A DNA stretch of 64,000 nucleotides from Cristatella mucedo (lineage: Eukaryota > Bryozoa > Phylactolaemata > Cristatellidae): positions 4,237,501 to 4,301,500 of the forward strand of contig WPIO01000028.1 of NCBI GenBank assembly GCA_009760855.2. Reading direction: 5' to 3'. A model generated the notes under the pieces. That model did no database searches, was not told where the DNA came from, and saw only the letters and a list, made by a program, of their open reading frames with translations. Both the position numbers and the translations under genes were made by a program. Of the stretch, positions 1 to 64,000 are shown in pieces (position 1 is the first letter of the stretch; every line of letters starts with the position of its first letter).

Positions 1-865
1 ACGGTTCCATACCAGATCGGCGTTTGTTCTTTTGAGTTGGCACAGCCATGCTCGCAAGGCGTTTCACACAGTTTGGGACAAAGCCAAGCAGAGGAGCCTG
101 GCTGTAGATTGAAGACGCTTAGGGATCTGTTTCTTACGAAGCCGATTGTGGTGCACAGATTTTCAAGGCACGATAAGATGCAAGTAAACTTCATGAAGAT
201 CTGCATGCAGATGAGTGAGCATAGCTAGCTTGGGCAGGGCCTGGTTTTTTTATCGAGTCCTAAGAATGCTGGGCAACGGTAAAAGTTCTTGCGAAGTGCC
301 AGCAGCCTCACTAAAGCTACTTTTGCACGGTCTAACGTTTGAATGGCCAACTCATCAAGCTTTACTTGTTCATTATGCTCGTTGACAATATCGCTAATTG
401 GAAAAATTGCCGAATTCCTTTAACTACCTTGATAGTTGAAGAAGTAGATATAGAAGAGTTCGATTGCATAGATGCATCTTCATTCAGCTGTCAACGTCCT
501 GGATATACAACTGCGACCATCGTAATGTGTTTCCAGCAGTTTGGTGGCTCTGCATTGTTTTTAAGGACAGAATAATCGCAGGTGACTAAAGAGCAAACAA
601 GTGTGACCGCCCTAATGCAGTTACATTTACTTGAGTGATTTTTTTGAAAGTCCTTCGTGAGGAATAAAGCCCGACAGAAGTTTCTCAGGCAGGCAAACAG
701 CTAATTGATTGGCGACTTCCTTTTAAATGGACCTGACAAAAATAGAAGAAGTAACATTGATCTATAAGCAGCCAACATTTCATCGTCAAGATTCTACTGC
801 TTGGTAGCAATTTTAGGAAGATAGTGGACACAGACCGTGCACCGTGCCGTCATAAAAGGCATTGA
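1..865. other. No recognisable gene
   Basis: This stretch is AT-moderate single-copy-looking DNA. Short open frames occur on both strands, but none shows a domain, signal peptide or convincing splice context. I see nothing assignable here. Confidence 0.5.
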
Positions 866-1010
866 AAATAGCCGAGCTGGTTTGGCCCACTGGTCAAGGT
901 ACTCGCCTTTCACAACCGAGGTCAATGTGATTGTATTTTATGACCGAGGTCTCGGCATATGCGAAGCGCCTGAATAGAGATTGTTCTCTTGGGGCGCTAT
1001 ACAGATGATT
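866..1010 (+). mobile_element. SINE-B copy, degenerate
   Basis: The copy starts with a tRNA-like head reading GAGCTGGTTTGGCCCACTGG and continues into AAGCGCCTGAATAGAGATTG, TTCTCTTGGGGCGCTATACA. That 3' part matches the 3' tail of LINE-A in this window. The middle, including the expected B box, is disturbed by an insertion of T-rich sequence, so this is an old copy. Family assignment rests on comparison with the copies at 50.95-51.10 and 54.27-54.41 kb. Confidence 0.7.
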
Positions 1011-1303
1011 TATATTATCAGCTATCGCTGGGCTCAGCAATTAGATCAGGTGGCTACGTAGTTCTTCCTGCTCTCAAGCATTTCTGCCAAAAACAGCCAC
1101 CAAATCTTCCCCACAAAACCTACCGGCAAGTTACTCGAGAAGAGAAATGTAGGCTATTCTTTTATTGGGAGCTGAACTTTACAGGGAAGAATAAAGACCG
1201 ACGACATGACTGTCTTTTCAAATAAAAGGGTCTGGAATTTCATTAAAACGTCGGAGAAGACTCCGTAACGCATAGACACCAGATAATCTGTGAATGATTG
1301 AGG

Positions 1304-1424
1304 AATAATAATAAAAATAATAATAATTCACTTGATAAAGCGCCCTCAGAGAACTTAATCTCTCTCTAGGCGCTTTACATTTGCTGTAAAGTGAAATGCA
1401 ATTGAATGGTAAGTACAATCAGAA
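1304..1424 (-). mobile_element. LINE-A 3' tail fragment
   Basis: On the minus strand the sequence ends in the LINE-A 3' UTR: GCGCCTAGAGAGAGATTAAG, then TTCTCTGAGGGCGC, then an ATT-rich microsatellite tail. Only the last ~120 bp is present, typical of severe 5' truncation during target-primed reverse transcription. Confidence 0.85.
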
Positions 1425-3670
1425 TATTTCAGTTAAAACGTTGGATGAGGATAGGTTAGGATGGGTTAAGCAAACATATAGTTGCGATTAAAATTTTGAA
1501 ACTTTGGGATTCGTGTGCTTGTGAGTAAGGTTCTTAAGAAACTTTTTCTACTGTGCAAGGTCGATGAATAAATGACACCTCGTCAAACGTGCTGTCGAGT
1601 TGGTGCATTTTCTTTGTGCATCTTTGTGCACGGGAGAGTGCACTCTTATGGCAGAGTATGCAATCTGCTTAAAGAAAAGCTTTTTGAAGGAACATTCGCA
1701 CACAGAGCTATGGCATAACTTTTAATGCCGTGTACCGTCAAGGTTGACTCTGGCACTGCAGGGAAGTTTCATTCGAGCATAACTGAGATTAGTGCCGGTG
1801 TTGGTTCCAGTGGTAGAGGTGGAACATTAATGACAACCAGTCCTGAAAGTGAGTAAGAAATGCACTTGATAATGATGTAATGTTTGTGGCAATGATAGGC
1901 TGAGGAGACAGCTGCTGACTCCAGTTTGCACAACAAAGAAGGCCTATGCCAGGGCTGGCTCGACTAAGCCCACAGCATGACTAGTAGCACATCCACACAT
2001 CCTGTCACCAAGCAGGAAGTGGTAAAGGCAAGTGCACAGCCAACTTCGTAGACCCGATGTCCACTTGGCATTGACACCTGTTGCTGCCTGCTTCCAGATC
2101 CCTGTGCAAGCTTGTGTTCGGTACCTATATTTAGGCTCAGTCTTGGATGCCAGTTTAATTAACTTGTCCAAAATTAGCTCCGACCGAGTGGCCACCAGTG
2201 GCACTCGTGCCAAGTGCTACACAGAGCTGATAATGTAGGATACATAACAATCGAATGATTTACCACAGAATGCCGCACCCAGGCCACTGGCTAGCTGCTA
2301 ATGGTGCTGTTGACGGCTACTGCACTAAATCCACTGCTGAACAAGGCTACCCTTCACCTAAACTTCAAATTAATATGCGACTACCTCTTTCGACCTTTGA
2401 AGAGTGGGAAATAGACTCCCAATTTTAATACATCGGCCACTTGAGACATCCTGGAGCCGGTTCACACTACCGACAACGAAACAACAGAGGCTGCACCAAG
2501 GTGGGCGAAGGCTGGATGCAATGCAATGCTGTTCAGACCAATCCAGCTGCGACAAGCCTCTGGGGCAGGGTGAGCGATGGGGAGAGGGCTTGGCTAGAAT
2601 TACCACCTCCCCCATAGTTTGCCTCGACTGTCGTCGCAGATCGTGTGCTTACGGGTCCTACACCAGGAAGCACACCTTCGGTCAAGTTCTGTTGCATTCG
2701 GGAGTTCAACTTGGACCCTCTGACGACAGAGGCAGATGTTTAAATCACCTAACAGTTTCTACAGGATTAGTACAAGCGAGCGATGCATGTAATGGATCGC
2801 GGCCGACCACGAGGCGCTCGACCTCATCATCCGGGCCTCGGCGCGCGGCACCTGCTCGGCTGTGCTTCCGCCGGCGGCAGCAGCAGCAGCGGCCGCGGCT
2901 GCTGCTTGCGGACAAGCCGCTGGCCTCGCTGGTGCCACGGCACCACCGCGAGTAATCATACTTGTGTGTTAATGTTAGTAGCACATCTATGCATGTCGTA
3001 AATATGGATGTCGATTCCTAGCTGCATCGTCTGCTGACAGTTTCGCTGCAGTTTCAACGAGACCTGCATGCCCATAGCTGCTGCTTGGCTATCAAACAGA
3101 CTACCTCACTGCGGTCGACGGTAGGTCTTTAAGGCAGTGCTAGTTAGTGCATGCCCACCTTGCACGGCAAGCCACCGTTGTGCATTAGCTGAGAGCACAG
3201 CTAGAGGTCAATACATGGGACGGATCCTTAAATCCCAGAACAAAGCGCATGTGGTGTCAGCGGGCGAAAAGTCACTGAGTGCACGATGAGTTCAGCCAGC
3301 TCTGCGGCAGCCGTTCATGAGCTCCGAGGAAGAACGGAGCGATTTCCAGATTTCAGACTCTTTGCCAGACTTGCTGAGCCAGTCGATAGTCGTGCATTTC
3401 AGGTGTCGCCTGTTGTCGCGCCTTCTGGATATCGTGCATGTACAGACATATTGGGCCGTGGAAACGCTCCTACTGCCCAGCGTGCATTATGTGCTAACCG
3501 TTTGCACTTTACTGGTATTGAACTTACGTTTGGCCATCCTCATTCCGCAAACCTACGACAGCCGACTTGCGGATAAAAAGAAAACCCGGGAATTTGGCTC
3601 AAACACGTCGAGTCCAAACGAAAGGTATTCCATCTGCCACAGCGACTCCTCAAACTGGCTAACAGCTCAG
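1425..3670. other. No recognisable gene
   Basis: Mixed-composition DNA. A short CAG-rich, GC-rich patch at about 2870-2950 opens frames on both strands giving Ser/Ala-rich or Arg-rich translations; I treat these as low complexity. No domain is recognisable. Confidence 0.45.
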
Positions 3671-3671
3671 T

Positions 3672-3745
3672 AATTTAACTCATTCATATAGCGCCCTAAG
3701 AGAACCCATATCTATCCAGGCGCTTCACACACGCTGCAGGTCGTG
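3672..3745 (-). mobile_element. SINE-B 3' end fragment
   Basis: The minus strand reads GAAGCGCCTGGATAGATATG followed by GTTCTCTTAGGGCGCTATAT, the tail of SINE-B. The tRNA-like head is missing or too diverged to see. Confidence 0.7.
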
Positions 3746-6700
3746 CTTACGAGATGAGCCTCCGTAGAAGCTCATTGATCGCTCTTTGTTCGTAGGGGCC
3801 TTGAAGCCCGACCATGACAACGATTCGGTTGTGCAGGGCAGGGTGGCTGTGTACCGCACGGGGCGCCTTCGAAAGGCAAGCAGACAGCAACCCCCCACAC
3901 CCCCCACCACCCCACCCGCGAAAAATGCACGGGTATGCCTGTGCCAGCTATGATTGATGACGTTGCTACCCGAGTTGTTTGTCCCGGTTGAGACTGGCAG
4001 TAAACGTCCCACGCTAACGACGCAGTTGTTTTTTGCTTCGTTATTTATGCGAAGTGGTTATTTGTGCGATATTGAATTCAGTTCAGCCGCCGCTGGGCAG
4101 CTCGCTGCTCGCGTGATGCCCAGCGCTGAGAGCACGATCGTGCAGAAAGACCTCGCTTAATCGAGATTCGTTAAAGCAGCGAGCGAATGCCGAAGCCAGT
4201 CTGCACACTGACGCCCAACTGCAATACATAGCGCAAAGTCATGCAATTAGTTACCAGGCACTTTGCCTCTCAGAGCGGCCGGCCAGGGCTTGGGAGATCA
4301 ATTGCAATAACGCTTACCGGATCTTACGAGGTAAGCTAGCCCCTAGGAATCAGTTGCCGATAACGTAGTAAGGAGTTAGGCGTCCAGGGAGAGGGCTCGA
4401 CGCTTCGTGGCCCTCATCGACTTAGAGCAATTCTCGAGGCGGCGACGATCGTGCCTAAGGTGGCAGTTGCAGCTGCCACCAGTCCACGTGACCCCTAACT
4501 GTAGTGGACTGCCGATGCAGCAGCAGCAGCAGCAGCAGTAGCAGCCCTGAGCGACCAACCAGCGACATGCCCAGAGTTCCTCTGGCGGCAGATTTCGGTC
4601 AAGTCCGTACAGGCGGTACAAACGAAGCTTGTTCTGAGAGCGTCTTTGACGCATGCCACAAGGTCCACGTCAGACTGGAAGGATGTCTTGCATCCTTTTT
4701 TACTGTCCGAATAGGGTAAACAGCTAGCGATCGCAGGCGTACCACTTGCTGATGACTTCGGAGTTCTCCGTCGATCGGCTTGAAGAGATGTCTGACTGTG
4801 CGAGTGTTTTTTTTCGGGCGGCTCCTCGGGGCGAGGACGAATTGTCCGAAGTCAAAATACTGCGCCATCCAAATGCAGCTACTAGAGCGGCGGCAGAGTA
4901 GGTAGAGAGTCGCACGTCGTTCTGTACCCGGTTTGCACTTGCTCTCGCTTTGCAGCGCAGCCTTAATGTGGCAGTTACCCGAGAGTGAGCATTAGCTGAC
5001 ACTTTCCTAGAGCTTTGTCTTTGTACAATACGGCTCTGTCTGCTTCCGCAGCTTTTATTTCTATGTTCGTCAATATGCGCCGGCAGTATCAGATGGTGGC
5101 ATAATGAAAACTCCATTCCTTTTTTGCCCTTTTTTAATCAAACAATCGTGTTCGACTTCGCTCATGAGCGATTGTTGTCGTCGGTAGCTAGCTTTTGTAC
5201 AGCGGCAATCCAGACGTTTAGGCTCTCGCACGATCAAGTCGATTACGAAACTCCCTGCGAGGCTGTGACGCTGCTGAAGTCCCCGGCTGGAATGCAGAAT
5301 GTCCTCAATATCGGCAACCATTCTTTGCTGCAGAGCCTTCGAACTCATTTTGGCAATCTGGTAGCCATCTTACATTTGGTTCGACCAAACGGCCCACTCG
5401 CTTTAGATTTCCAGCATTGGGCAGACCTCTAGTAGGTCTGCCGGGCAGGCTGCACTGTTGATAGCTCTTACCCAGGCCTCAAATCGAGTACTACCTCCAG
5501 TTTGCCGCCGACGCCTCGGGACTTTTTAGCACTGTGGTCCAATGAGCCCCTCGATGGCTGCTTTTCATTGGATAACCGTGCAGCTTCGTGGGCGACCATT
5601 AATCGTCTTTGAAGTAGGTAATTTGGGCGTTTTAATGTGATAGCAGGTGCCGTAAATATATCGAAGTTGCTATAAATAAAACCGCCACCGGACGAGCGGC
5701 CATCGTCGCAATAGGCTCGCTGATTTAGAAAGCTTTCCGCCAATTGAACCTCGAAGGGAGCCGTCGGGTTGCATACCTGGTCAGGTCAGCGAGGTAGCTG
5801 CGAGAGTACAGCTCGGAGATCAGTCCCGATCCCGCGGATGTTTAACCCCACACAAGCGTGCCCACGGCAAGATGCCTAACGTAGCGTTAGCGCTTTTTTC
5901 ATGCCAGCCCGCTCGCTCGTTCTCAAGCGAGCCCGCTGCGACCCAGCGGCAGCTTCTCGTGCCAGCCTGCGCTGGTTCGAAGACAGTGCGCGTCGCGTCT
6001 GACTCTCCAACCCTGCCCGGTTCAAAGAGTCTAGACGGCCGGTTCTCTGCGCAGGTTCTGCCCGTTCTCGTGCTCGAGTTTCGCTCGCCGATTACAGCTC
6101 AGTAGCTGTGCGAACGTCTGTGTGCGACGAGTTGCCCAACGGCAAGAAACGCCACCGTTTGCCTCCGCTCTCGTACGCGCGGAGTCGGTATTGATGAAAT
6201 TCCTACTACCCACGTTTGGGAGCTATACGCATTCGTACAGAATGTTCCCTTAACTAGTAGCCTAATGTCGCATTACAGCCGCTTCGTTGAACCAGCATAT
6301 CGTTAAAGAAAAGTTGGCAGCTTGTAGTTAGTAAGCCGCACATCAACCTAAGATCGACAGCGTTTTCAGGCTAACGTTCATCCAGCGATATCCACTCTCG
6401 TAGCCTTAATGAAGTATAAAATCGCAGGACAGACGCCAAAGGAGAAGAAGCAGGACTCAAGTTTGGACTGGAGGACTTTAGCCCGTCGCACTGCTTTGCT
6501 ACCTACTTTAAAGTTAGGGTTTAGTACTCGTGTTAAAAAGCAACCTGCATAAGCATAAGAATATATTCTGTGGCCAATAAATACGCGGCGGTTTTAGAAA
6601 TTGAGGTCTTGCACTGAATGCATATCTTCTTTAATCTGTTTCCAGAAAGTATTTGAATCAGCCGTGCGGCATAGCTGACGCACAAAAACGCACGCAAGGA

Positions 6701-7084
6701 TCTTCTTTTAAGCTCCGCCATGAAGATTAAGGTGCTTGTGTTACCTACACGCCGTAGCGCCTTCTGCGCTCAAGTCCTTGGATCAAACAGTGCTCATATT
6801 GGTGGTAGCCATTGCAGACGCATGACAAATGCTCGTTGACCTGGTGTCTCAAAGCGAGGCTAAAGGATGATAGCTGCTACAACGATACACGCAGGTATGC
6901 CGTCGATAGCAGAGAATGGGAGCAATCAGCACCTATACCTTAATATAACAGGTCTACTTTAATATAGTTCAATCTATTTCATAGCCAAAGAGAGTCACGC
7001 GGCGTGTGCACTATTAGTAACAGCTTAAAAATCACACCGAAGCCCGAGGTACAACTCTCTGACTCAAAGCCCGAGGTATTTATA
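3746..7084. other. No recognisable gene
   Basis: Contains a short C-rich tract (about 3890-3920) and a (CAG)7-like run at about 4515-4537. Several open frames of 60-130 codons exist on both strands but overlap one another and have no family resemblance. Nothing assignable. Confidence 0.45.
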
Positions 7085-7250
7085 ATTATGCAGTTCGTTT
7101 ACATAGCGCCCTAAGAGAACTTAATGTTTATTCAGGTGCCTCACATATGCCATGGGCCTCGAGCCCATGACTTCGACAGTCAACTACATTCAGTCTGATG
7201 TTGGTCGGGGGCAAACACCTTAACCTCTGGGCCAAACTAGGGCGGCTGGT
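7085..7250 (-). mobile_element. SINE-B copy
   Basis: Minus strand: a tRNA-like head containing TAGTTTGGCCCAGAGGTTAA (A-box-like) and a B-box-like TGGGCTCGAGGCC, then a LINE-A-like tail CACCTGAATAAACATTAAGT, TCTCTTAGGGCGCTATGTAA. The arrangement of tRNA-like promoter plus LINE-derived 3' end defines a SINE. Confidence 0.78.
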
Positions 7251-9220
7251 ACAACTCTCTGGCTCGAAGTCCAAAGTGAACAAGCGACCAACTATTACTT
7301 TACTTTGGCTTTTCATACCGTTTAAACGCAGATTCTGACCTATGCAGCTCCTAGTTATTATAATTACGGAGCTTTAAATAATCTTAAGAATTTTCGTAAC
7401 TTAATCTGCAGTAGTGCGTCTCAGCGCTCCTCCTTCGGTTGAGTCCGTCCTCGGGCGGGATAAAAAAAAAGCACCTAATGTAACTACATTTGGTAGAGGT
7501 CGACATTCAGCTTCGCCCCTCGTTGAGCTCTACTATAAATTATAATATAAATAACATAAATAATTATATGAATTAATGCCCCGGATTTTCAGTCGCCGTT
7601 TTAGCTTCGCAGCTGTCATTGTATTCCGTTCCGTCTCGTCTTCATCTTCATCGCCGCAAGCCATACCAGCATTGAGCGGGTTTTCTGTGCATCGTCTGAA
7701 CCCTTGCATTTCATCGCCGTCAGGCTGTACGCATTTCACTTGTCTGGAGACGGGCGTAAGTGTTTAGCTTCAGCCCGATCTCTGCGAAACGGTCTCTCAA
7801 CTAGAGCACGATCAGTGCACACGGTACAGTGAGGAGAAGATCTCGACGTACCGTTGCACGTGCGATTGCATCATATCACACACTTCCCTGCCATCGTCTC
7901 GCCAGTCCTGTATTAATAAAATCGGGCCCGCCCCCAAACCGGATGCAAGGTCTCCTGATTTCTCCATACGGAACTTCAACCATGACCTGCACCCACGTTA
8001 CATGGCTCCCAGAACGCCCTTGACATCTTCTAAGTTAAATTTTAGAATGTGCCGTGCACCCCCCTGATTGATGCTGGCCTTGGAGAATCTAGCTCCAGCT
8101 TTATAGCAGTCGCAGCTGTACTCTCAGCAGACTGCTAGTCAGCAGCGGCTTTTAATTTATACGTCACACATTTTTGCATCGGACGTACAGTAATCTCTGG
8201 CTTCAGGGTACCCTCACTCTCATCGAGAGTACGTCTAAGATGGCCGCTAGATGCATCTAACTGGGCATGCTACCTGTCGAAATATTCTGAATCGGCAGGG
8301 AAGCTGAATTTACAGAAGTTAGGTACAATGCAGCCATTCAATTTTTTTTACAAGTTATATTAGTTAATCTCTGCTCCCAAAAAGATCGCGTAATTTCATT
8401 AGGCGACCCCTCTTTCGAATTCCAAACTTTGAAAGAGCAAGCAGAAACTTGAGCGTTTTACCACTCAATCATGTTACACATATATTTCTTCGTCCAGCCA
8501 TTTTTATGAAGCCATTTTTCAGGTAACCTACTCACCACTAGTCACAAGCAATGCGACTGAGCAGAAAATGACTGCCAAGAGGCAGCAGCAATTGCCCAAA
8601 AGTTGCGATACCAAATATTACGACTTCACTATACTGGCTTCTGCCCTCAAGTCATTTTTCGCAGCCGCAGCTCATCGTTGGTGCTGGTTTTTGCAGCCGC
8701 TTTACCGATACTAGCAGAGCTGGAGCATCAAATCACGGCTAGTGCGTTTTAGAGCCTGCCTTAATATTCGTAAGCTTTCCGGCGGTGGCAGAGCGCCGCA
8801 CAAATCAAGAAAGCACATACGTCAATAAAACCAGTACGTACGGATAATGTAGACCAGTTAATTCGATGGCTACAGAGAGGCACATGCGTACAGCTCCACC
8901 CACAACACCAGGTACATCTATGGCTCCAACCCCTAAGTACAGCTGACAAGATACAGTGCCTAGTGTGGCCAATGAACTGTATCTGAATTACTTATCTTTC
9001 GAGCGACAAAGAATATTACGAAGCGTAACCGAGTCACGAAGGCCGAGGAAGTGAGTAGCTTAAAAGTTGTGGCTTCTGGGTGGCTAGAAAGGTCATATCG
9101 GAGTCGGCAGCAGGAGCGTAAATATTGCTGTGCACGAACCGCTGAAGGGAATTCCGGTGTGCAGGACAGCTAACGCGTGATCCTTACAGGATCTGAGCGT
9201 ACAAAGAGGCTAAAACTGGT
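7251..9220. other. No recognisable gene
   Basis: AT-moderate DNA with scattered short open frames. Nothing in it resembles a gene or one of the repeat families seen elsewhere in the window. Confidence 0.45.
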
Positions 9221-9224
9221 GCAC

Positions 9225-9532
9225 CGGTTGCAAGTCCTTGACAGTGGAACGTACTGCCACAATTCTTACGCAACGACATCTACACTCCTGCTGCCAATTA
9301 TGGCATATCCTTTTCCAGGAGTCCTGAGCTGCTACTTCCATGCTACTCACTTCATTGACTGCCCCTACTGACTTTTTTTTCTGTGCTGCGTGAGATGAAG
9401 ACTGTTGGCTATTGCATGCGCGCCAGAAGCTTCCTACACCTTGACTGCGCCAGAGAAAACACTCCAGCTTAGCACCCGTATAGCCATTGTGGCTTTGTGG
9501 AGTTACAGACTGACAAAGACACATCACACTAC
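9225..9532 (+). mobile_element. LINE-B C-terminal and 3' UTR fragment
   Basis: The plus strand preserves the LINE-B C-terminal segment (compare NSLPQFLRNDIYSP at 56.8 kb) in degraded form, then the non-coding end AGCCATTGTGGCTTTGTGGA followed by GTTACAGACTGACAAAGACA. The long minus-strand open frame over 9210-9809 is an antisense shadow of this relic. Confidence 0.7.
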
Positions 9533-9659
9533 ATTCTTCCCGGCTACTAAACGAATAAAGAAAGTTAGTGCTTGCCGACTGCCGGTTCGTGCTGCACACA
9601 TGCTGGTCAAGCATTCCACCGCACGCTAACTCCCTCCTGACCGAGATAAAACCCATAGC

Positions 9660-9925
9660 AAAGCAAAGAACCAGCAAAGCGCACAAAGAACAAAAAGGAA
9701 CAGGCTCCTGTGGGGCGCAAGGAAAATTTGCTAGACCATCAGCACCTTTACTCTCCCGTAGGCACTCTTGAGCAACTAAAATGACGGCTCCTATTGACGT
9801 TTCTATCAATCATCCACCGTTTTCGTAAAGATTTCATAATAGCTTTCGGTTTCCACCAGCCAATTGGTGAATATGTATTCTTGCAGGTACCGTAGCCGAA
9901 TTAACGCGTACGTCCAATCTGCTAT
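9660..9925 (-). mobile_element. LINE-C fragment, paired with 50.3 kb
   Basis: The reverse complement of this segment matches 50293-50522 closely along its length, including TAAAATGACGGCTCCTATTG / CAATAGGGGCCGTCATTTTA and CCAGCCAATTGGTGA / TCACCAATTGGCTGG. At 50.3 kb the sequence runs into a LINE-like 3' UTR, so I group both with LINE-C. It could equally be an unnamed repeat. Confidence 0.6.
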
Positions 9926-9930
9926 TTCAG

Positions 9931-10240
9931 TCACGACATCTCCTGACTTGACCACATTTAAAAAGAAACTAAAAACGCACCTATTTATCACAGCATTTAG
10001 TGGGTCCCTGCGATTCGAACTATATGTGTTTACGCGTGCTGATACTGTGAATGCTGCCACTAACCATACTTGCATGCTGACCCAGTTAAAGTCACCCCCT
10101 AACCGTGTTATTCTTGTTGTTTATTGAGCATGCTACCACTAACCCTTCAATCGTGCTTCCTTAGCAGCAAATGTAAAGTGCCTAGAAAGAGATTGAGTTC
10201 CCTGAGGGTGCTTTATCAGATGAATTATTATTATTATTAT
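9931..10240 (+). mobile_element. LINE-A 3' end
   Basis: Encodes the end of the LINE-A C-terminal region (SPDLTTFKKKLKTHLFITAF) and then the full 3' UTR, finishing GAGATTGAGTTCCCTGAGGG and an (ATT)n tail. Directly abuts the LINE-C fragment at 9660-9925. Confidence 0.9.
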
Positions 10241-11297
10241 ACAGCTCGTAGGTAGCTGCTTTTAAATTATTGGTCAGCCTCTTCGGTAAGTTACCCATAA
10301 CTCTGAACAACCATCAGATATGAAGACTCACTGTAGGAGCGGCTATCGCACGCCCACACACGTCAGCGCATAGACCCATGTGCAATGAATTCTCGAGCTC
10401 GGGGCATGCGCATCGCTGGTTATCCGTCGATGGATTGTATCTATTCTTTATCTCAATCAAATATTTATTATAAAAATTATAAGCCAGCGCTCTTCATTGC
10501 ATCCGTACTCGGCTACCGTGCTCGGAACCTTCGGAATATCGCGCGTCTGCAAGGTTTTTGCGCTTGTGCCCTAAGAGTTTGAGTGAGAAGTTATCGTACG
10601 TTTGCTTGTAGCAGCTGTACGTTGCGGCTGATAATATAAACGCACTTTCACTTACGTGGCTTCGCAATATACCGTGCGTTGCATTAATGACGTGTGCGGT
10701 TGTCACGTTTAATGTACTGGTGCTGACCCTCACGATTGCCACAGCGATCTGCTACTGGCGGCACACGTCAGGTATATCAGTGCAGCAACAGCGACTCGTT
10801 AGCTGCGCTTTGGAGTGACAGCTCTTCCGTTGTATTTGCTATGTATCTGCAAGGACTGGCATCTGCTACGCGCCGCTGTGCGTTTGTGGCAAAACACGCT
10901 TGTTCAGGAGCAGCTGTGGCCCCGTACTTAGCAATTAGTGTCAGAACTCTTGGACTATTGGGCTGAGGACCCGAGGCAGTCGTCCTGTGCTAATCTCATT
11001 GCCGGTGACTGTATTAGCAAGCATTTGACGTGGAAAATTGCACTCTATATTCTCTTGAATAAGGCGTGTACTGATCGCGGATGAATTGAGTTCGTGAAAG
11101 AGGAATCTGCTGCTTGCTGTGCCGAAACTTGTAAACCAAAAGAGTCATTGGCGGAAATTAAGCAAATTAAGCAGAATTGCCGCACAGAAATTTCTCGAAC
11201 TACTGAGCTGCATTGTACCGAATTTATGCAAATACGGAATCTGTGTTATTTCCACACATTTCAAGGTGAACTTGATTAGGCCAATGAAGGCAGCAAA
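10241..11297. other. No recognisable gene
   Basis: Short open frames on both strands but no recognisable protein or repeat. Confidence 0.4.
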
Positions 11298-11317
11298 ATG
11301 AGCTCGCAAGTAACATC

Positions 11318-11734
11318 ATGGAAGGTAGCAAGGGCGACATGGCGACGACTGCGGCTCACCGGCGGGTCGTCGTTGAAGCTCCAGGTCTTGAAATCGAGAT
11401 GGGCGATGTGGGGCCTACGAGACCAGAGTTTCGTATTTCACTCAATATCACGGAGACAGTCGTCCGCTGTTCATGCGCCTCAGCCTCGACTGAAGATGCG
11501 AAGAGCGCAGCGATCCTTCTTCCGGTGCCACTGACAGCCTACGCTACGGAGCCTGTGACTATTGTGATTTGCTTCGAGACATCTGCCGCACCAAGTTTCG
11601 AGGTGATGGACAGCTGCTCTGAATCTAGGCAAGCTGCTTCGCTACTTTGCGATCGTACCGCTGATTGCTTCCGCCCGGGAGGCCAGGCATTGCTGACAGC
11701 GCTCGTCTTCGCTACTTCGCGATCGTACCGCTGA
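11318..11734 (+). CDS. Unassigned 138-codon ORF
   Basis: I do not recognise this protein. The ATG has G at -3 or close to it and G at +4 (CATCATGGA), and the first ~90 codons give a balanced composition with alternating hydrophobic and acidic residues (for example VVVEAPGLEIEMGDVGPTRP). No signal peptide, membrane segment or known motif is visible. The end of the frame runs into the first copy of a 70-bp tandem duplication (11637-11776), so the C-terminus is probably not original. An overlapping frame at 11298-11534 competes with it. It may be a genuine exon, a pseudogene or chance. Confidence 0.22.
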   Translation: MEGSKGDMATTAAHRRVVVEAPGLEIEMGDVGPTRPEFRISLNITETVVRCSCASASTEDAKSAAILLPVPLTAYATEPVTIVICFETSAAPSFEVMDSCSESRQAASLLCDRTADCFRPGGQALLTALVFATSRSYR

Positions 11735-11776
11735 TTGCTTCCGCCCGGGAGGCCAGGCATTGCTGACAGCGCTCGT
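11637..11776. repeat. 70-bp perfect tandem duplication
   Basis: Two adjacent 70-bp units, 11637-11706 and 11707-11776, differ at a single T/C position. Each unit begins CTTCGCTACTT(C)GCGATCG and ends GACAGCGCTCGT. Near identity means the duplication is recent, or is an assembly artefact. Confidence 0.95.
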
Positions 11777-12080
11777 AAGATGTCCAATGCGGTGCGACTT
11801 TTTGGCAAAGTTCAATCCAGGGACTATGCTGTACACAAAACGCCCACGCTCTGTGGTGGCAGAGAGAGCAGGTCGGCGACTTCTCGCGAGTTCTCGCGAG
11901 TTTTACGACTATTCTTCTGGGTAATTCTTTCGACTCGGTGAACTTACTTGAATTTATCAGCTGCATACTGCGTGTCCAACTGCCTTACCTTTATAACCTC
12001 CAACAGCCTAACACAGTGAAGTCCTCCATTGCTGCGATTTTAATATGACTTAATAAAGCTATTACAGGATGATCCGGCAG

Positions 12081-12700
12081 TAATAATAATAATAATACAT
12101 CTGATATAGCATCCTCAGAGCTCAATCTTTTTCTAGGCACTTTAAATTTTTTGCAAAGGAAGCGCGGTCGAATGGTTAGTGGTAGCATGTTTGATAGACA
12201 ACAAGAATGACACAATTAGGGGTGACATGCTCAGGATCAGCATGCAGGCGTGGTAAGTGGCAGCATGCACAGTGTCAGCACACGTAAGCACATAAAGGTC
12301 GAATGGCAGAGACCCACTAAATGCTGTGATAAATAGGTGTTTTTTATTTTTTTAAATGTGGTCAAGTCAGGGGATGTGACGAAGGTCGGGAGTGAGTTCC
12401 AGGCTTTGGGAGCATACGAACTGAAGGCATGGTCTCCAAAGGGCTTGAGGTTCGTACGAGGTATAGGTAAACAGTTAGATTCCGAAAAGCTGGTGATACG
12501 ATGCTTAGCCTGGTGGGGAAGTAGGTCTGATCGGTAGGTTGGAGACAAAGAATGAAGGGACCTTAAATTGAGTAACAAAACCTTGAAGTCAATGCGTTGC
12601 TTGACTGAGAGCCAGTGCAGGTCGGCGAGAAAAGGTGAGATGGTGTGACTGCGACGCTCGCGACAGACAAGCCTAGCTGCAGAGCTTTGCACCAGCTGTA
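12081..12700 (-). mobile_element. LINE-A C-terminal and 3' UTR, 5' truncated
   Basis: Minus-strand translation gives the LINE-A C-terminal region from QSSAARLVCRERRSHTISPF through SPDLTTFKK, then stop and the 3' UTR down to (ATT)n at 12081. The C-terminal frame is open over 12237-12692, so this is a fairly young copy. There is no catalytic RT core. Confidence 0.92.
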
Positions 12701-12794
12701 AGTTCCAGTGAATTTTAGGGTCGCTTGCCTCAGATTGAGCTGTTGTATTCGTAAACTAGGTTTAAATGTAGTTAATCAGAGTTGTCCCGGAATA

Positions 12795-12985
12795 GGAAAC
12801 ATTGTAACTACGGTTCGTTTCTCTCACATAATGATGGTATTTCCCAGCTGCCAATGCCGAAACGTGTGCGGTGAACATACTCAACGCTAGAACTTCGATC
12901 GCTCCTAGAGGAAATGGCTACAAAGCGCCGCGGTCGCATAAATTTGCATTCTATGTGGCTGCTGTACTGAGGTTCAGAACTCGCA
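12795..12985 (+). repeat. Interspersed repeat, pair member 1
   Basis: Shares ordered blocks with 13905-14130: ACGGTTCGTTTCTCT, GCTAGA(A/G)CTTC, CCTAGAGG(G)AAATGGCTAC and TGCTG...AACTGAGGT. The two copies lie about 1.1 kb apart in the same orientation and flank a LINE-A tail. Class unknown. Confidence 0.6.
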
Positions 12986-13705
12986 GCATTGGAGTCCGAC
13001 CGTACGCGATGCCCATCTGTCTTACTAAAAGACTAACGGGTCGGGGTGCAGGCAAGTTAGTGGCTTCGGTCGGCCATTGTAGATCAATGGCTAGTAGAAA
13101 TCGGCAATGCGTATCCCTTTTTCCACTCAGCCTTGCGATTCATTACTGGAAGATATCTCATGCATACCTAGGTAAGCCATTTGGAAAGACAACAGCTGTG
13201 ATGACAGCAATAGAATTATTTATAAACATCTGAATCCAGATGCATCAGCAGCATCGCAAGAAATCTGGCAGTTGACTCTTCAAGATCCCACGCCAGAAAT
13301 TACTGCATACCTGCTTTCTTAAAGCGTGGTGGCCCAAGTAGGCCCCCATCAGTTTATCAATGACATCAACACATGGGTAAACAGCATCGATTACATTGGG
13401 CCGCCCCACACCTAGAACCGACGGCGAATGTGCGTGCCGCCCTGGCAGAACCCCTCGGCCGTCCTATGATTGGCCGGCCGGAAAGTCAAAATACAGCCAT
13501 GGACGAAAAAAATACGCAATCCGGATTACGCCTCTGTTTTAAGATTTGGGTGCAAAGCAGGTTTAAACGCTTCCTCAAATAGCACTCCCCAAATCGAGTC
13601 TAACGTTGAAAGGCTCGCCAGTGCTGATGTTGCGTTTATTTAAATCACCATGTAAATGTCCCTTTAAATCCCAATAGTCAGCGAAGTGATTTCCTGTGAG
13701 AGGAT
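12986..13705. other. No recognisable gene
   Basis: AT-moderate, no assignable ORF or repeat. Confidence 0.4.
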
Positions 13706-13815
13706 ATAATAATGATAATAATACATTTATATAGCACCATGAGCGAACTGGATCTCGCTCTCTCTCTCTCTCTCTCTCTCCCTCTCTGTTTCTCTCTAGG
13801 CCCTTTACAGATTAT
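13706..13815 (-). mobile_element. LINE-A 3' tail with internal (CT)n expansion
   Basis: Minus strand shows the LINE-A end, from TAAAGGGCCTAGAGA to GGTGCTATATAAATGTATTA. The plus-strand TCTCTCTCT in the inner hairpin has grown into a CT microsatellite at about 13757-13790, inside the hairpin that LINE tails keep. Confidence 0.75.
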
Positions 13816-13904
13816 GCTTTAGCAGACGTTTGGTGGCACTATCCGCAAGCAACAGGCAAGTAAGCAAGTACATAGTAGTGTAACCGGAAGTCTATTTACA
13901 GAAA

Positions 13905-14064
13905 AATTGCCACGGTTCGTTTCTCTAACGTAACGGTGGACCTTTCACTGCTTTCAAAACCGAAAACGGTGCTGCGAACACTACTCTCCGACGCTAGAGC
14001 TTCCAGTCTAGAGCCTAGAGGGAAATGGCTACAAATGGCTTCAGTCATTTGGATTCGCATTCGC

Positions 14065-14120
<56 letters not shown>

Positions 14121-14130
14121 AACTGAGGTA
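13905..14130 (+). repeat. Interspersed repeat, pair member 2, carrying (CTG)17
   Basis: Matches 12795-12985 in block order. At the site where the other copy reads GGCTGCTGTACTGAGG, this copy has an uninterrupted CTG repeat followed by AACTGAGG. Confidence 0.6.
14070..14120. repeat. (CTG)17 microsatellite
   Basis: Seventeen uninterrupted CTG units. Translations in the six frames give poly-Gln, poly-Ala, poly-Cys and so on, none with flanking protein support. Confidence 0.97.
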
Positions 14131-14399
14131 GCTAGGGTGGCGGATGTTTGTCCGATTTGCGACGTGCGCGTGTACGCGTAGGAATGACCTTCGCTGATTA
14201 GATACACTAACATTAAGGAAAGGTGTGTATCGGCAGATGTGCACAAGGCGTGCTGCTGTCCACTTTTGCCTTGCATCGGTACATGTGCCAGCCGCCAGTG
14301 ACGAGAATCAGTTGACTTTGGAGCGAAGCAACGTACTCAATCGCTGTGCTTGATCAGAGCAAGCTGCCGCAATCTCAAAATTGGCCTCTTTTCACTAAC

Positions 14400-15780
14400 A
14401 CTAGAGTTCGTTCTGCGCTCGCGAGAGTGACAGGGATGGGAGCTTTCTAGACGCGTCGCCATCTCCCTTTCCTCCACCCAGTGCACCATCCGTCCATCCT
14501 CTCGGAGGATTGAGAGCGAGGTCACGGTGGCGAACGAACGTCTGGCAGCGCTGCAGCACCGCTTCATCTCTTCGACACCTCCAGCTGGAGCTCGCCTGCT
14601 CTAGCAGCCTTGCTCCGAGTAGACTACTTCGAGTAGCCATCAGGTCGCGCCTGCCATTCACTTTTAGGCCCCTACGCATCATCGCTTCCTGCCTGCCTGC
14701 CCGCGCTCACGCGCTCACGCGCTCCCGCCCGCCCGCCCGCCGCCGCAACGTTGCGTATCCTTGCTCTCGTCGGGCTTGAAAAGTGAGCGGAAACGCTCCC
14801 TCCCCTCTCCCCCCCCCCGTGCCGCCGTCGCCGCCCACGCCTCCGATTCCAATCGCTAAGCCGCGCGCGCCTCCAATCAGCCTCGGCGTCTTCCGCGAAG
14901 TCTGCTTTGCGCTTCGCTGCTCACTCATCCCAAAGAGTCTACCGCAACTCTACCGCGTGGGACAGCGTGCAGCATCTCCTGACTTGACATCATTTTAATC
15001 AGCTCTTCGCGCTCGCTTTCTTTTCGCCAGCGCGTTCAAGTTTGCCGCCGGTGCGATGCCAGCCACGTGAACCCGGACTCGCACTCGGGCATGAATGTTC
15101 GGCGGCACGGATTCATTAGCCTGGAGCAATGCGGAGCTGATTCTTGGAAGATTCACTTTAAAAGTCGCGGATCGCTGCGCAATTTGAAGCGCTTACTGGG
15201 AAATCCGGCGAAATGTACGCAGACAAGCGACTGCAGCAATTTATTGCTTTAGCTTAAGCGAGCCCGTTGGATAGGCACTACTTCCTCGCAGCGCCGCCAT
15301 TAGCCAACGCCGCAGCTTGCCGCTACAATTGCCGTCTTTAATTGCCATTACGTCGGGAAAAGAAGCCGTTCTACCCCAGATAGGACAACCGCTGCGAGCT
15401 CGGTGTCGACTGCCGTCTCGCCAGCCTTCGGGGGACTGCTGCGGTACGCAACAGACACATACCGCAGTCCATTAGGCGGAATGAGATCGCCTTAATCTTC
15501 TAGTTGCTACATTTCCCGTTTTGGCTCAGCCAATCGCACGAAGTCGGCTGACTGTACAGGCAGACTCGTGCGGCGGATTACTTGTCCAAGTTCGGGAGCG
15601 GTAGTATATATCGCTGCATCCTTTTCGCTGTGTCAGCGACTCCCGAGCACGCTCGCACTTGCCAGTGCCTCGCTCTAGAAAGGAAATAGAGCAACCGTCG
15701 CCAACCATCGCTCGGGGAGACGGAGCGTGCGCATGCCTCTCTATAGCGTGCGACCGCTGGCAGCGTCCGTGAGCCGACGC
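14400..15780. other. Start of GC-rich domain, no recognisable gene
   Basis: GC content rises sharply near 14.4 kb and CpG stays abundant. A tiny LINE-A-like fragment (AGCATCTCCTGACTTGACAT) occurs near 14970-14997. Open frames here are long because stop codons are rare in such DNA; none is recognisable. Confidence 0.5.
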
Positions 15781-15784
15781 GAAT

Positions 15785-16105
15785 ACAATGAAAAAATATA
15801 TATATATATAATATATAAATAACTAAATAAATATAAATAAAAAATAAATATATAAATAAAAATAAATAAATAAATATAAATAAAAAAAAAAATAAAAAAA
15901 AAAAAAAAAAATAAATAAAATAAAATAAAATAATAATATATAAATAAATATATAAATAGTATATAAATAAATAAATAAAAATAAAAATAAACATAATATA
16001 CAATATAAGATTGCCTGCTCTAGGATTCGAACGCGAGACTCGGTTTGGGCAGAGTGCGAGCACCATGCGCCTGGGCTAGGTACCCGGGAGCCACGCAGCG
16101 AGCGG
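15785..16105 (-). mobile_element. tRNA-headed SINE with long A/T tail
   Basis: Minus strand: a tRNA-like head with A-box-like TAGCCCAGGCGCATGG (near 16060-16078) and B box GCGTTCGAATCC (near 16021-16034), then AGAGCAGGCAATCTTATATT and more than 200 bp of TTTA/TTATT-type repeat down to 15785. Neither internal box is exactly canonical, and no aminoacyl-stem pairing is obvious, so I call it a SINE, not a tRNA gene. Confidence 0.6.
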
Positions 16106-17529
16106 ATATGGCATGGATCGAGGAAGCTACGCGAGGCTTCGAGAAGCTACGCGTCGCGACCTCGTCGAAATGCCAATCGCCAGCAGATGTCGCCAGCTCA
16201 CAGAAGTAACACACCGCAGCCGACCTACGCAGCCAACAGCCTCTGCCCAAGCTTAACTTCGCCCGTAACCCGAGCGGTGGCCGCGGGGCGTCTGCGGGTT
16301 TTGCGATCAGCCGACGTCCGCGAGCGTGGGCACGCGTGTCGCAGAAGGAGCAGCTTTTGCGTCACCTCCGCAGCTCCGGCCGCTGACGCGGAGGGCGCTC
16401 GTCGGCAGCGCGTCGTAGGACAGCCAGTCAGCCAGCCAGCCGCAGCGGTGGCGGCGCGCTGCCCATGGGCGGAGCGACTGAAATGCTTTCGCGCTTGGCT
16501 GCGCAAATTCCCGCCAGATCGGTCGGACGAGGCCGAAGGCGCGGAGGAAGCAGTAGCTGGACCGGCGCGCCGGCCACGGACCGGTCAGCCGGCACTCGAC
16601 GACGAGTGGCGCGCAAATCCACCACCTCCCATCTCCCGCCGAGGCAGCCGCGCATCGCGGCGGCCGCGGCCGCCTCGGCCGCTCGAGTGCCGCAGCCGCC
16701 AGATCGCTGCGGTGCCCCGGCTACTCCGGATCTCTCGATTCTCGATATTGGAACCGCTGTCACGAGCGTCGCTCGCGACGACTCGCTCGCGCGGCAACTA
16801 ACAGCATCGCTCCGCGCGTCAGCGGCGCCAGATGAGACGCGCTGTGGCTGCGGCTGTCGCGAGCGTCGACGACGCGCCCCCGAGAGGCGGATCCGACCAC
16901 TGGCTAGACGCGAGCGCATCGATTTTCTCGCGGAGCCGTCGCCGCCACGACGGACGACGAGATGAGCCCGCACGCGCGCTTGCGACTGGGCGAGACTCGC
17001 GTCGATGCGCGAGACGACGCCGCGGGCGACGGCCTTTCCGCTTCGATGGCGCGTCGAGCGCGCCGCCTCCCTCGCGACGCGGGGGGGGGCGGGTGGCGGC
17101 TAGCGGTGGCGCCACCGACCGGTGGGTGCGCTGGCCAGCGGTCGTCGGCAGGCGGGCGCGAGGCAGCCGCCGCGAGCGTTGCGTAACCCACTCGGGTGGG
17201 CGGGCCGCTGCCTTGGCGACCAATGGCCTTGCGCAGCGCCTCTGACGCTCGGCCCACAAAATGACGCACTTCCCTTTTTACCTGATTAACTTGTATCCTG
17301 GACATCAAACGATCTCGCTGCCGCATTGTAGCGCTGCCTCCGTCAGCTGCGTCGGAGCTCCCGACGTCTGCGCTCGTCGGCTGGCGTACGAGAGCTCCTG
17401 CCTTCGCACGGTAGGTCTCGCCGCCCAACTTTCGCCGACGCGCGCGGCCGTAGCCGCGGGCTGGGGTGTGGCGGCCGCAGCAGCGGCGCCGGCCGGTCGG
17501 TCGGTCGGCTGTTCGCTCCGCGTAGGGCA
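16106..17529. other. CpG-rich upstream region of GPB5
   Basis: Very GC- and CpG-rich, with long overlapping open frames in all six readings giving Arg/Ala/Ser-rich translations without domains. Probably unmethylated promoter/CpG-island-like DNA 5' of GPB5. No exon is recognisable. Confidence 0.5.
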
Positions 17530-17573
17530 GCGCTGGGCGGGCCGCGCGGCTTCGGACGCGGCCCGCCCAGCGC
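17530..17573 (+). promoter_or_regulatory. 17-bp-stem hairpin upstream of GPB5
   Basis: Perfect inverted repeat: arms 17530-17546 and 17557-17573 (GCGCTGGGCGGGCCGCG and its complement) around a 10-nt loop, ending 90 bp before the GPB5 ATG. It lies in the promoter or 5' UTR; if transcribed it would form a very stable structure able to affect translation. Confidence 0.6.
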
Positions 17574-17663
17574 AAACTGCGCGCGAGCGGTGCGACGCGC
17601 TGTCGCAAGGTCGACGACTGGCATCGACGGTCCGCCGCGGCGGTGGGCGACGGCGACTTGTAG

Positions 17664-18298
17664 ATGCGCGAGATGCCGCTCCTCCTCGTCCTGGCGGTCG
17701 TATCCGGCCAGGTGACCTTGCACCAGGCCGGGGTCATCGACCCGGCGACGACGCTCGGCTGTCACAGCCGCTCGTACCAATTCAACATGACGTCCGGTTC
17801 GTGCTGGGGCATGGTGAACCTCGAAGCGTGCTGGGGCCGCTGCGACTCGTGGGAGGTGAGCGCGCGGCCGCAGCGCCGCCGCCGCGCCGGCCGCCGCGTC
17901 CAGGCCGCAGCGTCGGCGTAGAGGCGGAAGCGACCGCCGCCGCGCCTCCGCCGCCGTCTCCGCTCCTCCCTTGGCCAGAAAGTGCGACGACCCGGGGCGC
18001 CGAGCGAGACAGCGACGCGCGCGCGCCCACTCGCGGGCAAGCCAACCGCGCCGCGAAGCGGCGGCTCGATTGGCGGCGCGATCCGTCGTCGTTCGGCTTT
18101 CAGATCGGCACGCCCAAGTATCCTCACTTCCAGAAGCACCATCCCGTCTGCGTGCACGAGGGTCGACGGGAGCGAAGCGTGGAGCTCACTCGCTGCGACG
18201 ACCCGAACAGCCCACCCGCCGTGATCAGGGTCACGGACGCGACAAGCTGCGCGTGCAAGATCTGCAGCGAGCGCGACACGCGCTGCGAAATGTACTGA
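17664..18298 (+). CDS. GPB5: Glycoprotein hormone beta-5 subunit (thyrostimulin beta)
   Basis: Secreted cystine-knot hormone subunit that pairs with GPA2 to form thyrostimulin, a ligand of LGR-type receptors. Coding exons are 17664-17855 and 18104-18298, joined by a 248-bp GT-AG intron (GTGAGC...CTTTCAG) in phase 0; the product is 128 residues. Residues 1 to about 20 form a hydrophobic signal peptide. Ten cysteines lie at 33, 47, 56, 60, 80, 95, 113, 115, 118 and 125, including the knot motifs CWGRC (56-60) and CAC (113-115); as in other GPB5 proteins, the seat-belt pair is absent. N41-M-T is an N-glycosylation sequon. The intron falls just after CWGRCDSWE, the position known for vertebrate beta subunits. 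An in-frame TAG directly precedes the ATG; Met4 (17673) has the better Kozak context. The TTGTAG before the ATG could also be an acceptor for a 5' non-coding exon. Confidence 0.94.
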
Positions 18299-18680
18299 AC
18301 GCCCGCTGCGTGCGTGCGTGCGTGCGTGCAGCCGGGCGTTCGGACGGCAGGAGCGACGCGCGGCGGCGCGTGCGCCGCCATCGCCGCGGCCAGCAGCCGT
18401 CGGCTGGCGTGAATGGCGCATCGAAGCGACGCCGCCTGCGGCGTCACCGCCCGACTTGCGGTCGGCCGCTCCCGGCGTGAACTACTAGCTCACGGTCACA
18501 CTGGTGCCGATGGCCGATGCCAGGAACCGAATCCGCGATTCGCAGCCGCCGTAACGCGCAGCCCATGATTTTATTATTATTTATGTTCACATTTGCTTAT
18601 ATGTTTATATGTTTATATTATTATTTAGTTATTATGTTGTTGTTATTGTTTTCCATCGTTCGACCAATCAAATGTCAATC

Positions 18681-18686
18681 ATTAAA
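18681..18686 (+). terminator. Candidate GPB5 polyadenylation signal
   Basis: ATTAAA, the commonest variant of AATAAA, about 380 bp after the GPB5 stop and followed by a T-rich/TG-rich stretch (TTAATGTTGTG). It is the first good candidate on the plus strand. Confidence 0.4.
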
Positions 18687-18734
18687 ACATTAATGTTGTG
18701 CCAAGAACCGTGTTTTATCTGGCCAAATACAGAG

Positions 18735-18850
18735 GGCTTCTCTCGCGCGCTCTCTCTCTCTCAATCCCATCCCTGTCCGCCTATGTGTCTGTCTCTCTCC
18801 ATCTGTCTCTTTCTCTTCTGTCTGTCTCCCTGTCACTCTCTCGCTCGCTC
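18735..18850. repeat. TC-rich low-complexity tract
   Basis: Interrupted TCTC/TCTG pyrimidine tract on the plus strand. Confidence 0.85.
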
Positions 18851-19044
18851 AAAAAGAAGCTGGCTGCACTAACTAGCCAGCGGGGCGTGATGAGCGGGGT
18901 GCCGCGGCCGCCAACCGTCGCCGCCATCTCGCCGACAGCGGGCAACACTAGACGCACGGTCTGCTTGAGACCAGAATCGTGCGCTCCCTTTGATCGCGAA
19001 CGAGACGCGCGCGCCTCCTGAGCAGAGACGGCCGGGTCGGCCTC

Positions 19045-19545
19045 AACCACATTCTGCTCTGACAGAGCTGCTCCGGCGGCGGCGGCTTTCTCTGCGTTTT
19101 CTAAGGCTGCGCTCTGCTCTGACGGAGCCGGCCTAGCTGATTGGCTCTCCCTATGCTTTCTAAGGCCGCGCTCTGCTCTGACAGAGCCGGCCTAGCCGAG
19201 TGGCTCTCCCTATGCTTTCTAAGGCCGCGCTCTGCTCTGACAGAGCAGCTCTAATGGAAGCTCTCTATAATCATCTCCATTGGCCGCGTTCTGCTACGGC
19301 AGAGCCGTTCTAACGGTGCCCCCGGGTGCGCTTCTTACGGCTGCGCTCTGTTCTGACGGGGTCGCTCTAGCTGTGGCTCTCTCTCAGCGCCACCAACGGA
19401 CGCACTCTGCTCTGACAGAGTCACTCTAGCGGCGGCTTTCTCTCTCTACGCCACCTTCGGCCGCCATCTGCTCCGATGGCGGCTATCTCTGCGCCTCCAT
19501 TAACAGCGGCTCTGCTCTGACAGAGCCGCTCGCGCAGCAGCCGCG
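19045..19545. repeat. ~59-bp tandem array with inverted repeats
   Basis: About eight to nine units, each centred on CTCTGCTCTGACAGAGC or a variant, then GGCTCTC(C/T)CTAT and (C/T)TTCTAAGGC(C/T)GCG. The two best units (about 19107-19225) are nearly identical; outer units are diverged and vary in length. The core GCTCTG-6 nt-CAGAGC can fold as a hairpin. The array sits between the convergent GPB5 and GPA2 genes. Confidence 0.85.
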
Positions 19546-19736
19546 CGCGCTCTCTAGCGCGACGCAGCCAGAGGCTACGGCAGCTTCGGCGAGTCCAATT
19601 TCCACCGGTCGGCGGGTCGACCTTTTGGGGCTGCTATGTGTGCAAAGCGTACGCGTACGCGTTAAGCGAAAGAGGAGACACGGGAATGTGAAGAGACGGA
19701 GGAGGCGACAAAGGCGAGCTGCATAAATACCAACCG

Positions 19737-19742
19737 TTTATT
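19737..19742 (-). terminator. Candidate GPA2 polyadenylation signal
   Basis: Minus-strand AATAAA about 640 bp after the GPA2 stop. The intervening DNA (19743-20378) would be the 3' UTR; it contains GGC/GCC-rich runs near 20158-20290 and no other gene that I can see. Confidence 0.4.
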
Positions 19743-20378
19743 CTCAAACGCGCATTCTCTTAAGGAAGATAGTCAAGCCTCGATCTCGAGACACCGTCCA
19801 AAAAAATGACTCATGTCGCAGACAACCGGCGTAGCGTTTGACGCAAACGTTACGCCTTCAAGCCGATTATTAAAGATTCGGTAGTAGTATTCGCCGGACA
19901 GTTGGCGCGGCTCTCACAAATATTGTGAAGTTTTAATGTGCTGCGGGGCTTTGCAGCACGGTGGCAACTACTGGGCAAACCTGACATACAGTATATAACT
20001 GCGCGAATGAGGCAAGTTTGGGTTACAAAATATAAATAGCGATGGCGACGGCGGCAGGAATGCTGGTTGAGGGTGTAGCCCATTACGGGCCAGCAGGCAG
20101 GCAGACGAGCGGGCGGGCTGGTTTTGTCGGACGGACGGACGGGATGCCGGCGACGACGACGGCGGCGGCGGCGGCCGTCGTCTCGGGGACGGTGGCTGCG
20201 GCGATGCTCGGGAGCCGGCCCGACGTCGAGCGACGCGAGCCGGCGACGGCGGCGTATGGCTCTTCCGGCGGCGGCGGCGGCGGCGGCGGCTTGGATTTTT
20301 TTCTGCAGCTTCTTTCTGCAGCTTCTTTCTCTCTCTCTCCACTCGCCCACGCCGCGAAGCGCTCGTGCAGCGGCCGAG

Positions 20379-21584
20379 CTAGTAGTCGGTACGGCACATG
20401 GAGCAGCCGCAGCTTCTCGCCGTCCTGAGCGTTCTCGTGCGGACGCCGTCCCAGCAGTTGAGCTGCACAGTGATCTGCAGAACAGCAACGCGAGCGCTGC
20501 GTCAGCACTGCATCCCATCTTGCAAAGCGGCGGCGGCGGCGGCGGTGACGGCGGCGGCGGCGGCGGAACGGGCCGGACTGCGATCGCGGACTAGGGCCGC
20601 GGCGGCTCTGAGGCTCTCAAAGAGGCGACGCTGGCTGCACAAACCCCCCCCCACCACCTCCCGAGGGCGGCCGTCTGGCGGCGGCGAGCGCAGCCGCTCC
20701 GCATGCGAGATCTCGGCCGACCGTCGTCGTCGCGAGGAGCGGCGCTCGCCGCCGCAAGACGCCGAGTAGCCACGAGCACGGCTAGCGGCGCCCACGGCGG
20801 AGGCGAACCTAGGCGCGGCGCCGCGCCGGCGGCAGCCGCGCGACTGGCGGTCGCGCTCCTTTTCGTGCGCGGTGGCCTCGACTAGGGAAAGCCGCCTGCG
20901 AGCGGGAGCCCGAGGGCGCGCGACGCGACGCGAGGCGGCGCGTGCGGCCACTCACGTCTTCGGACGACTGCATAGAGCAGCACCGGCCGCGGGACAGGAC
21001 GTCCTGGTTGGGAAACAGCACCCTGTACGAGAGCGGCAGCGGCACCGAGAATGACTCGCAGAATCCGCGGCACGCTTTGACGCCGACGCGAACCGTCAGG
21101 CAGCCGAACTCTTTTATGTCGACGTCGTATCCTGGAAGGCAAACGGAGAGGAACGGTGGGCGTGAGGCGGCGCTCTGGCAGTAGGGGCGACCGTTGCCGC
21201 CGTCGGCGACCGTCGCAGCGAGCGAGTGAGCGTCGGCTGCTGCTGGCCGGCCGGCGCTCACGCCGTCGCCGGCGTCGCAGGCCATGACAGCATCGGGCGC
21301 TCCTCAGCAGGGGAAGCCGTCGCCCGCGGAGGCGTCGAGACGCGGAGCCGCCTCGACTGGGACGACGCGAGCCGCGACCACGAGAGGGCCGGGGGGCGGG
21401 GAGCCGAGAGAGCGCGCGCGCGCGCGCTCGCGCGCTCAAGGAGGTCGATTTTGCCGAAGCGCCGGCACGTACCGACTAGGTGACAGCCGGGTCTTTGCCA
21501 CGGGAAGGTGGCCGCCGACGACGACAGCAGAGAGAGTGCGGCGACAAGAGCTCCCAAAGTGACGGTCATATCCAATAGGGCCAT
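20379..21584 (-). CDS. GPA2: Glycoprotein hormone alpha-2 subunit (thyrostimulin alpha)
   Basis: Alpha-type cystine-knot subunit, expected to be secreted and to pair with GPB5. Minus-strand coding exons are 21473-21584, 20956-21131 and 20379-20474. Intron 1 (341 bp, phase 1) runs GTACGT...CCTTCCAG and intron 2 (481 bp, phase 0) runs GTGAGT...TCTGCAG; the spliced frame gives 127 residues. A TAA lies five codons before the ATG, which has G at -3 and +4. Residues 1 to about 25 are a signal peptide ending SSSAA. Motifs are WQRPGCHLVG (29-38), ACRGFCES (57-64), RCC (87-89), VQLNC (99-103) and SCGCSMC (117-123). Ten cysteines lie at 34, 48, 58, 62, 88, 89, 103, 118, 120 and 123, as in GPA2. I see no N-X-S/T sequon, whereas vertebrate GPA2 is glycosylated. 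The partner gene GPB5 is 2.1 kb away, tail to tail. Confidence 0.94.
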
Positions 21585-21676
21585 CGCTGCGTATCCTTAT
21601 CGTCCGTCTGGTTTTACGCGCACAGTTATCGTCAGCGAAGCGCCGGCGACGGTGAGCTGCTAGCGGTGAGTGTGGA

Positions 21677-21683
21677 TTAAATA
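21677..21683 (-). promoter_or_regulatory. TATA-like box of GPA2
   Basis: Minus-strand TATTTAA, about 93 bp upstream of the GPA2 ATG, in an otherwise GC-rich region. The position would leave a 5' UTR of roughly 60 bp. Confidence 0.4.
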
Positions 21684-21695
21684 GCGCTGGTCGAT

Positions 21696-21715
21696 CACGT
21701 GAGCGTATCCACGTG
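21696..21715 (-). promoter_or_regulatory. Paired CACGTG E-boxes upstream of GPA2
   Basis: Two palindromic E-boxes, 21696-21701 and 21710-21715, separated by 8 bp and lying just upstream of the TATA-like box. CACGTG is bound by bHLH factors such as USF, Myc/Max and CLOCK/CYCLE; which factor, if any, acts here is unknown. Confidence 0.45.
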
Positions 21716-21719
21716 GTCA

Positions 21720-23680
21720 AGCCGACTAGAGCTCATCCCCCCCCCAGGGGCCACTAACTAATGCGGCTAGCACAGCTAACCAGCGGCGCCTTAGCATAGT
21801 CGCATCCGTTCTCAAATATAGCTCTGCACTCACTTTTAATACTTCCTCGCCTTCAACGGAGTTGAAGACAATGTTTACAATTGTCCCAGCCGTCGCCTGC
21901 CCAATCAAGGTGGCCCGCCACCGCCGCTGCCGCCGCCGCTCCTGCGGTGGGCGTCCGCGACTGTGCGGCGCACGGGTGCGATCGTGTCGCTCTAGTACGA
22001 CTGCGCCCTCGCTCAGTGCGTTCGATGCTCCGGCCGCTGCAGCGAGGCGGGTGTCCTTCAGCGGCCCTCGCGGGAGCTTCAGCTAAGGCGACCGGCCCGA
22101 CCCGCCACCGACGGCTAACGCGGCCGCCGGGTACGATTGGCCGGCCGAGAGTGGCCGGCCTTGCGGGATCGGTGTGAGGGCCAGCGGGCCAGAGGCCAAC
22201 CGCTGCCAAGCGCGAGGCCGGGAGAGAGGAGAGTTGAGAGCCGTTGCTCGCAGCGCTCCCGTCCGTTCGCATATCGCAGCTCCACCGCCGCCGACGCCGA
22301 CGCCGCCGAGCGTAGCAGTGAGAGCGGCAGCGAAGCCTCCGAGTGCAGCGCAGCCTCCGCGGTCGAGAGTCGGTCGGTCGTGCGGCGGCCGACCGACGGC
22401 GACTGTCCGACGACGCGAGGCACGTCGCTCAGCGTTCGCTCGCGCGCCCTCATTAATGCTAACGCTCGAGCGCACGTGGACGCGCAGACGCTCGGCGCGC
22501 GTGCGACCACTCGCTCGCCGACAAGCGCTCCGCCCCCGCCGCCGCCGTCCAAACGCGTACGGCGGCGGCGGCGGCGATGTCCAAGTCGATAAGCGGCGGC
22601 AGCGACAATCAGCCCGCGGGAAGGCTCGCGCGGAAGCGCAGATCGCTGCTGCCGCAAGAAATAAACCTGACCGCAATCGTTTAAAAATAGAAGGCGGCTG
22701 CAAATTTAGCTTTGCTCCTTTTATTCGAATTCGTAGCCGCTCAGCTGCCGGTGATACCCGCGGGTCAGGCGATACCGAGCGGCGGCAGCGCGGCCGCCGC
22801 GTGCACCCGCTGACGCCGAGCGCCGACATCGCTCGCGGCCGTGTTGTGGTCGCAGCTTCCTAGCACTGGAGCTGCATCCGCCGCCACCGCCGCCGCCGCC
22901 GCCGCAGATGCTACCGAAGCGCACCAGCTGGCGACTGCGGCGCGCGACATCGGGGACTAGCTCGCGGCGGCGCTGGCTCCCCGCTCGGCGTCGCGCCCGC
23001 TGCTAGTCGTCCGTGCGGCGCGGCAGGCGATACCGAGCGGCCGCGCGCGCTCGGGGTCGGGCGAGGGCTGCGCTATGTGCTCTCTCGCCAACACTCGAGA
23101 TGGCCGGCCGGGCCAGGCCGCCGGCGGACGACCGCTGCCGCGCGCGCGACCGCGCCTAATGCCGCTTTCCGCCGTCGGGCGCGGGCGGGTGCGCTCGAGC
23201 GCGCGCTCGTGGCCGGCGCGAGGGCGTAGCGTGGTAGCGTGCGAAACTGTGTCGCGGTCAGAAGGCATACGTTCGCGGAAGCGCACCAAAGGTGAACGGT
23301 GAAAAGGTCCGAGCGCTCGCGCGCGCGAACAGAGGCCGGGGCGAAGCGAGACGTCCCGCGCGTCCGGTAGGCACGCGTGCTCCGGAGCGGCTGCAGACGA
23401 GTTGAGAGCTGGCTCGTGGGCGGCCGGCGAGAGCCGCTCCAGCGTCAGATCGACGCTGGCGCGTGTGCCGGCGACCGGTGGAGGCGCTGCAGTCATGCGA
23501 CGAGCGACCGAAGAAGCGGACTGCCATCGTCCGCTCGCGACGTGGCACCTGCTGTCGCGCCATCGGAATCGGCGGCAGCGCTAGCTGGGCTCGGCGGGAC
23601 GCGCGCCAGCGTCGATCTATCGAAGGCAATGAGATTTTGAGTATCGACTTAAGAGCTGCGGCTACCTAAATGCGTACGCA
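21720..23680. other. CpG-rich DNA, no recognisable gene
   Basis: GC- and CpG-rich, including GCC/GCG trinucleotide runs near 21920, 22535, 22560 and 22880-22905. A 35-codon frame at 22577-22684 (+) has an ordinary-looking composition and a basic stretch, ARKRRS; it could be a first exon but has no support beyond that. Confidence 0.4.
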
Positions 23681-23711
23681 TGCGCGCGCGCGCGCGCGCG
23701 CGCGCGCGCGC
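23681..23711. repeat. (CG)n dinucleotide tract
   Basis: About 13 CG units, a potential Z-DNA-forming sequence, at the 3' edge of this CpG-rich block. Confidence 0.9.
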
Positions 23712-23739
23712 ACTTAGATCTATCTCTGTGAGGACCCGA

Positions 23740-23812
23740 GGACTAGGCCAATGTTACGCTGAAGAGCTTCCTATAGTGCCTTCAATGTCTGAGCGGCTTT
23801 CGGAGCGCTCAT
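23740..23812 (-). mobile_element. LINE-B 3' UTR fragment
   Basis: Minus strand matches CCGAAAGCCGCTTAGGCTGT and CGCTATACAAAACTCTCCTG of LINE-B with several changes. Confidence 0.55.
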
Positions 23813-24600
23813 TGAAGCCAGCCGATTTCATCTGGCGTAAAAAAGAACAAGCGAGAGTTATAGCAGAGTCAGGAGGACAGTCAAGAAAGTAAGAAGCTCA
23901 CTAGCGGCTGCGTACGGCGCATAGAAAAGAAATTACCCGAGTCAGCAGTAGCAGGAGAGATGGTATTGTTGCTGCGCGAGAATTTTGGAAATTAGTTGCC
24001 CATCTTATACGAGCGGAAGCAACACCGGACAAATTGGAAAGGCTGGCGCTCAAAATTGGCTCTGCCAGCATATCTCTTGTTGAATCAACTCGAAATCTAG
24101 GTGTCATGTTCCAAAGTGACCTCTCGTTAGACGACCACGTCAGCTCCATAATCAAGTCTGCCTACTTTCAGCTACATAACATTGCTAAAATTCGGGCTTG
24201 TTTAGATAAGGATACCACATCTAAGTTGGTCCATGCATGCGTGACATCCCGTCTCGACTTCTGTAACTCACTGCTTGCTGGCCTACCGGCATGTGCGATC
24301 AGGAGATTACAGCCGGAGCAAAACTCCGCAGCTCGGCTTGTCTGTCATGAGCGTCGCAGTTGCCACATCACACCACTTCTCGCTTACCTGCACTGGCTAC
24401 GAATCAAGCAACGGATCGACTTCAAGGTTCTGTCGCTCACTTTTAGGTCACTTCATTCAATGGCTCCAGCCTATCTCTCAGATCTACTCCCCCACCAGGC
24501 CAAGCATCGTACCACCCGCTTTTCGGAATCCAACAGTTTACCAATACCTCGTACAAACCTTAAATCCTTTGGAGACCGTGCATTTAGTTCGTATGCTCCC

Positions 24601-24778
24601 TGTTATGTTTGTGCGGGCAGTCGCGCACAGATCAAGATGGCTCAGGCAGATGCCGTGTATTGCGGAGACGCGGAACTGGGCTGCACGGCGAGCACTCGGG
24701 CTTGCAAGCAACTGCTGCAAGTGAGTCCACTATCTCGACCTGAAAAGCTCGGTGGGTGTATAAGCCAGGAAGACCCAA
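24601..24778 (+). mobile_element. Insert in LINE-A, possible short solo LTR
   Basis: Begins TGTTATGTTTGTGCGGG and is flanked by ATGCTCCC on the left and ACGCTCCC on the right, which look like an 8-bp target duplication with one change. The TG start, the CCCA end and an internal GTATAAG near its 3' part are what a short solo LTR of a Gypsy-like element would show. There is no second copy in the window to define the ends. Confidence 0.4.
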
Positions 24779-24842
24779 CGCTCCCAAAGCCCGGAACTCA
24801 CTCTCGACTTGCGTCAGAACATCCCCTGACTCTTTTAAACAC

Positions 24843-24957
24843 CACCTGCGGTGGGCGATCCTTTATCGCCACTGCAAGCGGTGGTGATAGCCGTAAAGGC
24901 TCTTCTGTCGCTGTATAGAAAGAGTCTGTTAAATCAAATAGTATTTTTTTAATCACA
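24843..24957 (+). mobile_element. SINE-A, 5' truncated
   Basis: Starts inside the SINE just after the B box, with GCGGTGGGCGATCCTTTATC, and continues to GGCTCTTCTGTCGCTGTATA and a T-rich end. Inserted in, and replacing part of, the LINE-A 3' region. Confidence 0.85.
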
Positions 24958-25138
24958 TTTGCATGCTGACCCTGTGCATATCACCCCTATCCATATTATT
25001 CATGTTGTTTATCAAGCATGATATTACTCACCATTCAATCGCGTTTCCCTTTGTAGCAAATGTAAAGCGCCTAGAAAGAGATTGAGTTTTCTGAGGGCGC
25101 TTTATCAAGTGCATTATTATTATTATTATTATTATTAT

Positions 25139-27460
25139 AGGCTTCCCGTTGGCTGTCGCGTAGGGTTTTGCTTGTACCAATCAGGAGCACGCGCTGCGGC
25201 TGCTGGCCGACACTCCGTTGGCTGCAAGCGACGCCGGTAGACGATAGTGCCTCGCGCACTGTGGCTAGGATCGAGCGGTCCTGACGCTAAGGCTGCGATT
25301 GTCGGCAGGATCGCTCGACTCCGGCAAAAGCGCATTGCGAGTGCACGCTCTCCGAAGCGGGAGTCCTCCGACTCCCGATCTCCCAAATCGCCTCTCCGAC
25401 TCCACCCGACTCCCCGCGCGTCTCCCACGAAAGCGCCCTGTGCGCGTCCGCCCCGCAGACGCAATGGTGCTCGATTCGTCGCGACGCGGTGCGCGCGCGC
25501 GAGGCGACCGAAGGCTCCGGAGCGCGACCGCTCCGCTCAGCTGCAGTGCTAGTTCGAGTGTCAGGCATGCAGCTCGCGAGCCGCGCTCCGCACAGCACAG
25601 CGCTGTGCTGTGCGGAGCGCGGCTCGCTCGGGCTATCGCTTCGCCGAGGTGAGCTGCCGGCGCCAGCTCTCTACCGCAAGCCCACTCTCGCTCCCGGTGT
25701 TGCCCACGGCGTTGCCGCAGACTGCGACGGAGACGCACGCGCAAGCCTCGCTTAGGGACTCGGCGCCCTCGCGTCGAGAGGCGGTCGGCGACGGCCGCTC
25801 AATTACCGGCGCCCGTTCCCCGGCGCCCGCTCCATTCGCGGGGGACCGAGAGAACAATGGCGGCTTCACAATGGCGCCAGAGATTCTTCCTCATTTGCTC
25901 GTTCTCCCCGTGGCTGCCGGCCGAATCTCGCGGGGCGTCGACCTCGCAGGCGCGCGCGCGCGCGCGCAGTCTCCGAGAAGGCGGGCGCGATCCCCACTGG
26001 AATCGGTCCCGATCGCTAGCAAGCGCTCACGCTAGATCGCTCGGCTGACGACAGCGCGGCGCCCCCACTGCGTGCCGCCGCGCAGCCGGCCTCCGCGATG
26101 CGCTCGCTCGTCGCCGTTGGCCGCAAAGACGGATCGCGCCCACGTAGCGCTCTCGCCGTTCGATGAGCTCGTGCGAGCGCCGGACTCGGCGCCCGGAAAA
26201 AATGGCGCGTTACGAGAGCGCTGGCGGCGTCGCGGGAGGTCGAGTCCGGTCAGCAGGGCGGCAGCGCTCGGCATCGGCCTCGACAGCTCGTTCGTCCGCG
26301 CTCCGCTCGAAAGGGAGCGACGCGCGGCCGGCTTCTTTAGCTGCGCGCAAGAACGCCGCCGGTAGGCAGCGCTGCGACGCTCCGGTGCGTGTACCTCTCG
26401 CCGGGTGCCGAGCGGTTCGGCCGGCGACGCCGCCGATCGCCGTCCGCGAGCAGCTCGGATAGGAGAGACCGAGATGCCGGCCGCACTCGGCCGCTTCGCG
26501 CGAGAGGAGCGACCCCAGGCGACGCGACGCACTCAGCGGACGCCGCTGACACTACGGCTGCAGCCGGCGGATCGGTCCTGCAGCGCGCTCCTCGACTTCG
26601 CTGAAGTTTGCTTCTCGCTCGCAGCGTTCCTTCTCTGCTCGCCGTCGAAGGACGGCGAACTCAGGCTGGCGCGCGCGCGCGTACTAGCGGCGGCCGGCTG
26701 CGCCGAAACAGCGGCGCCGCTGAGGGCATCGGCGCATCCCGGATGTCTCGGATGTGGCCTTTCGGCTCGCCCGTGCGGCGCCGACGCGTCCGACGGGTCA
26801 GTCGGTGCGCGCCTGTGCGCGAAGAACCTCTGGAACCCATAGAGCCTCTATAGACCCTCATTTTTGGCCGCTGCGGCTGCTCCGACCGCCGAGGCGGCCG
26901 GCCGGCCGGCTGAGGCGCAACGTCCCTGGGCGCACTCTGAGCGGTCGCGAGCGGAGCGTGCGACTACCGCGCGCGCGAGCGGCGGCTGCGAGCGGCGGCG
27001 GCTGCGCGCGTCCTCTAGTCGCTATTGCGACGCGCGAGTCGCGCTTTTTTCGCTCGTCGCGCTCCGACGGGCGACGCGCCCTGGGGCGACGCAACTCGCG
27101 CCGCTAGGACGCGGCCTCGCCACTGCGCGACGGTCCTCTGCCACCAGCTTCGCGCGCGACCCTATCGCCGAGCGATTTGGCGGTGGCGGCGCGCGCGAAG
27201 GCTATCGTGCCGCGGACGTCGCGCGCTCCCGCAGAGAAGTGGAGAGCGTCGCCGCCACTCGACGCGCGACGGCCGCGCAGCCGCTCGCTCCACGGGGTTG
27301 CCCGTCGTTCCACCGTCTCGTGACGGGATCGACGCGGACCGGGCGCGTCGCCGTCGCCCTTCGCGGCGTCCAGCGAATATTGGAAGCGAGTAGTTTCGCG
27401 CCAAAGGCAAGCCACCAAGGAGCCCCTGTCAAAATTCGTACGTGTTCCGTCTGCTGAGTC
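25139..27460. other. CpG-rich block, no recognisable gene
   Basis: GC- and CpG-rich with many overlapping long frames. The frame at 25857-26048 (+) starts with a strong Kozak context (GAACAATGGCG) and reads MAASQWRQRFFLICSFSPWL, hydrophobic near its start, so it might be a first exon with a signal peptide; I cannot assign it. The rest looks like CpG-island DNA. Confidence 0.4.
25576..25627. repeat. 52-bp perfect palindrome
   Basis: Two 26-bp arms without a spacer, centre between 25601 and 25602, running GCGAGCCGCGCTCCGC... to its exact complement. It could extrude as a cruciform, or be a fold-back artefact of sequencing or assembly. Confidence 0.95.
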
Positions 27461-28451
27461 TGATGCCGCGCGTTTGCTTGAACTCAGTTCGAAAGAATTA
27501 CCTATTTGGAAGCTCTATGAGAAAATTGTCGGCCTTATAGACCAGCCACTCTGGAATCCGAAGTTTCGCCGAATGCATCGACCTGCTCTAGCAGCAGTTC
27601 TTGACTTATCGAAAACAGGATCGCGCTTACCCCCTTCGAAGAAACACCTGGAATATCAAAGTCAAAGGCATCTCGCAGAGACGTGTGCATATTTAATATT
27701 TTTTTATTTTATTTTTTACTTTTTATATTTTCCTCATATTTTTGCATATTTATATTTTGTAGTAATATTATATATCGAATATTATGACAAATATTACACC
27801 AACATTATACCAATAATAAGATATCAATCTTGTCTACCAAATGTAGACTCCTCTCTAGAATTATGGTGGCCACCCGAGAGGCGCTGCTGGACTTTCGCGG
27901 GTGGGTGGATGAGTGGGGGGGGGGGGGCTAGGGACTCAACAGAAACACATCTCATTTAGCCTCGCTGTGATCCCGCGCTGGGAAAACCACGAACTTCCTG
28001 TCTGAATGTAATAAACGTCTCTCAGTGACTTAACAATTGTGGTACCTTCAGGGTCGCTGCTGTTTCGTACCTCACGCATTGCTGATGTTAAGCATCGTCT
28101 TGCAATTCCTTAGCTTGAACGTAACTAATAACAGCCTTTGGCAGCCAACCTCAAGAGACCGACTTCAATCTGGAGCTTTAAAATTAATAAAAAATAAAAA
28201 TAAATAAATAAATAAAAATAGCTTTAAAATGAAGCAGTACGAAAAGCCACCTTACCTTTAGCCAGAAGGGGACCGAGCGTCGAGATTCCAGATGGGGGAT
28301 TGTCATGAGGGATTCCAGATGGTGGGCATTGCAATGGGAGCATTTTTATACAACAAGCGGGAAGGTCCTGTGGATTCCCTATGCTTTCTCATCCTAATGG
28401 TGATCGTCAGGTTGTTACTATGTAACGACGGCGCGGGCTAAACCAGCCAGC
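27461..28451. other. AT-rich DNA, no recognisable gene
   Basis: Composition drops abruptly to AT-rich after 27.46 kb. T-rich at 27690-27800, a G13 run at 27915-27927 and an AAAT-rich run at about 28185-28220. An open frame at 27474-27959 is unassigned and runs through the low-complexity tract. Confidence 0.45.
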
Positions 28452-28575
28452 CAAATGATAATAACAACAATAATAATGCATCTGATAAAGCGCCCTCAGA
28501 GAACTCAATATCTTTCTAGGCACTTTAAATTGGCTGCAAAGGAAGCGCGATCGAATGGTTAGTGGTAGCATGCTA
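28452..28575 (-). mobile_element. LINE-A 3' tail fragment
   Basis: Minus strand ends GTGCCTAGAAAGATATTGAG, TTCTCTGAGGGCGC and an ATT-rich tail. Confidence 0.85.
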
Positions 28576-29378
28576 GCGGTTAGCTATTATTCGCGATTAT
28601 GAGATTATGCTATTATTCATGATTATGAAATTATGCCACCATTTAGTGCTAAGGCCGTATACAAGTATCAAGGCCCGGCAGGCTCCCCGCGGATGTGAAG
28701 GAAGGCCGTGGCGCGTCACGTCGGCCGGGGCACCGCGAGGCACGCCGCGCGAGCCTCTCCTCCCGAGGCACTCGTTGAGTACTTTGAAAACAAATTGCAG
28801 CCTTCAAAATAGAAGCTTTAAAACAATGAGATCCCACTTCAATTCTGCTTTGAGCCAAAGTGGCGCCGACGCTCATCTGAGCTGGGCAAGAAATGGCTAC
28901 TTTTCACTTTGGGAAAATCCGGATATCAGCACCGAAAGAGCGCCGCTCGGAAGTTTTGCCAAGCGCCGTCTCAATAGAGGCTGCACCTCCATTTGCAGAG
29001 CGTGAGGCTCCGCCCCGAAACGAAAGCTCCAGCTCTGCCCGGCTGGGAAAATCCGCCACAAATTTGGGTAGCCTCAATCTGGCGGCGAAGCAGCTCGATG
29101 CTGCGCTCCACCGGCGCTCTGTCTACAGATGCTCTAACCCGTGCGCATATTTTACATCTCCCAGTAGGGAGAGTCTGAAGCCACTCGGCACAGAAGCTGA
29201 GCTTCGTAGCGTGAATTTGGCTGCAAGGCATGTATCTAAATCAAAGAAATTCTCTCTCGTGTCACCGGTGTTGCGATGGCTCCTGGATGGTAAACGGATA
29301 CAGTGCGATATTATTGCTGCGATCCATAATGGCCGACGTGGCTTAGCTTCGTGATGCCTACCTCACTAGTACACTCAC
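28576..29378. other. No recognisable gene
   Basis: Several open frames of 60-150 codons, none assignable. Confidence 0.4.
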
Positions 29379-29755
29379 GTCTTTTCCCAACAGTATATCG
29401 ACCGTTCCGTTCTTTTAATTGGATCCCTTGGTGACAGAAACTTTTTCTCTGCTGGTCCCAGTGTGTGGAACTCGCTACCAAAACTCTTATGCAATGACAT
29501 CTTCTCTTCTGCTGCCGATTATGGTGCGTCTTTACCGGCCGTCCTGTGTTTTGTATGTATTGACTGCTCTCGTAACTCAGCCACGAGCCTCTCGTTCTTT
29601 TTGTCGAAAGGAATTAGGTCTACTGGCTACCGTAGGCCCGCTGAAGGTCACAGAGGCCTTGCGTGCACCACTGTGTAAAATCTCCGGCGTGAAAGCTACT
29701 CGGTCTTTGTGAAGCTTTGTTTTGGCTGGAGTTACAGACGGAGATAGGCGGACAT
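29379..29755 (+). mobile_element. LINE-B C-terminal fragment
   Basis: Plus strand gives LGDRNFFSAGPSVWNSLPKL and CNDIFSSAADYGASLPAVLC, the LINE-B C-terminal pattern, then a degraded 3' UTR ending GGAGTTACAGACGGAGATAG. Confidence 0.85.
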
Positions 29756-31034
29756 GCTCGGAAGAAGCAGGCGAGTCAGTGTCGTACACTGCACCCGTCA
29801 CGCCCTTATGACGACTGCCATGTCTGAGCTCCTCACGTCGGCAAAAACCAGAGCCTTCTCAGCTCACCTTAGCATGTACACTATAAGGTGAAAGCACACA
29901 CTGTATTCATCTCAAAGTATGGCTCAGTTAGAATTGCTTGCACACTTGCCAGAACGTTAACATCGCACGAGTTTTGCATAGCCGATGGGCTGATGCAAGA
30001 ATCATCAGTAATGCTGCACGCTAGTTATCAGAATTTCCCTATATAGTTCCGCAAATAAATTTAAAATCCTTACACATTAGTGCATATTGAAACAATTAAA
30101 AGTGTTCGAAGGTGAGACTAACTGAAAGAATACGAGCCAACAACAGCACTCCGGCAGGGCAGTGATGTACTATACGAGACTAAATATGGCGGTGCTGTTC
30201 CCGGAAATGTCCATGAAAAGAAATGGGAGATGAATAGTCTGTATATGTCAATTAGCTTGCCATTTAAAAATCAAGCAAGATTCCAGTTTTGTATTGCAAT
30301 GCGGGCCTTACTGTCCACAGGCCTAGCTGAAGAGCCCTGGTCTACGGGAGGGGGGCAAGAACTTGAACCCTTGACCTGGGTCGAGAAGTGTTCGCACCGC
30401 ACCTACAGTCTCCTTACTTTTTCATAAGATAGGCGTTCGCTGAGCTTTGATAGCCCGAAACTTCAGGGTTTGTTCTTCAGTCTCGTGCTATAGAGTTTGT
30501 TGCGTGCTACACGCCGTTGAGTTAAAGTAGTGCGACGCTGAGTGACTTCCTTCTAAATTTGTTTTTTTCTTGTTGCGGTCTACAGCAGCTCCGTTTAGTT
30601 TTTGCTCACTTTTCGCTCTATTTTTCCCGACACACTGCTGTGACGGACTTGCCTTTTTAGAATTGCTGGTGGAAGTCACGGGTTTTCTTGGAAATCGGTA
30701 GTTCAAGGAAGCTCTTTGAATGCACTGAAATGTATCGTCCTTTGAAGTTCCCCAAGCTATTTTTAATTTTAGCTCTGGACTCTACTTAGGACTGTCTAGT
30801 TAGATTGGTGGATTTCTGTTTGAACCGACTTTGGTTTTTGTGTGTAGAACTCGTCTACGTACATTCAAACTTATTGAGGTTTATGTTTGTGGCTGCAGCC
30901 TCTGCTTTTTCGAAGGCACCGCCTAAAGTGACCTGCAACTTAACACACAACTCGTTCGTAGCCACATAGCCGCATACTTGCAGGATCCATTTGTAACGGC
31001 TTAGTCTTCATCGCCTTTCGGTAGGCATCGTACA
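29756..31034. other. No recognisable gene; one tRNA-like relic
   Basis: At 30300-30410 the minus strand shows GGGTTCAAGTTC (B-box-like) after CCCAGGTCAA, reminiscent of a SINE head, but too degraded to classify. The rest shows nothing assignable. Confidence 0.4.
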
Positions 31035-31170
31035 ATGATTATCAAGCATGATACCACTCACCATTCGATCGTGTTTCCTTTGCAGAAAATTTAAAGCGCC
31101 TAGAAATTGATTGAGTTCTCTGAGGACGCTCTATCAAGTGTATTATTATTATTATTTTTTATTATTATTA
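31035..31170 (+). mobile_element. LINE-A 3' tail fragment
   Basis: Begins ATTATCAAGCATGATACCAC and ends GAGTTCTCTGAGGACGCTCT plus an (ATT)n tail. Confidence 0.9.
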
Positions 31171-32219
31171 GTACAGCAGATGATTAGACGTGGGCGTGGC
31201 TTGTCGCAGGCATATTATGTAACTCGACCCTTCGCGCGGAAATCGAGGAGTGTCGTAAGCACCTCCTAAAGAATTCAGTATGATGGAGCTCGCGTAAATT
31301 ACCATTCGTCGAATTCTTGAGAACTCGCTTAAAAACCCATGCTCCCCACGTTGATAGTAGATCTTCCATTCTTAGTCGCCTTCTCGCATACGCGTACGCT
31401 TAGGACCGGCCTTGAGCGGGGGGGGGGGCATAAACCGTACACGACGCTAACGCTATGGCGACAGCTCGTGAGGGGGCAGACGACGTGCTCGACTTAGCCG
31501 GCGGCACTCCCGCTTCTCAGCGCTCGCGACGGCCAGCTCTCTGCCGACCGAGCCCCGTATATAGGGCCATTGCGCAACCAGCGATCAATCCCGCGCGAGC
31601 CATCAGCTCCACGCTTTCACTGCGGCTCGCCCTCGGCGCGCCGCGTCGAGGAACGAGGATCGTCCGTGAACGTACTCCGCCATCTTCAAGACGCTCGAGG
31701 AGAGTCACCCGCCGCGTAACATCGCGGCCCTGATCGAAGAAAGGTGAAGGTCGTCAGCCTACGGCAGGCCGGCATCGGCCGAGCGCAGCGGTCGGTCGCT
31801 GCTGTCGCAGGCTTCCGGCTTCCGGCCAGAGAGCTTCTCGCGATTTCCCTCCGGCGGCCCGCAAGTACCCGTATTATCCAGTGTCTCGACGCTGACGCGT
31901 GCGAAGGCCGACTGAGCCGGTCTCGCGAGAGCCGCCTTCCTAATTAGCTCTCGCGGGCGCGGCGATTCTTAACGCTCGGCGCGGTCTTGGCGAGCGGGCG
32001 CGCGCAAGGCTGCGCTCTGCCACCGCCCGATCGGAAAGAGTGGCCCGATGCCGCCCAGCGTCGAGCGAGGGCGGCGTAGCGCGCGCTCCCCGCATCGAGT
32101 ACCGCGCGGCGGAAGTGGGGTGGCTTCTTCTTCGATGGCGTCCGACGGCGTTTTCCTGTCGGATGGCTGTCCGACCTGGGGATCCCTACTGAAACGTGCG
32201 CACGTTAGGACGGTCAGAA
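31171..32219. other. CpG-rich patch, no recognisable gene
   Basis: 31420-32200 is GC- and CpG-rich, preceded by a G11 run at 31418-31428. No exon recognised. Confidence 0.45.
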
Positions 32220-33163
32220 TACGACGGCACTCGCCATAGTCTTAAAAATCGAAACTGCCGCTTAACATCACTGCTCAACACCAACGTGCACAGGCTGCCT
32301 GTGACGCAGCCCGTCGACTTAAAGGTTCTTACACTTGCCGCTGGGTGCCTCCAGTCTCTTGATCCGGCCCATCTATCTGAATTAGTATAGCGTAAGGCCT
32401 CTGGGAACACCAATTGCTCGTCTAACTCTGGTCGATTGGTTGCGCGCCCCAACTTCAAATGTCTTGGCGGCAATGTGTGTTCAGTTACTGAAGTTCCAAA
32501 GCAAGCAACTCAACTGCCGACTAATAGCGCGTGTCCTGATTTGAAGACATTCAAAAAGAAGCAAAAAACTCACCTGTCCCTCGCAGCCTTCCCTCCGTCT
32601 GAGTGAGTTGCCATTTTTGTGCGCTTGCACGTGCAACGAGACGGCTTGATTATTGTAATTCTCTTTTGGGTGGACTACCAAAAAAAGCAAATAGGCCACT
32701 GCAGATGGCTATAAATATGGCTGCAAGGCTAGTTTTCAAGTCCCAGAGGTTTGACCACGTGTCTCCTCTGCTAAAAGGTACGACGGCTACCGGTTGATCA
32801 ACGGATACAGAGCAATGTTCTTACGCCGACCTTCAACGCCCGCCGCGGCTTGGCTCCTCCATACCTAGCTGAACTGCCGCACCAGTTTCAGCCTCCTCGT
32901 GCCCTCAGGTCCTGTATAGACAATAAATTAGCTATTCCATTCCTCAGTTTAAAGACCGTTGGCGACAGAAGCTTTAGCCCTGCAGGTCCTAGACTGTGGA
33001 AATCGCTTCCACAATCCTTACGCAACGACAGCTACTCTCCTGCTGCCGACTATGGCTCATTCTTTTCAGCGGTTCTGATCTGCTACTTCCTTGCCACTCA
33101 CTACCTCAACTGCTCTCCTGGCTCTGCTATGCTTTCCACTTTCCCTTTGTTGCATGAGACATA
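32220..33163 (+). mobile_element. LINE-B C-terminal half, degenerate
   Basis: Contains RLDYCNSLLGGLPKKANRPL, INMAARLVFKSQRFDHVSPL, then after frameshifts APPYLAELPHQFQPPRALRS and GPRLWKSLPQSLRNDSYSPA. Part of the order is scrambled near 32520-32600, where a LINE-A-like CPDLKTFKKKQKTHLSLAAF lies before the RLDYCNSLL block, suggesting a composite. It abuts the (ATT)n tail of the next LINE-A copy. Confidence 0.85.
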
Positions 33164-33925
33164 ATAATAATAATAATAATGTACTTGATAAAGCGCCCTC
33201 AGAGAACTTAATCTCTTTCTAGGCGCTTTACATTTGCTGCAAAGGGAAGTGCAACTGAATGGTAAGTAAAATCATGCTTGAAAAACAAACAAAATGAATA
33301 ATATGGTTAGGGGTGACATGCAGAGGGTCAGCATGCAAATGTGGTTAGTGGCAGCATGCACAGTGTCAGCACGCATAAGCACGTGATGGACGAATCACAG
33401 GGACCCACTAAATGCTGTCCTAAATAGGTGTGTTTTTATGTTCCTTTTAAATGTGGTCAGGTCAGGGGATGTTCTGACGCAGGTCGGGAGGGAGTTCCAG
33501 GCTTTGGGAGCATACGAACTAAATGCACGGTCTCCAAAGGATTTAAGGTTTGTACGAGGTATTTCTAGACTGTTGGATTCCGAAAAGCGGGTGGTACGAT
33601 GCTTGGCCTGATTGGGGAGTATGTCGGAGAAATAAGCTGGAGCCATAGAATGAAGGGACCTAAAAGTGAGTGACAAAACCTTGAAGTCAATCCGTTGCTT
33701 GACTGGTAGCCAGTGCAGGTCGGCGAGAAGTGGAGTAATTTGGCAACTGCGACGCTCACGACAGACAAGCCTAGCTGCAGAGTTTTGCACCAGCTGCAAT
33801 CGCCTGATCGCACATGCTGGTAGGCTAGTAAGCAGTGAGTTGCAGAAGTCGAGACCAGATGTCACGAATGCATGGACCAACTTAGACGTGGTATCCTTAT
33901 CTAAGCAAGCCCGAATTTTAGCGAG
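33164..33925 (-). mobile_element. LINE-A C-terminal copy, open frame
   Basis: Minus strand: KLVHA-like start, then FVTSGLDFCNSLLTSLPACA, QNSAARLVCRERRSCQITPL, LADLHWLPVKQRIDFKVLSL and on to SPDLTTFKRNIKTHLFRTAF, open over 33395-33880, then the full 3' UTR and (ATT)n. This is among the best preserved LINE-A 3' halves and serves as a local reference; the RT core is missing through 5' truncation. Confidence 0.95.
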
Positions 33926-34070
33926 ACGAAGTCTGATGGCTACCGAATGCGTACCGAAAGCCGCTTAGGCTGTGGGTGCGCTATACAAAACTCTCTTGCG
34001 TAACACCCATATAGCCTTTGCGGCTTGGTGGAGTTACAGACGGAGACACACGACACGACATGACTGCGCG
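33926..34070 (+). mobile_element. LINE-B 3' UTR fragment
   Basis: Reads GATGGCTACCGAATGCGTAC, CGAAAGCCGCTTAGGCTGTG, then GGTGGAGTTACAGACGGAGA. Confidence 0.85.
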
Positions 34071-35479
34071 CATTGAGTTATTTATTCTTCTCTTGAAGTG
34101 AGTTTCAAAGCACCTGAACCTGAAAAGCGATTAGGTTCTCAAAGCGCACTAAACGCAAATCTAACCACGTTTCGTTGCTATTATTGTCGGCGAAAACGAC
34201 TACGGCTCTTTGGCCGTGCGCCGAGGTGCCAGTATTCGTCGCGTGCCTGGGAGAACTTGCGCCCGTTGCAGCTGCGGTCGCTACCAACGCGCTGCAGCTG
34301 CATCTCAGCTAAAGTGCCTACCTCAAACAGCGTGCGTAGCGCTTGCAGCAGAGTGAAAGTGTGCTTGGAAGAGCTTGGTAGAGCTTGCGCCGCGAAGTGC
34401 GCCTACCAAATCGTAGTTGCACGCCTGTCAACCGTCGCAGACCGCGGCAGCAATCGAGAGCATCTATACTTTAATACAGCAGGTGCGCGTCGTCAGCGAA
34501 AAGCGGCCCATTTCGACGGCTGCAGAGGGCCGCATGTGTACAGTCCCGCACCAGCCACAGCGTGCAACCGACTGACTAGGAAACCGCAAAGCTACTTGCT
34601 GGAGTGAAATAGAATATTTTGCATAATCGGGGGGCAGGTGCGGCACATCTGTAGCACTGCTGAAACTCTCTCGCGGATGGGTAGGGAGTCGCTTTAAGCT
34701 ACCTGCGCTCTGCCGCCGCAATCGTATGGGCTTCGGCGGAGTCCACATGGCCGCCGCTCGATCGCCACCTAGAGGCGGTTGCTCGCGCCCCGCGGCGTCT
34801 CGCAGCGCCCGGTAATCGAGCGCGGGCGCGGTGCGCCACCCGCCGCTTCTTGCGCGCCCGGGGCCCGGCAGTGACCGGCCGCAGTCTCGCGGCGACGGGT
34901 CGTCGCTTTCGAATGACGCTGGCGCCAGTGAGCGCGGCAGCGGCCGGGCAAGGCGAGGCAGACCCGGGCCTGCGCGCTCGCAGCAGCGGCGGCAGCAGCG
35001 CGCCGGGGTTGTCTCGCGAGGGAAAGTTAAGAATAGCTCGAGCTCTTCCTGCTGGCCGCTCGCTCAACGGTCGCTGCGGCTAGCTAAATTCCTAGATACG
35101 CCGCCGAGTTTTTTCCACGCAGGCCGCGCACTTCCTGCCGCTGCTAACCACCTCCTAGGCGAACGACGGCTGCGCCGGAACGATTCCGGTCGCAGCCTAC
35201 CCCGGAAGTCACGCTTGACGCGACGAGGGGTCGCCTGGCGGTCGGCGCACCGCCTGTTCGATAATTACAAATGTGCAATCAGCTCAGGGCAATCGGCGTA
35301 CGCCGCCGCCGGAGGGGAAGCGGCGGTGGGAGGAGATCGCTCTCCCGCTGAGCGCTGAGCGCCGGCGGCCCCGGGGCGCTGCGTTCGGGCCGGCGCTCGT
35401 GCACCGACAGCTTTCATTTTCAAAGCTCGCAAGGCGCCGGTCCATCGCGGACACTAAAGTAGCTGATGCTGCCTTTTTG
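34071..35479. other. No recognisable gene; CpG-rich patch
   Basis: 34690-35420 is a GC- and CpG-rich patch. Open frames on both strands (for example 34831-35358) are Arg/Ser/Ala-rich and domain-free. Confidence 0.45.
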
Positions 35480-35735
35480 TAGCTTAAAGAATGACGGCGG
35501 GCGACAGAAGCTTTTACTCGGTGCAGACCCTTGACAGGCGGAACTCCAAAAATACTTGCGCAAAGACGCGCTGTCTCTCGCTGCAAATTCCGGCACGTGC
35601 TTTCCAGCTGTCCTGTGAGGCTACTTCGGGGACGCTCACTTTCTTCACAGCCCGTCTGACCGTTCTGTGCTTCGGACCTTTTTTTAAGCGACGCATTTCC
35701 CCTTTGTTGCATGATGTTTGGTCAGCTGTGATGGC
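35480..35735 (+). mobile_element. LINE-B C-terminal fragment, degraded
   Basis: Position-by-position resemblance to 56.76-56.98 kb (GGCGACAGAAGCTTTTACTC; ACTTGCGCAAAGACGCGCTG; CCCTTTGTTGCATGA) with many substitutions. Confidence 0.65.
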
Positions 35736-35754
35736 CCAGAAGATAACGTACTCG

Positions 35755-35915
35755 CTCTTCAGGTAAAGCGGTTGCTTTTCACGACCTCGGTCTCGAGGTC
35801 GTGAGATAGAATCCTCAAGTAGGCGATCCTTTATTGCCGCTGCAAGCGGTGGTGATAGCCGTAGAGATTTTTCTGTTGCTATGCAAAAGAGGCTGTTAAT
35901 TTAGCAAGTATTTTT
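35755..35915 (+). mobile_element. SINE-A copy, first unit of a dimer
   Basis: Head GGTAAAGCGGTTGCTTTTCA, palindrome CACGACCTCGGTCTCGAGGT, degraded B box, then the body with TGCAAGCGGTGGTGATAGCC and the end AGGCTGTTAATTTAGCAAGT. Confidence 0.85.
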
Positions 35916-36050
35916 TCACAACTGAGGTTGTGGGTTTGAATCTTATTGCGGGCGATCCTTTATTGCCGCAAACGGTAGTGACAGTTGCTGAGATTCTTGA
36001 GATTCTTCTGCCGCTGCATAAATGAGGCAGCATTAAATCGACTAATATTC
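35916..36050 (+). mobile_element. SINE-A copy, second unit of a dimer
   Basis: Follows directly: GAGGTTGTGGGTTTGAATCT (B box region), then GGGCGATCCTTTATTGCC and the end GAGGCAGCATTAAATCGACT. Same orientation, more diverged, lacks the first part of the head. Confidence 0.75.
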
Positions 36051-36054
36051 TTTC

Positions 36055-36165
36055 TTTAATACGAACACCGAATGCCACCAAGGCTTTCAGTGCGCTATGG
36101 AAAATTCTCCTGCGTAACATTCCAATAGTCGCTGAGGCTTTGTGGAATTACGCACAGAGATACGT
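36055..36165 (+). mobile_element. LINE-B 3' UTR fragment
   Basis: Reads CAGTGCGCTATGGAAAATTC, CCTGCGTAACATTCC and GGCTTTGTGGAATTACGCAC. Confidence 0.7.
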
Positions 36166-36329
36166 ATGTAATTCTTTTTTTTCAGCCCTCCCCGCGTGCG
36201 CCCTTAATCGGCTGCGACTGGTGCCAAAATCGGCGGTCTGCCATCAATGACGCAGCTGCTGCCTCGAACCATATCTGTTTGAGCTCCGCTAGCTACCAAT
36301 GAAGCATCAAATTGACTACAAAATTCCCC

Positions 36330-36390
36330 TCTATCTCTCTCTCTCTTTCTCTCTCTCTCTCTTTCTCTCGCTCTCTCTCTCTTTCTCAAA
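36330..36390. repeat. (TC)n tract
   Basis: CTCT/TTTC pyrimidine microsatellite with few interruptions. Confidence 0.95.
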
Positions 36391-36499
36391 TGTGCATGCC
36401 GCTTCACCCCATTGCATTAAACTAGCGTATTGGACTTGCTCCCGCAGCGAGAACTCTTGCAACACCCTCCTCCGCGGCTTCCTGTCGCCTCGCCGCTGT

Positions 36500-37200
36500 T
36501 AATCGCACAAAATTTATTAAATTTTTTTGGCAACAGGGTCTTTATTTTGCTTGGGCCGAATTTTGTGAACTCGTTTCCTACTACAGCAACTGCTACATCG
36601 CTTAAGAATTAGATAAAGCATGTGCATCTGTTCCACTCGACTGGCGGCAAACATTCAAAAATTGTATGATAATAAAAACAACTTACTAGCTATGAAGAAA
36701 ACTTGTTATTACTGAAAAATGTACTAACCGAACTCTTAAATTGGCTTGGCCGCATGTATCTAGAGCCGTCTAGCCAAAATTTTCTGAAGTGACATTTCAC
36801 TAGACGAGCACATCCACTCCGCAGTCAACTCTAAACTATTTCAACTACTCAGCACTGCACAAACTTGGGCCTGCTGAGGCAGGTTACCAAATTTAATATA
36901 ATACATAGTTTATTTTTTCATCCCCTCCTGACATCTGATCTCAGTGCTTACTTGTTTACAGGCTTGAGTAATAGGGTGCTTAAGGTAGACGCATACTTAT
37001 GCAGCTAGGCGTTTCGCTCATTAGCGTCGCAATAACCTAATTGCACCTCTTCTTACTGACTTGCACTGACTCTCCATCAAGTAGCCTAACGACTCCAAGG
37101 TTTTGTTTCTCACTTTTAGGTTCTTTCATTCTCTTGCTCTAGCCTATTTATTGGAGCTACTCCCTAATTGAACCGTCCGAAGTTCAGGATTTAGGTTCGT
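36500..37200 (+). mobile_element. Old LINE fragments, order scrambled
   Basis: Three blocks in plus-strand frames: a C-terminal block (FGNRVFILLGPNFVNSFPTT, about 36520-36660), a post-RT block (DISLDEHIHSAVNSKLFQLL, about 36800-36870) and another C-terminal block (LHWLSIK-like to FRFFHSLALAYLLELLPN, about 37030-37170). The order is not that of a single element, so there are at least two insertions. Family uncertain; LINE-C is likeliest. Confidence 0.65.
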
Positions 37201-38379
37201 TCAGCTAACCCTCGAGCCAACCTAGAATCCTTTGACGGTGACCGTGACCGTGCAGTAGCAGAGGCAGAGGCGTTTCTGCGGTCCGCACGCAGCGACCGCT
37301 GCGGCGGCGGCGGCTCTCAAGCCTGAGCGGCTTGTAGGGCGCCTTCGCTGCAGCGACAATGAGAGATTGCAGTTGGAGAAAGGCGACAAGCCGCGCACGC
37401 CTCCGCGCCTCCGCGCCATAGATGGCAGCTGCGACCGGGGCGGGGAGAACCGTGGCCCAGGGCCGAGTAGCCATTGAGGCGGGCGCGCGCGCGCGCGCGC
37501 TGGAGGAGGCGAAGTGGGCTCGCCAGACTCGCTCGAGCGGCGATGCTTTACATCATGAATGAGCCAAGACGCCGAGTGGGCACTGCTGTAGAAGCGGGCG
37601 AATTCCCACGCGCGCGAACGCCGCCGCGGATCGGCTGCGAAGAACAAACGGCGCTCACAATCTCTCATTACCGGTCGGGGCCTCATGCGTCACAGTCGTG
37701 CCGCCAGAGCGCGCGCGCGCTCGAAGTTACGGCCTGCGCGGATCGACGGGGTCGGTGGCGGCTACGCGGCCGACGAAGAAATTCTGCGTCTGGGAGAGCG
37801 CCGCGAGCGACGGTTTGACGCTCGCTCTAGTGCTCGCGAAGGCTCGCGTCTCTCCTTGACCTACCCTCGCTTTCGCCTCTCCTCGAGGGACGCCAGACCC
37901 ACGAGCTGCAGCCGCCACTTTGGCCAGGCCGTAGCTGGTGTGATGTTCGGCTAGGCCAATAAAAATATACGCAATTTTTCTGACTGGATAAAAAATCCAG
38001 AAAAAGCCGCACGTTGCAAACATTTACACTACACAGCTTAAAAGTTAAATACGCACGAACAGGTTCAGATATAGATTGGTACCGGTAAATGCATTATATT
38101 TACATACATAAAAAGGCTTAAAGTTATATATTTGCATACATACACGTTTGGGGATGCAAACCCGTAATCTTAAGCCAAAGACACGCACAAAAGCCTCGCG
38201 CAGGCTCATAGGCACGTTCGCTCAAGCAAGCAGACAAACTGATACAAACGTGTGTTGAGCTCTGAGCTCTGTCTGTATATCTTGTGCACAACCATAAAGT
38301 TAGCAACGCGAGCTATACCTCACCGCAGGGTAGCCAATACTGGTAAAACTAGCGCCTCAAAGCGCTGCCGATGTAGCAC
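37201..38379. other. CpG-rich patch then AT-rich DNA, no recognisable gene
   Basis: 37210-37920 is GC- and CpG-rich with a GC dinucleotide run near 37480-37500; 37930-38370 is AT-rich. The Arg-rich frames in the first part lack domains. Confidence 0.45.
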
Positions 38380-38943
38380 GTAGGAGCAGCTCCAACGTAG
38401 GAGCAGCTCCAACGCAGGAGCAGCTCTAACGTAGGAGCAGCTCCAACGCAGGAGCAGCTCCAACGTAGGAGCAGCTCCAACGTAGGAGCAGCTCTAACGC
38501 AGGAGCAGCTCCAACGTAAGAGCAGCTCCAACGTAGGAGCAGCTCCAACGCAGGAGCAGCTCCAACGTAAGAGCAGCACCAACGCAGGAGCAACTCCAAC
38601 ATAGGAGCAGCTTCAACGCAGGAGCAGCTCCAACGCAGGAGCAGCTCCAACGTAGGAGCAGCTCCAACGTAGGTGCAGCTCCAACGTAAGAGCAGCTCAC
38701 ACGTAAGAGCAGCTCCAACGTAGGAGCAGCTCCAACGTAAGAGCAGCTCCAACGTAGGAGCAGCTCCAACGTAAGAGCAGCTCCAACGTAGGTGCAGCTC
38801 CAACGTAAGAGCAGCTCCAACGTAAGAGCAGCTCCAACGTAGGAGCAGCTCCAACGTAAGAGCAGCTCCAACGTAGGAGCAACTCCAACATAGGAGCAGC
38901 TTCAACGCAGGAGCAGCTCCAACGCAGGAGCAGCTCCAACGCA
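38380..38943. repeat. 17-bp minisatellite, about 33 units
   Basis: Unit GTAGGAGCAGCTCCAAC with frequent variants GCAGG, GTAAG and CTCTAAC. Because 17 is not a multiple of 3, all minus-strand frames read the same 17-residue motif (such as ELLLRWSCSYVGAAPTL) in shifted phase and remain open, giving three overlapping ORFs; these are repeat artefacts. Confidence 0.97.
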
Positions 38944-39519
38944 TGCGAAAAAAGACAGACGATAGCAGGACCTAGCAGCAATCATTATTTGGAATACCTC
39001 AGAAATGACTCCATGCTTGTGTCGCAAAATCTACTACCTCTATTCAACACCAGCCGTTGAATTTGCGACGAATGATTACTAACGCTGGCGCGATAACTTC
39101 TTCTTTAGTCAGAAGCCAACCGTTTACCGACTACATTAAATCTCAAATAATGGCACCTTTTGTAATATCGAAATACGAAGATTTTTATAAATTCGGTTGC
39201 CAATAATTGCGATACAGTAATCGCTAGTAAATCCCGATGCCAGTCTAAAACTAGGGTCGATTAGCAGCTACTTGAAATTCAAAGCAAATGCCACCGCACC
39301 CCACCAACCGAGTTCTTAAGGACTACAATGAGGAGACGGAAAAGAACGAGGTAAACTTCTTCTTTGGCTGCGCAGGCCAAGGTCAACTTCTTAGCCACTC
39401 GGCCACTTCGCCGGCGTGCAAATATCGTACAACATACGAGAAAATGCTCGATAGGTGCTCCTGCGTCTGCACGATTGTACATGACCTCGCCGCAGGACTC
39501 GTGCGAACGTAATACACCC
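38944..39519. other. No recognisable gene
   Basis: AT-moderate DNA, two overlapping short frames at 39288-39585 and one opposite; nothing assignable. Confidence 0.4.
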
Positions 39520-39671
39520 TTCGTTAGAGGTAAGGTGCTCGCTCTTCACTATCGAGGTCGTGGGTTCGAATCGTGCTGCGGGTGATCCTTTGATGCCAAC
39601 TGCGAGAGGTGGTGATAGCCGTCAAGGCTCTTCTGCCACCCTGCAAATGAGACTGTTAAATCAGCTAATAT
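39520..39671 (+). mobile_element. SINE-A copy
   Basis: AGAGGTAAGGTGCTCGCTCT, B box GTGGGTTCGAATCGTGC, body GAGAGGTGGTGATAGCCGTC and end AGACTGTTAAATCAGCTAAT followed by TTTATAAT. It ends head-on against the tail of a minus-strand LINE-A copy. Confidence 0.88.
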
Positions 39672-40277
39672 TTATAATACTGACAATAATAATGCACTTG
39701 CTAAAGCGCCCTCAGAGAACTCAATCTCTTTCTTGGCGCTTTACATTTGCTGCAAAGGGGAGCGCGATTGAATGGTGAGTAATTTCATGCTTGATAAGCA
39801 ACATGAATAAACAACATGGTTAGGGGTGACATGCACATGGTCAGCATGCAAGTGTGGTTAGTGGCAGCATGCACAGTGTCAGCACGCATAAGCACATAAA
39901 GGACGAATCACGGGGACCCACTAAATGCTGTCCTAAATAAGTAGTACTAGTTTAAGTAGTACTAGTTTTAGTGCTAGTTTTAGTACTAGTTTTAGTACTA
40001 GTTTTGAAGTAGTACTAGTTTTGAAGTAGTACTAGTTTTACTACTAGTTTACTAGTTTTTACCGCGTTAGTGAGGGGTGCCACTCGCAACTGTGTCAGCG
40101 TAATTGATACCAGGGGCAGAGGCCAAGTCATCCAATACCCGAGCTCTACTAGTACTAGTAGTTTTTAAGTTCTTTTTAAACGTGGTCAAGTCAGGAGATA
40201 TTGTAACGCAAGTCGAGAGTGAGTTCCAGGCTTTTGGAGCATACGAACTTAATGCACGATCTCCAAAGGATTTGATA
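39672..40277 (-). mobile_element. LINE-A 3' end split by an insert
   Basis: Minus strand: SSPDLTTFKK-region coding end and flanking sequence at 40165-40277, then, after the insert at 39941-40164, the 3' UTR and ATT-rich tail at 39672-39940. The two parts join exactly as in the 33.2-33.9 kb copy. Confidence 0.88.
39941..40164. repeat. AGTACTAGTTTT-rich insert
   Basis: 39941-40060 is a degenerate array of (T)AGTACTAGTTTT units; 40061-40146 is non-repetitive (starting ACCGCGTTAGTGAGGGG); 40147-40162 returns to TACTAGTACTAGTAG. TACTAGTA is self-complementary, so both ends can pair. Confidence 0.85.
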
Positions 40278-40405
40278 GCATTTATTAATTTTTTTATTCA
40301 TCTTGCATAACCACATACGCCGGGGCCGAGTCCGACTGAGATTTTGGCTGATGTCGAGTTTTCCGGCAAAAAACTATGTGCAGACTACGCGGCAGATTCG
40401 GGCGA
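40278..40405 (+). repeat. Unclassified interspersed repeat, copy 1
   Basis: Reads CACATACGCCGGGGCCGAGT, CCGACTGAGATTTTGGCTGA and GAGTTTTCCGGCAAAAAACT, matching 45375-45477 with few changes. Both copies follow a T/A-rich stretch. Confidence 0.8.
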
Positions 40406-41214
40406 CGAAGCCGCTACATGGCGTCTGTTCCGAGCGGTGCGATGCACGACGATGGTGAGCTGCGCGACGCTGCTCGGGGAGTGGCCGCTTCGATGGCCGC
40501 GGCGTTGCGTCCGAGCTGCTGCAAACGAGTTCCGCGCATGGCTTAGGCAGTTGTTGAACTGCATTTGACTGACAAGCGCGCCGATCGCCCGATTCATGGT
40601 CGCTTGCCAGATCCGTTCCTCCGTTCGCGGCGGCATGCTCCTATCGCAGTCGCTCGTGCGCGCTACCCGGTTTACCATCTATCGCTATCACGCGTGCTCG
40701 CTATCCCCGGCTTTGCTCCTATCGAAGTGACGCGGTGCGCTACCCCCGGCTTGGCATCTACGAGCAACACTTGCGTCAACTCGCCGCAGGACGCGCCGCG
40801 CCGGAAATATCACACGACGCACTGCCAAGCGCGGCGTGTAATTTCCAATAAATTAAGAACAAAGCGTGGCGTGGGCAGATACAGCTTAAAGGCAGCGGCA
40901 CCCACCGTGAGATGCTCTGACGTAAGCCCTGTGAATTTTGCCGCCCAGTGCTACATCAGTTTATCCGCTGCGTGAAAATGAATCGTAGCTCCAAAAAAGA
41001 TTATCTATCGGCCTATTTAAATAATCGCAAGAATGAGTGCAGATGAGTAGATGCACTGGAGGTCTGCTCATGAAGAAGGGCTAAAAAGTGACGGCCCGGT
41101 TCACCTAATTCTAAACTAGTGGATAACTAAGAGCCTGGTCACGATTTAAAAAGGCCAACGTAGCAGACCTCGACAGATCTGCTCCACTGCTGCAAAAGAA
41201 ATTAGCAATGCAAT
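40406..41214. other. No recognisable gene
   Basis: Somewhat GC-rich to 40.8 kb, then AT-rich. Frames at 40344-40568 and 40565-40975 are unassigned. Confidence 0.4.
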
Positions 41215-41295
41215 TCAATTTATCTCCGTCTGTAATTCCACAAATGCTTTTTCATACGCTATCAAAGCCTTTAATTACAGTTACCCAGCAAGCAA
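41215..41295 (-). mobile_element. LINE-B 3' terminus fragment
   Basis: Minus strand contains GGAATTACAGACGGAGATAA with the preceding AGGCTTTGATAGCGTATGAA; degraded. Confidence 0.5.
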
Positions 41296-41790
41296 AATAT
41301 TCAGCGAAATTTTGGTTTTGTTGGAAAGATACTTCAACGATTGCATTCTGAATAGTGTACGTGCACGGTCTTAATAAGTACAGCGACACATTATTATGGA
41401 AGAGAAAGAGTAGCAATATATTAGCATCTCGAGAAAAGAAAGAGCGTTAATAAATATGCCCTAATGCGACCGGCCGCGTAGAATGTGAAAATATAAGTAG
41501 AGCTAACATAGATTTAGTACTTGAATTGTAATTTTGACTGCGTACTTTGACTTCCCTTACTCATCATACAATACGGCGAGTTCTGAGAGACGCCATCTCA
41601 AGGTGGTTGCCATTAGCGAGCTCGTTGGCTGGTTATCTGAACGCTGTCGTCTTTCCTCGGGGCTATGCTAAACCTATGAATGGCTCCCCCGCGACTATAA
41701 GACTCAGAAAAAAGCATTTTTTGGAGGTGCTACTCAGAAGTTTGGCGTACTTTTTGACTAGCTGAAATTTATATGCGTATTTTGAAACTT
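41296..41790. other. No recognisable gene
   Basis: AT-rich, one unassigned frame at 41547-41765. Confidence 0.4.
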
Positions 41791-41970
41791 TCGGTGAGTT
41801 GTTATGACAAACTAGATAAGGCGGTTGCTTTTCACGACCTCGGGACCGAGGTCGTGGGTTCGAATCCTGCGGTGGGCTAGCCTTTATCGCCGCTGCAAGC
41901 GGTGGTGAAAGCCGTAAAGGCTCTTCTGTTCGCTATGCAAAAAAGGCTGTTTAATCAGCTAGTATTTTCT
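41791..41970 (+). mobile_element. SINE-A copy, full length
   Basis: Head GTGAGTTGTTATGACAAACT (A-box region), AGATAAGGCGGTTGCTTTTC, the palindrome CACGACCTCGG-GA-CCGAGGTCGTG, B box GGGTTCGAATCC, body with GCTGCAAGCGGTGGTGAAAG and end TTTAATCAGCTAGTATTTTC. The intact B box and full body mark it as one of the youngest SINE-A copies here. Confidence 0.93.
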
Positions 41971-42049
41971 GTTTTATCAGACTGGCATGTAAGCGCTTCA
42001 CTCGCCTTCGATTAGTTCGTTGCTGTTTTTTGGTGCCGATAGTTGACCA

Positions 42050-42872
42050 ACAGCGACGCTCACGACAGACAAGCCTAGCTGCAGAGTTTTGCACCAGCTG
42101 CAATCGCCTGATCGCACATGCTGGTAGGCCAGTAAGCAGTGAGTTGCAGAAGTCGAGACGAGATGTCACGAATGCATGGACCAACTTAGACGTGGTATCC
42201 TTATCTAAGCAAGCCCAAATTTTAGCAATGTTATGAAGCTGGTGCAAAACTCTGCAGCCAGGCTTCTCTGTCATGAGCGTCGCAGTTGCCACATTACTCC
42301 ACTTCTCGCCGACCTGCACTGGCTACCAGTCAAGCAACGGATTGACTTCAAGGTTTTGTCACTCACTTTTAGGTCCCTTCATTCTATGGCTCCAGCCTAT
42401 CTCTCCGACATACTCCCCCATCAGGCCAAGCATCGTACCACCCGCTTTTCGGAATCCAACAGTCTAGAAATACCATGTACAAACCTTAAATCCTTTGGAG
42501 ACCGTGCATTTAGTTCGTATGCTCCCAAAGCCTGGAACTCCCTCCCGACCTGCGTCAGAACATCCCCTGACCTGACCACATTTAAAAGGAACTTAAAAAC
42601 ACGCCTATTTAGGACAGCATTTAGTGGGTCCCTGTGATTCGTCCTTCACGTGCTTATGCATGCTGACACTGTGCATGCTGCCACTAACCACATTTGCATG
42701 CTGACCCTGTGCATGTCACCCCTAACCATGTTATTCATTTTGTTTGTTTTTCAAGCATGATTTTACTTACCATTCAATTGCATTTCCCTTTGAAGCAAAT
42801 GTTAAGCGCCTAGAAAGAGATTAATTTCTCTGAGGGCGCTTTATTAAGTACATTATTATTATTATTATTATT
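42050..42872. mobile_element. LINE-A copy with 5' inversion
   Basis: 42050-42234 is minus strand and encodes LHNIAKIWACLDKDTTSKLV through QNSAARLVCRERR; 42235-42872 is plus strand and resumes with LVQNSAARLLCHERRSCHIT, continuing to the C-terminus, 3' UTR and (ATT)n. The two parts meet head to head with about 45 bp (LVQNSAARLVCRERR) present in both. This is the geometry of a twin-priming inversion during target-primed reverse transcription. Confidence 0.92.
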
Positions 42873-42969
42873 AAATGCGATGCTCAAACAGTCACCACCT
42901 GTAACTTCTTCTAGCTGCTGTGCTGCTCACGTCTACCTACGCCCTCTTGCGATATTCGCTTTGTGCATC

Positions 42970-43140
42970 AAATCGCTAATTTGAAAACACTCTTTCTCAT
43001 TTTTAAACTGTGAAACTCAGCTCCATAATTCTTGCGCAATGGCATCTTCTCTCCTGCTTCCGACTGTGGCATATCCTCTCAACCATTCTGAGCTGATACT
43101 GTTATGCTACTCACTTCCTCGTCTGCCCTTTTGTAGGAAA
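42970..43140 (+). mobile_element. LINE-B C-terminal fragment
   Basis: Reads AACTCAGCTCCATAATTCTT, GCGCAATGGCATCTTCTCTC and CTTCCGACTGTGGCATATCC, the degraded RLWNSLPQFLRNDIYSPAAD block. Confidence 0.75.
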
Positions 43141-43495
43141 CTTTTCTGTTGCCAACTTGGACTTGAAGATATTTACAGTTCAGGTATGATTTGTCGGTTT
43201 TGCCACAGACAGGGAATTGATATCATGTAAAGCTATTTTTTTAGACGAACCTCAGAGCATGCTTGCAGAGTTAGAGAACTTTCCGGCTCTTTATGTTATC
43301 CAAAGGGAGGCTAACGAGATAGACAGAGAGAAAGTCGTGAGCGAACAAATAGCGAAGCACTCAGAGCAATCATATCGAGTCATTCGGCAGCATTTACTAA
43401 GTGGACTATGCAGAGGTTGAAATGAGCGACGTAGAATGACTCGCCAACACCAGCTTCCGAAATGATAAGTTCACCTACCGAACACGTGATTTTAA
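43141..43495. other. No recognisable gene
   Basis: An open frame at 43217-43420 (67 codons, acidic) is unassigned. Confidence 0.4.
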
Positions 43496-43690
43496 ATAAA
43501 TAAATAAATAAATCCTAGCTGATTAAACAGCCTTTTTTGTATAGCGACAGAAGAGCCTTTACGGCTATCACCACCGCTTGCAGTGGTGATAAAGGATCTC
43601 CCCACCGCAGGAATCGAACCCACGACATCGGGACCGAGGCCGTGAAAGCAACCGCCTTACCTAGTGTGCCATCACGGCTCACCGATTTTA
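43496..43690 (-). mobile_element. SINE-A copy, full length
   Basis: Minus strand: head GTGAGCCGTGATGGCACACT, AGGTAAGGCGGTTGCTTTCA, B box GTGGGTTCGATTCC, body with GCAAGCGGTGGTGATAGCCG, end GTTTAATCAGCTAGGATTTA and an (ATTT)n tail. TGGCACACTAGG and GGTTCGATTCC are recognisable A and B boxes of an RNA polymerase III promoter. Confidence 0.94.
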
Positions 43691-43754
43691 GCAGTCTCAT
43701 TTAAGCAGTCGCATAGAAGCCTTGGCAGATTTCTCGTGGCTTGTGTCGAGCACT

Positions 43755-43850
43755 AAAGAATTGCCTGCTGTATGGCTTGAACCAACGAGCTGGTTATTCG
43801 AGCGAAAGCGCCCCAACCACTTGGCCAACAGCCTGGGTGGTCGTGATATA
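43755..43850 (-). mobile_element. tRNA-like SINE head, other family
   Basis: Minus strand: GTTGGCCAAGTGGTTGGGGC (A box) and TCGTTGGTTCAAGCC (B box) about 35 bp apart, resembling a class II tRNA. No partner body is obvious. It could be a tRNA relic instead. Confidence 0.5.
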
Positions 43851-44869
43851 CTAGCACCTCATAACAAGCCTTGCTAAGATCAGATTCCAAAGAAAAATAA
43901 GAACTACATCTTATTTCTTCTTTCTAACGCAACGTATCCATATCCGTATATGTGTGCTATACGTATTCACATACAGATGAAAGGCTACCTTATTCTTTAA
44001 TTTCGCAGCTCGGCTCTTTCTCTCCCCCTCGTAATCCGTGAAAAGACGGCAAAGCTACTACTCCTTAATTGAATAAAACTTTTGTTGAGCAGCGACTGAC
44101 TCTCGCATCGCGCGAAGTCCCGCTTTCCGAAGTCTTCTTCCAACTGATAGTCGGGTGCCAGAGTCCATGGCGATGCCGGAGAATTTAGTTGAACTTTGAC
44201 TTCAACTCCTTTGGGAGATATCTTCAAAATCTTTCTGTGTATAATGTGACCGCGGCCGAACGGATAGGTGGATTTATTGTAATACGGCCACGGACACGCG
44301 TGACATCGCAGCCAAGGAAAAGGAAGACTCGGCAGAGCATGCTTACCAATGTCCGACGCCTGAGGAGTCTGGCATTATTGGCCTCAGTCAATTTCGAAAA
44401 TAGTCTACGTTAAAGAAATGGATAATGAGTAAAGGCTGCCTGAGGCGGGATAGAAGTCGCTCCAGCGTCTCCCTTCTATAGACCCTTCTATATGCGTTGC
44501 CGTTGAATCAGCGGGTAATGCAGGATTTCCAGATGCAGGGATTCCAAACCGAGACTTCGGTGGCGAGATAAACTCTCAAACCAAGACTCCGGAGCGATAT
44601 GCTGAGGAAATGACGTTCTACATCTTGGCAACCCTGGATAACTTGTCGTCGTATTGGCTACGGATGGAGATCCGATGGTTGGCAATTAGTTTTTTAAATG
44701 AAGAGATCTTGAATACTGTCAAACTTATCAATTTCCTGAAGGTTTTGCACACAACGCCGAATCTTTTTTTCTTGCAGCTCACGTACGGAGCTCCCAGACA
44801 CAAGAGCTGCAGGCGCCCTCTTGAAGCTAAAATCTGGCTTCCGTTCGCGTGTTTGGAATTGAGCCTTCT
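43851..44869. other. No recognisable gene
   Basis: AT-moderate. The frames at 44610-44885 (+) and 44618-44881 (-) overlap each other; neither is assignable. Confidence 0.4.
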
Positions 44870-44975
44870 ATCACTAACCATTTGACGCGGCTCCTTAAAG
44901 CATATGTCGAGTGCCTAGAAAGTTATTTAGTTATTTTAGGCCGCTGTAAAATACTTTACTTGTAATATTGTAAGT
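44870..44975 (+). mobile_element. LINE-A-like 3' tail relic
   Basis: Reads CACTAACCATTTGACGCGGC, TCGAGTGCCTAGAAAGTTAT and a degraded AT tail. Confidence 0.55.
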
Positions 44976-45224
44976 ATTTTTACTCTTTTGGTAGACTTTG
45001 CTGTACCGCTAAAAGTCACTACGACTTGGCCAATTTAATTTGCCTAATGCTGTTCATGCATTCAAACTTTCTGAGGTTATAAAAGCTATTCCGCTTAGAT
45101 AATAATTTCTACGCGGCTGGAGAGTCACTCAGAGAGAAACCATATACACCATAAACAAGCTCAGCAGTCTCATACAACAAAACTATGTAATTTCATGTAC
45201 ATGGCTCCACAAAACAAGGAGAAC

Positions 45225-45320
45225 TAAGTGAGAATGTCACACAGGAGAGTTGTATATAGCGCACTCAAAGCCTAGGCGGCTTTCGGTGCGTGTTTCTTCA
45301 CCCACTACTACTCTACTCTT
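45225..45320 (-). mobile_element. LINE-B 3' UTR fragment
   Basis: Minus strand matches CACCGAAAGCCGCCTAGGCT and GCGCTATATACAACTCTCCT. Confidence 0.7.
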
Positions 45321-45374
45321 CCGCCGCCCTACAAATGAGGCCGTTAAATCAGCTAATATTTATTTATTTATTTA
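45321..45374 (+). mobile_element. SINE-A 3' end fragment
   Basis: Reads CCGCCCTACAAATGAGGCCG, TTAAATCAGCTAATATTTAT and an (ATTT)n tail; only the last part of the SINE remains. Confidence 0.7.
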
Positions 45375-45477
45375 TTCTCCTCTTATAACCGCACACGCCG
45401 GGGCCGAGTTCGACTGAGAATTTGGCTGATTTCAAGTTTTCCGGCAAAAAATATGTCCAGACTCCGTGGCAGTTTCA
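45375..45477 (+). repeat. Unclassified interspersed repeat, copy 2
   Basis: Matches 40305-40405: CGCACACGCCGGGGCCGAGT, TCGACTGAGAATTTGGCTGA and AGTTTTCCGGCAAAAAATAT. It directly follows the ATTT tail of a SINE-A fragment. Confidence 0.8.
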
Positions 45478-45799
45478 CAATGAATAAGATATATATATAT
45501 ATATTTATTTATTTAAACATGTAGCAATATATATATCTGAGGAAAAGAGGCTTCTGGCAGCCCTGCTTATTCTTTTTCCTTGAAGGGCATCAGAAGTCAG
45601 CGATGATACTGTATCTTCTCCTCCTAAGTCAAATCAGACATTCTCATTCAAATATTCTAAAATCGCCATGTATTAGACGGCAAAAAAATTAAATATGTAT
45701 CCTTTTTTCAGTTGCAGCCGCACAGAGGAGGCAAACCCCGGCAGCAACTCAAAATTGCACGGGTTTTCAATAGCCTCTCTCAAGAAAACAATTCAGACC

Positions 45800-47500
45800 C
45801 GTGGTATTAGCGGTATCGCCTAATGTAAATATGTTCCTGTATACCGGAGAAGTCCATTTTCCTCTACAAAGAGCTGCTGTCACATCACTCATTAAAAAGC
45901 GAATTCTAGATCGTGAGAGGCTAAGCAACTTTCGTCCAGGTTCTCTTTTCTGCGATTCTTATCACTGGGATACTGGGAGCGAGTGTTCAGCCAGTTGTTA
46001 AGCAGCTAAAATCAATTCTCCAGATGTTGCTAGCACGATCGGATCGGGATTTAGATTAAACAGTTTCCCAGAAACGACGGCGTGCTGCGGCGTCTTTGCA
46101 GTGATCTTTTGAAAAATGATGAACACGGTGGGGTCTCTCGGCTAGTTCTCTAAGATTTATCAGTAGAACTAGACACAATTGACCACAAGATCCTTCTGGA
46201 GTGCCTTTCAACACGCTCACGTATCACTGGCCCGGTACTAAGCTCGGTTAGGTCTTAATTCGGTGAGGGATATAAAAGTGTAGAGGCAAACGACTGTCGG
46301 TCATCCGAAAGCGCTCAAGGTGCGTGGTGCCTAAGTTTGCACTATCTTTACTTTTCCTATGGCCGAGTCACCACCAAACTGGATCTCGGATTTCATAACT
46401 ATGCCAATGACACTCGGCTTTACCTATCCTACGACCCTTCTCATCCTTGCTCCTCATTGTACTCTTACTTTCCTTGCAGCCTCAATCAACGACATCCGCA
46501 TTTGGATGGTTACTAACTTCCTGAAGCTTAACGACAATAATACCAACCTACTAGTGATAGGAGAGCTTAGTGTCGCCGTCAAGTTGGAAGACCTTGCGCT
46601 CAAGAATAATTCATCTAGCATCACTCTAATGATGCGTGTCCTTAATCTTGGCGTAGCTTTACAAAAAACGTTTTATTGAATGAGCAAATTACCTCCACTG
46701 TCAAGTTGGCATACACTTTCAGCTGAGAGAAATTGCCAAGACTTGTCGCTGGTTAGGCAAGAGTACCAACAACCAAACTAGTTCATACGTTTGTCACATC
46801 TAGATAATTGTAATTCCCTTTATTTGGGACTCCTGGCCTGTGCTCCTAATCTTCTGAGACTTGTGCAAAACTCTTCAGCTCGTCTGCTCTTTTGTCGACG
46901 GCGTGGCTGCCGCATCACGTCACCTGGCTGCCGCATCACGTCACTCCTGTCTGAGCTTTACTGGCTCTAGCTGTACAGCATCGAGTCAAGCAATATATTT
47001 TCTCTAGGTTCATTCTCATCTCCTTCGTCACGGGTTGCCTCACTCTCTTGCACCAGTCTATCTATCTGTTCTCCTCGCTCTCGCAGCAACCGCTCCTCCA
47101 CTTCCAGTCGTCTCGCCGTTACTTGTACTAAATTGGGATCTTTTATTACTTGTGCCTTCAGTTCGTATGCACCAGAACCACTGAAACTCGCTTCTTGCCA
47201 AGACTTGCAATCAAGTCTCAGCTAAAGACGCATCTGCTCCACTCATCTGTCTAACTTGCTACTTTTGTCGCTGTGTGTTTTGTGTGCTCACCTGTGCAAG
47301 TAGCCGTGCATTTTATTAGCCACGGGTCTCACTAACCGGTGTTACTGAAAATGTTCTTGTTTTCTTTTCATGCTGATCAATGAATGAAACTTGTGTGCTT
47401 TTGCTTGCTTGTGCAAGCAGGATACAGCGCATGTTTAATCCTTAGTTATCGCTACTCTTGCAGGGAGTTTTAAAGTGGGTTTTAAAGATCTAGTTATCTT
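45800..47500 (+). mobile_element. LINE-C RT and C-terminal relic
   Basis: In order: an RT block (PLQRAAVTSLIKKRILDRER, 45860-45930), the RT catalytic region altered to YANDTRLYLSYD (about 46399-46434, first aspartate changed to Asn), the post-RT block DIRIWMVTNFLKLNDNNTNL, a LLFCRRRG...ITSLLSELYW block near 46880-46970 and a C-terminal block to about 47260, then a 3' UTR that resembles 50.5-50.8 kb. Frameshifts and stops are frequent; not functional. A 20-bp tandem duplication (TGGCTGCCGCATCACGTCAC) lies at about 46905-46945. Confidence 0.85.
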
Positions 47501-48814
47501 ACGGCGCTCTGCAAGTGACCTATCGTTATCATACTGTCGATGCTCCTGACATACTGCTGCTGAGCACACCATTCAACTTTCTTAGTCCTCGATGGTAACA
47601 GATTAACTGAGATTAACATGTCTTGCACATATTCTGTCCTTATAACGGGAGCTAAAAATAACGGTGCTTGATATAAATGTTTATCCGTTAGTTTTGCAAC
47701 AGCTATTGCGTTTCGGTAAACAAAATTGCCTGTCTGATTCAAAAGCTTCATTTACATAATTTTCGAAGAGCTTTTACGGCAATCACCACCGCCTGCAGTG
47801 TAAAATGAAGGGTAGTCAACTGCAGCACTCAAAACTAATGACCTAAGTCGTAAAGATCGAGTACAATTGCTGTAGGCTCAAGCAATTTATTATAACAGCC
47901 ACAGTATGCAGATTTAGTTAGTCTTAGTTGATATATAGCCATTTATTCTCCATGGCTTTGTTAAGTTGCTGGCGAAGATGTATGCATACATACGCCAGTA
48001 CGAGCAAACTTGCGCTAAAATTACTTCGGTCTTTTCAGGCTCGGAATTTATTCGATTTATTATCCGATGCGTTTGTGTGATTTCCAAACAAGGATGAACC
48101 CCAATGGACTTCAATCATTAGCCCGGAGCCTTGCTTTTGCATAGGAGCTTAAGTGGCATTAATGAGTAAGGTCATTGGATTGCGTTAACCAGCAACTGAG
48201 TGCATAAGTCAATGTAATGTCGTAATGTCGTCTTTCAAAATCAATGACTTGTTAGCACCATAGCTTCTGGCGTCAAAATTCATGGATTAAACTTCCGAGG
48301 AGCAGTCCGGATTTTCGTTTAGCACAACAATACCTGCGATGGTGCTGGAGCACTGCATGATGGTAGCTAACCTCGACTGCTGAATTGACTGCATAGCCGA
48401 GCGAAAACACGGAGATGTGGAAGAACAACCAAGAGTACTGGATGTAGTCGCTCTGTCTCAGTCCCGTCGGTGTACGAAAGAGCTGGATAAGAAAAATAAA
48501 ATACTGTCTTGCCGATCTTTGAACTTGAAGTGACCACTTCCAAAGTGGGAAAAAGGCAGAAAGAAAGCCCATGAATGTGCCTGGCTTCAAGCTCAAGAAC
48601 ACCAATCTTAGCTCGTCTATTAAAAAATCTTAACATGCCGTTAAATTGTAAGGTGAATAAAATCAGCGAGAACGAGTGATTTCAACAAAGAAAAAACAGT
48701 AGAAGACGTGGTGCATCGTAGCCTTTGTCTTGCTAAATTTGCGTTGACCTTCTCTACGTGTCACTGTGACCACTTAACAGCTGCCTACAAAATAAAGAAT
48801 TTGCTGAGTCTGAC
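47501..48814. other. No recognisable gene; SINE-A scrap
   Basis: A SINE-A scrap (minus, GGCGGTGGTGATTGCCGTAA) lies near 47765-47800. Otherwise AT-rich with unassigned frames, including 48273-48605 (-), which has a hydrophobic stretch but no family match. Confidence 0.4.
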
Positions 48815-49065
48815 AGCGAGTCCAGCAGTGAGTCTAGCAGTGAGTCTGGCAGTGAGTCTGTCAATGAGTCTGGCAGTTAGTCCGGAAGTGAGTCTGAAAG
48901 TAAGTCTGACTGTGAGTCTGACAGTGGGCCTGGCAGTGAGTGTATGCTCGAGTGCGAACGTGTAGTTGTGCGCGCATGTCTGTGTGTTCGTCTGCCTGTG
49001 TATGTGCTTGTCCTTGTGCGGTGAGTTTGACAGTGAGTCTGGCAGTGATTCCGACAGCAAGCCCG
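48815..49065. repeat. 12-bp minisatellite, interrupted
   Basis: Degenerate units of GTGAGTCTGGCA at 48815-48945 and again at 49018-49065, separated by about 70 bp with TGTG-rich sequence. Minus-strand translation reads a repeating L-T-A-R motif, with no flanking protein support. Confidence 0.9.
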
Positions 49066-49749
49066 TTCCCTGGCCACCGGCACGGTCAGGTGTAGCAATT
49101 GCAGCTCGGCATTCAATGTCAATTAAAAGCTTACTCCTGCAGTCGAGCAAGATTATTATATTAATGATAATTATACTGAGACTCTTATATCGTCAGAGAA
49201 CTAATTTCCTTGCAGGCTCTTTAAATATGCATTAATGAGTCATATCAATTTTTTTAAGGATACTGTCTGTTGTGTCAGTATGCATAAGCATGCAACTGAC
49301 AACGGACCACCACTCGGACCCGAAAAATACACTTCGTGCACGCCAGGATTTGACTGTGGCCGCGGCGGGGGGGGGGGCAAGTCACTGACCACTTCAAGCC
49401 CCGACTTCAAATTCTGCATTAAGAGCTTGATGACGAAGCCCCAATATCTCAATGAGTGGTTAATCAGCTGCTGCAGGTGCATTCCCAGCACTAAACGAAA
49501 TACGTTTTGCTCTTGAAGTTCTATTGCAGGCGGCCGTTAGGCCACCCTATTATTTTCAAAATAGTTTTTCTTAATTTTTGTTATTTATTTTATAGTTACT
49601 ATTTATTTATATATGTTTTTAAATTTTTTTATCGTTAGGCTCTTATTATCTTCAAAATTGTATGCCTGAAATTTTCACCCAGTGACATCAGTGACGGTAA
49701 ACTGTATACATGCAGATGGTAGAAAACAGCTGAGTTTCGTGTAGTATAC
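49066..49749. other. No recognisable gene
   Basis: A degraded LINE tail-like stretch (minus) near 49160-49235, a G11 run at 49367-49377 and AT-rich DNA to 49.7 kb. Confidence 0.4.
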
Positions 49750-50030
49750 GCAACGACAACTAATATCCGGCTGCCGACTATGGCTCATTCTTTTCAGTGG
49801 TTCTGAACTGCTACTTCCATGCTACTCACTACCTCAAATGCTCTTCTGACTCTGCTATGCTTCCCGCTTTCTCTTTGTCACGTGAGATGAAGTCTGTTGG
49901 CTACCGAATGCGTACCGAAAGCCGCTTAGGCTGTGAGTGAGCTATGCAAAACTCTCCGGCGTAACACCCACATAGTCTTTTTTGGCTTTGTGGAGTTACA
50001 GACGGAGATACATAAATACATACGTAAAAT
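49750..50030 (+). mobile_element. LINE-B 3' end
   Basis: Reads CGCAACGACAACTAATATCC, GCCGACTATGGCTCATTCTT, the 3' UTR CTACCGAATGCGTACCGAAA and end GGAGTTACAGACGGAGATAC followed by ATACATA repeats. Confidence 0.9.
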
Positions 50031-50289
50031 ACGTCAGTTTACGTACAGAAAACGTTTGCTCGTCTACGACAGAGATTAGAAAACCCTGACCGACATTTAG
50101 TCCTTGCTCCAAAATCTTCACTGAGAAATCTGCTCAGTTGAGAAATTTAACATAGAAACCAGTTGGTCCGCCTGTAAAACGGATATTGCTAGGTAATAGC
50201 CCAAGACTAGCATTGATCTCTCATGCGGATTTCACGTGTGGCTTGCTCAAGTACAATATTCGGGTCATTTGAAATATCATGTTGAACGT

Positions 50290-50790
50290 ACACGTCAATT
50301 CGGCTACGGTACCTGCAACAATAGACAGTCACCAATTGGCTGGTGGAAACGGTAAACTACTATGAAATATTTACGAAAACGATGGATAGTTAATGTAAAA
50401 GTCAATAGGGGCCGTCATTTTAGCTACTCAAGAATGCCCACGGGAGAGTAAGGGTGCTGATAATCTAACGAATTTTCCCTGAGCCCCAGAGGACCCTGTC
50501 CCTTTCTGCTCTTTGTGTGCTTTGCGTGATCACCTGTGCACGATTCAGTGCACCGTAATGACCAGGGGTACTACTTAACCTGTGGTTCCGAATGTATTAT
50601 CGTGTGCTTTAGCACGCTGGCGTAAGCACGACCCTTGTTTTCTAGTCAAAGTTTGTCTAATTGTGATAGATTGCATGCCACTAACCAATTTGTTCATTGA
50701 TTATTTTGCAGCAAGTCGTAAAGTACATGGATAGGCCTCACAATTCTCTTACGCCTCTATGTAAGTGGCTTATTGTTCTCATTATCATGA
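50290..50790 (+). mobile_element. LINE-C 3' end
   Basis: 50293-50522 is the counterpart of 9660-9925 (-). It continues with TGATCACCTGTGCACGATTC and AACCTGTGGTTCCGAATGTA, resembling the LINE-C 3' UTR at 47.3 kb, and ends near TTGCAGCAAGTCGTAAAGTA, a diverged L2-type tail. Confidence 0.6.
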
Positions 50791-50944
50791 AAGAATGAAT
50801 TACAAAGATTTTCAAATAAATATCACAACTGCAGTGTTTTTCTTTACACGCTTGTATTTCACCTATACGTAAATATCTTCCTCAAGACGCTTGAAGGAAT
50901 TGAAATGAAATTGGCCTTGCATTATATCTTTTTCTTTATTATTA

Positions 50945-51100
50945 ATATAATGATATAATTCATTTGTATAGCGCCCTAAGAGAACTTAATCTCTATTCAG
51001 GTGCTTCACATATGCCACGGGGCTCGAGCCCACGACCTCGACCAGACCTTTGTATGGGTGAGCACCTTAAACACTGGGCCAAACCAGCGCGGGGCGCATT
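50945..51100 (-). mobile_element. SINE-B copy, full length
   Basis: Minus strand: head GCTGGTTTGGCCCAGTGTTT (A-box region), AAGGTGCTCACCCATACAAA, B box GTGGGCTCGAGCC, then tail AAGCACCTGAATAGAGATTA, AGTTCTCTTAGGGCGCTATA and CAAATGAATTATATC. One of the two best SINE-B copies. Confidence 0.9.
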
Positions 51101-52868
51101 ATTAAGCAATCGCGTAACCTATCAAATTTCCTGTACCCTGTGGGTGATTAAAACCTTTTAAATTTAAGGTATTGTCCCTGCCAAAACCATCATAAGTTAG
51201 TTAAGAACAATTATTCAACGATACATTACTGCTACCACGGTGTTCCATCGTCTATTTTTTATGTATATTCTTTGATAACTCAAAAATGGGTCACGTTTCC
51301 ATTGTCCTAGCCGAGACAAACACGAAAGACATTTTTGGAAGGGATTTGGAGATACATTATTTCGCCATTGTTCAGCTCCTAAGCGATGTGACTCTTAGCG
51401 GAATCATTGCATGGATTTCAATGAATTTATTAAGCTTTTATGCCTGAGATCTGTTACAGGGTGTCGTAGGGTGTCGTGCGATACTTTGGCAAGTTCTGCA
51501 AAGTCTTGTAGGAATGCGTAACAACCTACTTCCTACCAATGCGGTGCTGCTGCACTAGTCCTTATTAGTGTATTAGCGCCTTGACAGAGGCAGGCTGCAA
51601 AGCTTTGCAACAGTCGCTTGTTACGACAGGAGAGATTTACCCTGTCGAAGAGAGCATATGTTTAACCCTGGATCAGATTCATAGATTTGTATATGCAGCT
51701 GGCATGAAACTCCATATAAAGACTGCAGCACACTTGCACTTTACTTTAAAGGTAAAGCTTACATTTTCCATATCATAAGCACAACTTGTGAACTAGCTTT
51801 TCCAAGTTGTCACTGGTGATCAAGCAAAAGGAAAGTTATGCGTCTGTTTCCAAGACAGTTCTGCAGATGCCATGCTTCTAAATATTCGTGACAGTTCTCA
51901 TATATCGTGCTTCTGAGTATTCGTGATAGTTCCCAGAACCTGGACTTTTTTAAAGCTACCAAGTAAATGAAGTCTCGTGATAGCTCTGCAGAAGCTCTTT
52001 TGACTAGCGACAATAGACTTATCCAGCAGAGCCGTAAAAATTCAGACAACAACCTTCGCCAGTCAATCGAGTGGGTACTTTCTATTTCAAAACGCATAGT
52101 TAGCCACGGTGAGTATAAAAAAAAGGATTCCACTTGACACCAGTTAATATCACTCTGGTACAGAGCATTCGCCGCAGACGCAGCGGCAGTTGGGCGCGTG
52201 CGCAAGCTTGAGCGGCTTGGAGGGGCGTCATTCATCGACGTCCATGCAGACCGGCGATACAGGTACATTGACGGCGTCAATGCTTCGAGCACTGCGCATT
52301 ATTCTCCGCTAAATTATCAGCCATCACCTGTCCTGTCAGGTTAATGCGAGAGCTCATGGTGTGCCGTAAAGCTCACTTTGGCGCAGCTTACCGATGCAAT
52401 GCTGTTTAGTGCGAGCCACCTGGATCGAGCGCGGCGAAAATCCAGTAGAAAGCTCCGCTAAGTCCATCCTGGACCTGCATTGATTAAGCAAATGACAAAG
52501 CTCGAGAGTCAATGGTGCTACTTTTTCGCGAACACAAAAGGTGAGCTTCATCATCGGCAGCACAGATTCTATAGCGAGTGAATAGGGTGGCTATGCTTTG
52601 ACCTCCATAGTGTTCAGGAGGCTGCAGATGAAGGGTCTGTCGTAAACTAATTCAGCAAAAAAAGAAGCTCTTTTTACTAGTCGTCGGCGCATTGGCCCAG
52701 CGCTGCCATTCATAGCTGCAGTCTTATTCCGCTGACCGGGCTATGGCAGTACAAGCAGTACTTATTGGCTGGATAACATGCTAATGGCCTACAGCCAGGT
52801 CGATTTGCAGAAGATGTCTGCTGCCACCCTCAGCCTCTCCATAAATGAAAGTGATAAAGCAACAACTT
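51101..52868. other. No recognisable gene
   Basis: AT-moderate. The frame at 51810-52292 (-, 160 codons) has ordinary composition but no motif I know. A ~25-bp imperfect duplication (GCTTCTAAATATTCGTGACA / GCTTCTGAGTATTCGTGATA) lies at about 51872-51930 inside it. Confidence 0.4.
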
Positions 52869-53398
52869 TAATAATAATAATAATAATAATAATAATATTG
52901 CACTTGATAAAGCGCCCTCAGAGAACTTAATCTCTTTCTAGGCGCTTTACATTTGCTGCAAAGTGATACGCAATAGAATAGTAAGTAAAATCATGCTTGA
53001 AAAACAAAAAAAATGAATAACATGGTTAGGGGTTACATGCACTGGGTCAGCATAAATGTGGTTAGTGGCAGCATGAACAGTGTCAGCACGCATAAGCACA
53101 TTGAGGACGAATCACAAGGACCCACCAAATGCTGTCCTAAATAGGTATGTTTTTAAGTTTCTTTTAAATGTGGTCAGGTCAGGGGATGTTCTGATGCAGG
53201 TCGGGAGGGAGTTCCAGGCTGTGGGAGCATACGAGCTAAATGCACGGTCTCCAAAGGATTTAAGGTTTGTACGAGGTATTTCTAGACTGTTGGATTCCGA
53301 AAAGCGAGTGGTACGATGCTTTGCCTGATGGAGTAGTATATCTGAAAGATAGGCTGGAGCCATAGAATGAAGATACCTAAAAGTGAGCGACAAAACCG
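52869..53398 (-). mobile_element. LINE-A C-terminal end
   Basis: Minus strand from LSLTFRYLHSMAPAYLSDIL through SPDLTTFKRNLKTYLFRTAF, then 3' UTR and (ATT)8-like tail at 52869-52898. Open frame over 53112-53414. Confidence 0.93.
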
Positions 53399-53414
53399 GT
53401 AAACGTAACCACAA

Positions 53415-53540
53415 ATTTAACGTCTCAGTCTGTCACTCCACAAACTCATTGAGTCCAAGTGGGTGTTACGCTGGAGTGTTTTTATGGCACACTCAGTACC
53501 TACCCGGCTTACGGTGCGCATATGATAGCCAACAGACTCC
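53415..53540 (-). mobile_element. LINE-B 3' UTR fragment
   Basis: Minus strand gives TGTTGGCTATCATATGCGCA, CCGTAAGCCGGGTAGGTACT and GTGGAGTGACAGACTGAGAC, the LINE-B end, degraded. Confidence 0.7.
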
Positions 53541-53589
53541 ATCTCAGACAGCAAACTATTTATGTGAATGGACCAAGTATACAGAACAT

Positions 53590-54620
53590 TGACTTGAATG
53601 AATAGAGATCACCCGAGGAGCCTCTGAAATATGGGGCACCTCGGGGCTCTGTGCTTGGTAACGTTCTTTTCACGGTTTATACTCTCCCACTAGCCGATGT
53701 TATTGCCAGGTACAACTTAGACTTTCACTTCCATGCAGATGACACTCAGTTGTACCTTTACTTTGATTCCTACCAGCCCTCCAGCACGTCTAATTCTCTC
53801 AACTTCCTTGCTGCATGTATTGATGATATCAGCACATGGATGACAGCAAATTTTCTTAAATTGAATGATGATACAACGTTCCAAATCGCCTCTGCCAGCA
53901 TATTTCCTGTTGAATCTGCACGAAATCTGGGTGTCATGTAACAAATTGACCTTTTATTAGACGACCACATCAGCTCCACAGTCACGTCTGCCTAATTTCA
54001 GCTACATAGAATTACGAAAATTCGGGCTTATTTAGACAGGGATACCACATCTGTATTAGTCCATGCATTTTTGACATCCCGTCTCGACTGTTGTAACTCA
54101 TTGCTTGCTAGTCTACCGGCTTGTGCAATCAGGCAATTAGAGCCGGTGCAAAACTCAGCAGCTAGGCTTGTTTGTCGAGTGCGTCGAATCACAGGGGCCC
54201 ACTAAATACTATGATAATTAGCTCACCATTTAGTGGGTCAATGTGACTCGTCCTTTGTGTGCATATATATAATTCATTTGTAGAGCGCCCCAAGATAACT
54301 TAATCTCTATTTAGGTGCTTCAAAAATGCCTCGGAGCTCGAGCCCACGACCTCAGCCAGACCATGGTCGGGCCGAGCAACTTAACCGCTGGACCAAACCA
54401 GCTCGTGTGCTTGTGCGTGCTGACACTGTGCATACTGCCACTAACCATATTTGCATGCTTACCTTGTGCATGTCACCTTTAACCATGTTATGCTTGCTGT
54501 CATTGAGCATGCTATCACTCATCATTTGATCGTGCTTTCTTTGCAGCCAATACAATGTGCCTAGAAAGAGACTAAGGTCTCCGATAGCGCTATAAACAAA
54601 TGTATTATTATTGTTATTAT
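53590..54620 (+). mobile_element. LINE-A RT fragment with intact ADD, deleted and rearranged
   Basis: 53620-53940 encodes the RT palm: GAPRGSVLGNVLFTVYTLPL and FHFHADDTQLYLYFD, with the catalytic Asp pair kept, then CIDDISTWMTANFLKLNDD. The post-RT block continues to SAARLVCRVRR at about 54180. There the C-terminal part is lost and replaced by a fold-back: CGAATCACAGGGGCCCACTAAAT (minus-strand sense) followed by ATTTAGTGGGTCAATGTGAC. A SINE-B interrupts the 3' UTR at 54262-54405, and the tail ends in ATT repeats at 54602-54620. Stops and the deletion make it non-functional. Confidence 0.9.
54262..54405 (-). mobile_element. SINE-B copy inserted in LINE-A
   Basis: Minus strand: GCTGGTTTGGTCCAGCGGTT, AAGTTGCTCGGCCCGACCAT, B box GTGGGCTCGAGC, tail GAAGCACCTAAATAGAGATT, AAGTTATCTTGGGGCGCTCT. 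Flanked by TTTGTGTGCAT and CGTGTGCTTG, a possible short target duplication. Confidence 0.9.
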
Positions 54621-55129
54621 TATAAGCAGAGCACTGCTGGTAACAAGCCTCCAAGAACGGCCATTGTAACATGTCTACAAAATCGTGGTCACATTTGGTG
54701 TCTGTGCCTGATACTCCGCTCCAATAAAAGGCAGTCCGGAACCGAAACTTATATGAGGCCTGCAGCCCGATTTAAAGAGCCTGAAATTAGGTGCCCATGG
54801 CGTGAGTCTCTGAAGATCTCTTTAGACCACTCTACAAGTGATTTACAATCCCAGAAAGCTTAGTGATGTTACTACCCCCTTAATAAATAATAGTAGGATA
54901 GCCCCTCTGATAACCAGCGCTGAACTTGTACAAGATTCACGCCGCACCAATACATTTTAGCCCAATAATCTGAGCAATAACGATGAAGAAACATCCACTT
55001 GCGCCCTGAAAGAACCAAATCTCTTTCTGAGCGCTTTGTATATGCTTGAGAAGAAGCGTGTCAATTGCTTAGTTATATCATGCACAACTTCAGAACGCAG
55101 AAGCAAGCAAAAAGTATCAGCTGGCTTAA
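54621..55129. other. No recognisable gene
   Basis: AT-moderate, one unassigned frame at 54600-54863. Confidence 0.4.
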
Positions 55130-55274
55130 CAGCTTCATTTGTATAGCGGCAGAATAGCCTTAATCGCTATCGCCACCGCTTGCAGTTGACAGCAAAGAAT
55201 ATCCCACTGCAGGATTCGAACCCACGACCTCGGTCGTGCAGGGCGAGCACCTTAACTCTTGGGCTATCGCGGCC
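55130..55274 (-). mobile_element. SINE-A-like copy with SINE-B-like head
   Basis: Minus strand: GGGCCGCGATAGCCCAAGAG, TTAAGGTGCTCGCCCTGCAC (head as in SINE-B), then GAGGTCGTGGGTTCGAATCC (B box) and the SINE-A body TGCAAGCGGTGGCGATAGCG, ending GCCGCTATACAAATGAAG. It links the two families. Confidence 0.8.
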
Positions 55275-55350
55275 CAAAGCACATGTGAAGTGCCTAGAAT
55301 GAGATTACGTTCTCTGAGGGTTCGATACAAATGTATTATTATTATTATTT
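55275..55350 (+). mobile_element. LINE-A-type 3' tail fragment
   Basis: Reads GAAGTGCCTAGAATGAGATT, ACGTTCTCTGAGGGTTCGAT and (ATT)n. Confidence 0.8.
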
Positions 55351-55354
55351 ATAA

Positions 55355-55650
55355 TTGGGATTTGACCAAGTCTTAGATGTCAGCCGTCGCATAGACGCAG
55401 CCACTGCACAGAGGAAGTGTTTGGAGTTGTCGGACATAAAAAAACTCCTGTCAGATTCGGAGATAAAAGGGACTGGGGTGAAGGAAAAACGTACGAAAAA
55501 CTGTTACCGAAGCAGCCATTGTGGGCCACCATTTCTTCCTTTATTTCCGGGCTGACGGAGCGGATTCGCCAGGCCCTAAGGGACGCTATAGGCCAGCTTG
55601 ATGAGTACTATAATATCAGGAGGTCGATAATAACAGGCGCAAGCAACTGA
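55355..55650 (+). CDS. Two overlapping unassigned ORFs
   Basis: I do not recognise either protein. Frames 55355-55555 (66 codons) and 55417-55650 (77 codons) overlap in different phases. The first starts with a DVSRRIDAATAQRKC stretch; the end of the second reads GLTERIRQALRDAIGQLDEY, helix-like and charged. A frameshift could join the early part of one to the later part of the other, as in a decayed gene or transposon ORF. No neighbour helps to decide. Confidence 0.2.
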
Positions 55651-56114
55651 CGATGTGATACAGGGCACAAAGACTGACGAAAAATTCCACTGCTGCAAAC
55701 CGTGCAGTCACTGACCAGTTCATCGAAGTGATATCACAGCCAGATCCACTGTGACAAAGGAGCTTTCGCTACTACTCCCCGTTTCGGCAGATTACAGCAA
55801 AAAAGTACAGACCTGTCAGATTTTGAATTTACTGCCTGGGTTTCCATAGCTCCGTGTGCGTCATGCGTGAGTCTATGGCTATAAAGTACTTCGTGCAATT
55901 ATAGGTTATCCGATGCCTAAGATTCGCAAGTGAATTGCAGTCTAGCTTACTCACGCTAATTGTTGGCCCGACTGCCAACGGCTAGGGGAATAGAATTGAA
56001 AACAAGTGATATCAACCAATCTTATAATGCATGAAGCATAATGTATGACTGAACTGGTGGTGGACAGAATGATGGCAACTAGACAACTTTAGGTGCTGAT
56101 AGACCGTTTGTGAT
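55651..56114. other. No recognisable gene
   Basis: AT-moderate, nothing assignable. Confidence 0.4.
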
Positions 56115-56660
56115 TGCTAGACGATCGACAGACAGGCCACTAGCTGAATGGCGGACGAACGCATGGATGGATGGACATACGGACAGAAACACAGGCGAAA
56201 AGACAGGCAGAACAACAGACGGACTGATAGATCTGTGGACCGACAGACAGCCGGAAAGATGGACAGACAGAACGAATTAAAGTTAGGTGGAAAACGGACG
56301 GACAATTAGACGAATGGATAGACATATGGACGAATGTACGGGTGGATGAGTAGATGGATGGACAAACGGACAGATGGACGGATGGCTTTAGCGGGATGGA
56401 CGGACGGACAGATGGACGTATGGACAGATTGCCTGAGTAGATGGATAGATGGACGGATAAATGGACGACATCACGTACCAACCGACTTACAGACGGACGA
56501 ACTGACGAACAGATGGACGAAAAACGGGCGAACAGACGGACGGCAGACAGACGGACTGAGGAATAGACGGACAGGCGGACGGCGGACATACGCATGGACA
56601 GATGGACGAATGGACAGACAAGAAGGTTGAACTAATGAACGGAAGGACGAGAGAGAGAGA
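56115..56660. repeat. Degenerate GGAC/GGAT/AGAC tetranucleotide array
   Basis: Over 500 bp built on a 4-bp rhythm (GGAC, GGAT, AGAC, GAAC), ending in a short (GA)n at about 56650-56663. Long open frames on both strands, rich in Trp-Thr-Asp-Gly or Ser-Val-Arg-Leu, are artefacts of the repeat. Confidence 0.92.
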
Positions 56661-56684
56661 GAGGGATGGAGACAGAAGTATTCG

Positions 56685-57125
56685 TACCTAGCTGAACTGC
56701 TGCATCAGTTTCAGCCTGTTCGCGCCCTCAGGTCCTGTGTGGACAATAAATTAGCTGTCCCATTCCTCCGCTTAAAGACAGTTGGCAACAGAAGCTTTAG
56801 CTCTGCAGGTCCTAGACTGTGGAACTCGCTTCCACAATTCTTACGCAACGACATCTACTCTCCAACTGCCGACTATGGCAGATCTTTTTCAGCGGTCCTG
56901 AACTGCTACTTCTATGCTACTCACTACCTCAACTGCTCTCCTAACTCTGCTATGCTTCCCACTTTCTCTTTGTTGCGTGAGACGAAGTCTGTTGGCTACC
57001 GAATGCGTACCGAAAGCCGCTTAGGCTGTGAGTGCGCTATACAAAACTCTCCTGCGTTACACCCATATGGTCTTTTTGACTTTGTGGAGTTACTGACGGA
57101 GATACATTACATTACATTCATAAAA
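56685..57125 (+). mobile_element. LINE-B C-terminal and 3' UTR, well preserved
   Basis: YLAELLHQFQPVRALRSCVD-type block followed by an open frame from 56739: VPFLRLKTVGNRSFSSAGPR and LWNSLPQFLRNDIYSPTADY. The 3' UTR ends GTGGAGTTACTGACGGAGAT and ACATTACATTACATT. A good reference for the LINE-B end. Confidence 0.93.
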
Positions 57126-57344
57126 GAAACGGGGACATAAATCAAGACAAGAAATAGAAATAGAGGAGTGTAAGATGTAGAGAGCATCCCAGCAGAAGTG
57201 CCTGCCTTCAAGGTTTATCATATTAGGTTGGGCTTTAAATATCCAAAATACACCGCAATTCTTAATAAGACTGACTCACAAGCACTGGTAAAAACTCAGT
57301 TAGATCTTCTTAAAGGTAAAATTCAGTGGAAGATGTCTTTGAGA

Positions 57345-57475
57345 TTCAATCGCTTGCTGACATTGAGCATGCTAGAGCTGACCATTAGATCGCTCTTCGT
57401 TTGCAGCAAATGCGAAGTGCCAAGAGAGAACTTAAGTTCTCGGAGGGCGTTTTGCAAATGTATTATTATTTTTCA
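57345..57475 (+). mobile_element. LINE-A-type 3' tail fragment
   Basis: Reads GCTTGCTGACATTGAGCATG, GTGCCAAGAGAGAACTTAAG, TTCTCGGAGGGCG and (ATT)n. Confidence 0.85.
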
Positions 57476-57844
57476 TTAATTGTTTCCAAAAATATTCGAT
57501 AACTAGCGAGCCATTTAGAACGGGCAGTTTCATTAAGTGGAAAATCAGCGAATTTAGTAGTACTAGCACTGTTGGTGCAGACCAGTCGCATACGCAGCGC
57601 GTTTAAAGGGGGGCATGAATAAGGGTCTCAGAGTAGGTATGTTCATAACAATACAAATTTTCAAGTATCTGGCTCCAGCCTCTACTTTATTCACGGTTAG
57701 CTATTTGGCATTCAGAAAAATGCAACAATATTTTTTTCAGTAAGCATCAAGTGACTTTTGTCTGCTCTTAAAAGTAACCTATCTACGTAGTCTGTCGGCT
57801 TTTTTCTGGAGCTCAAAAATATAAGACTCGCGTACAATTCCAAA
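57476..57844. other. No recognisable gene
   Basis: AT-rich, nothing assignable. Confidence 0.4.
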
Positions 57845-58145
57845 GTTGATGTAACTTAGCATCGTCTACAACACCACAAAGCCATAAAGACTTTGTGAGT
57901 GATCTACAAGAGAGTTCCTATAGCGTTTTCAAAGCTGAAACTGCTTTCGGTATGAATTCCGTATCTAACAGATTTAATCTCACACCACAAAAAGAAAGTG
58001 AGAACATAGCTGGGTCAGGAGGGCATTTGAGGTAATGTAATGTATCTCCGTCTGTACCTCCAAAAAGTCATAAAGACAATGTGGGTGTTGCGCAGGACAG
58101 TTATGTATAGCGCACTCACAGCCTAAGCGGCTTTCTGTCCACATT
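57845..58145 (-). mobile_element. Two LINE-B 3' UTR fragments
   Basis: Minus-strand matches to the LINE-B end at about 58035-58145 (GCCGCTTAGGCTGTGAGTGC, GGAGGTACAGACGGAGATAC, ATTACATTACC) and, more degraded, at 57845-57960. Confidence 0.75.
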
Positions 58146-58159
58146 AGTAGCAGCTCAGG

Positions 58160-59980
58160 ACGGCTGGATCTGTCCTGAAGTTCATATCCAAATCAAAGAA
58201 GACGACTAGTAGTTTTGACCCTATTCCCACTGTCTAGCTTCTACAATGTATTGATCTGCTGCTGCCATGCATAAATAGTATCTTAAATATGTCATTAGCC
58301 TCAGGTCATGTCCCAGCACCTTTCAAAAAGGCTGTAGTCGGGCCACTACTAAATAAAGCAGCACTAGACCAAGAGAACTTGAGCAACTTTCTCCCGGTCT
58401 TCCTTCTACCGTTCCATATCAAAGACACTGGAATGAGTCATGGCGGACCAGCTGAACTCGTGTTGAAACTTCATACCTTGATAGTAAGTTCCAGTCTGGT
58501 TTTTGGACTAATCTCTCCACTGAGTCAGCATTGATTCTGGTGTATAACGATCTAGTGAGAAATTCAGACTTGGATAGACTCTCTCCTCTTGTTTTGCTCG
58601 ATCTATTGGCGGCTTTTGAAACTATCGATCATCAAGTACTTCTGTAGCACCTCTCGTCTCGCCTGGAATTCATTGGCACTGCACAGCAATGGTTCAGTCC
58701 TATTTCGATGGGAGACTCCAGAGTATTGATGTGAATGGACAAAGATCATTCGAGGTGCCTCTGAATATTGGGTACCTCAAGGATCTGTACTTAGTCCCGT
58801 TCTTTTCACGGTTTATACTCTCCCTCTAGCCAGTGTGATTGCCAAGCAAAATCTAGGCTTTCACTTCTGTGCAAATGACACTCATGTGTACCTTCGCTTT
58901 GATTCCTCCCACCCTCGAGTACATCGAATTCTCTAAACTTCCTTGCTGCCTGTATTGATGACATCCGTACATGAATGGAAGCAAACTTTCATAAATTAAA
59001 TGATGGTACAACCAACTTACTATAGGCAAACCAAGTGTGATTCAGAAATTGGAACGGCTGACGCTCAACATTGGCTCTACCAGCATATAACTTGATGAGT
59101 CTGGACAAAATCTTGGTGTCCTTTTCCAAAGTGACCTTTTATTAGACGACCACATCAGCTCCGCGGTCAAGTCTGCCTACTTTCTGCTACATAACATTAC
59201 TAAAATTCGGGCTTGTTCCGACAGCGATACCACATCTAAATTGGTCCATGCATTTGTGACATCCCGTCGTGACTTAAGTAAATCACTGTTTGCTTGTCTA
59301 CCGGCCTGTTCACTCGAGCACTGACAGCTGGTACAAAACTCTGCAGCTAGACTTGTCTGTCATGAGCGTCGTAGTTGCCACATCACACCACTTCTCGCCA
59401 ATCAGCACTGGCTACCAGTCAAGCAACGGATCGACTTCAAGGTTTTGTCGCTCACTTTTAGGTCACTTCATTCTTTGGCTCCAGCCTACCTATCAGTTCT
59501 ACTCCCCCACGAGGCCAAGCATCGTACCAACCGCTTTTCGAAAACTAATTGTTTACCTATACCTCATACAAACCTCAAATCATTTGGAGATCGTGCATTT
59601 AGTTCGTATGCTCCCAAAGCCTGGAACTCACTCCCGACTTGCGTAACGACATCTCCTGGCTTGTCCACATTCACATTTAAAAAGAAACTAAAAACGTATC
59701 TATTTATCACAGCATTTAGTGGGTCCCTGTGATTCGCCCTTCATGTGCTTTTGCATGCTGACACTGTGCATGCTGCCACTAACCACATTGGCATGCTGAC
59801 CCTGTGCATGTCACCCGTAACTAAATTATTCTTGTTATTTATCGAGCATGCAACCACTGACCATTCGATCGTGCTTCCTTTGCAGCAAATTTACAGTGCC
59901 TAAAAAGAGATTGAGTTATCTGCAGGCGCTGTTTCAAATGTATTATCATTCTTATTATTATTAATATTATTATTATTAAA
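58160..59980 (+). mobile_element. LINE-A, longest copy: RT to 3' tail
   Basis: Order along the element: an SSSFDPIPT-type linker at about 58215; RT start SLASGHVPAPFKKAVVGPLL (58292); LENLSNF-type block; LDLLAAFETIDHQVL (about 58597); VPQGSVLSPVLFTVYTLPLA (about 58770); the catalytic box degraded to CANDTHVY (about 58868), with the first Asp of the YADD-type motif changed to Asn; the post-RT block CIDDIRT; the C-terminal region to SPGLSTF...LKTYLFITAF (59730); 3' UTR; (ATT)n at about 59940-59980. Several stops and frameshifts and the active-site change make it inactive. The endonuclease half is missing. Confidence 0.93.
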
Positions 59981-59983
59981 GGA

Positions 59984-62950
59984 TGTGCCGCAGACGGCAA
60001 CAGAGAGATGCTATTGCGTACGAATTGTGGAAGTGAGTTCGACAGTCTAGGACCAACTTGGGAATGGATCAGCAAATGTGCTATCCGTAGAGGATCTGAG
60101 GGGACGAAGAAGCTGAAACTGCTGGAGTGGTTAAGCTAGGTATAAAGGAGCCAAACCATGGCGGGCCTTGTGGATCAATAAGAATTCTACTCTGTATCCG
60201 ATGATCAACTGGGAGTCATCGAGTTCGTTCAGCAGAGGTGGCACAAAGCTTAACCTCTGGGATTGTTATTGGCATGATATTACTCACGATTCAATCGCGT
60301 TTCCCTTTGCAGCACATGTAAAGCGCCTAGGAAGAGATTTAGTTCTCTGAGGGCGCTTTATCAAGTGCATTATTATTATTATTGTTCTATGACTAGCCTT
60401 GCAGCTATATTCATCATCAGATGCAGAGTTCTAAAGACCTTTGTGAGTATCTTAGCCTAAACCAAATCGCGGTAGTGCATCCTACACAGAACACCAGATA
60501 GCTAGTTAAATGTTTAGAAAGCCACCATGGTAGACAGTCCCTAATATTAGACAGGAATTGCACTTGATGGAGAGCTTTAGAGGCACTTTCTTTAATGAAA
60601 ATTTGAAAATTTAAGCAGATATCAAAGAGGACACTTAAGTTATGAGTACATAATTCTACGGTCGCACAACAGCATCACCAACTAAAAGAGCCAATTCTTC
60701 TAGTTCAACTGCATGCTTCGGGTGTCCAATGAGTTTGCGGTTGGTTTCATCGCTGTTTCGTCTAGATAACATCCAGGATCAAATGACTGCCAGGCAAACA
60801 TTCAGTTTACCAGTCACTGCAGCAGATTCCGATATTTTAAACGACAAATACAGCTGGGTATCATCATAATAGAATTAATAGCCGATCCAATGAGCCCGAA
60901 TCACTTTTTCTAGAAGCTCCGTTTACATGGAGAACAGGAAAGGACCCAGAAACTACCCTTGTGGCACTCAGCAGCTGACTAGTCTGCTAGATGAAACTTT
61001 ACCACACAACTCAAAAGGAATATAACACGATAGAAAAAAAGTGCGATTTGAGCCACGCCGGTGCCTCGTCTCAATATATCAAATAGAACATCGTGATCAG
61101 TTGTGCCAAACGCAGCTGTTAGATCAAGCAGGACCAGGGCAGTGACATTATTGTCACCGTTGTTGCTTATGATGTCTTTGGTCACAAGGAGAGGAGCACT
61201 TTTAGTGGAATGTAGTCACTTGATTTCCTACTGTAACGTTCCTGACAGTTTTCTGACAATTCTGATCATTAATTTGTGTCGCTTGTCTGCAAACTGCTTA
61301 GAGACAATATTTTCAAGAATCTTTTATAAAAGAGGAAGAATGAAAGCTGGGTGATTTTTTTGTTAGAATCACTTAACCCAGTCAAGGCGTTTCAAGTATC
61401 GGTTGAATTATGGTCGATTTGGAAGTCTTTTGAAAAACCTATTATCCAGAGAAGCATTAAAACCTGGTTTATGCCTGGGCTACGTTTGTCTGCCAGTGAA
61501 GACCAGGTAGGTGTAGCGTCTTCAGGAGACGAACTATTGTTACTAGACTTTAGTAATGCAACCACTTCCCATAAAGAAACCTTATAAAGGGTTATAGCAA
61601 ATGTCACAGTGTTAGACTCAACATTTTCTTTAGTTGGGGAGAAATTTTTGGAGGCACGACTGTGTGAAATGTTTTCAATGCCGAAGACTGAAAACGTCTC
61701 GGCCAAGCATTTAGCATCCGGGGAGAGAGACTTCTCAAAGTTGACAAACAAGTGACTTGCCATCTCCTAACATCTTTTTGGTCTGACTGGCGCGATTTTT
61801 AAAAGGAAAGCTTTTGCGCACAGATGCAAGCCATGTCTTTCTAATGACGGAGTCTTTCAAACTGGCCCGGTCATCATAAGACGCAGACTTCTTAAAGCGG
61901 CACTCAAGCCTGCGGTTCACATGGTGCGTCTTACAAAGTTTCTTCGTAAATTGGAAGGAATGTTCGTGACTCTGTACACACACAGAATGAAGGGGAGCAT
62001 GCTCGTCGAGATCACTCCCACGGTTAGAGTTTATTGCATCAATGGTGTCGAGGCTGTAGGCCGAGTCTGAGTGTAGATCAAGAAGACAAGCAGCACAATA
62101 AGATTAAGAGAATTCTCAACATCAACGCTTTTTAAGCTGCGTCGCTGGACAAACTCGACGATACACCGCTTAACAACTAAACATGAACAGCAAATGAGAT
62201 TGAGCAATGATTTACAATTGTAAGCGGGCACGCGTAACAAGATAAATGGGTAGACATTCTTTGCGATCACGAGATTCATACAAAGGCCGTCGAAATGAAG
62301 CTTATGTCAAACGTGTTGAAACAAGCCAAGTTCTCCAAACAGTCATAAAAATGACCTTAGCTAACTATTGCTAAGATCATAAACGTGAATTTTAAATCTC
62401 CAGAAATCAATAATGGTCTGTCACACACGAATATTTTTGCGATGAGCTTCTAAAACCATTCATCAGCAAGTTTAGACAGCTAGACGGGGGTCGATAGATC
62501 GATAGATCGCAGCACTGAGAGACGTTGTCTTTAATTAGAATCTATCAGAAACTGATTCAAGCTATGGTCCTTGCGGAAAACTTCAGGTCTTATAGCCGAG
62601 CAATTACCTAACAACTTCAGCAACCCCACCGACCACCTCTTCACACCTCATGATCTGAAAGCATAAGAACCTGGGTGGGTGTTCTTAATTACGAAACCGC
62701 CAGAGCAGGGCGTCGTCCATGTCTCGATCAGCAGACATGCATCAATCGAGGTTCTCTTGGACAAGCTGGTCTCAGATCAGTAGCCCCCCCGGCGTTTAGT
62801 GAGCGGACATTGATAAGCAGAATTTAGTAGGCTTTCCTAGCCTCCGGGCGGTCGATTAGAAGGGTTAAGGCTGCAACGAGTACGTATAGCATTTGCGACT
62901 CTGACTCATTACCGATTTCGATGACTCATTGACACCTGTGAGTGACTGGG
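59984..62950 (-). mobile_element. LINE-B, nearly complete endonuclease-RT copy
   Basis: Read on the minus strand: endonuclease start NVRSLNAGG (about 62810); an APE-type block with SGDLKFT (about 62385) and MNLVIAKN (about 62275), degraded forms of the GDFN and LDLVI motifs; a linker with NNSSSPEDATPTW (about 61530); RT with LVLLDLTAAFGTTDHDVLFD (about 61130), a PQGS-type box read as CHKGSFLGPF (about 60965) and YYDDTQLYLSF (about 60880), with both aspartates kept; a NIAARLV-type block near 60410; then, after a LINE-A tail at 60265-60386, LPVDHRIQSRILI and GPRLSNSLPQFVRNSISLLP to 59984. Frameshifts and stops are scattered throughout. The 3' UTR is missing. Confidence 0.88.
60265..60386 (+). 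mobile_element. LINE-A 3' tail inserted in LINE-B
   Basis: Reads GGCATGATATTACTCACGAT, AAGCGCCTAGGAAGAGATTT, AGTTCTCTGAGGGCGCTTTA and (ATT)n; opposite orientation to the host LINE-B, whose coding sequence resumes on both sides. Confidence 0.9.
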
Positions 62951-63338
62951 TGCGTAGCTTTCACAGGAGCACTTTGATTTGACAGCTATACCTGCGAATC
63001 ATCAATGAAAGTAATAGTAATTATAACAATGAGGCTATAATAATGCAAAAAGACGTACTGCAATTATCCTCCCGCGACAATGGAAAACGCCTCTGACAAT
63101 CAGCGTCTTACCAAGTTTGTAAGCGAGGTTACAGCTCATTGGCCCTATTGAAAAGGGCAAAACCTGACAGCCTGGCTGAGACCCCTTAGAGAAGACAATC
63201 ACCACCACTTTCTCATCCGACCATCATCTGGCTGTGAAAATTATATCACACCCCTTTGCTTATACACTGAGTTAACACTTTATCAAATGCACACTGTTAG
63301 TTAGTAATGCTGTCGATTTTCTTAGCTGCTAAAACCGA
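62951..63338. other. No recognisable gene
   Basis: Flank of the LINE-B 5' side. Nothing assignable. Confidence 0.4.
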
Positions 63339-63382
63339 CCAGAGCGCGAGCGGAGCGGCGTGCCGCTCCGCTCGCGCTCTGG
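63339..63382. repeat. 44-bp near-perfect palindrome
   Basis: 21-bp arms CCAGAGCGCGAGCGGAGCGG(C) and complement around a 2-nt centre (GT, 63360-63361). GC-rich in an AT-moderate setting. Confidence 0.95.
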
Positions 63383-63389
63383 CGATGCC

Positions 63390-63465
63390 TCGAAGAAGGT
63401 GCTCGAAGAAGGTGCTCGAAGAAGGGCGTGGCACCAGCGTGCGTATGCATGCATGCATGCATCCT
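63390..63465. repeat. 13-bp triplication and (TGCA)n
   Basis: TCGAAGAAGGTGC repeated three times (last copy altered) at 63390-63427, then GTATGCATGCATGCATGCAT at about 63444-63463. Confidence 0.9.
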
Positions 63466-63724
63466 CGAGGCCCTGACTCAGGGGTCAGGGGTGAGACAGG
63501 GTGGTCTCACTGAGAGAAGCCAGTGCTGACCGAAATCCGCAGCAGCAGCAGCAGCAGACTTCTAGTGCACTGAGAGCCGTTGGCGCTACGGTGTCACTAC
63601 TGGACGCTCAAGCGTCGGACAAAACCAGCGGCGGAGCCTGGCTTGTCGTCTAGGCTTGCGAAACCTGCAGCATTTTTATGCGGAGGGCAAGACCAGTAAA
63701 ATGTTCATGCAGGCGGGGCTATTC

Positions 63725-63925
63725 ACGCAATTAATAAATAAATAAATAAATCTTAGCTGATTAAACAGCCTCTTTTTGTATAGCGACAGAAGAGCCTTTA
63801 CGGCTATCACCACCGCTTGCAGTGGCGATAAAGAATCGCCCACTGCAGGAATTGAACCCACGACCTCGGGACCGAGGTCGCGAAAGCAACCGCCTCACCT
63901 AGTGTGCCATCACGGCTCACCGTGA
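63725..63925 (-). mobile_element. SINE-A copy, full length
   Basis: Minus strand: GTGAGCCGTGATGGCACACT (A box), AGGTGAGGCGGTTGCTTTCG, palindrome CGACCTCGGTCCCGAGGTCG, B box GTGGGTTCAATTCC, body GCAAGCGGTGGTGATAGCCG, end GTTTAATCAGCTAAGATTTA and (ATTT)n. Very close to the 43.5 kb copy, so the family spread fairly recently. Confidence 0.94.
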
Positions 63926-63950
63926 AAGATATAGCGCAAAATCATAACGT

Positions 63951-64000
63951 TTTTAATAATAAAAATAATAATAGTAATGAACTTGATAAAGCGCCCTCAG
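63951..64000 (-). mobile_element. LINE-A 3' tail, cut by the window edge
   Basis: ATT-rich tail then CTGAGGGCGCTTTATCAAGT on the minus strand; the element continues beyond the window. Confidence 0.85.

Follow-up and report, generated by a model that had tools for sequence, protein, structure and literature searches.

Do two small genes that face each other tail to tail within 4 kb encode the two subunits of one hormone, thyrostimulin (GPA2/GPB5), and what keeps them side by side? The locus almost certainly encodes both subunits of a thyrostimulin of the invertebrate type, and it is intact. It lies in what we call the window, the whole 64-kb stretch of DNA that was analysed (4237501-4301500 of contig C210, in a 572-Mb assembly of 688 contigs). 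The GPB5 gene on the + strand and the GPA2 gene on the - strand converge, with 2,080 bp between their stop codons, and their start codons delimit a span of 3,921 bp; the subunit genes are thus adjacent. A preliminary description had proposed this convergent pair, and its coordinates, motifs and splice frames were all verified: 17664 is exactly the GPB5 start codon, and 21584 is exactly that of GPA2. No further gene was recognised between the two in the ORF listing. The features are collected in Table 1.

Table 1. Predicted features of the GPB5/GPA2 locus, in window coordinates
Feature	Position	Strand	Details
GPB5 coding exon 1	17664..17855	+	start ATG; signal-like N-terminus; cysteines 1-4; CWGRC; ends ...CDSWE at a phase-0 GTGAGC donor
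GPB5 intron	17856..18103	+	248 bp, phase 0, GTGAGC...TTTCAG
GPB5 coding exon 2	18104..18298	+	cysteines 5-10; CAC motif; stop TGA
More distant AATAAA	18570-18575	-	motif only
Putative GPB5 poly(A) signal ATTAAA	18681..18686	+	first after stop; TG/T-rich stretch downstream; motif only
Imperfect ~60-bp tandem array	19053..19530		between the two predicted transcript ends; recurring CTCTGACAGAG palindrome
Putative GPA2 poly(A) signal AATAAA	19737..19742	-	motif only
Further ATTAAA	19869	+	motif only
ATTAAA nearest GPA2 stop	19932-19937	-	motif only
GPA2 coding exon 3	20379..20474	-	cysteines 7-10; SCGCSMC; stop TAG
GPA2 intron 2	20475..20955	-	481 bp, phase 0, GTGAGT...CTGCAG
GPA2 coding exon 2	20956..21131	-	cysteines 2-6; ACRGFCES
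GPA2 intron 1	21132..21472	-	341 bp, phase 1, GTACGT...TTCCAG
GPA2 coding exon 1	21473..21584	-	start ATG; signal-like N-terminus; first cysteine (PGCHLVG)
Putative GPA2 promoter	21670..21715	-	TATTTAA-like motif and two CACGTG boxes (21696, 21710); motif only

The GPB5 gene has two coding exons, with a CDS of 387 nt for 128 aa, and the GPA2 gene has three, with a CDS of 384 nt for 127 aa. The three introns are GT-AG introns that preserve the frame, as had been claimed, and every cysteine, splice site and frame in the two genes is intact. An in-frame stop codon starts 3 nt before the ATG of GPB5 and 15 nt before that of GPA2. Both N-termini are hydrophobic and signal-like by simple hydropathy, which bears out the signal peptides proposed earlier to that extent; the hydrophobic core of GPB5 lies at about residues 4-14. 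Each subunit contains ten cysteines by our count, and the four motifs previously assigned to them, CWGRC and CAC in GPB5 and ACRGFCES and SCGCSMC in GPA2, are all present.

A protein search with GPB5 gave 15 candidates, six of which matched at E ≤ 1e-3. All six carry the Cys_knot domain (PF00007), and GPB5 itself lies above the cut-off of that Pfam model; the two matches that are named are both of the glycoprotein-hormone-beta type, and the other four are unnamed. GPB5 is 41% identical to the Allacma fusca protein (105 bits; best shuffle 36.2, 498 of 500 scored) and 43% identical to that of Aplysia californica (100 bits; best shuffle 32.3, 492 of 500 scored). Its cysteine spacings 8-3-19-14-x-1-2-6 are common to all six homologues. 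The additional pair of seatbelt cysteines found in vertebrate GPH beta is absent from GPB5, a distinction that we took from PMC4341566. GPB5 differs from the six homologues in its shorter first loop, with 13 residues separating cysteine 1 from cysteine 2 where they have 18 or 23, and in a single N-sequon (N41) inside the knot domain. Only one of the six, P0005, has a sequon, and it lies upstream of the knot; according to the accessible text of PMC4341566, the protostomes examined there have no GPB5 sequon.

GPA2 was placed by a different route. A single-sequence protein search produced no match at E ≤ 1e-3 among 41 candidates. When the locust GPA sequence (PMC3061863, Table 3) was added as a row, 178 of 352 candidates matched at E ≤ 1. 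Among the matches listed (120 of the 178), most named rows are GPA2 or thyrostimulin alpha-2, and others go by the name of a generic domain or as hypothetical proteins. Two rows from spiders bear toxin labels, and a single row has an additional enzyme label. The added locust row inflates the E-values and biases the matches toward arthropods. Therefore, we relied on direct BLASTP. Over 116 aa, GPA2 and locust GPA share 40% identity and align at 89 bits. In the shuffling test the real GPA2 scores 92.0 bits, against 37.7 bits for the best of 500 GPA2 shuffles with the cysteines held fixed; the matches of both subunits are therefore not due to chance. We then took as relatives the 120 matches listed minus the two toxin-labelled rows. 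All 118 of these relatives, among the matches listed, align with GPA2 at 61.6-100 bits, with a median of 85.1.

The spacing of the ten GPA2 cysteines, 13-9-3-25-0-13-14-1-2, equals that of locust GPA and is identical in 43 of the 118 relatives among the matches listed. GPA2 contains no N-glycosylation sequon. PMC4341566, in its accessible text, reports a GPA2 sequon in the protostomes it examined. However, 63 of the 118 relatives among the matches listed have none, and therefore the sequon is not a defining feature of GPA2. In Pfam, GPA2 lies above the cut-offs of Cys_knot and DAN (31.1 versus 22 bits) and below that of Hormone_6 (16.7 versus 25 bits). Hormone_6 was not seen in the Pfam column of any relative among the matches listed, so this model seemingly does not define invertebrate GPA2. 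A Hormone_6 profile search of the whole genome returned no match, but the same search detected none of 14 controls, so that its negative outcome carries no weight.

Both proteins have their top solved-structure match in 8ENB. GPB5 matches chain B (26.9 bits, E 3.3e-5), with one other match at chance level. GPA2 matches chain A at 35.9 bits, followed by norrin at 21.6 bits (E 0.0014) and by vertebrate alpha chains at about 16. We take 8ENB to be the C. elegans GPA2/GPB5 dimer. Its chain A carries the database label 'Bursicon', and the reference list of PMC10319355 cites by title a structure paper on C. elegans alpha2/beta5. We also built a tree of 25 rows that included norrin, bursicon-beta and the C. 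elegans subunits. The window GPB5 groups with GPB5s, including that of C. elegans, with a support of 98/100. The window GPA2 falls on the other side with GPA2s, beside and not inside a set of 13 further rows of GPA2 type, of which 12 are named arthropods and one is unnamed, a position that perhaps fits a non-arthropod animal. The window GPA2 sits on a long branch, as do norrin, bursicon-beta and the C. elegans GPA2, which fall on the same side, and such joins may be false.

These joins bear on whether the - strand gene is some other cystine-knot protein, of the bursicon, norrin or DAN/gremlin type, which we regard as extremely unlikely. GPA2 shares the cystine-knot fold with the norrin/DAN family and passes the DAN model, but so do many GPA2 rows among the matches listed. 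Its solved-structure match to norrin is weak, below that to 8ENB chain A, and far below the BLASTP scores of the GPA2 relatives among the matches listed. The pair resembles bursicon alpha/beta as a heterodimeric cystine-knot hormone, and PMC4079206 states that the bursicon genes are linked in certain insects. However, locust bursicon-beta, the sole bursicon chain compared, has no meaningful alignment with GPA2 (11 bits) and a weak one with GPB5 (23 bits), although it and norrin fall on the GPA2 side of the tree. The identity and the ten-cysteine spacing that GPA2 shares with locust GPA also speak against this reading. The top matches are to GPA2 and GPB5, as the earlier identification had it, and we rejected norrin, DAN and bursicon on scores, in a comparison that covered norrin and locust bursicon-beta. 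The window pair is instead like the invertebrate GPA2/GPB5 systems (locust, Drosophila GPA2, Aplysia GPB5 and the C. elegans pair) in sequence, at about 40% identity, in cysteine spacing, in having two neighbouring subunit genes and in having no seatbelt cysteines. A real pair could still include one or two decaying genes, or have been copied recently from a functional pair at another site. We give this hardly any credence: the intact cysteines, splice sites and frames, and a third-position GC of 0.88 (GPB5) and 0.80 (GPA2), speak against it, as does a tblastn search of the 64-kb window for a second copy of either subunit, which found none.

With the identity of the thyrostimulin pair in place, its arrangement can be compared with published ones. 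The preliminary description mentioned reports of linkage in several bilaterians. This was right, and the literature puts it more strongly: GPA2 and GPB5 genes are "almost always" near each other in bilaterians according to PMC4079206, and adjacent in most invertebrate genomes according to PMC3280201. The linkage is therefore ordinary and not new, since it has already been published as usual among animals. The linkage literature, in its accessible text, also names animals without parts of the system, Nasonia and the leech Helobdella. Statements on a tail-to-tail orientation were not found in the accessible text of the literature, including PMC4244043, PMC8990981, PMC6752823 and PMC11521371; this is a gap in the search and no proof of novelty. 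GPA2 and GPB5 are most probably neighbours here because they descend from an ancient tandem-duplicate pair that has usually been kept together in bilaterians.

Could the placement also serve regulation? The two convergent genes, with their stop codons so close, might give transcripts that overlap at their 3' ends, as had been suggested, or one subunit gene might regulate the other in antisense, and the more distant poly(A) motifs (19869 on +, 18570-18575 on -) would produce an overlap if used. However, the poly(A) motifs that come first beyond the two stop codons, at 18681 on the + strand and at 19932-19937 and 19737-19742 on the - strand, give that suggestion no support. The transcript ends that they predict are separated by about 1 kb, and the repeat array lies in this gap. 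Overlap is therefore possible but not indicated, and we consider both overlap and antisense regulation very unlikely. The array holds five exact copies of the CTCTGACAGAG palindrome, which occurs nowhere else in the window. Judged by motif, each gene would have a separate start region and a separate terminator. The CACGTG boxes of the putative GPA2 promoter belong to a motif that occurs 14 times in the window, no more often than expected (about 16 at equal base frequencies).

The surroundings offer another possible reason for the pair to stay together. The GC-rich domain described earlier does contrast with its flanks: in 500-bp bins of 16001-23500, GC is 0.50-0.75 and mostly above 0.6, versus 0.41-0.48 at 40-64 kb (2-kb bins), where CpG observed/expected is 0.86. 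All 500-bp bins of 16001-23500 but one (0.93 at 19001) have a CpG observed/expected of 1.2-1.46, and a second GC-rich block lies at 25-27.5 kb. The region had been called repeat-rich, which holds for the window as a whole. At 16-23 kb, however, the local array (19053-19476 in this analysis) was the sole repeat that emerged when the window was compared with itself: three of 212 repeat pairs touch this interval, all within the array. These counts refer to the window and are not genome-wide. In the same comparison, one retrotransposon-like sequence recurs many times in the flanks (near 9.9, 12.1, 24.0, 33.2, 39.7, 42.2, 52.9 and 59.0 kb, among others), and none of its copies lies at 16-23 kb. The pair might be held together by selection acting on a cis-regulatory or CpG-rich chromatin domain that the two genes share, one that spans both and is kept free of the flanking retrotransposons, with the palindromic array between the tails as a boundary. 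We regard this proposal as unlikely.

In a search for neighbouring genes that could serve for synteny, we took the stop-to-stop ORFs of at least 90 aa, 182 in number, and compared 40 of them with Pfam; none reached a curated cut-off. The only plausible match is a sub-threshold one to reverse transcriptase (RVT_1, E 0.0015) at 53.6 kb; we attribute others, among them TFIIA (E 0.0043) and Cytochrom_C_asm (E 0.011), to chance. Scans of the 64-kb window for tRNA genes and Rfam families found nothing.

The analysis establishes how the two genes are built, the pattern of their cysteines and the family to which they belong. By analogy with known systems, each gene would give rise to a small secreted cystine-knot subunit, and the two chains, where expressed, may pair and activate the receptor LGR1, each possibly being active alone. 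According to PMC10319355, recombinant C. elegans chains raised cAMP via FSHR-1 both together and singly. PMC4341566 doubts stable secreted GPA2/GPB5 dimers, given the missing seatbelt. In view of this doubt and of the single-chain activity in C. elegans, we only infer pairing here.

The pair is thus a good unannotated example of an already known kind of locus, and its interest is modest. It is a further GPA2/GPB5 locus that can be read clearly, perhaps in a non-arthropod animal, and it supplies the orientation, the exon phases and the candidate terminators in full. It agrees with the published picture of GPA2 and GPB5 as descendants of a tandem pair whose members seldom become separated.

Between the predicted ends of GPB5 and GPA2, the convergent thyrostimulin subunit genes, lies an imperfect array of ~60-bp units in which CTCTGACAGAG palindromes recur. 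Directly upstream of GPA2 there are two CACGTG boxes, observed as motifs only and spaced 14 nt apart, with a TATTTAA motif close to the pair.

One retrotransposon-like element is dispersed across the window in many copies, at about 75 to 98% identity. The peptide that it encodes presumably resembles the C-terminal region of a LINE reverse transcriptase of the L2/CR1 type, and one stretch of the window gave a match to RVT_1, the Pfam reverse transcriptase model, that was below the cut-off (E 0.0015). There is also a tandem array of 33 copies of a 17-bp unit (ACGTAGGAGCAGCTCCA), with 90% matches.

Positions of the features in the window
Feature	Positions
Array of ~60-bp units	19053-19530
CACGTG pair	21696-21715
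Retrotransposon-like copies	9930-10240, 12081-12712, 24031-24600, 33161-33921, 39651-39943, 42234-42874, 52878-53397, 59046-59964
RVT_1 match	53606-53938
17-bp tandem array	38378-38941
Second GC-rich block	25001-27500

A second block is rich in GC (0.57 to 0.72) and CpG (observed/expected, 1.25 to 1.6); a small number of its ORFs were compared with Pfam, and none of these gave a match. This block could contain an undetected gene or promoter.
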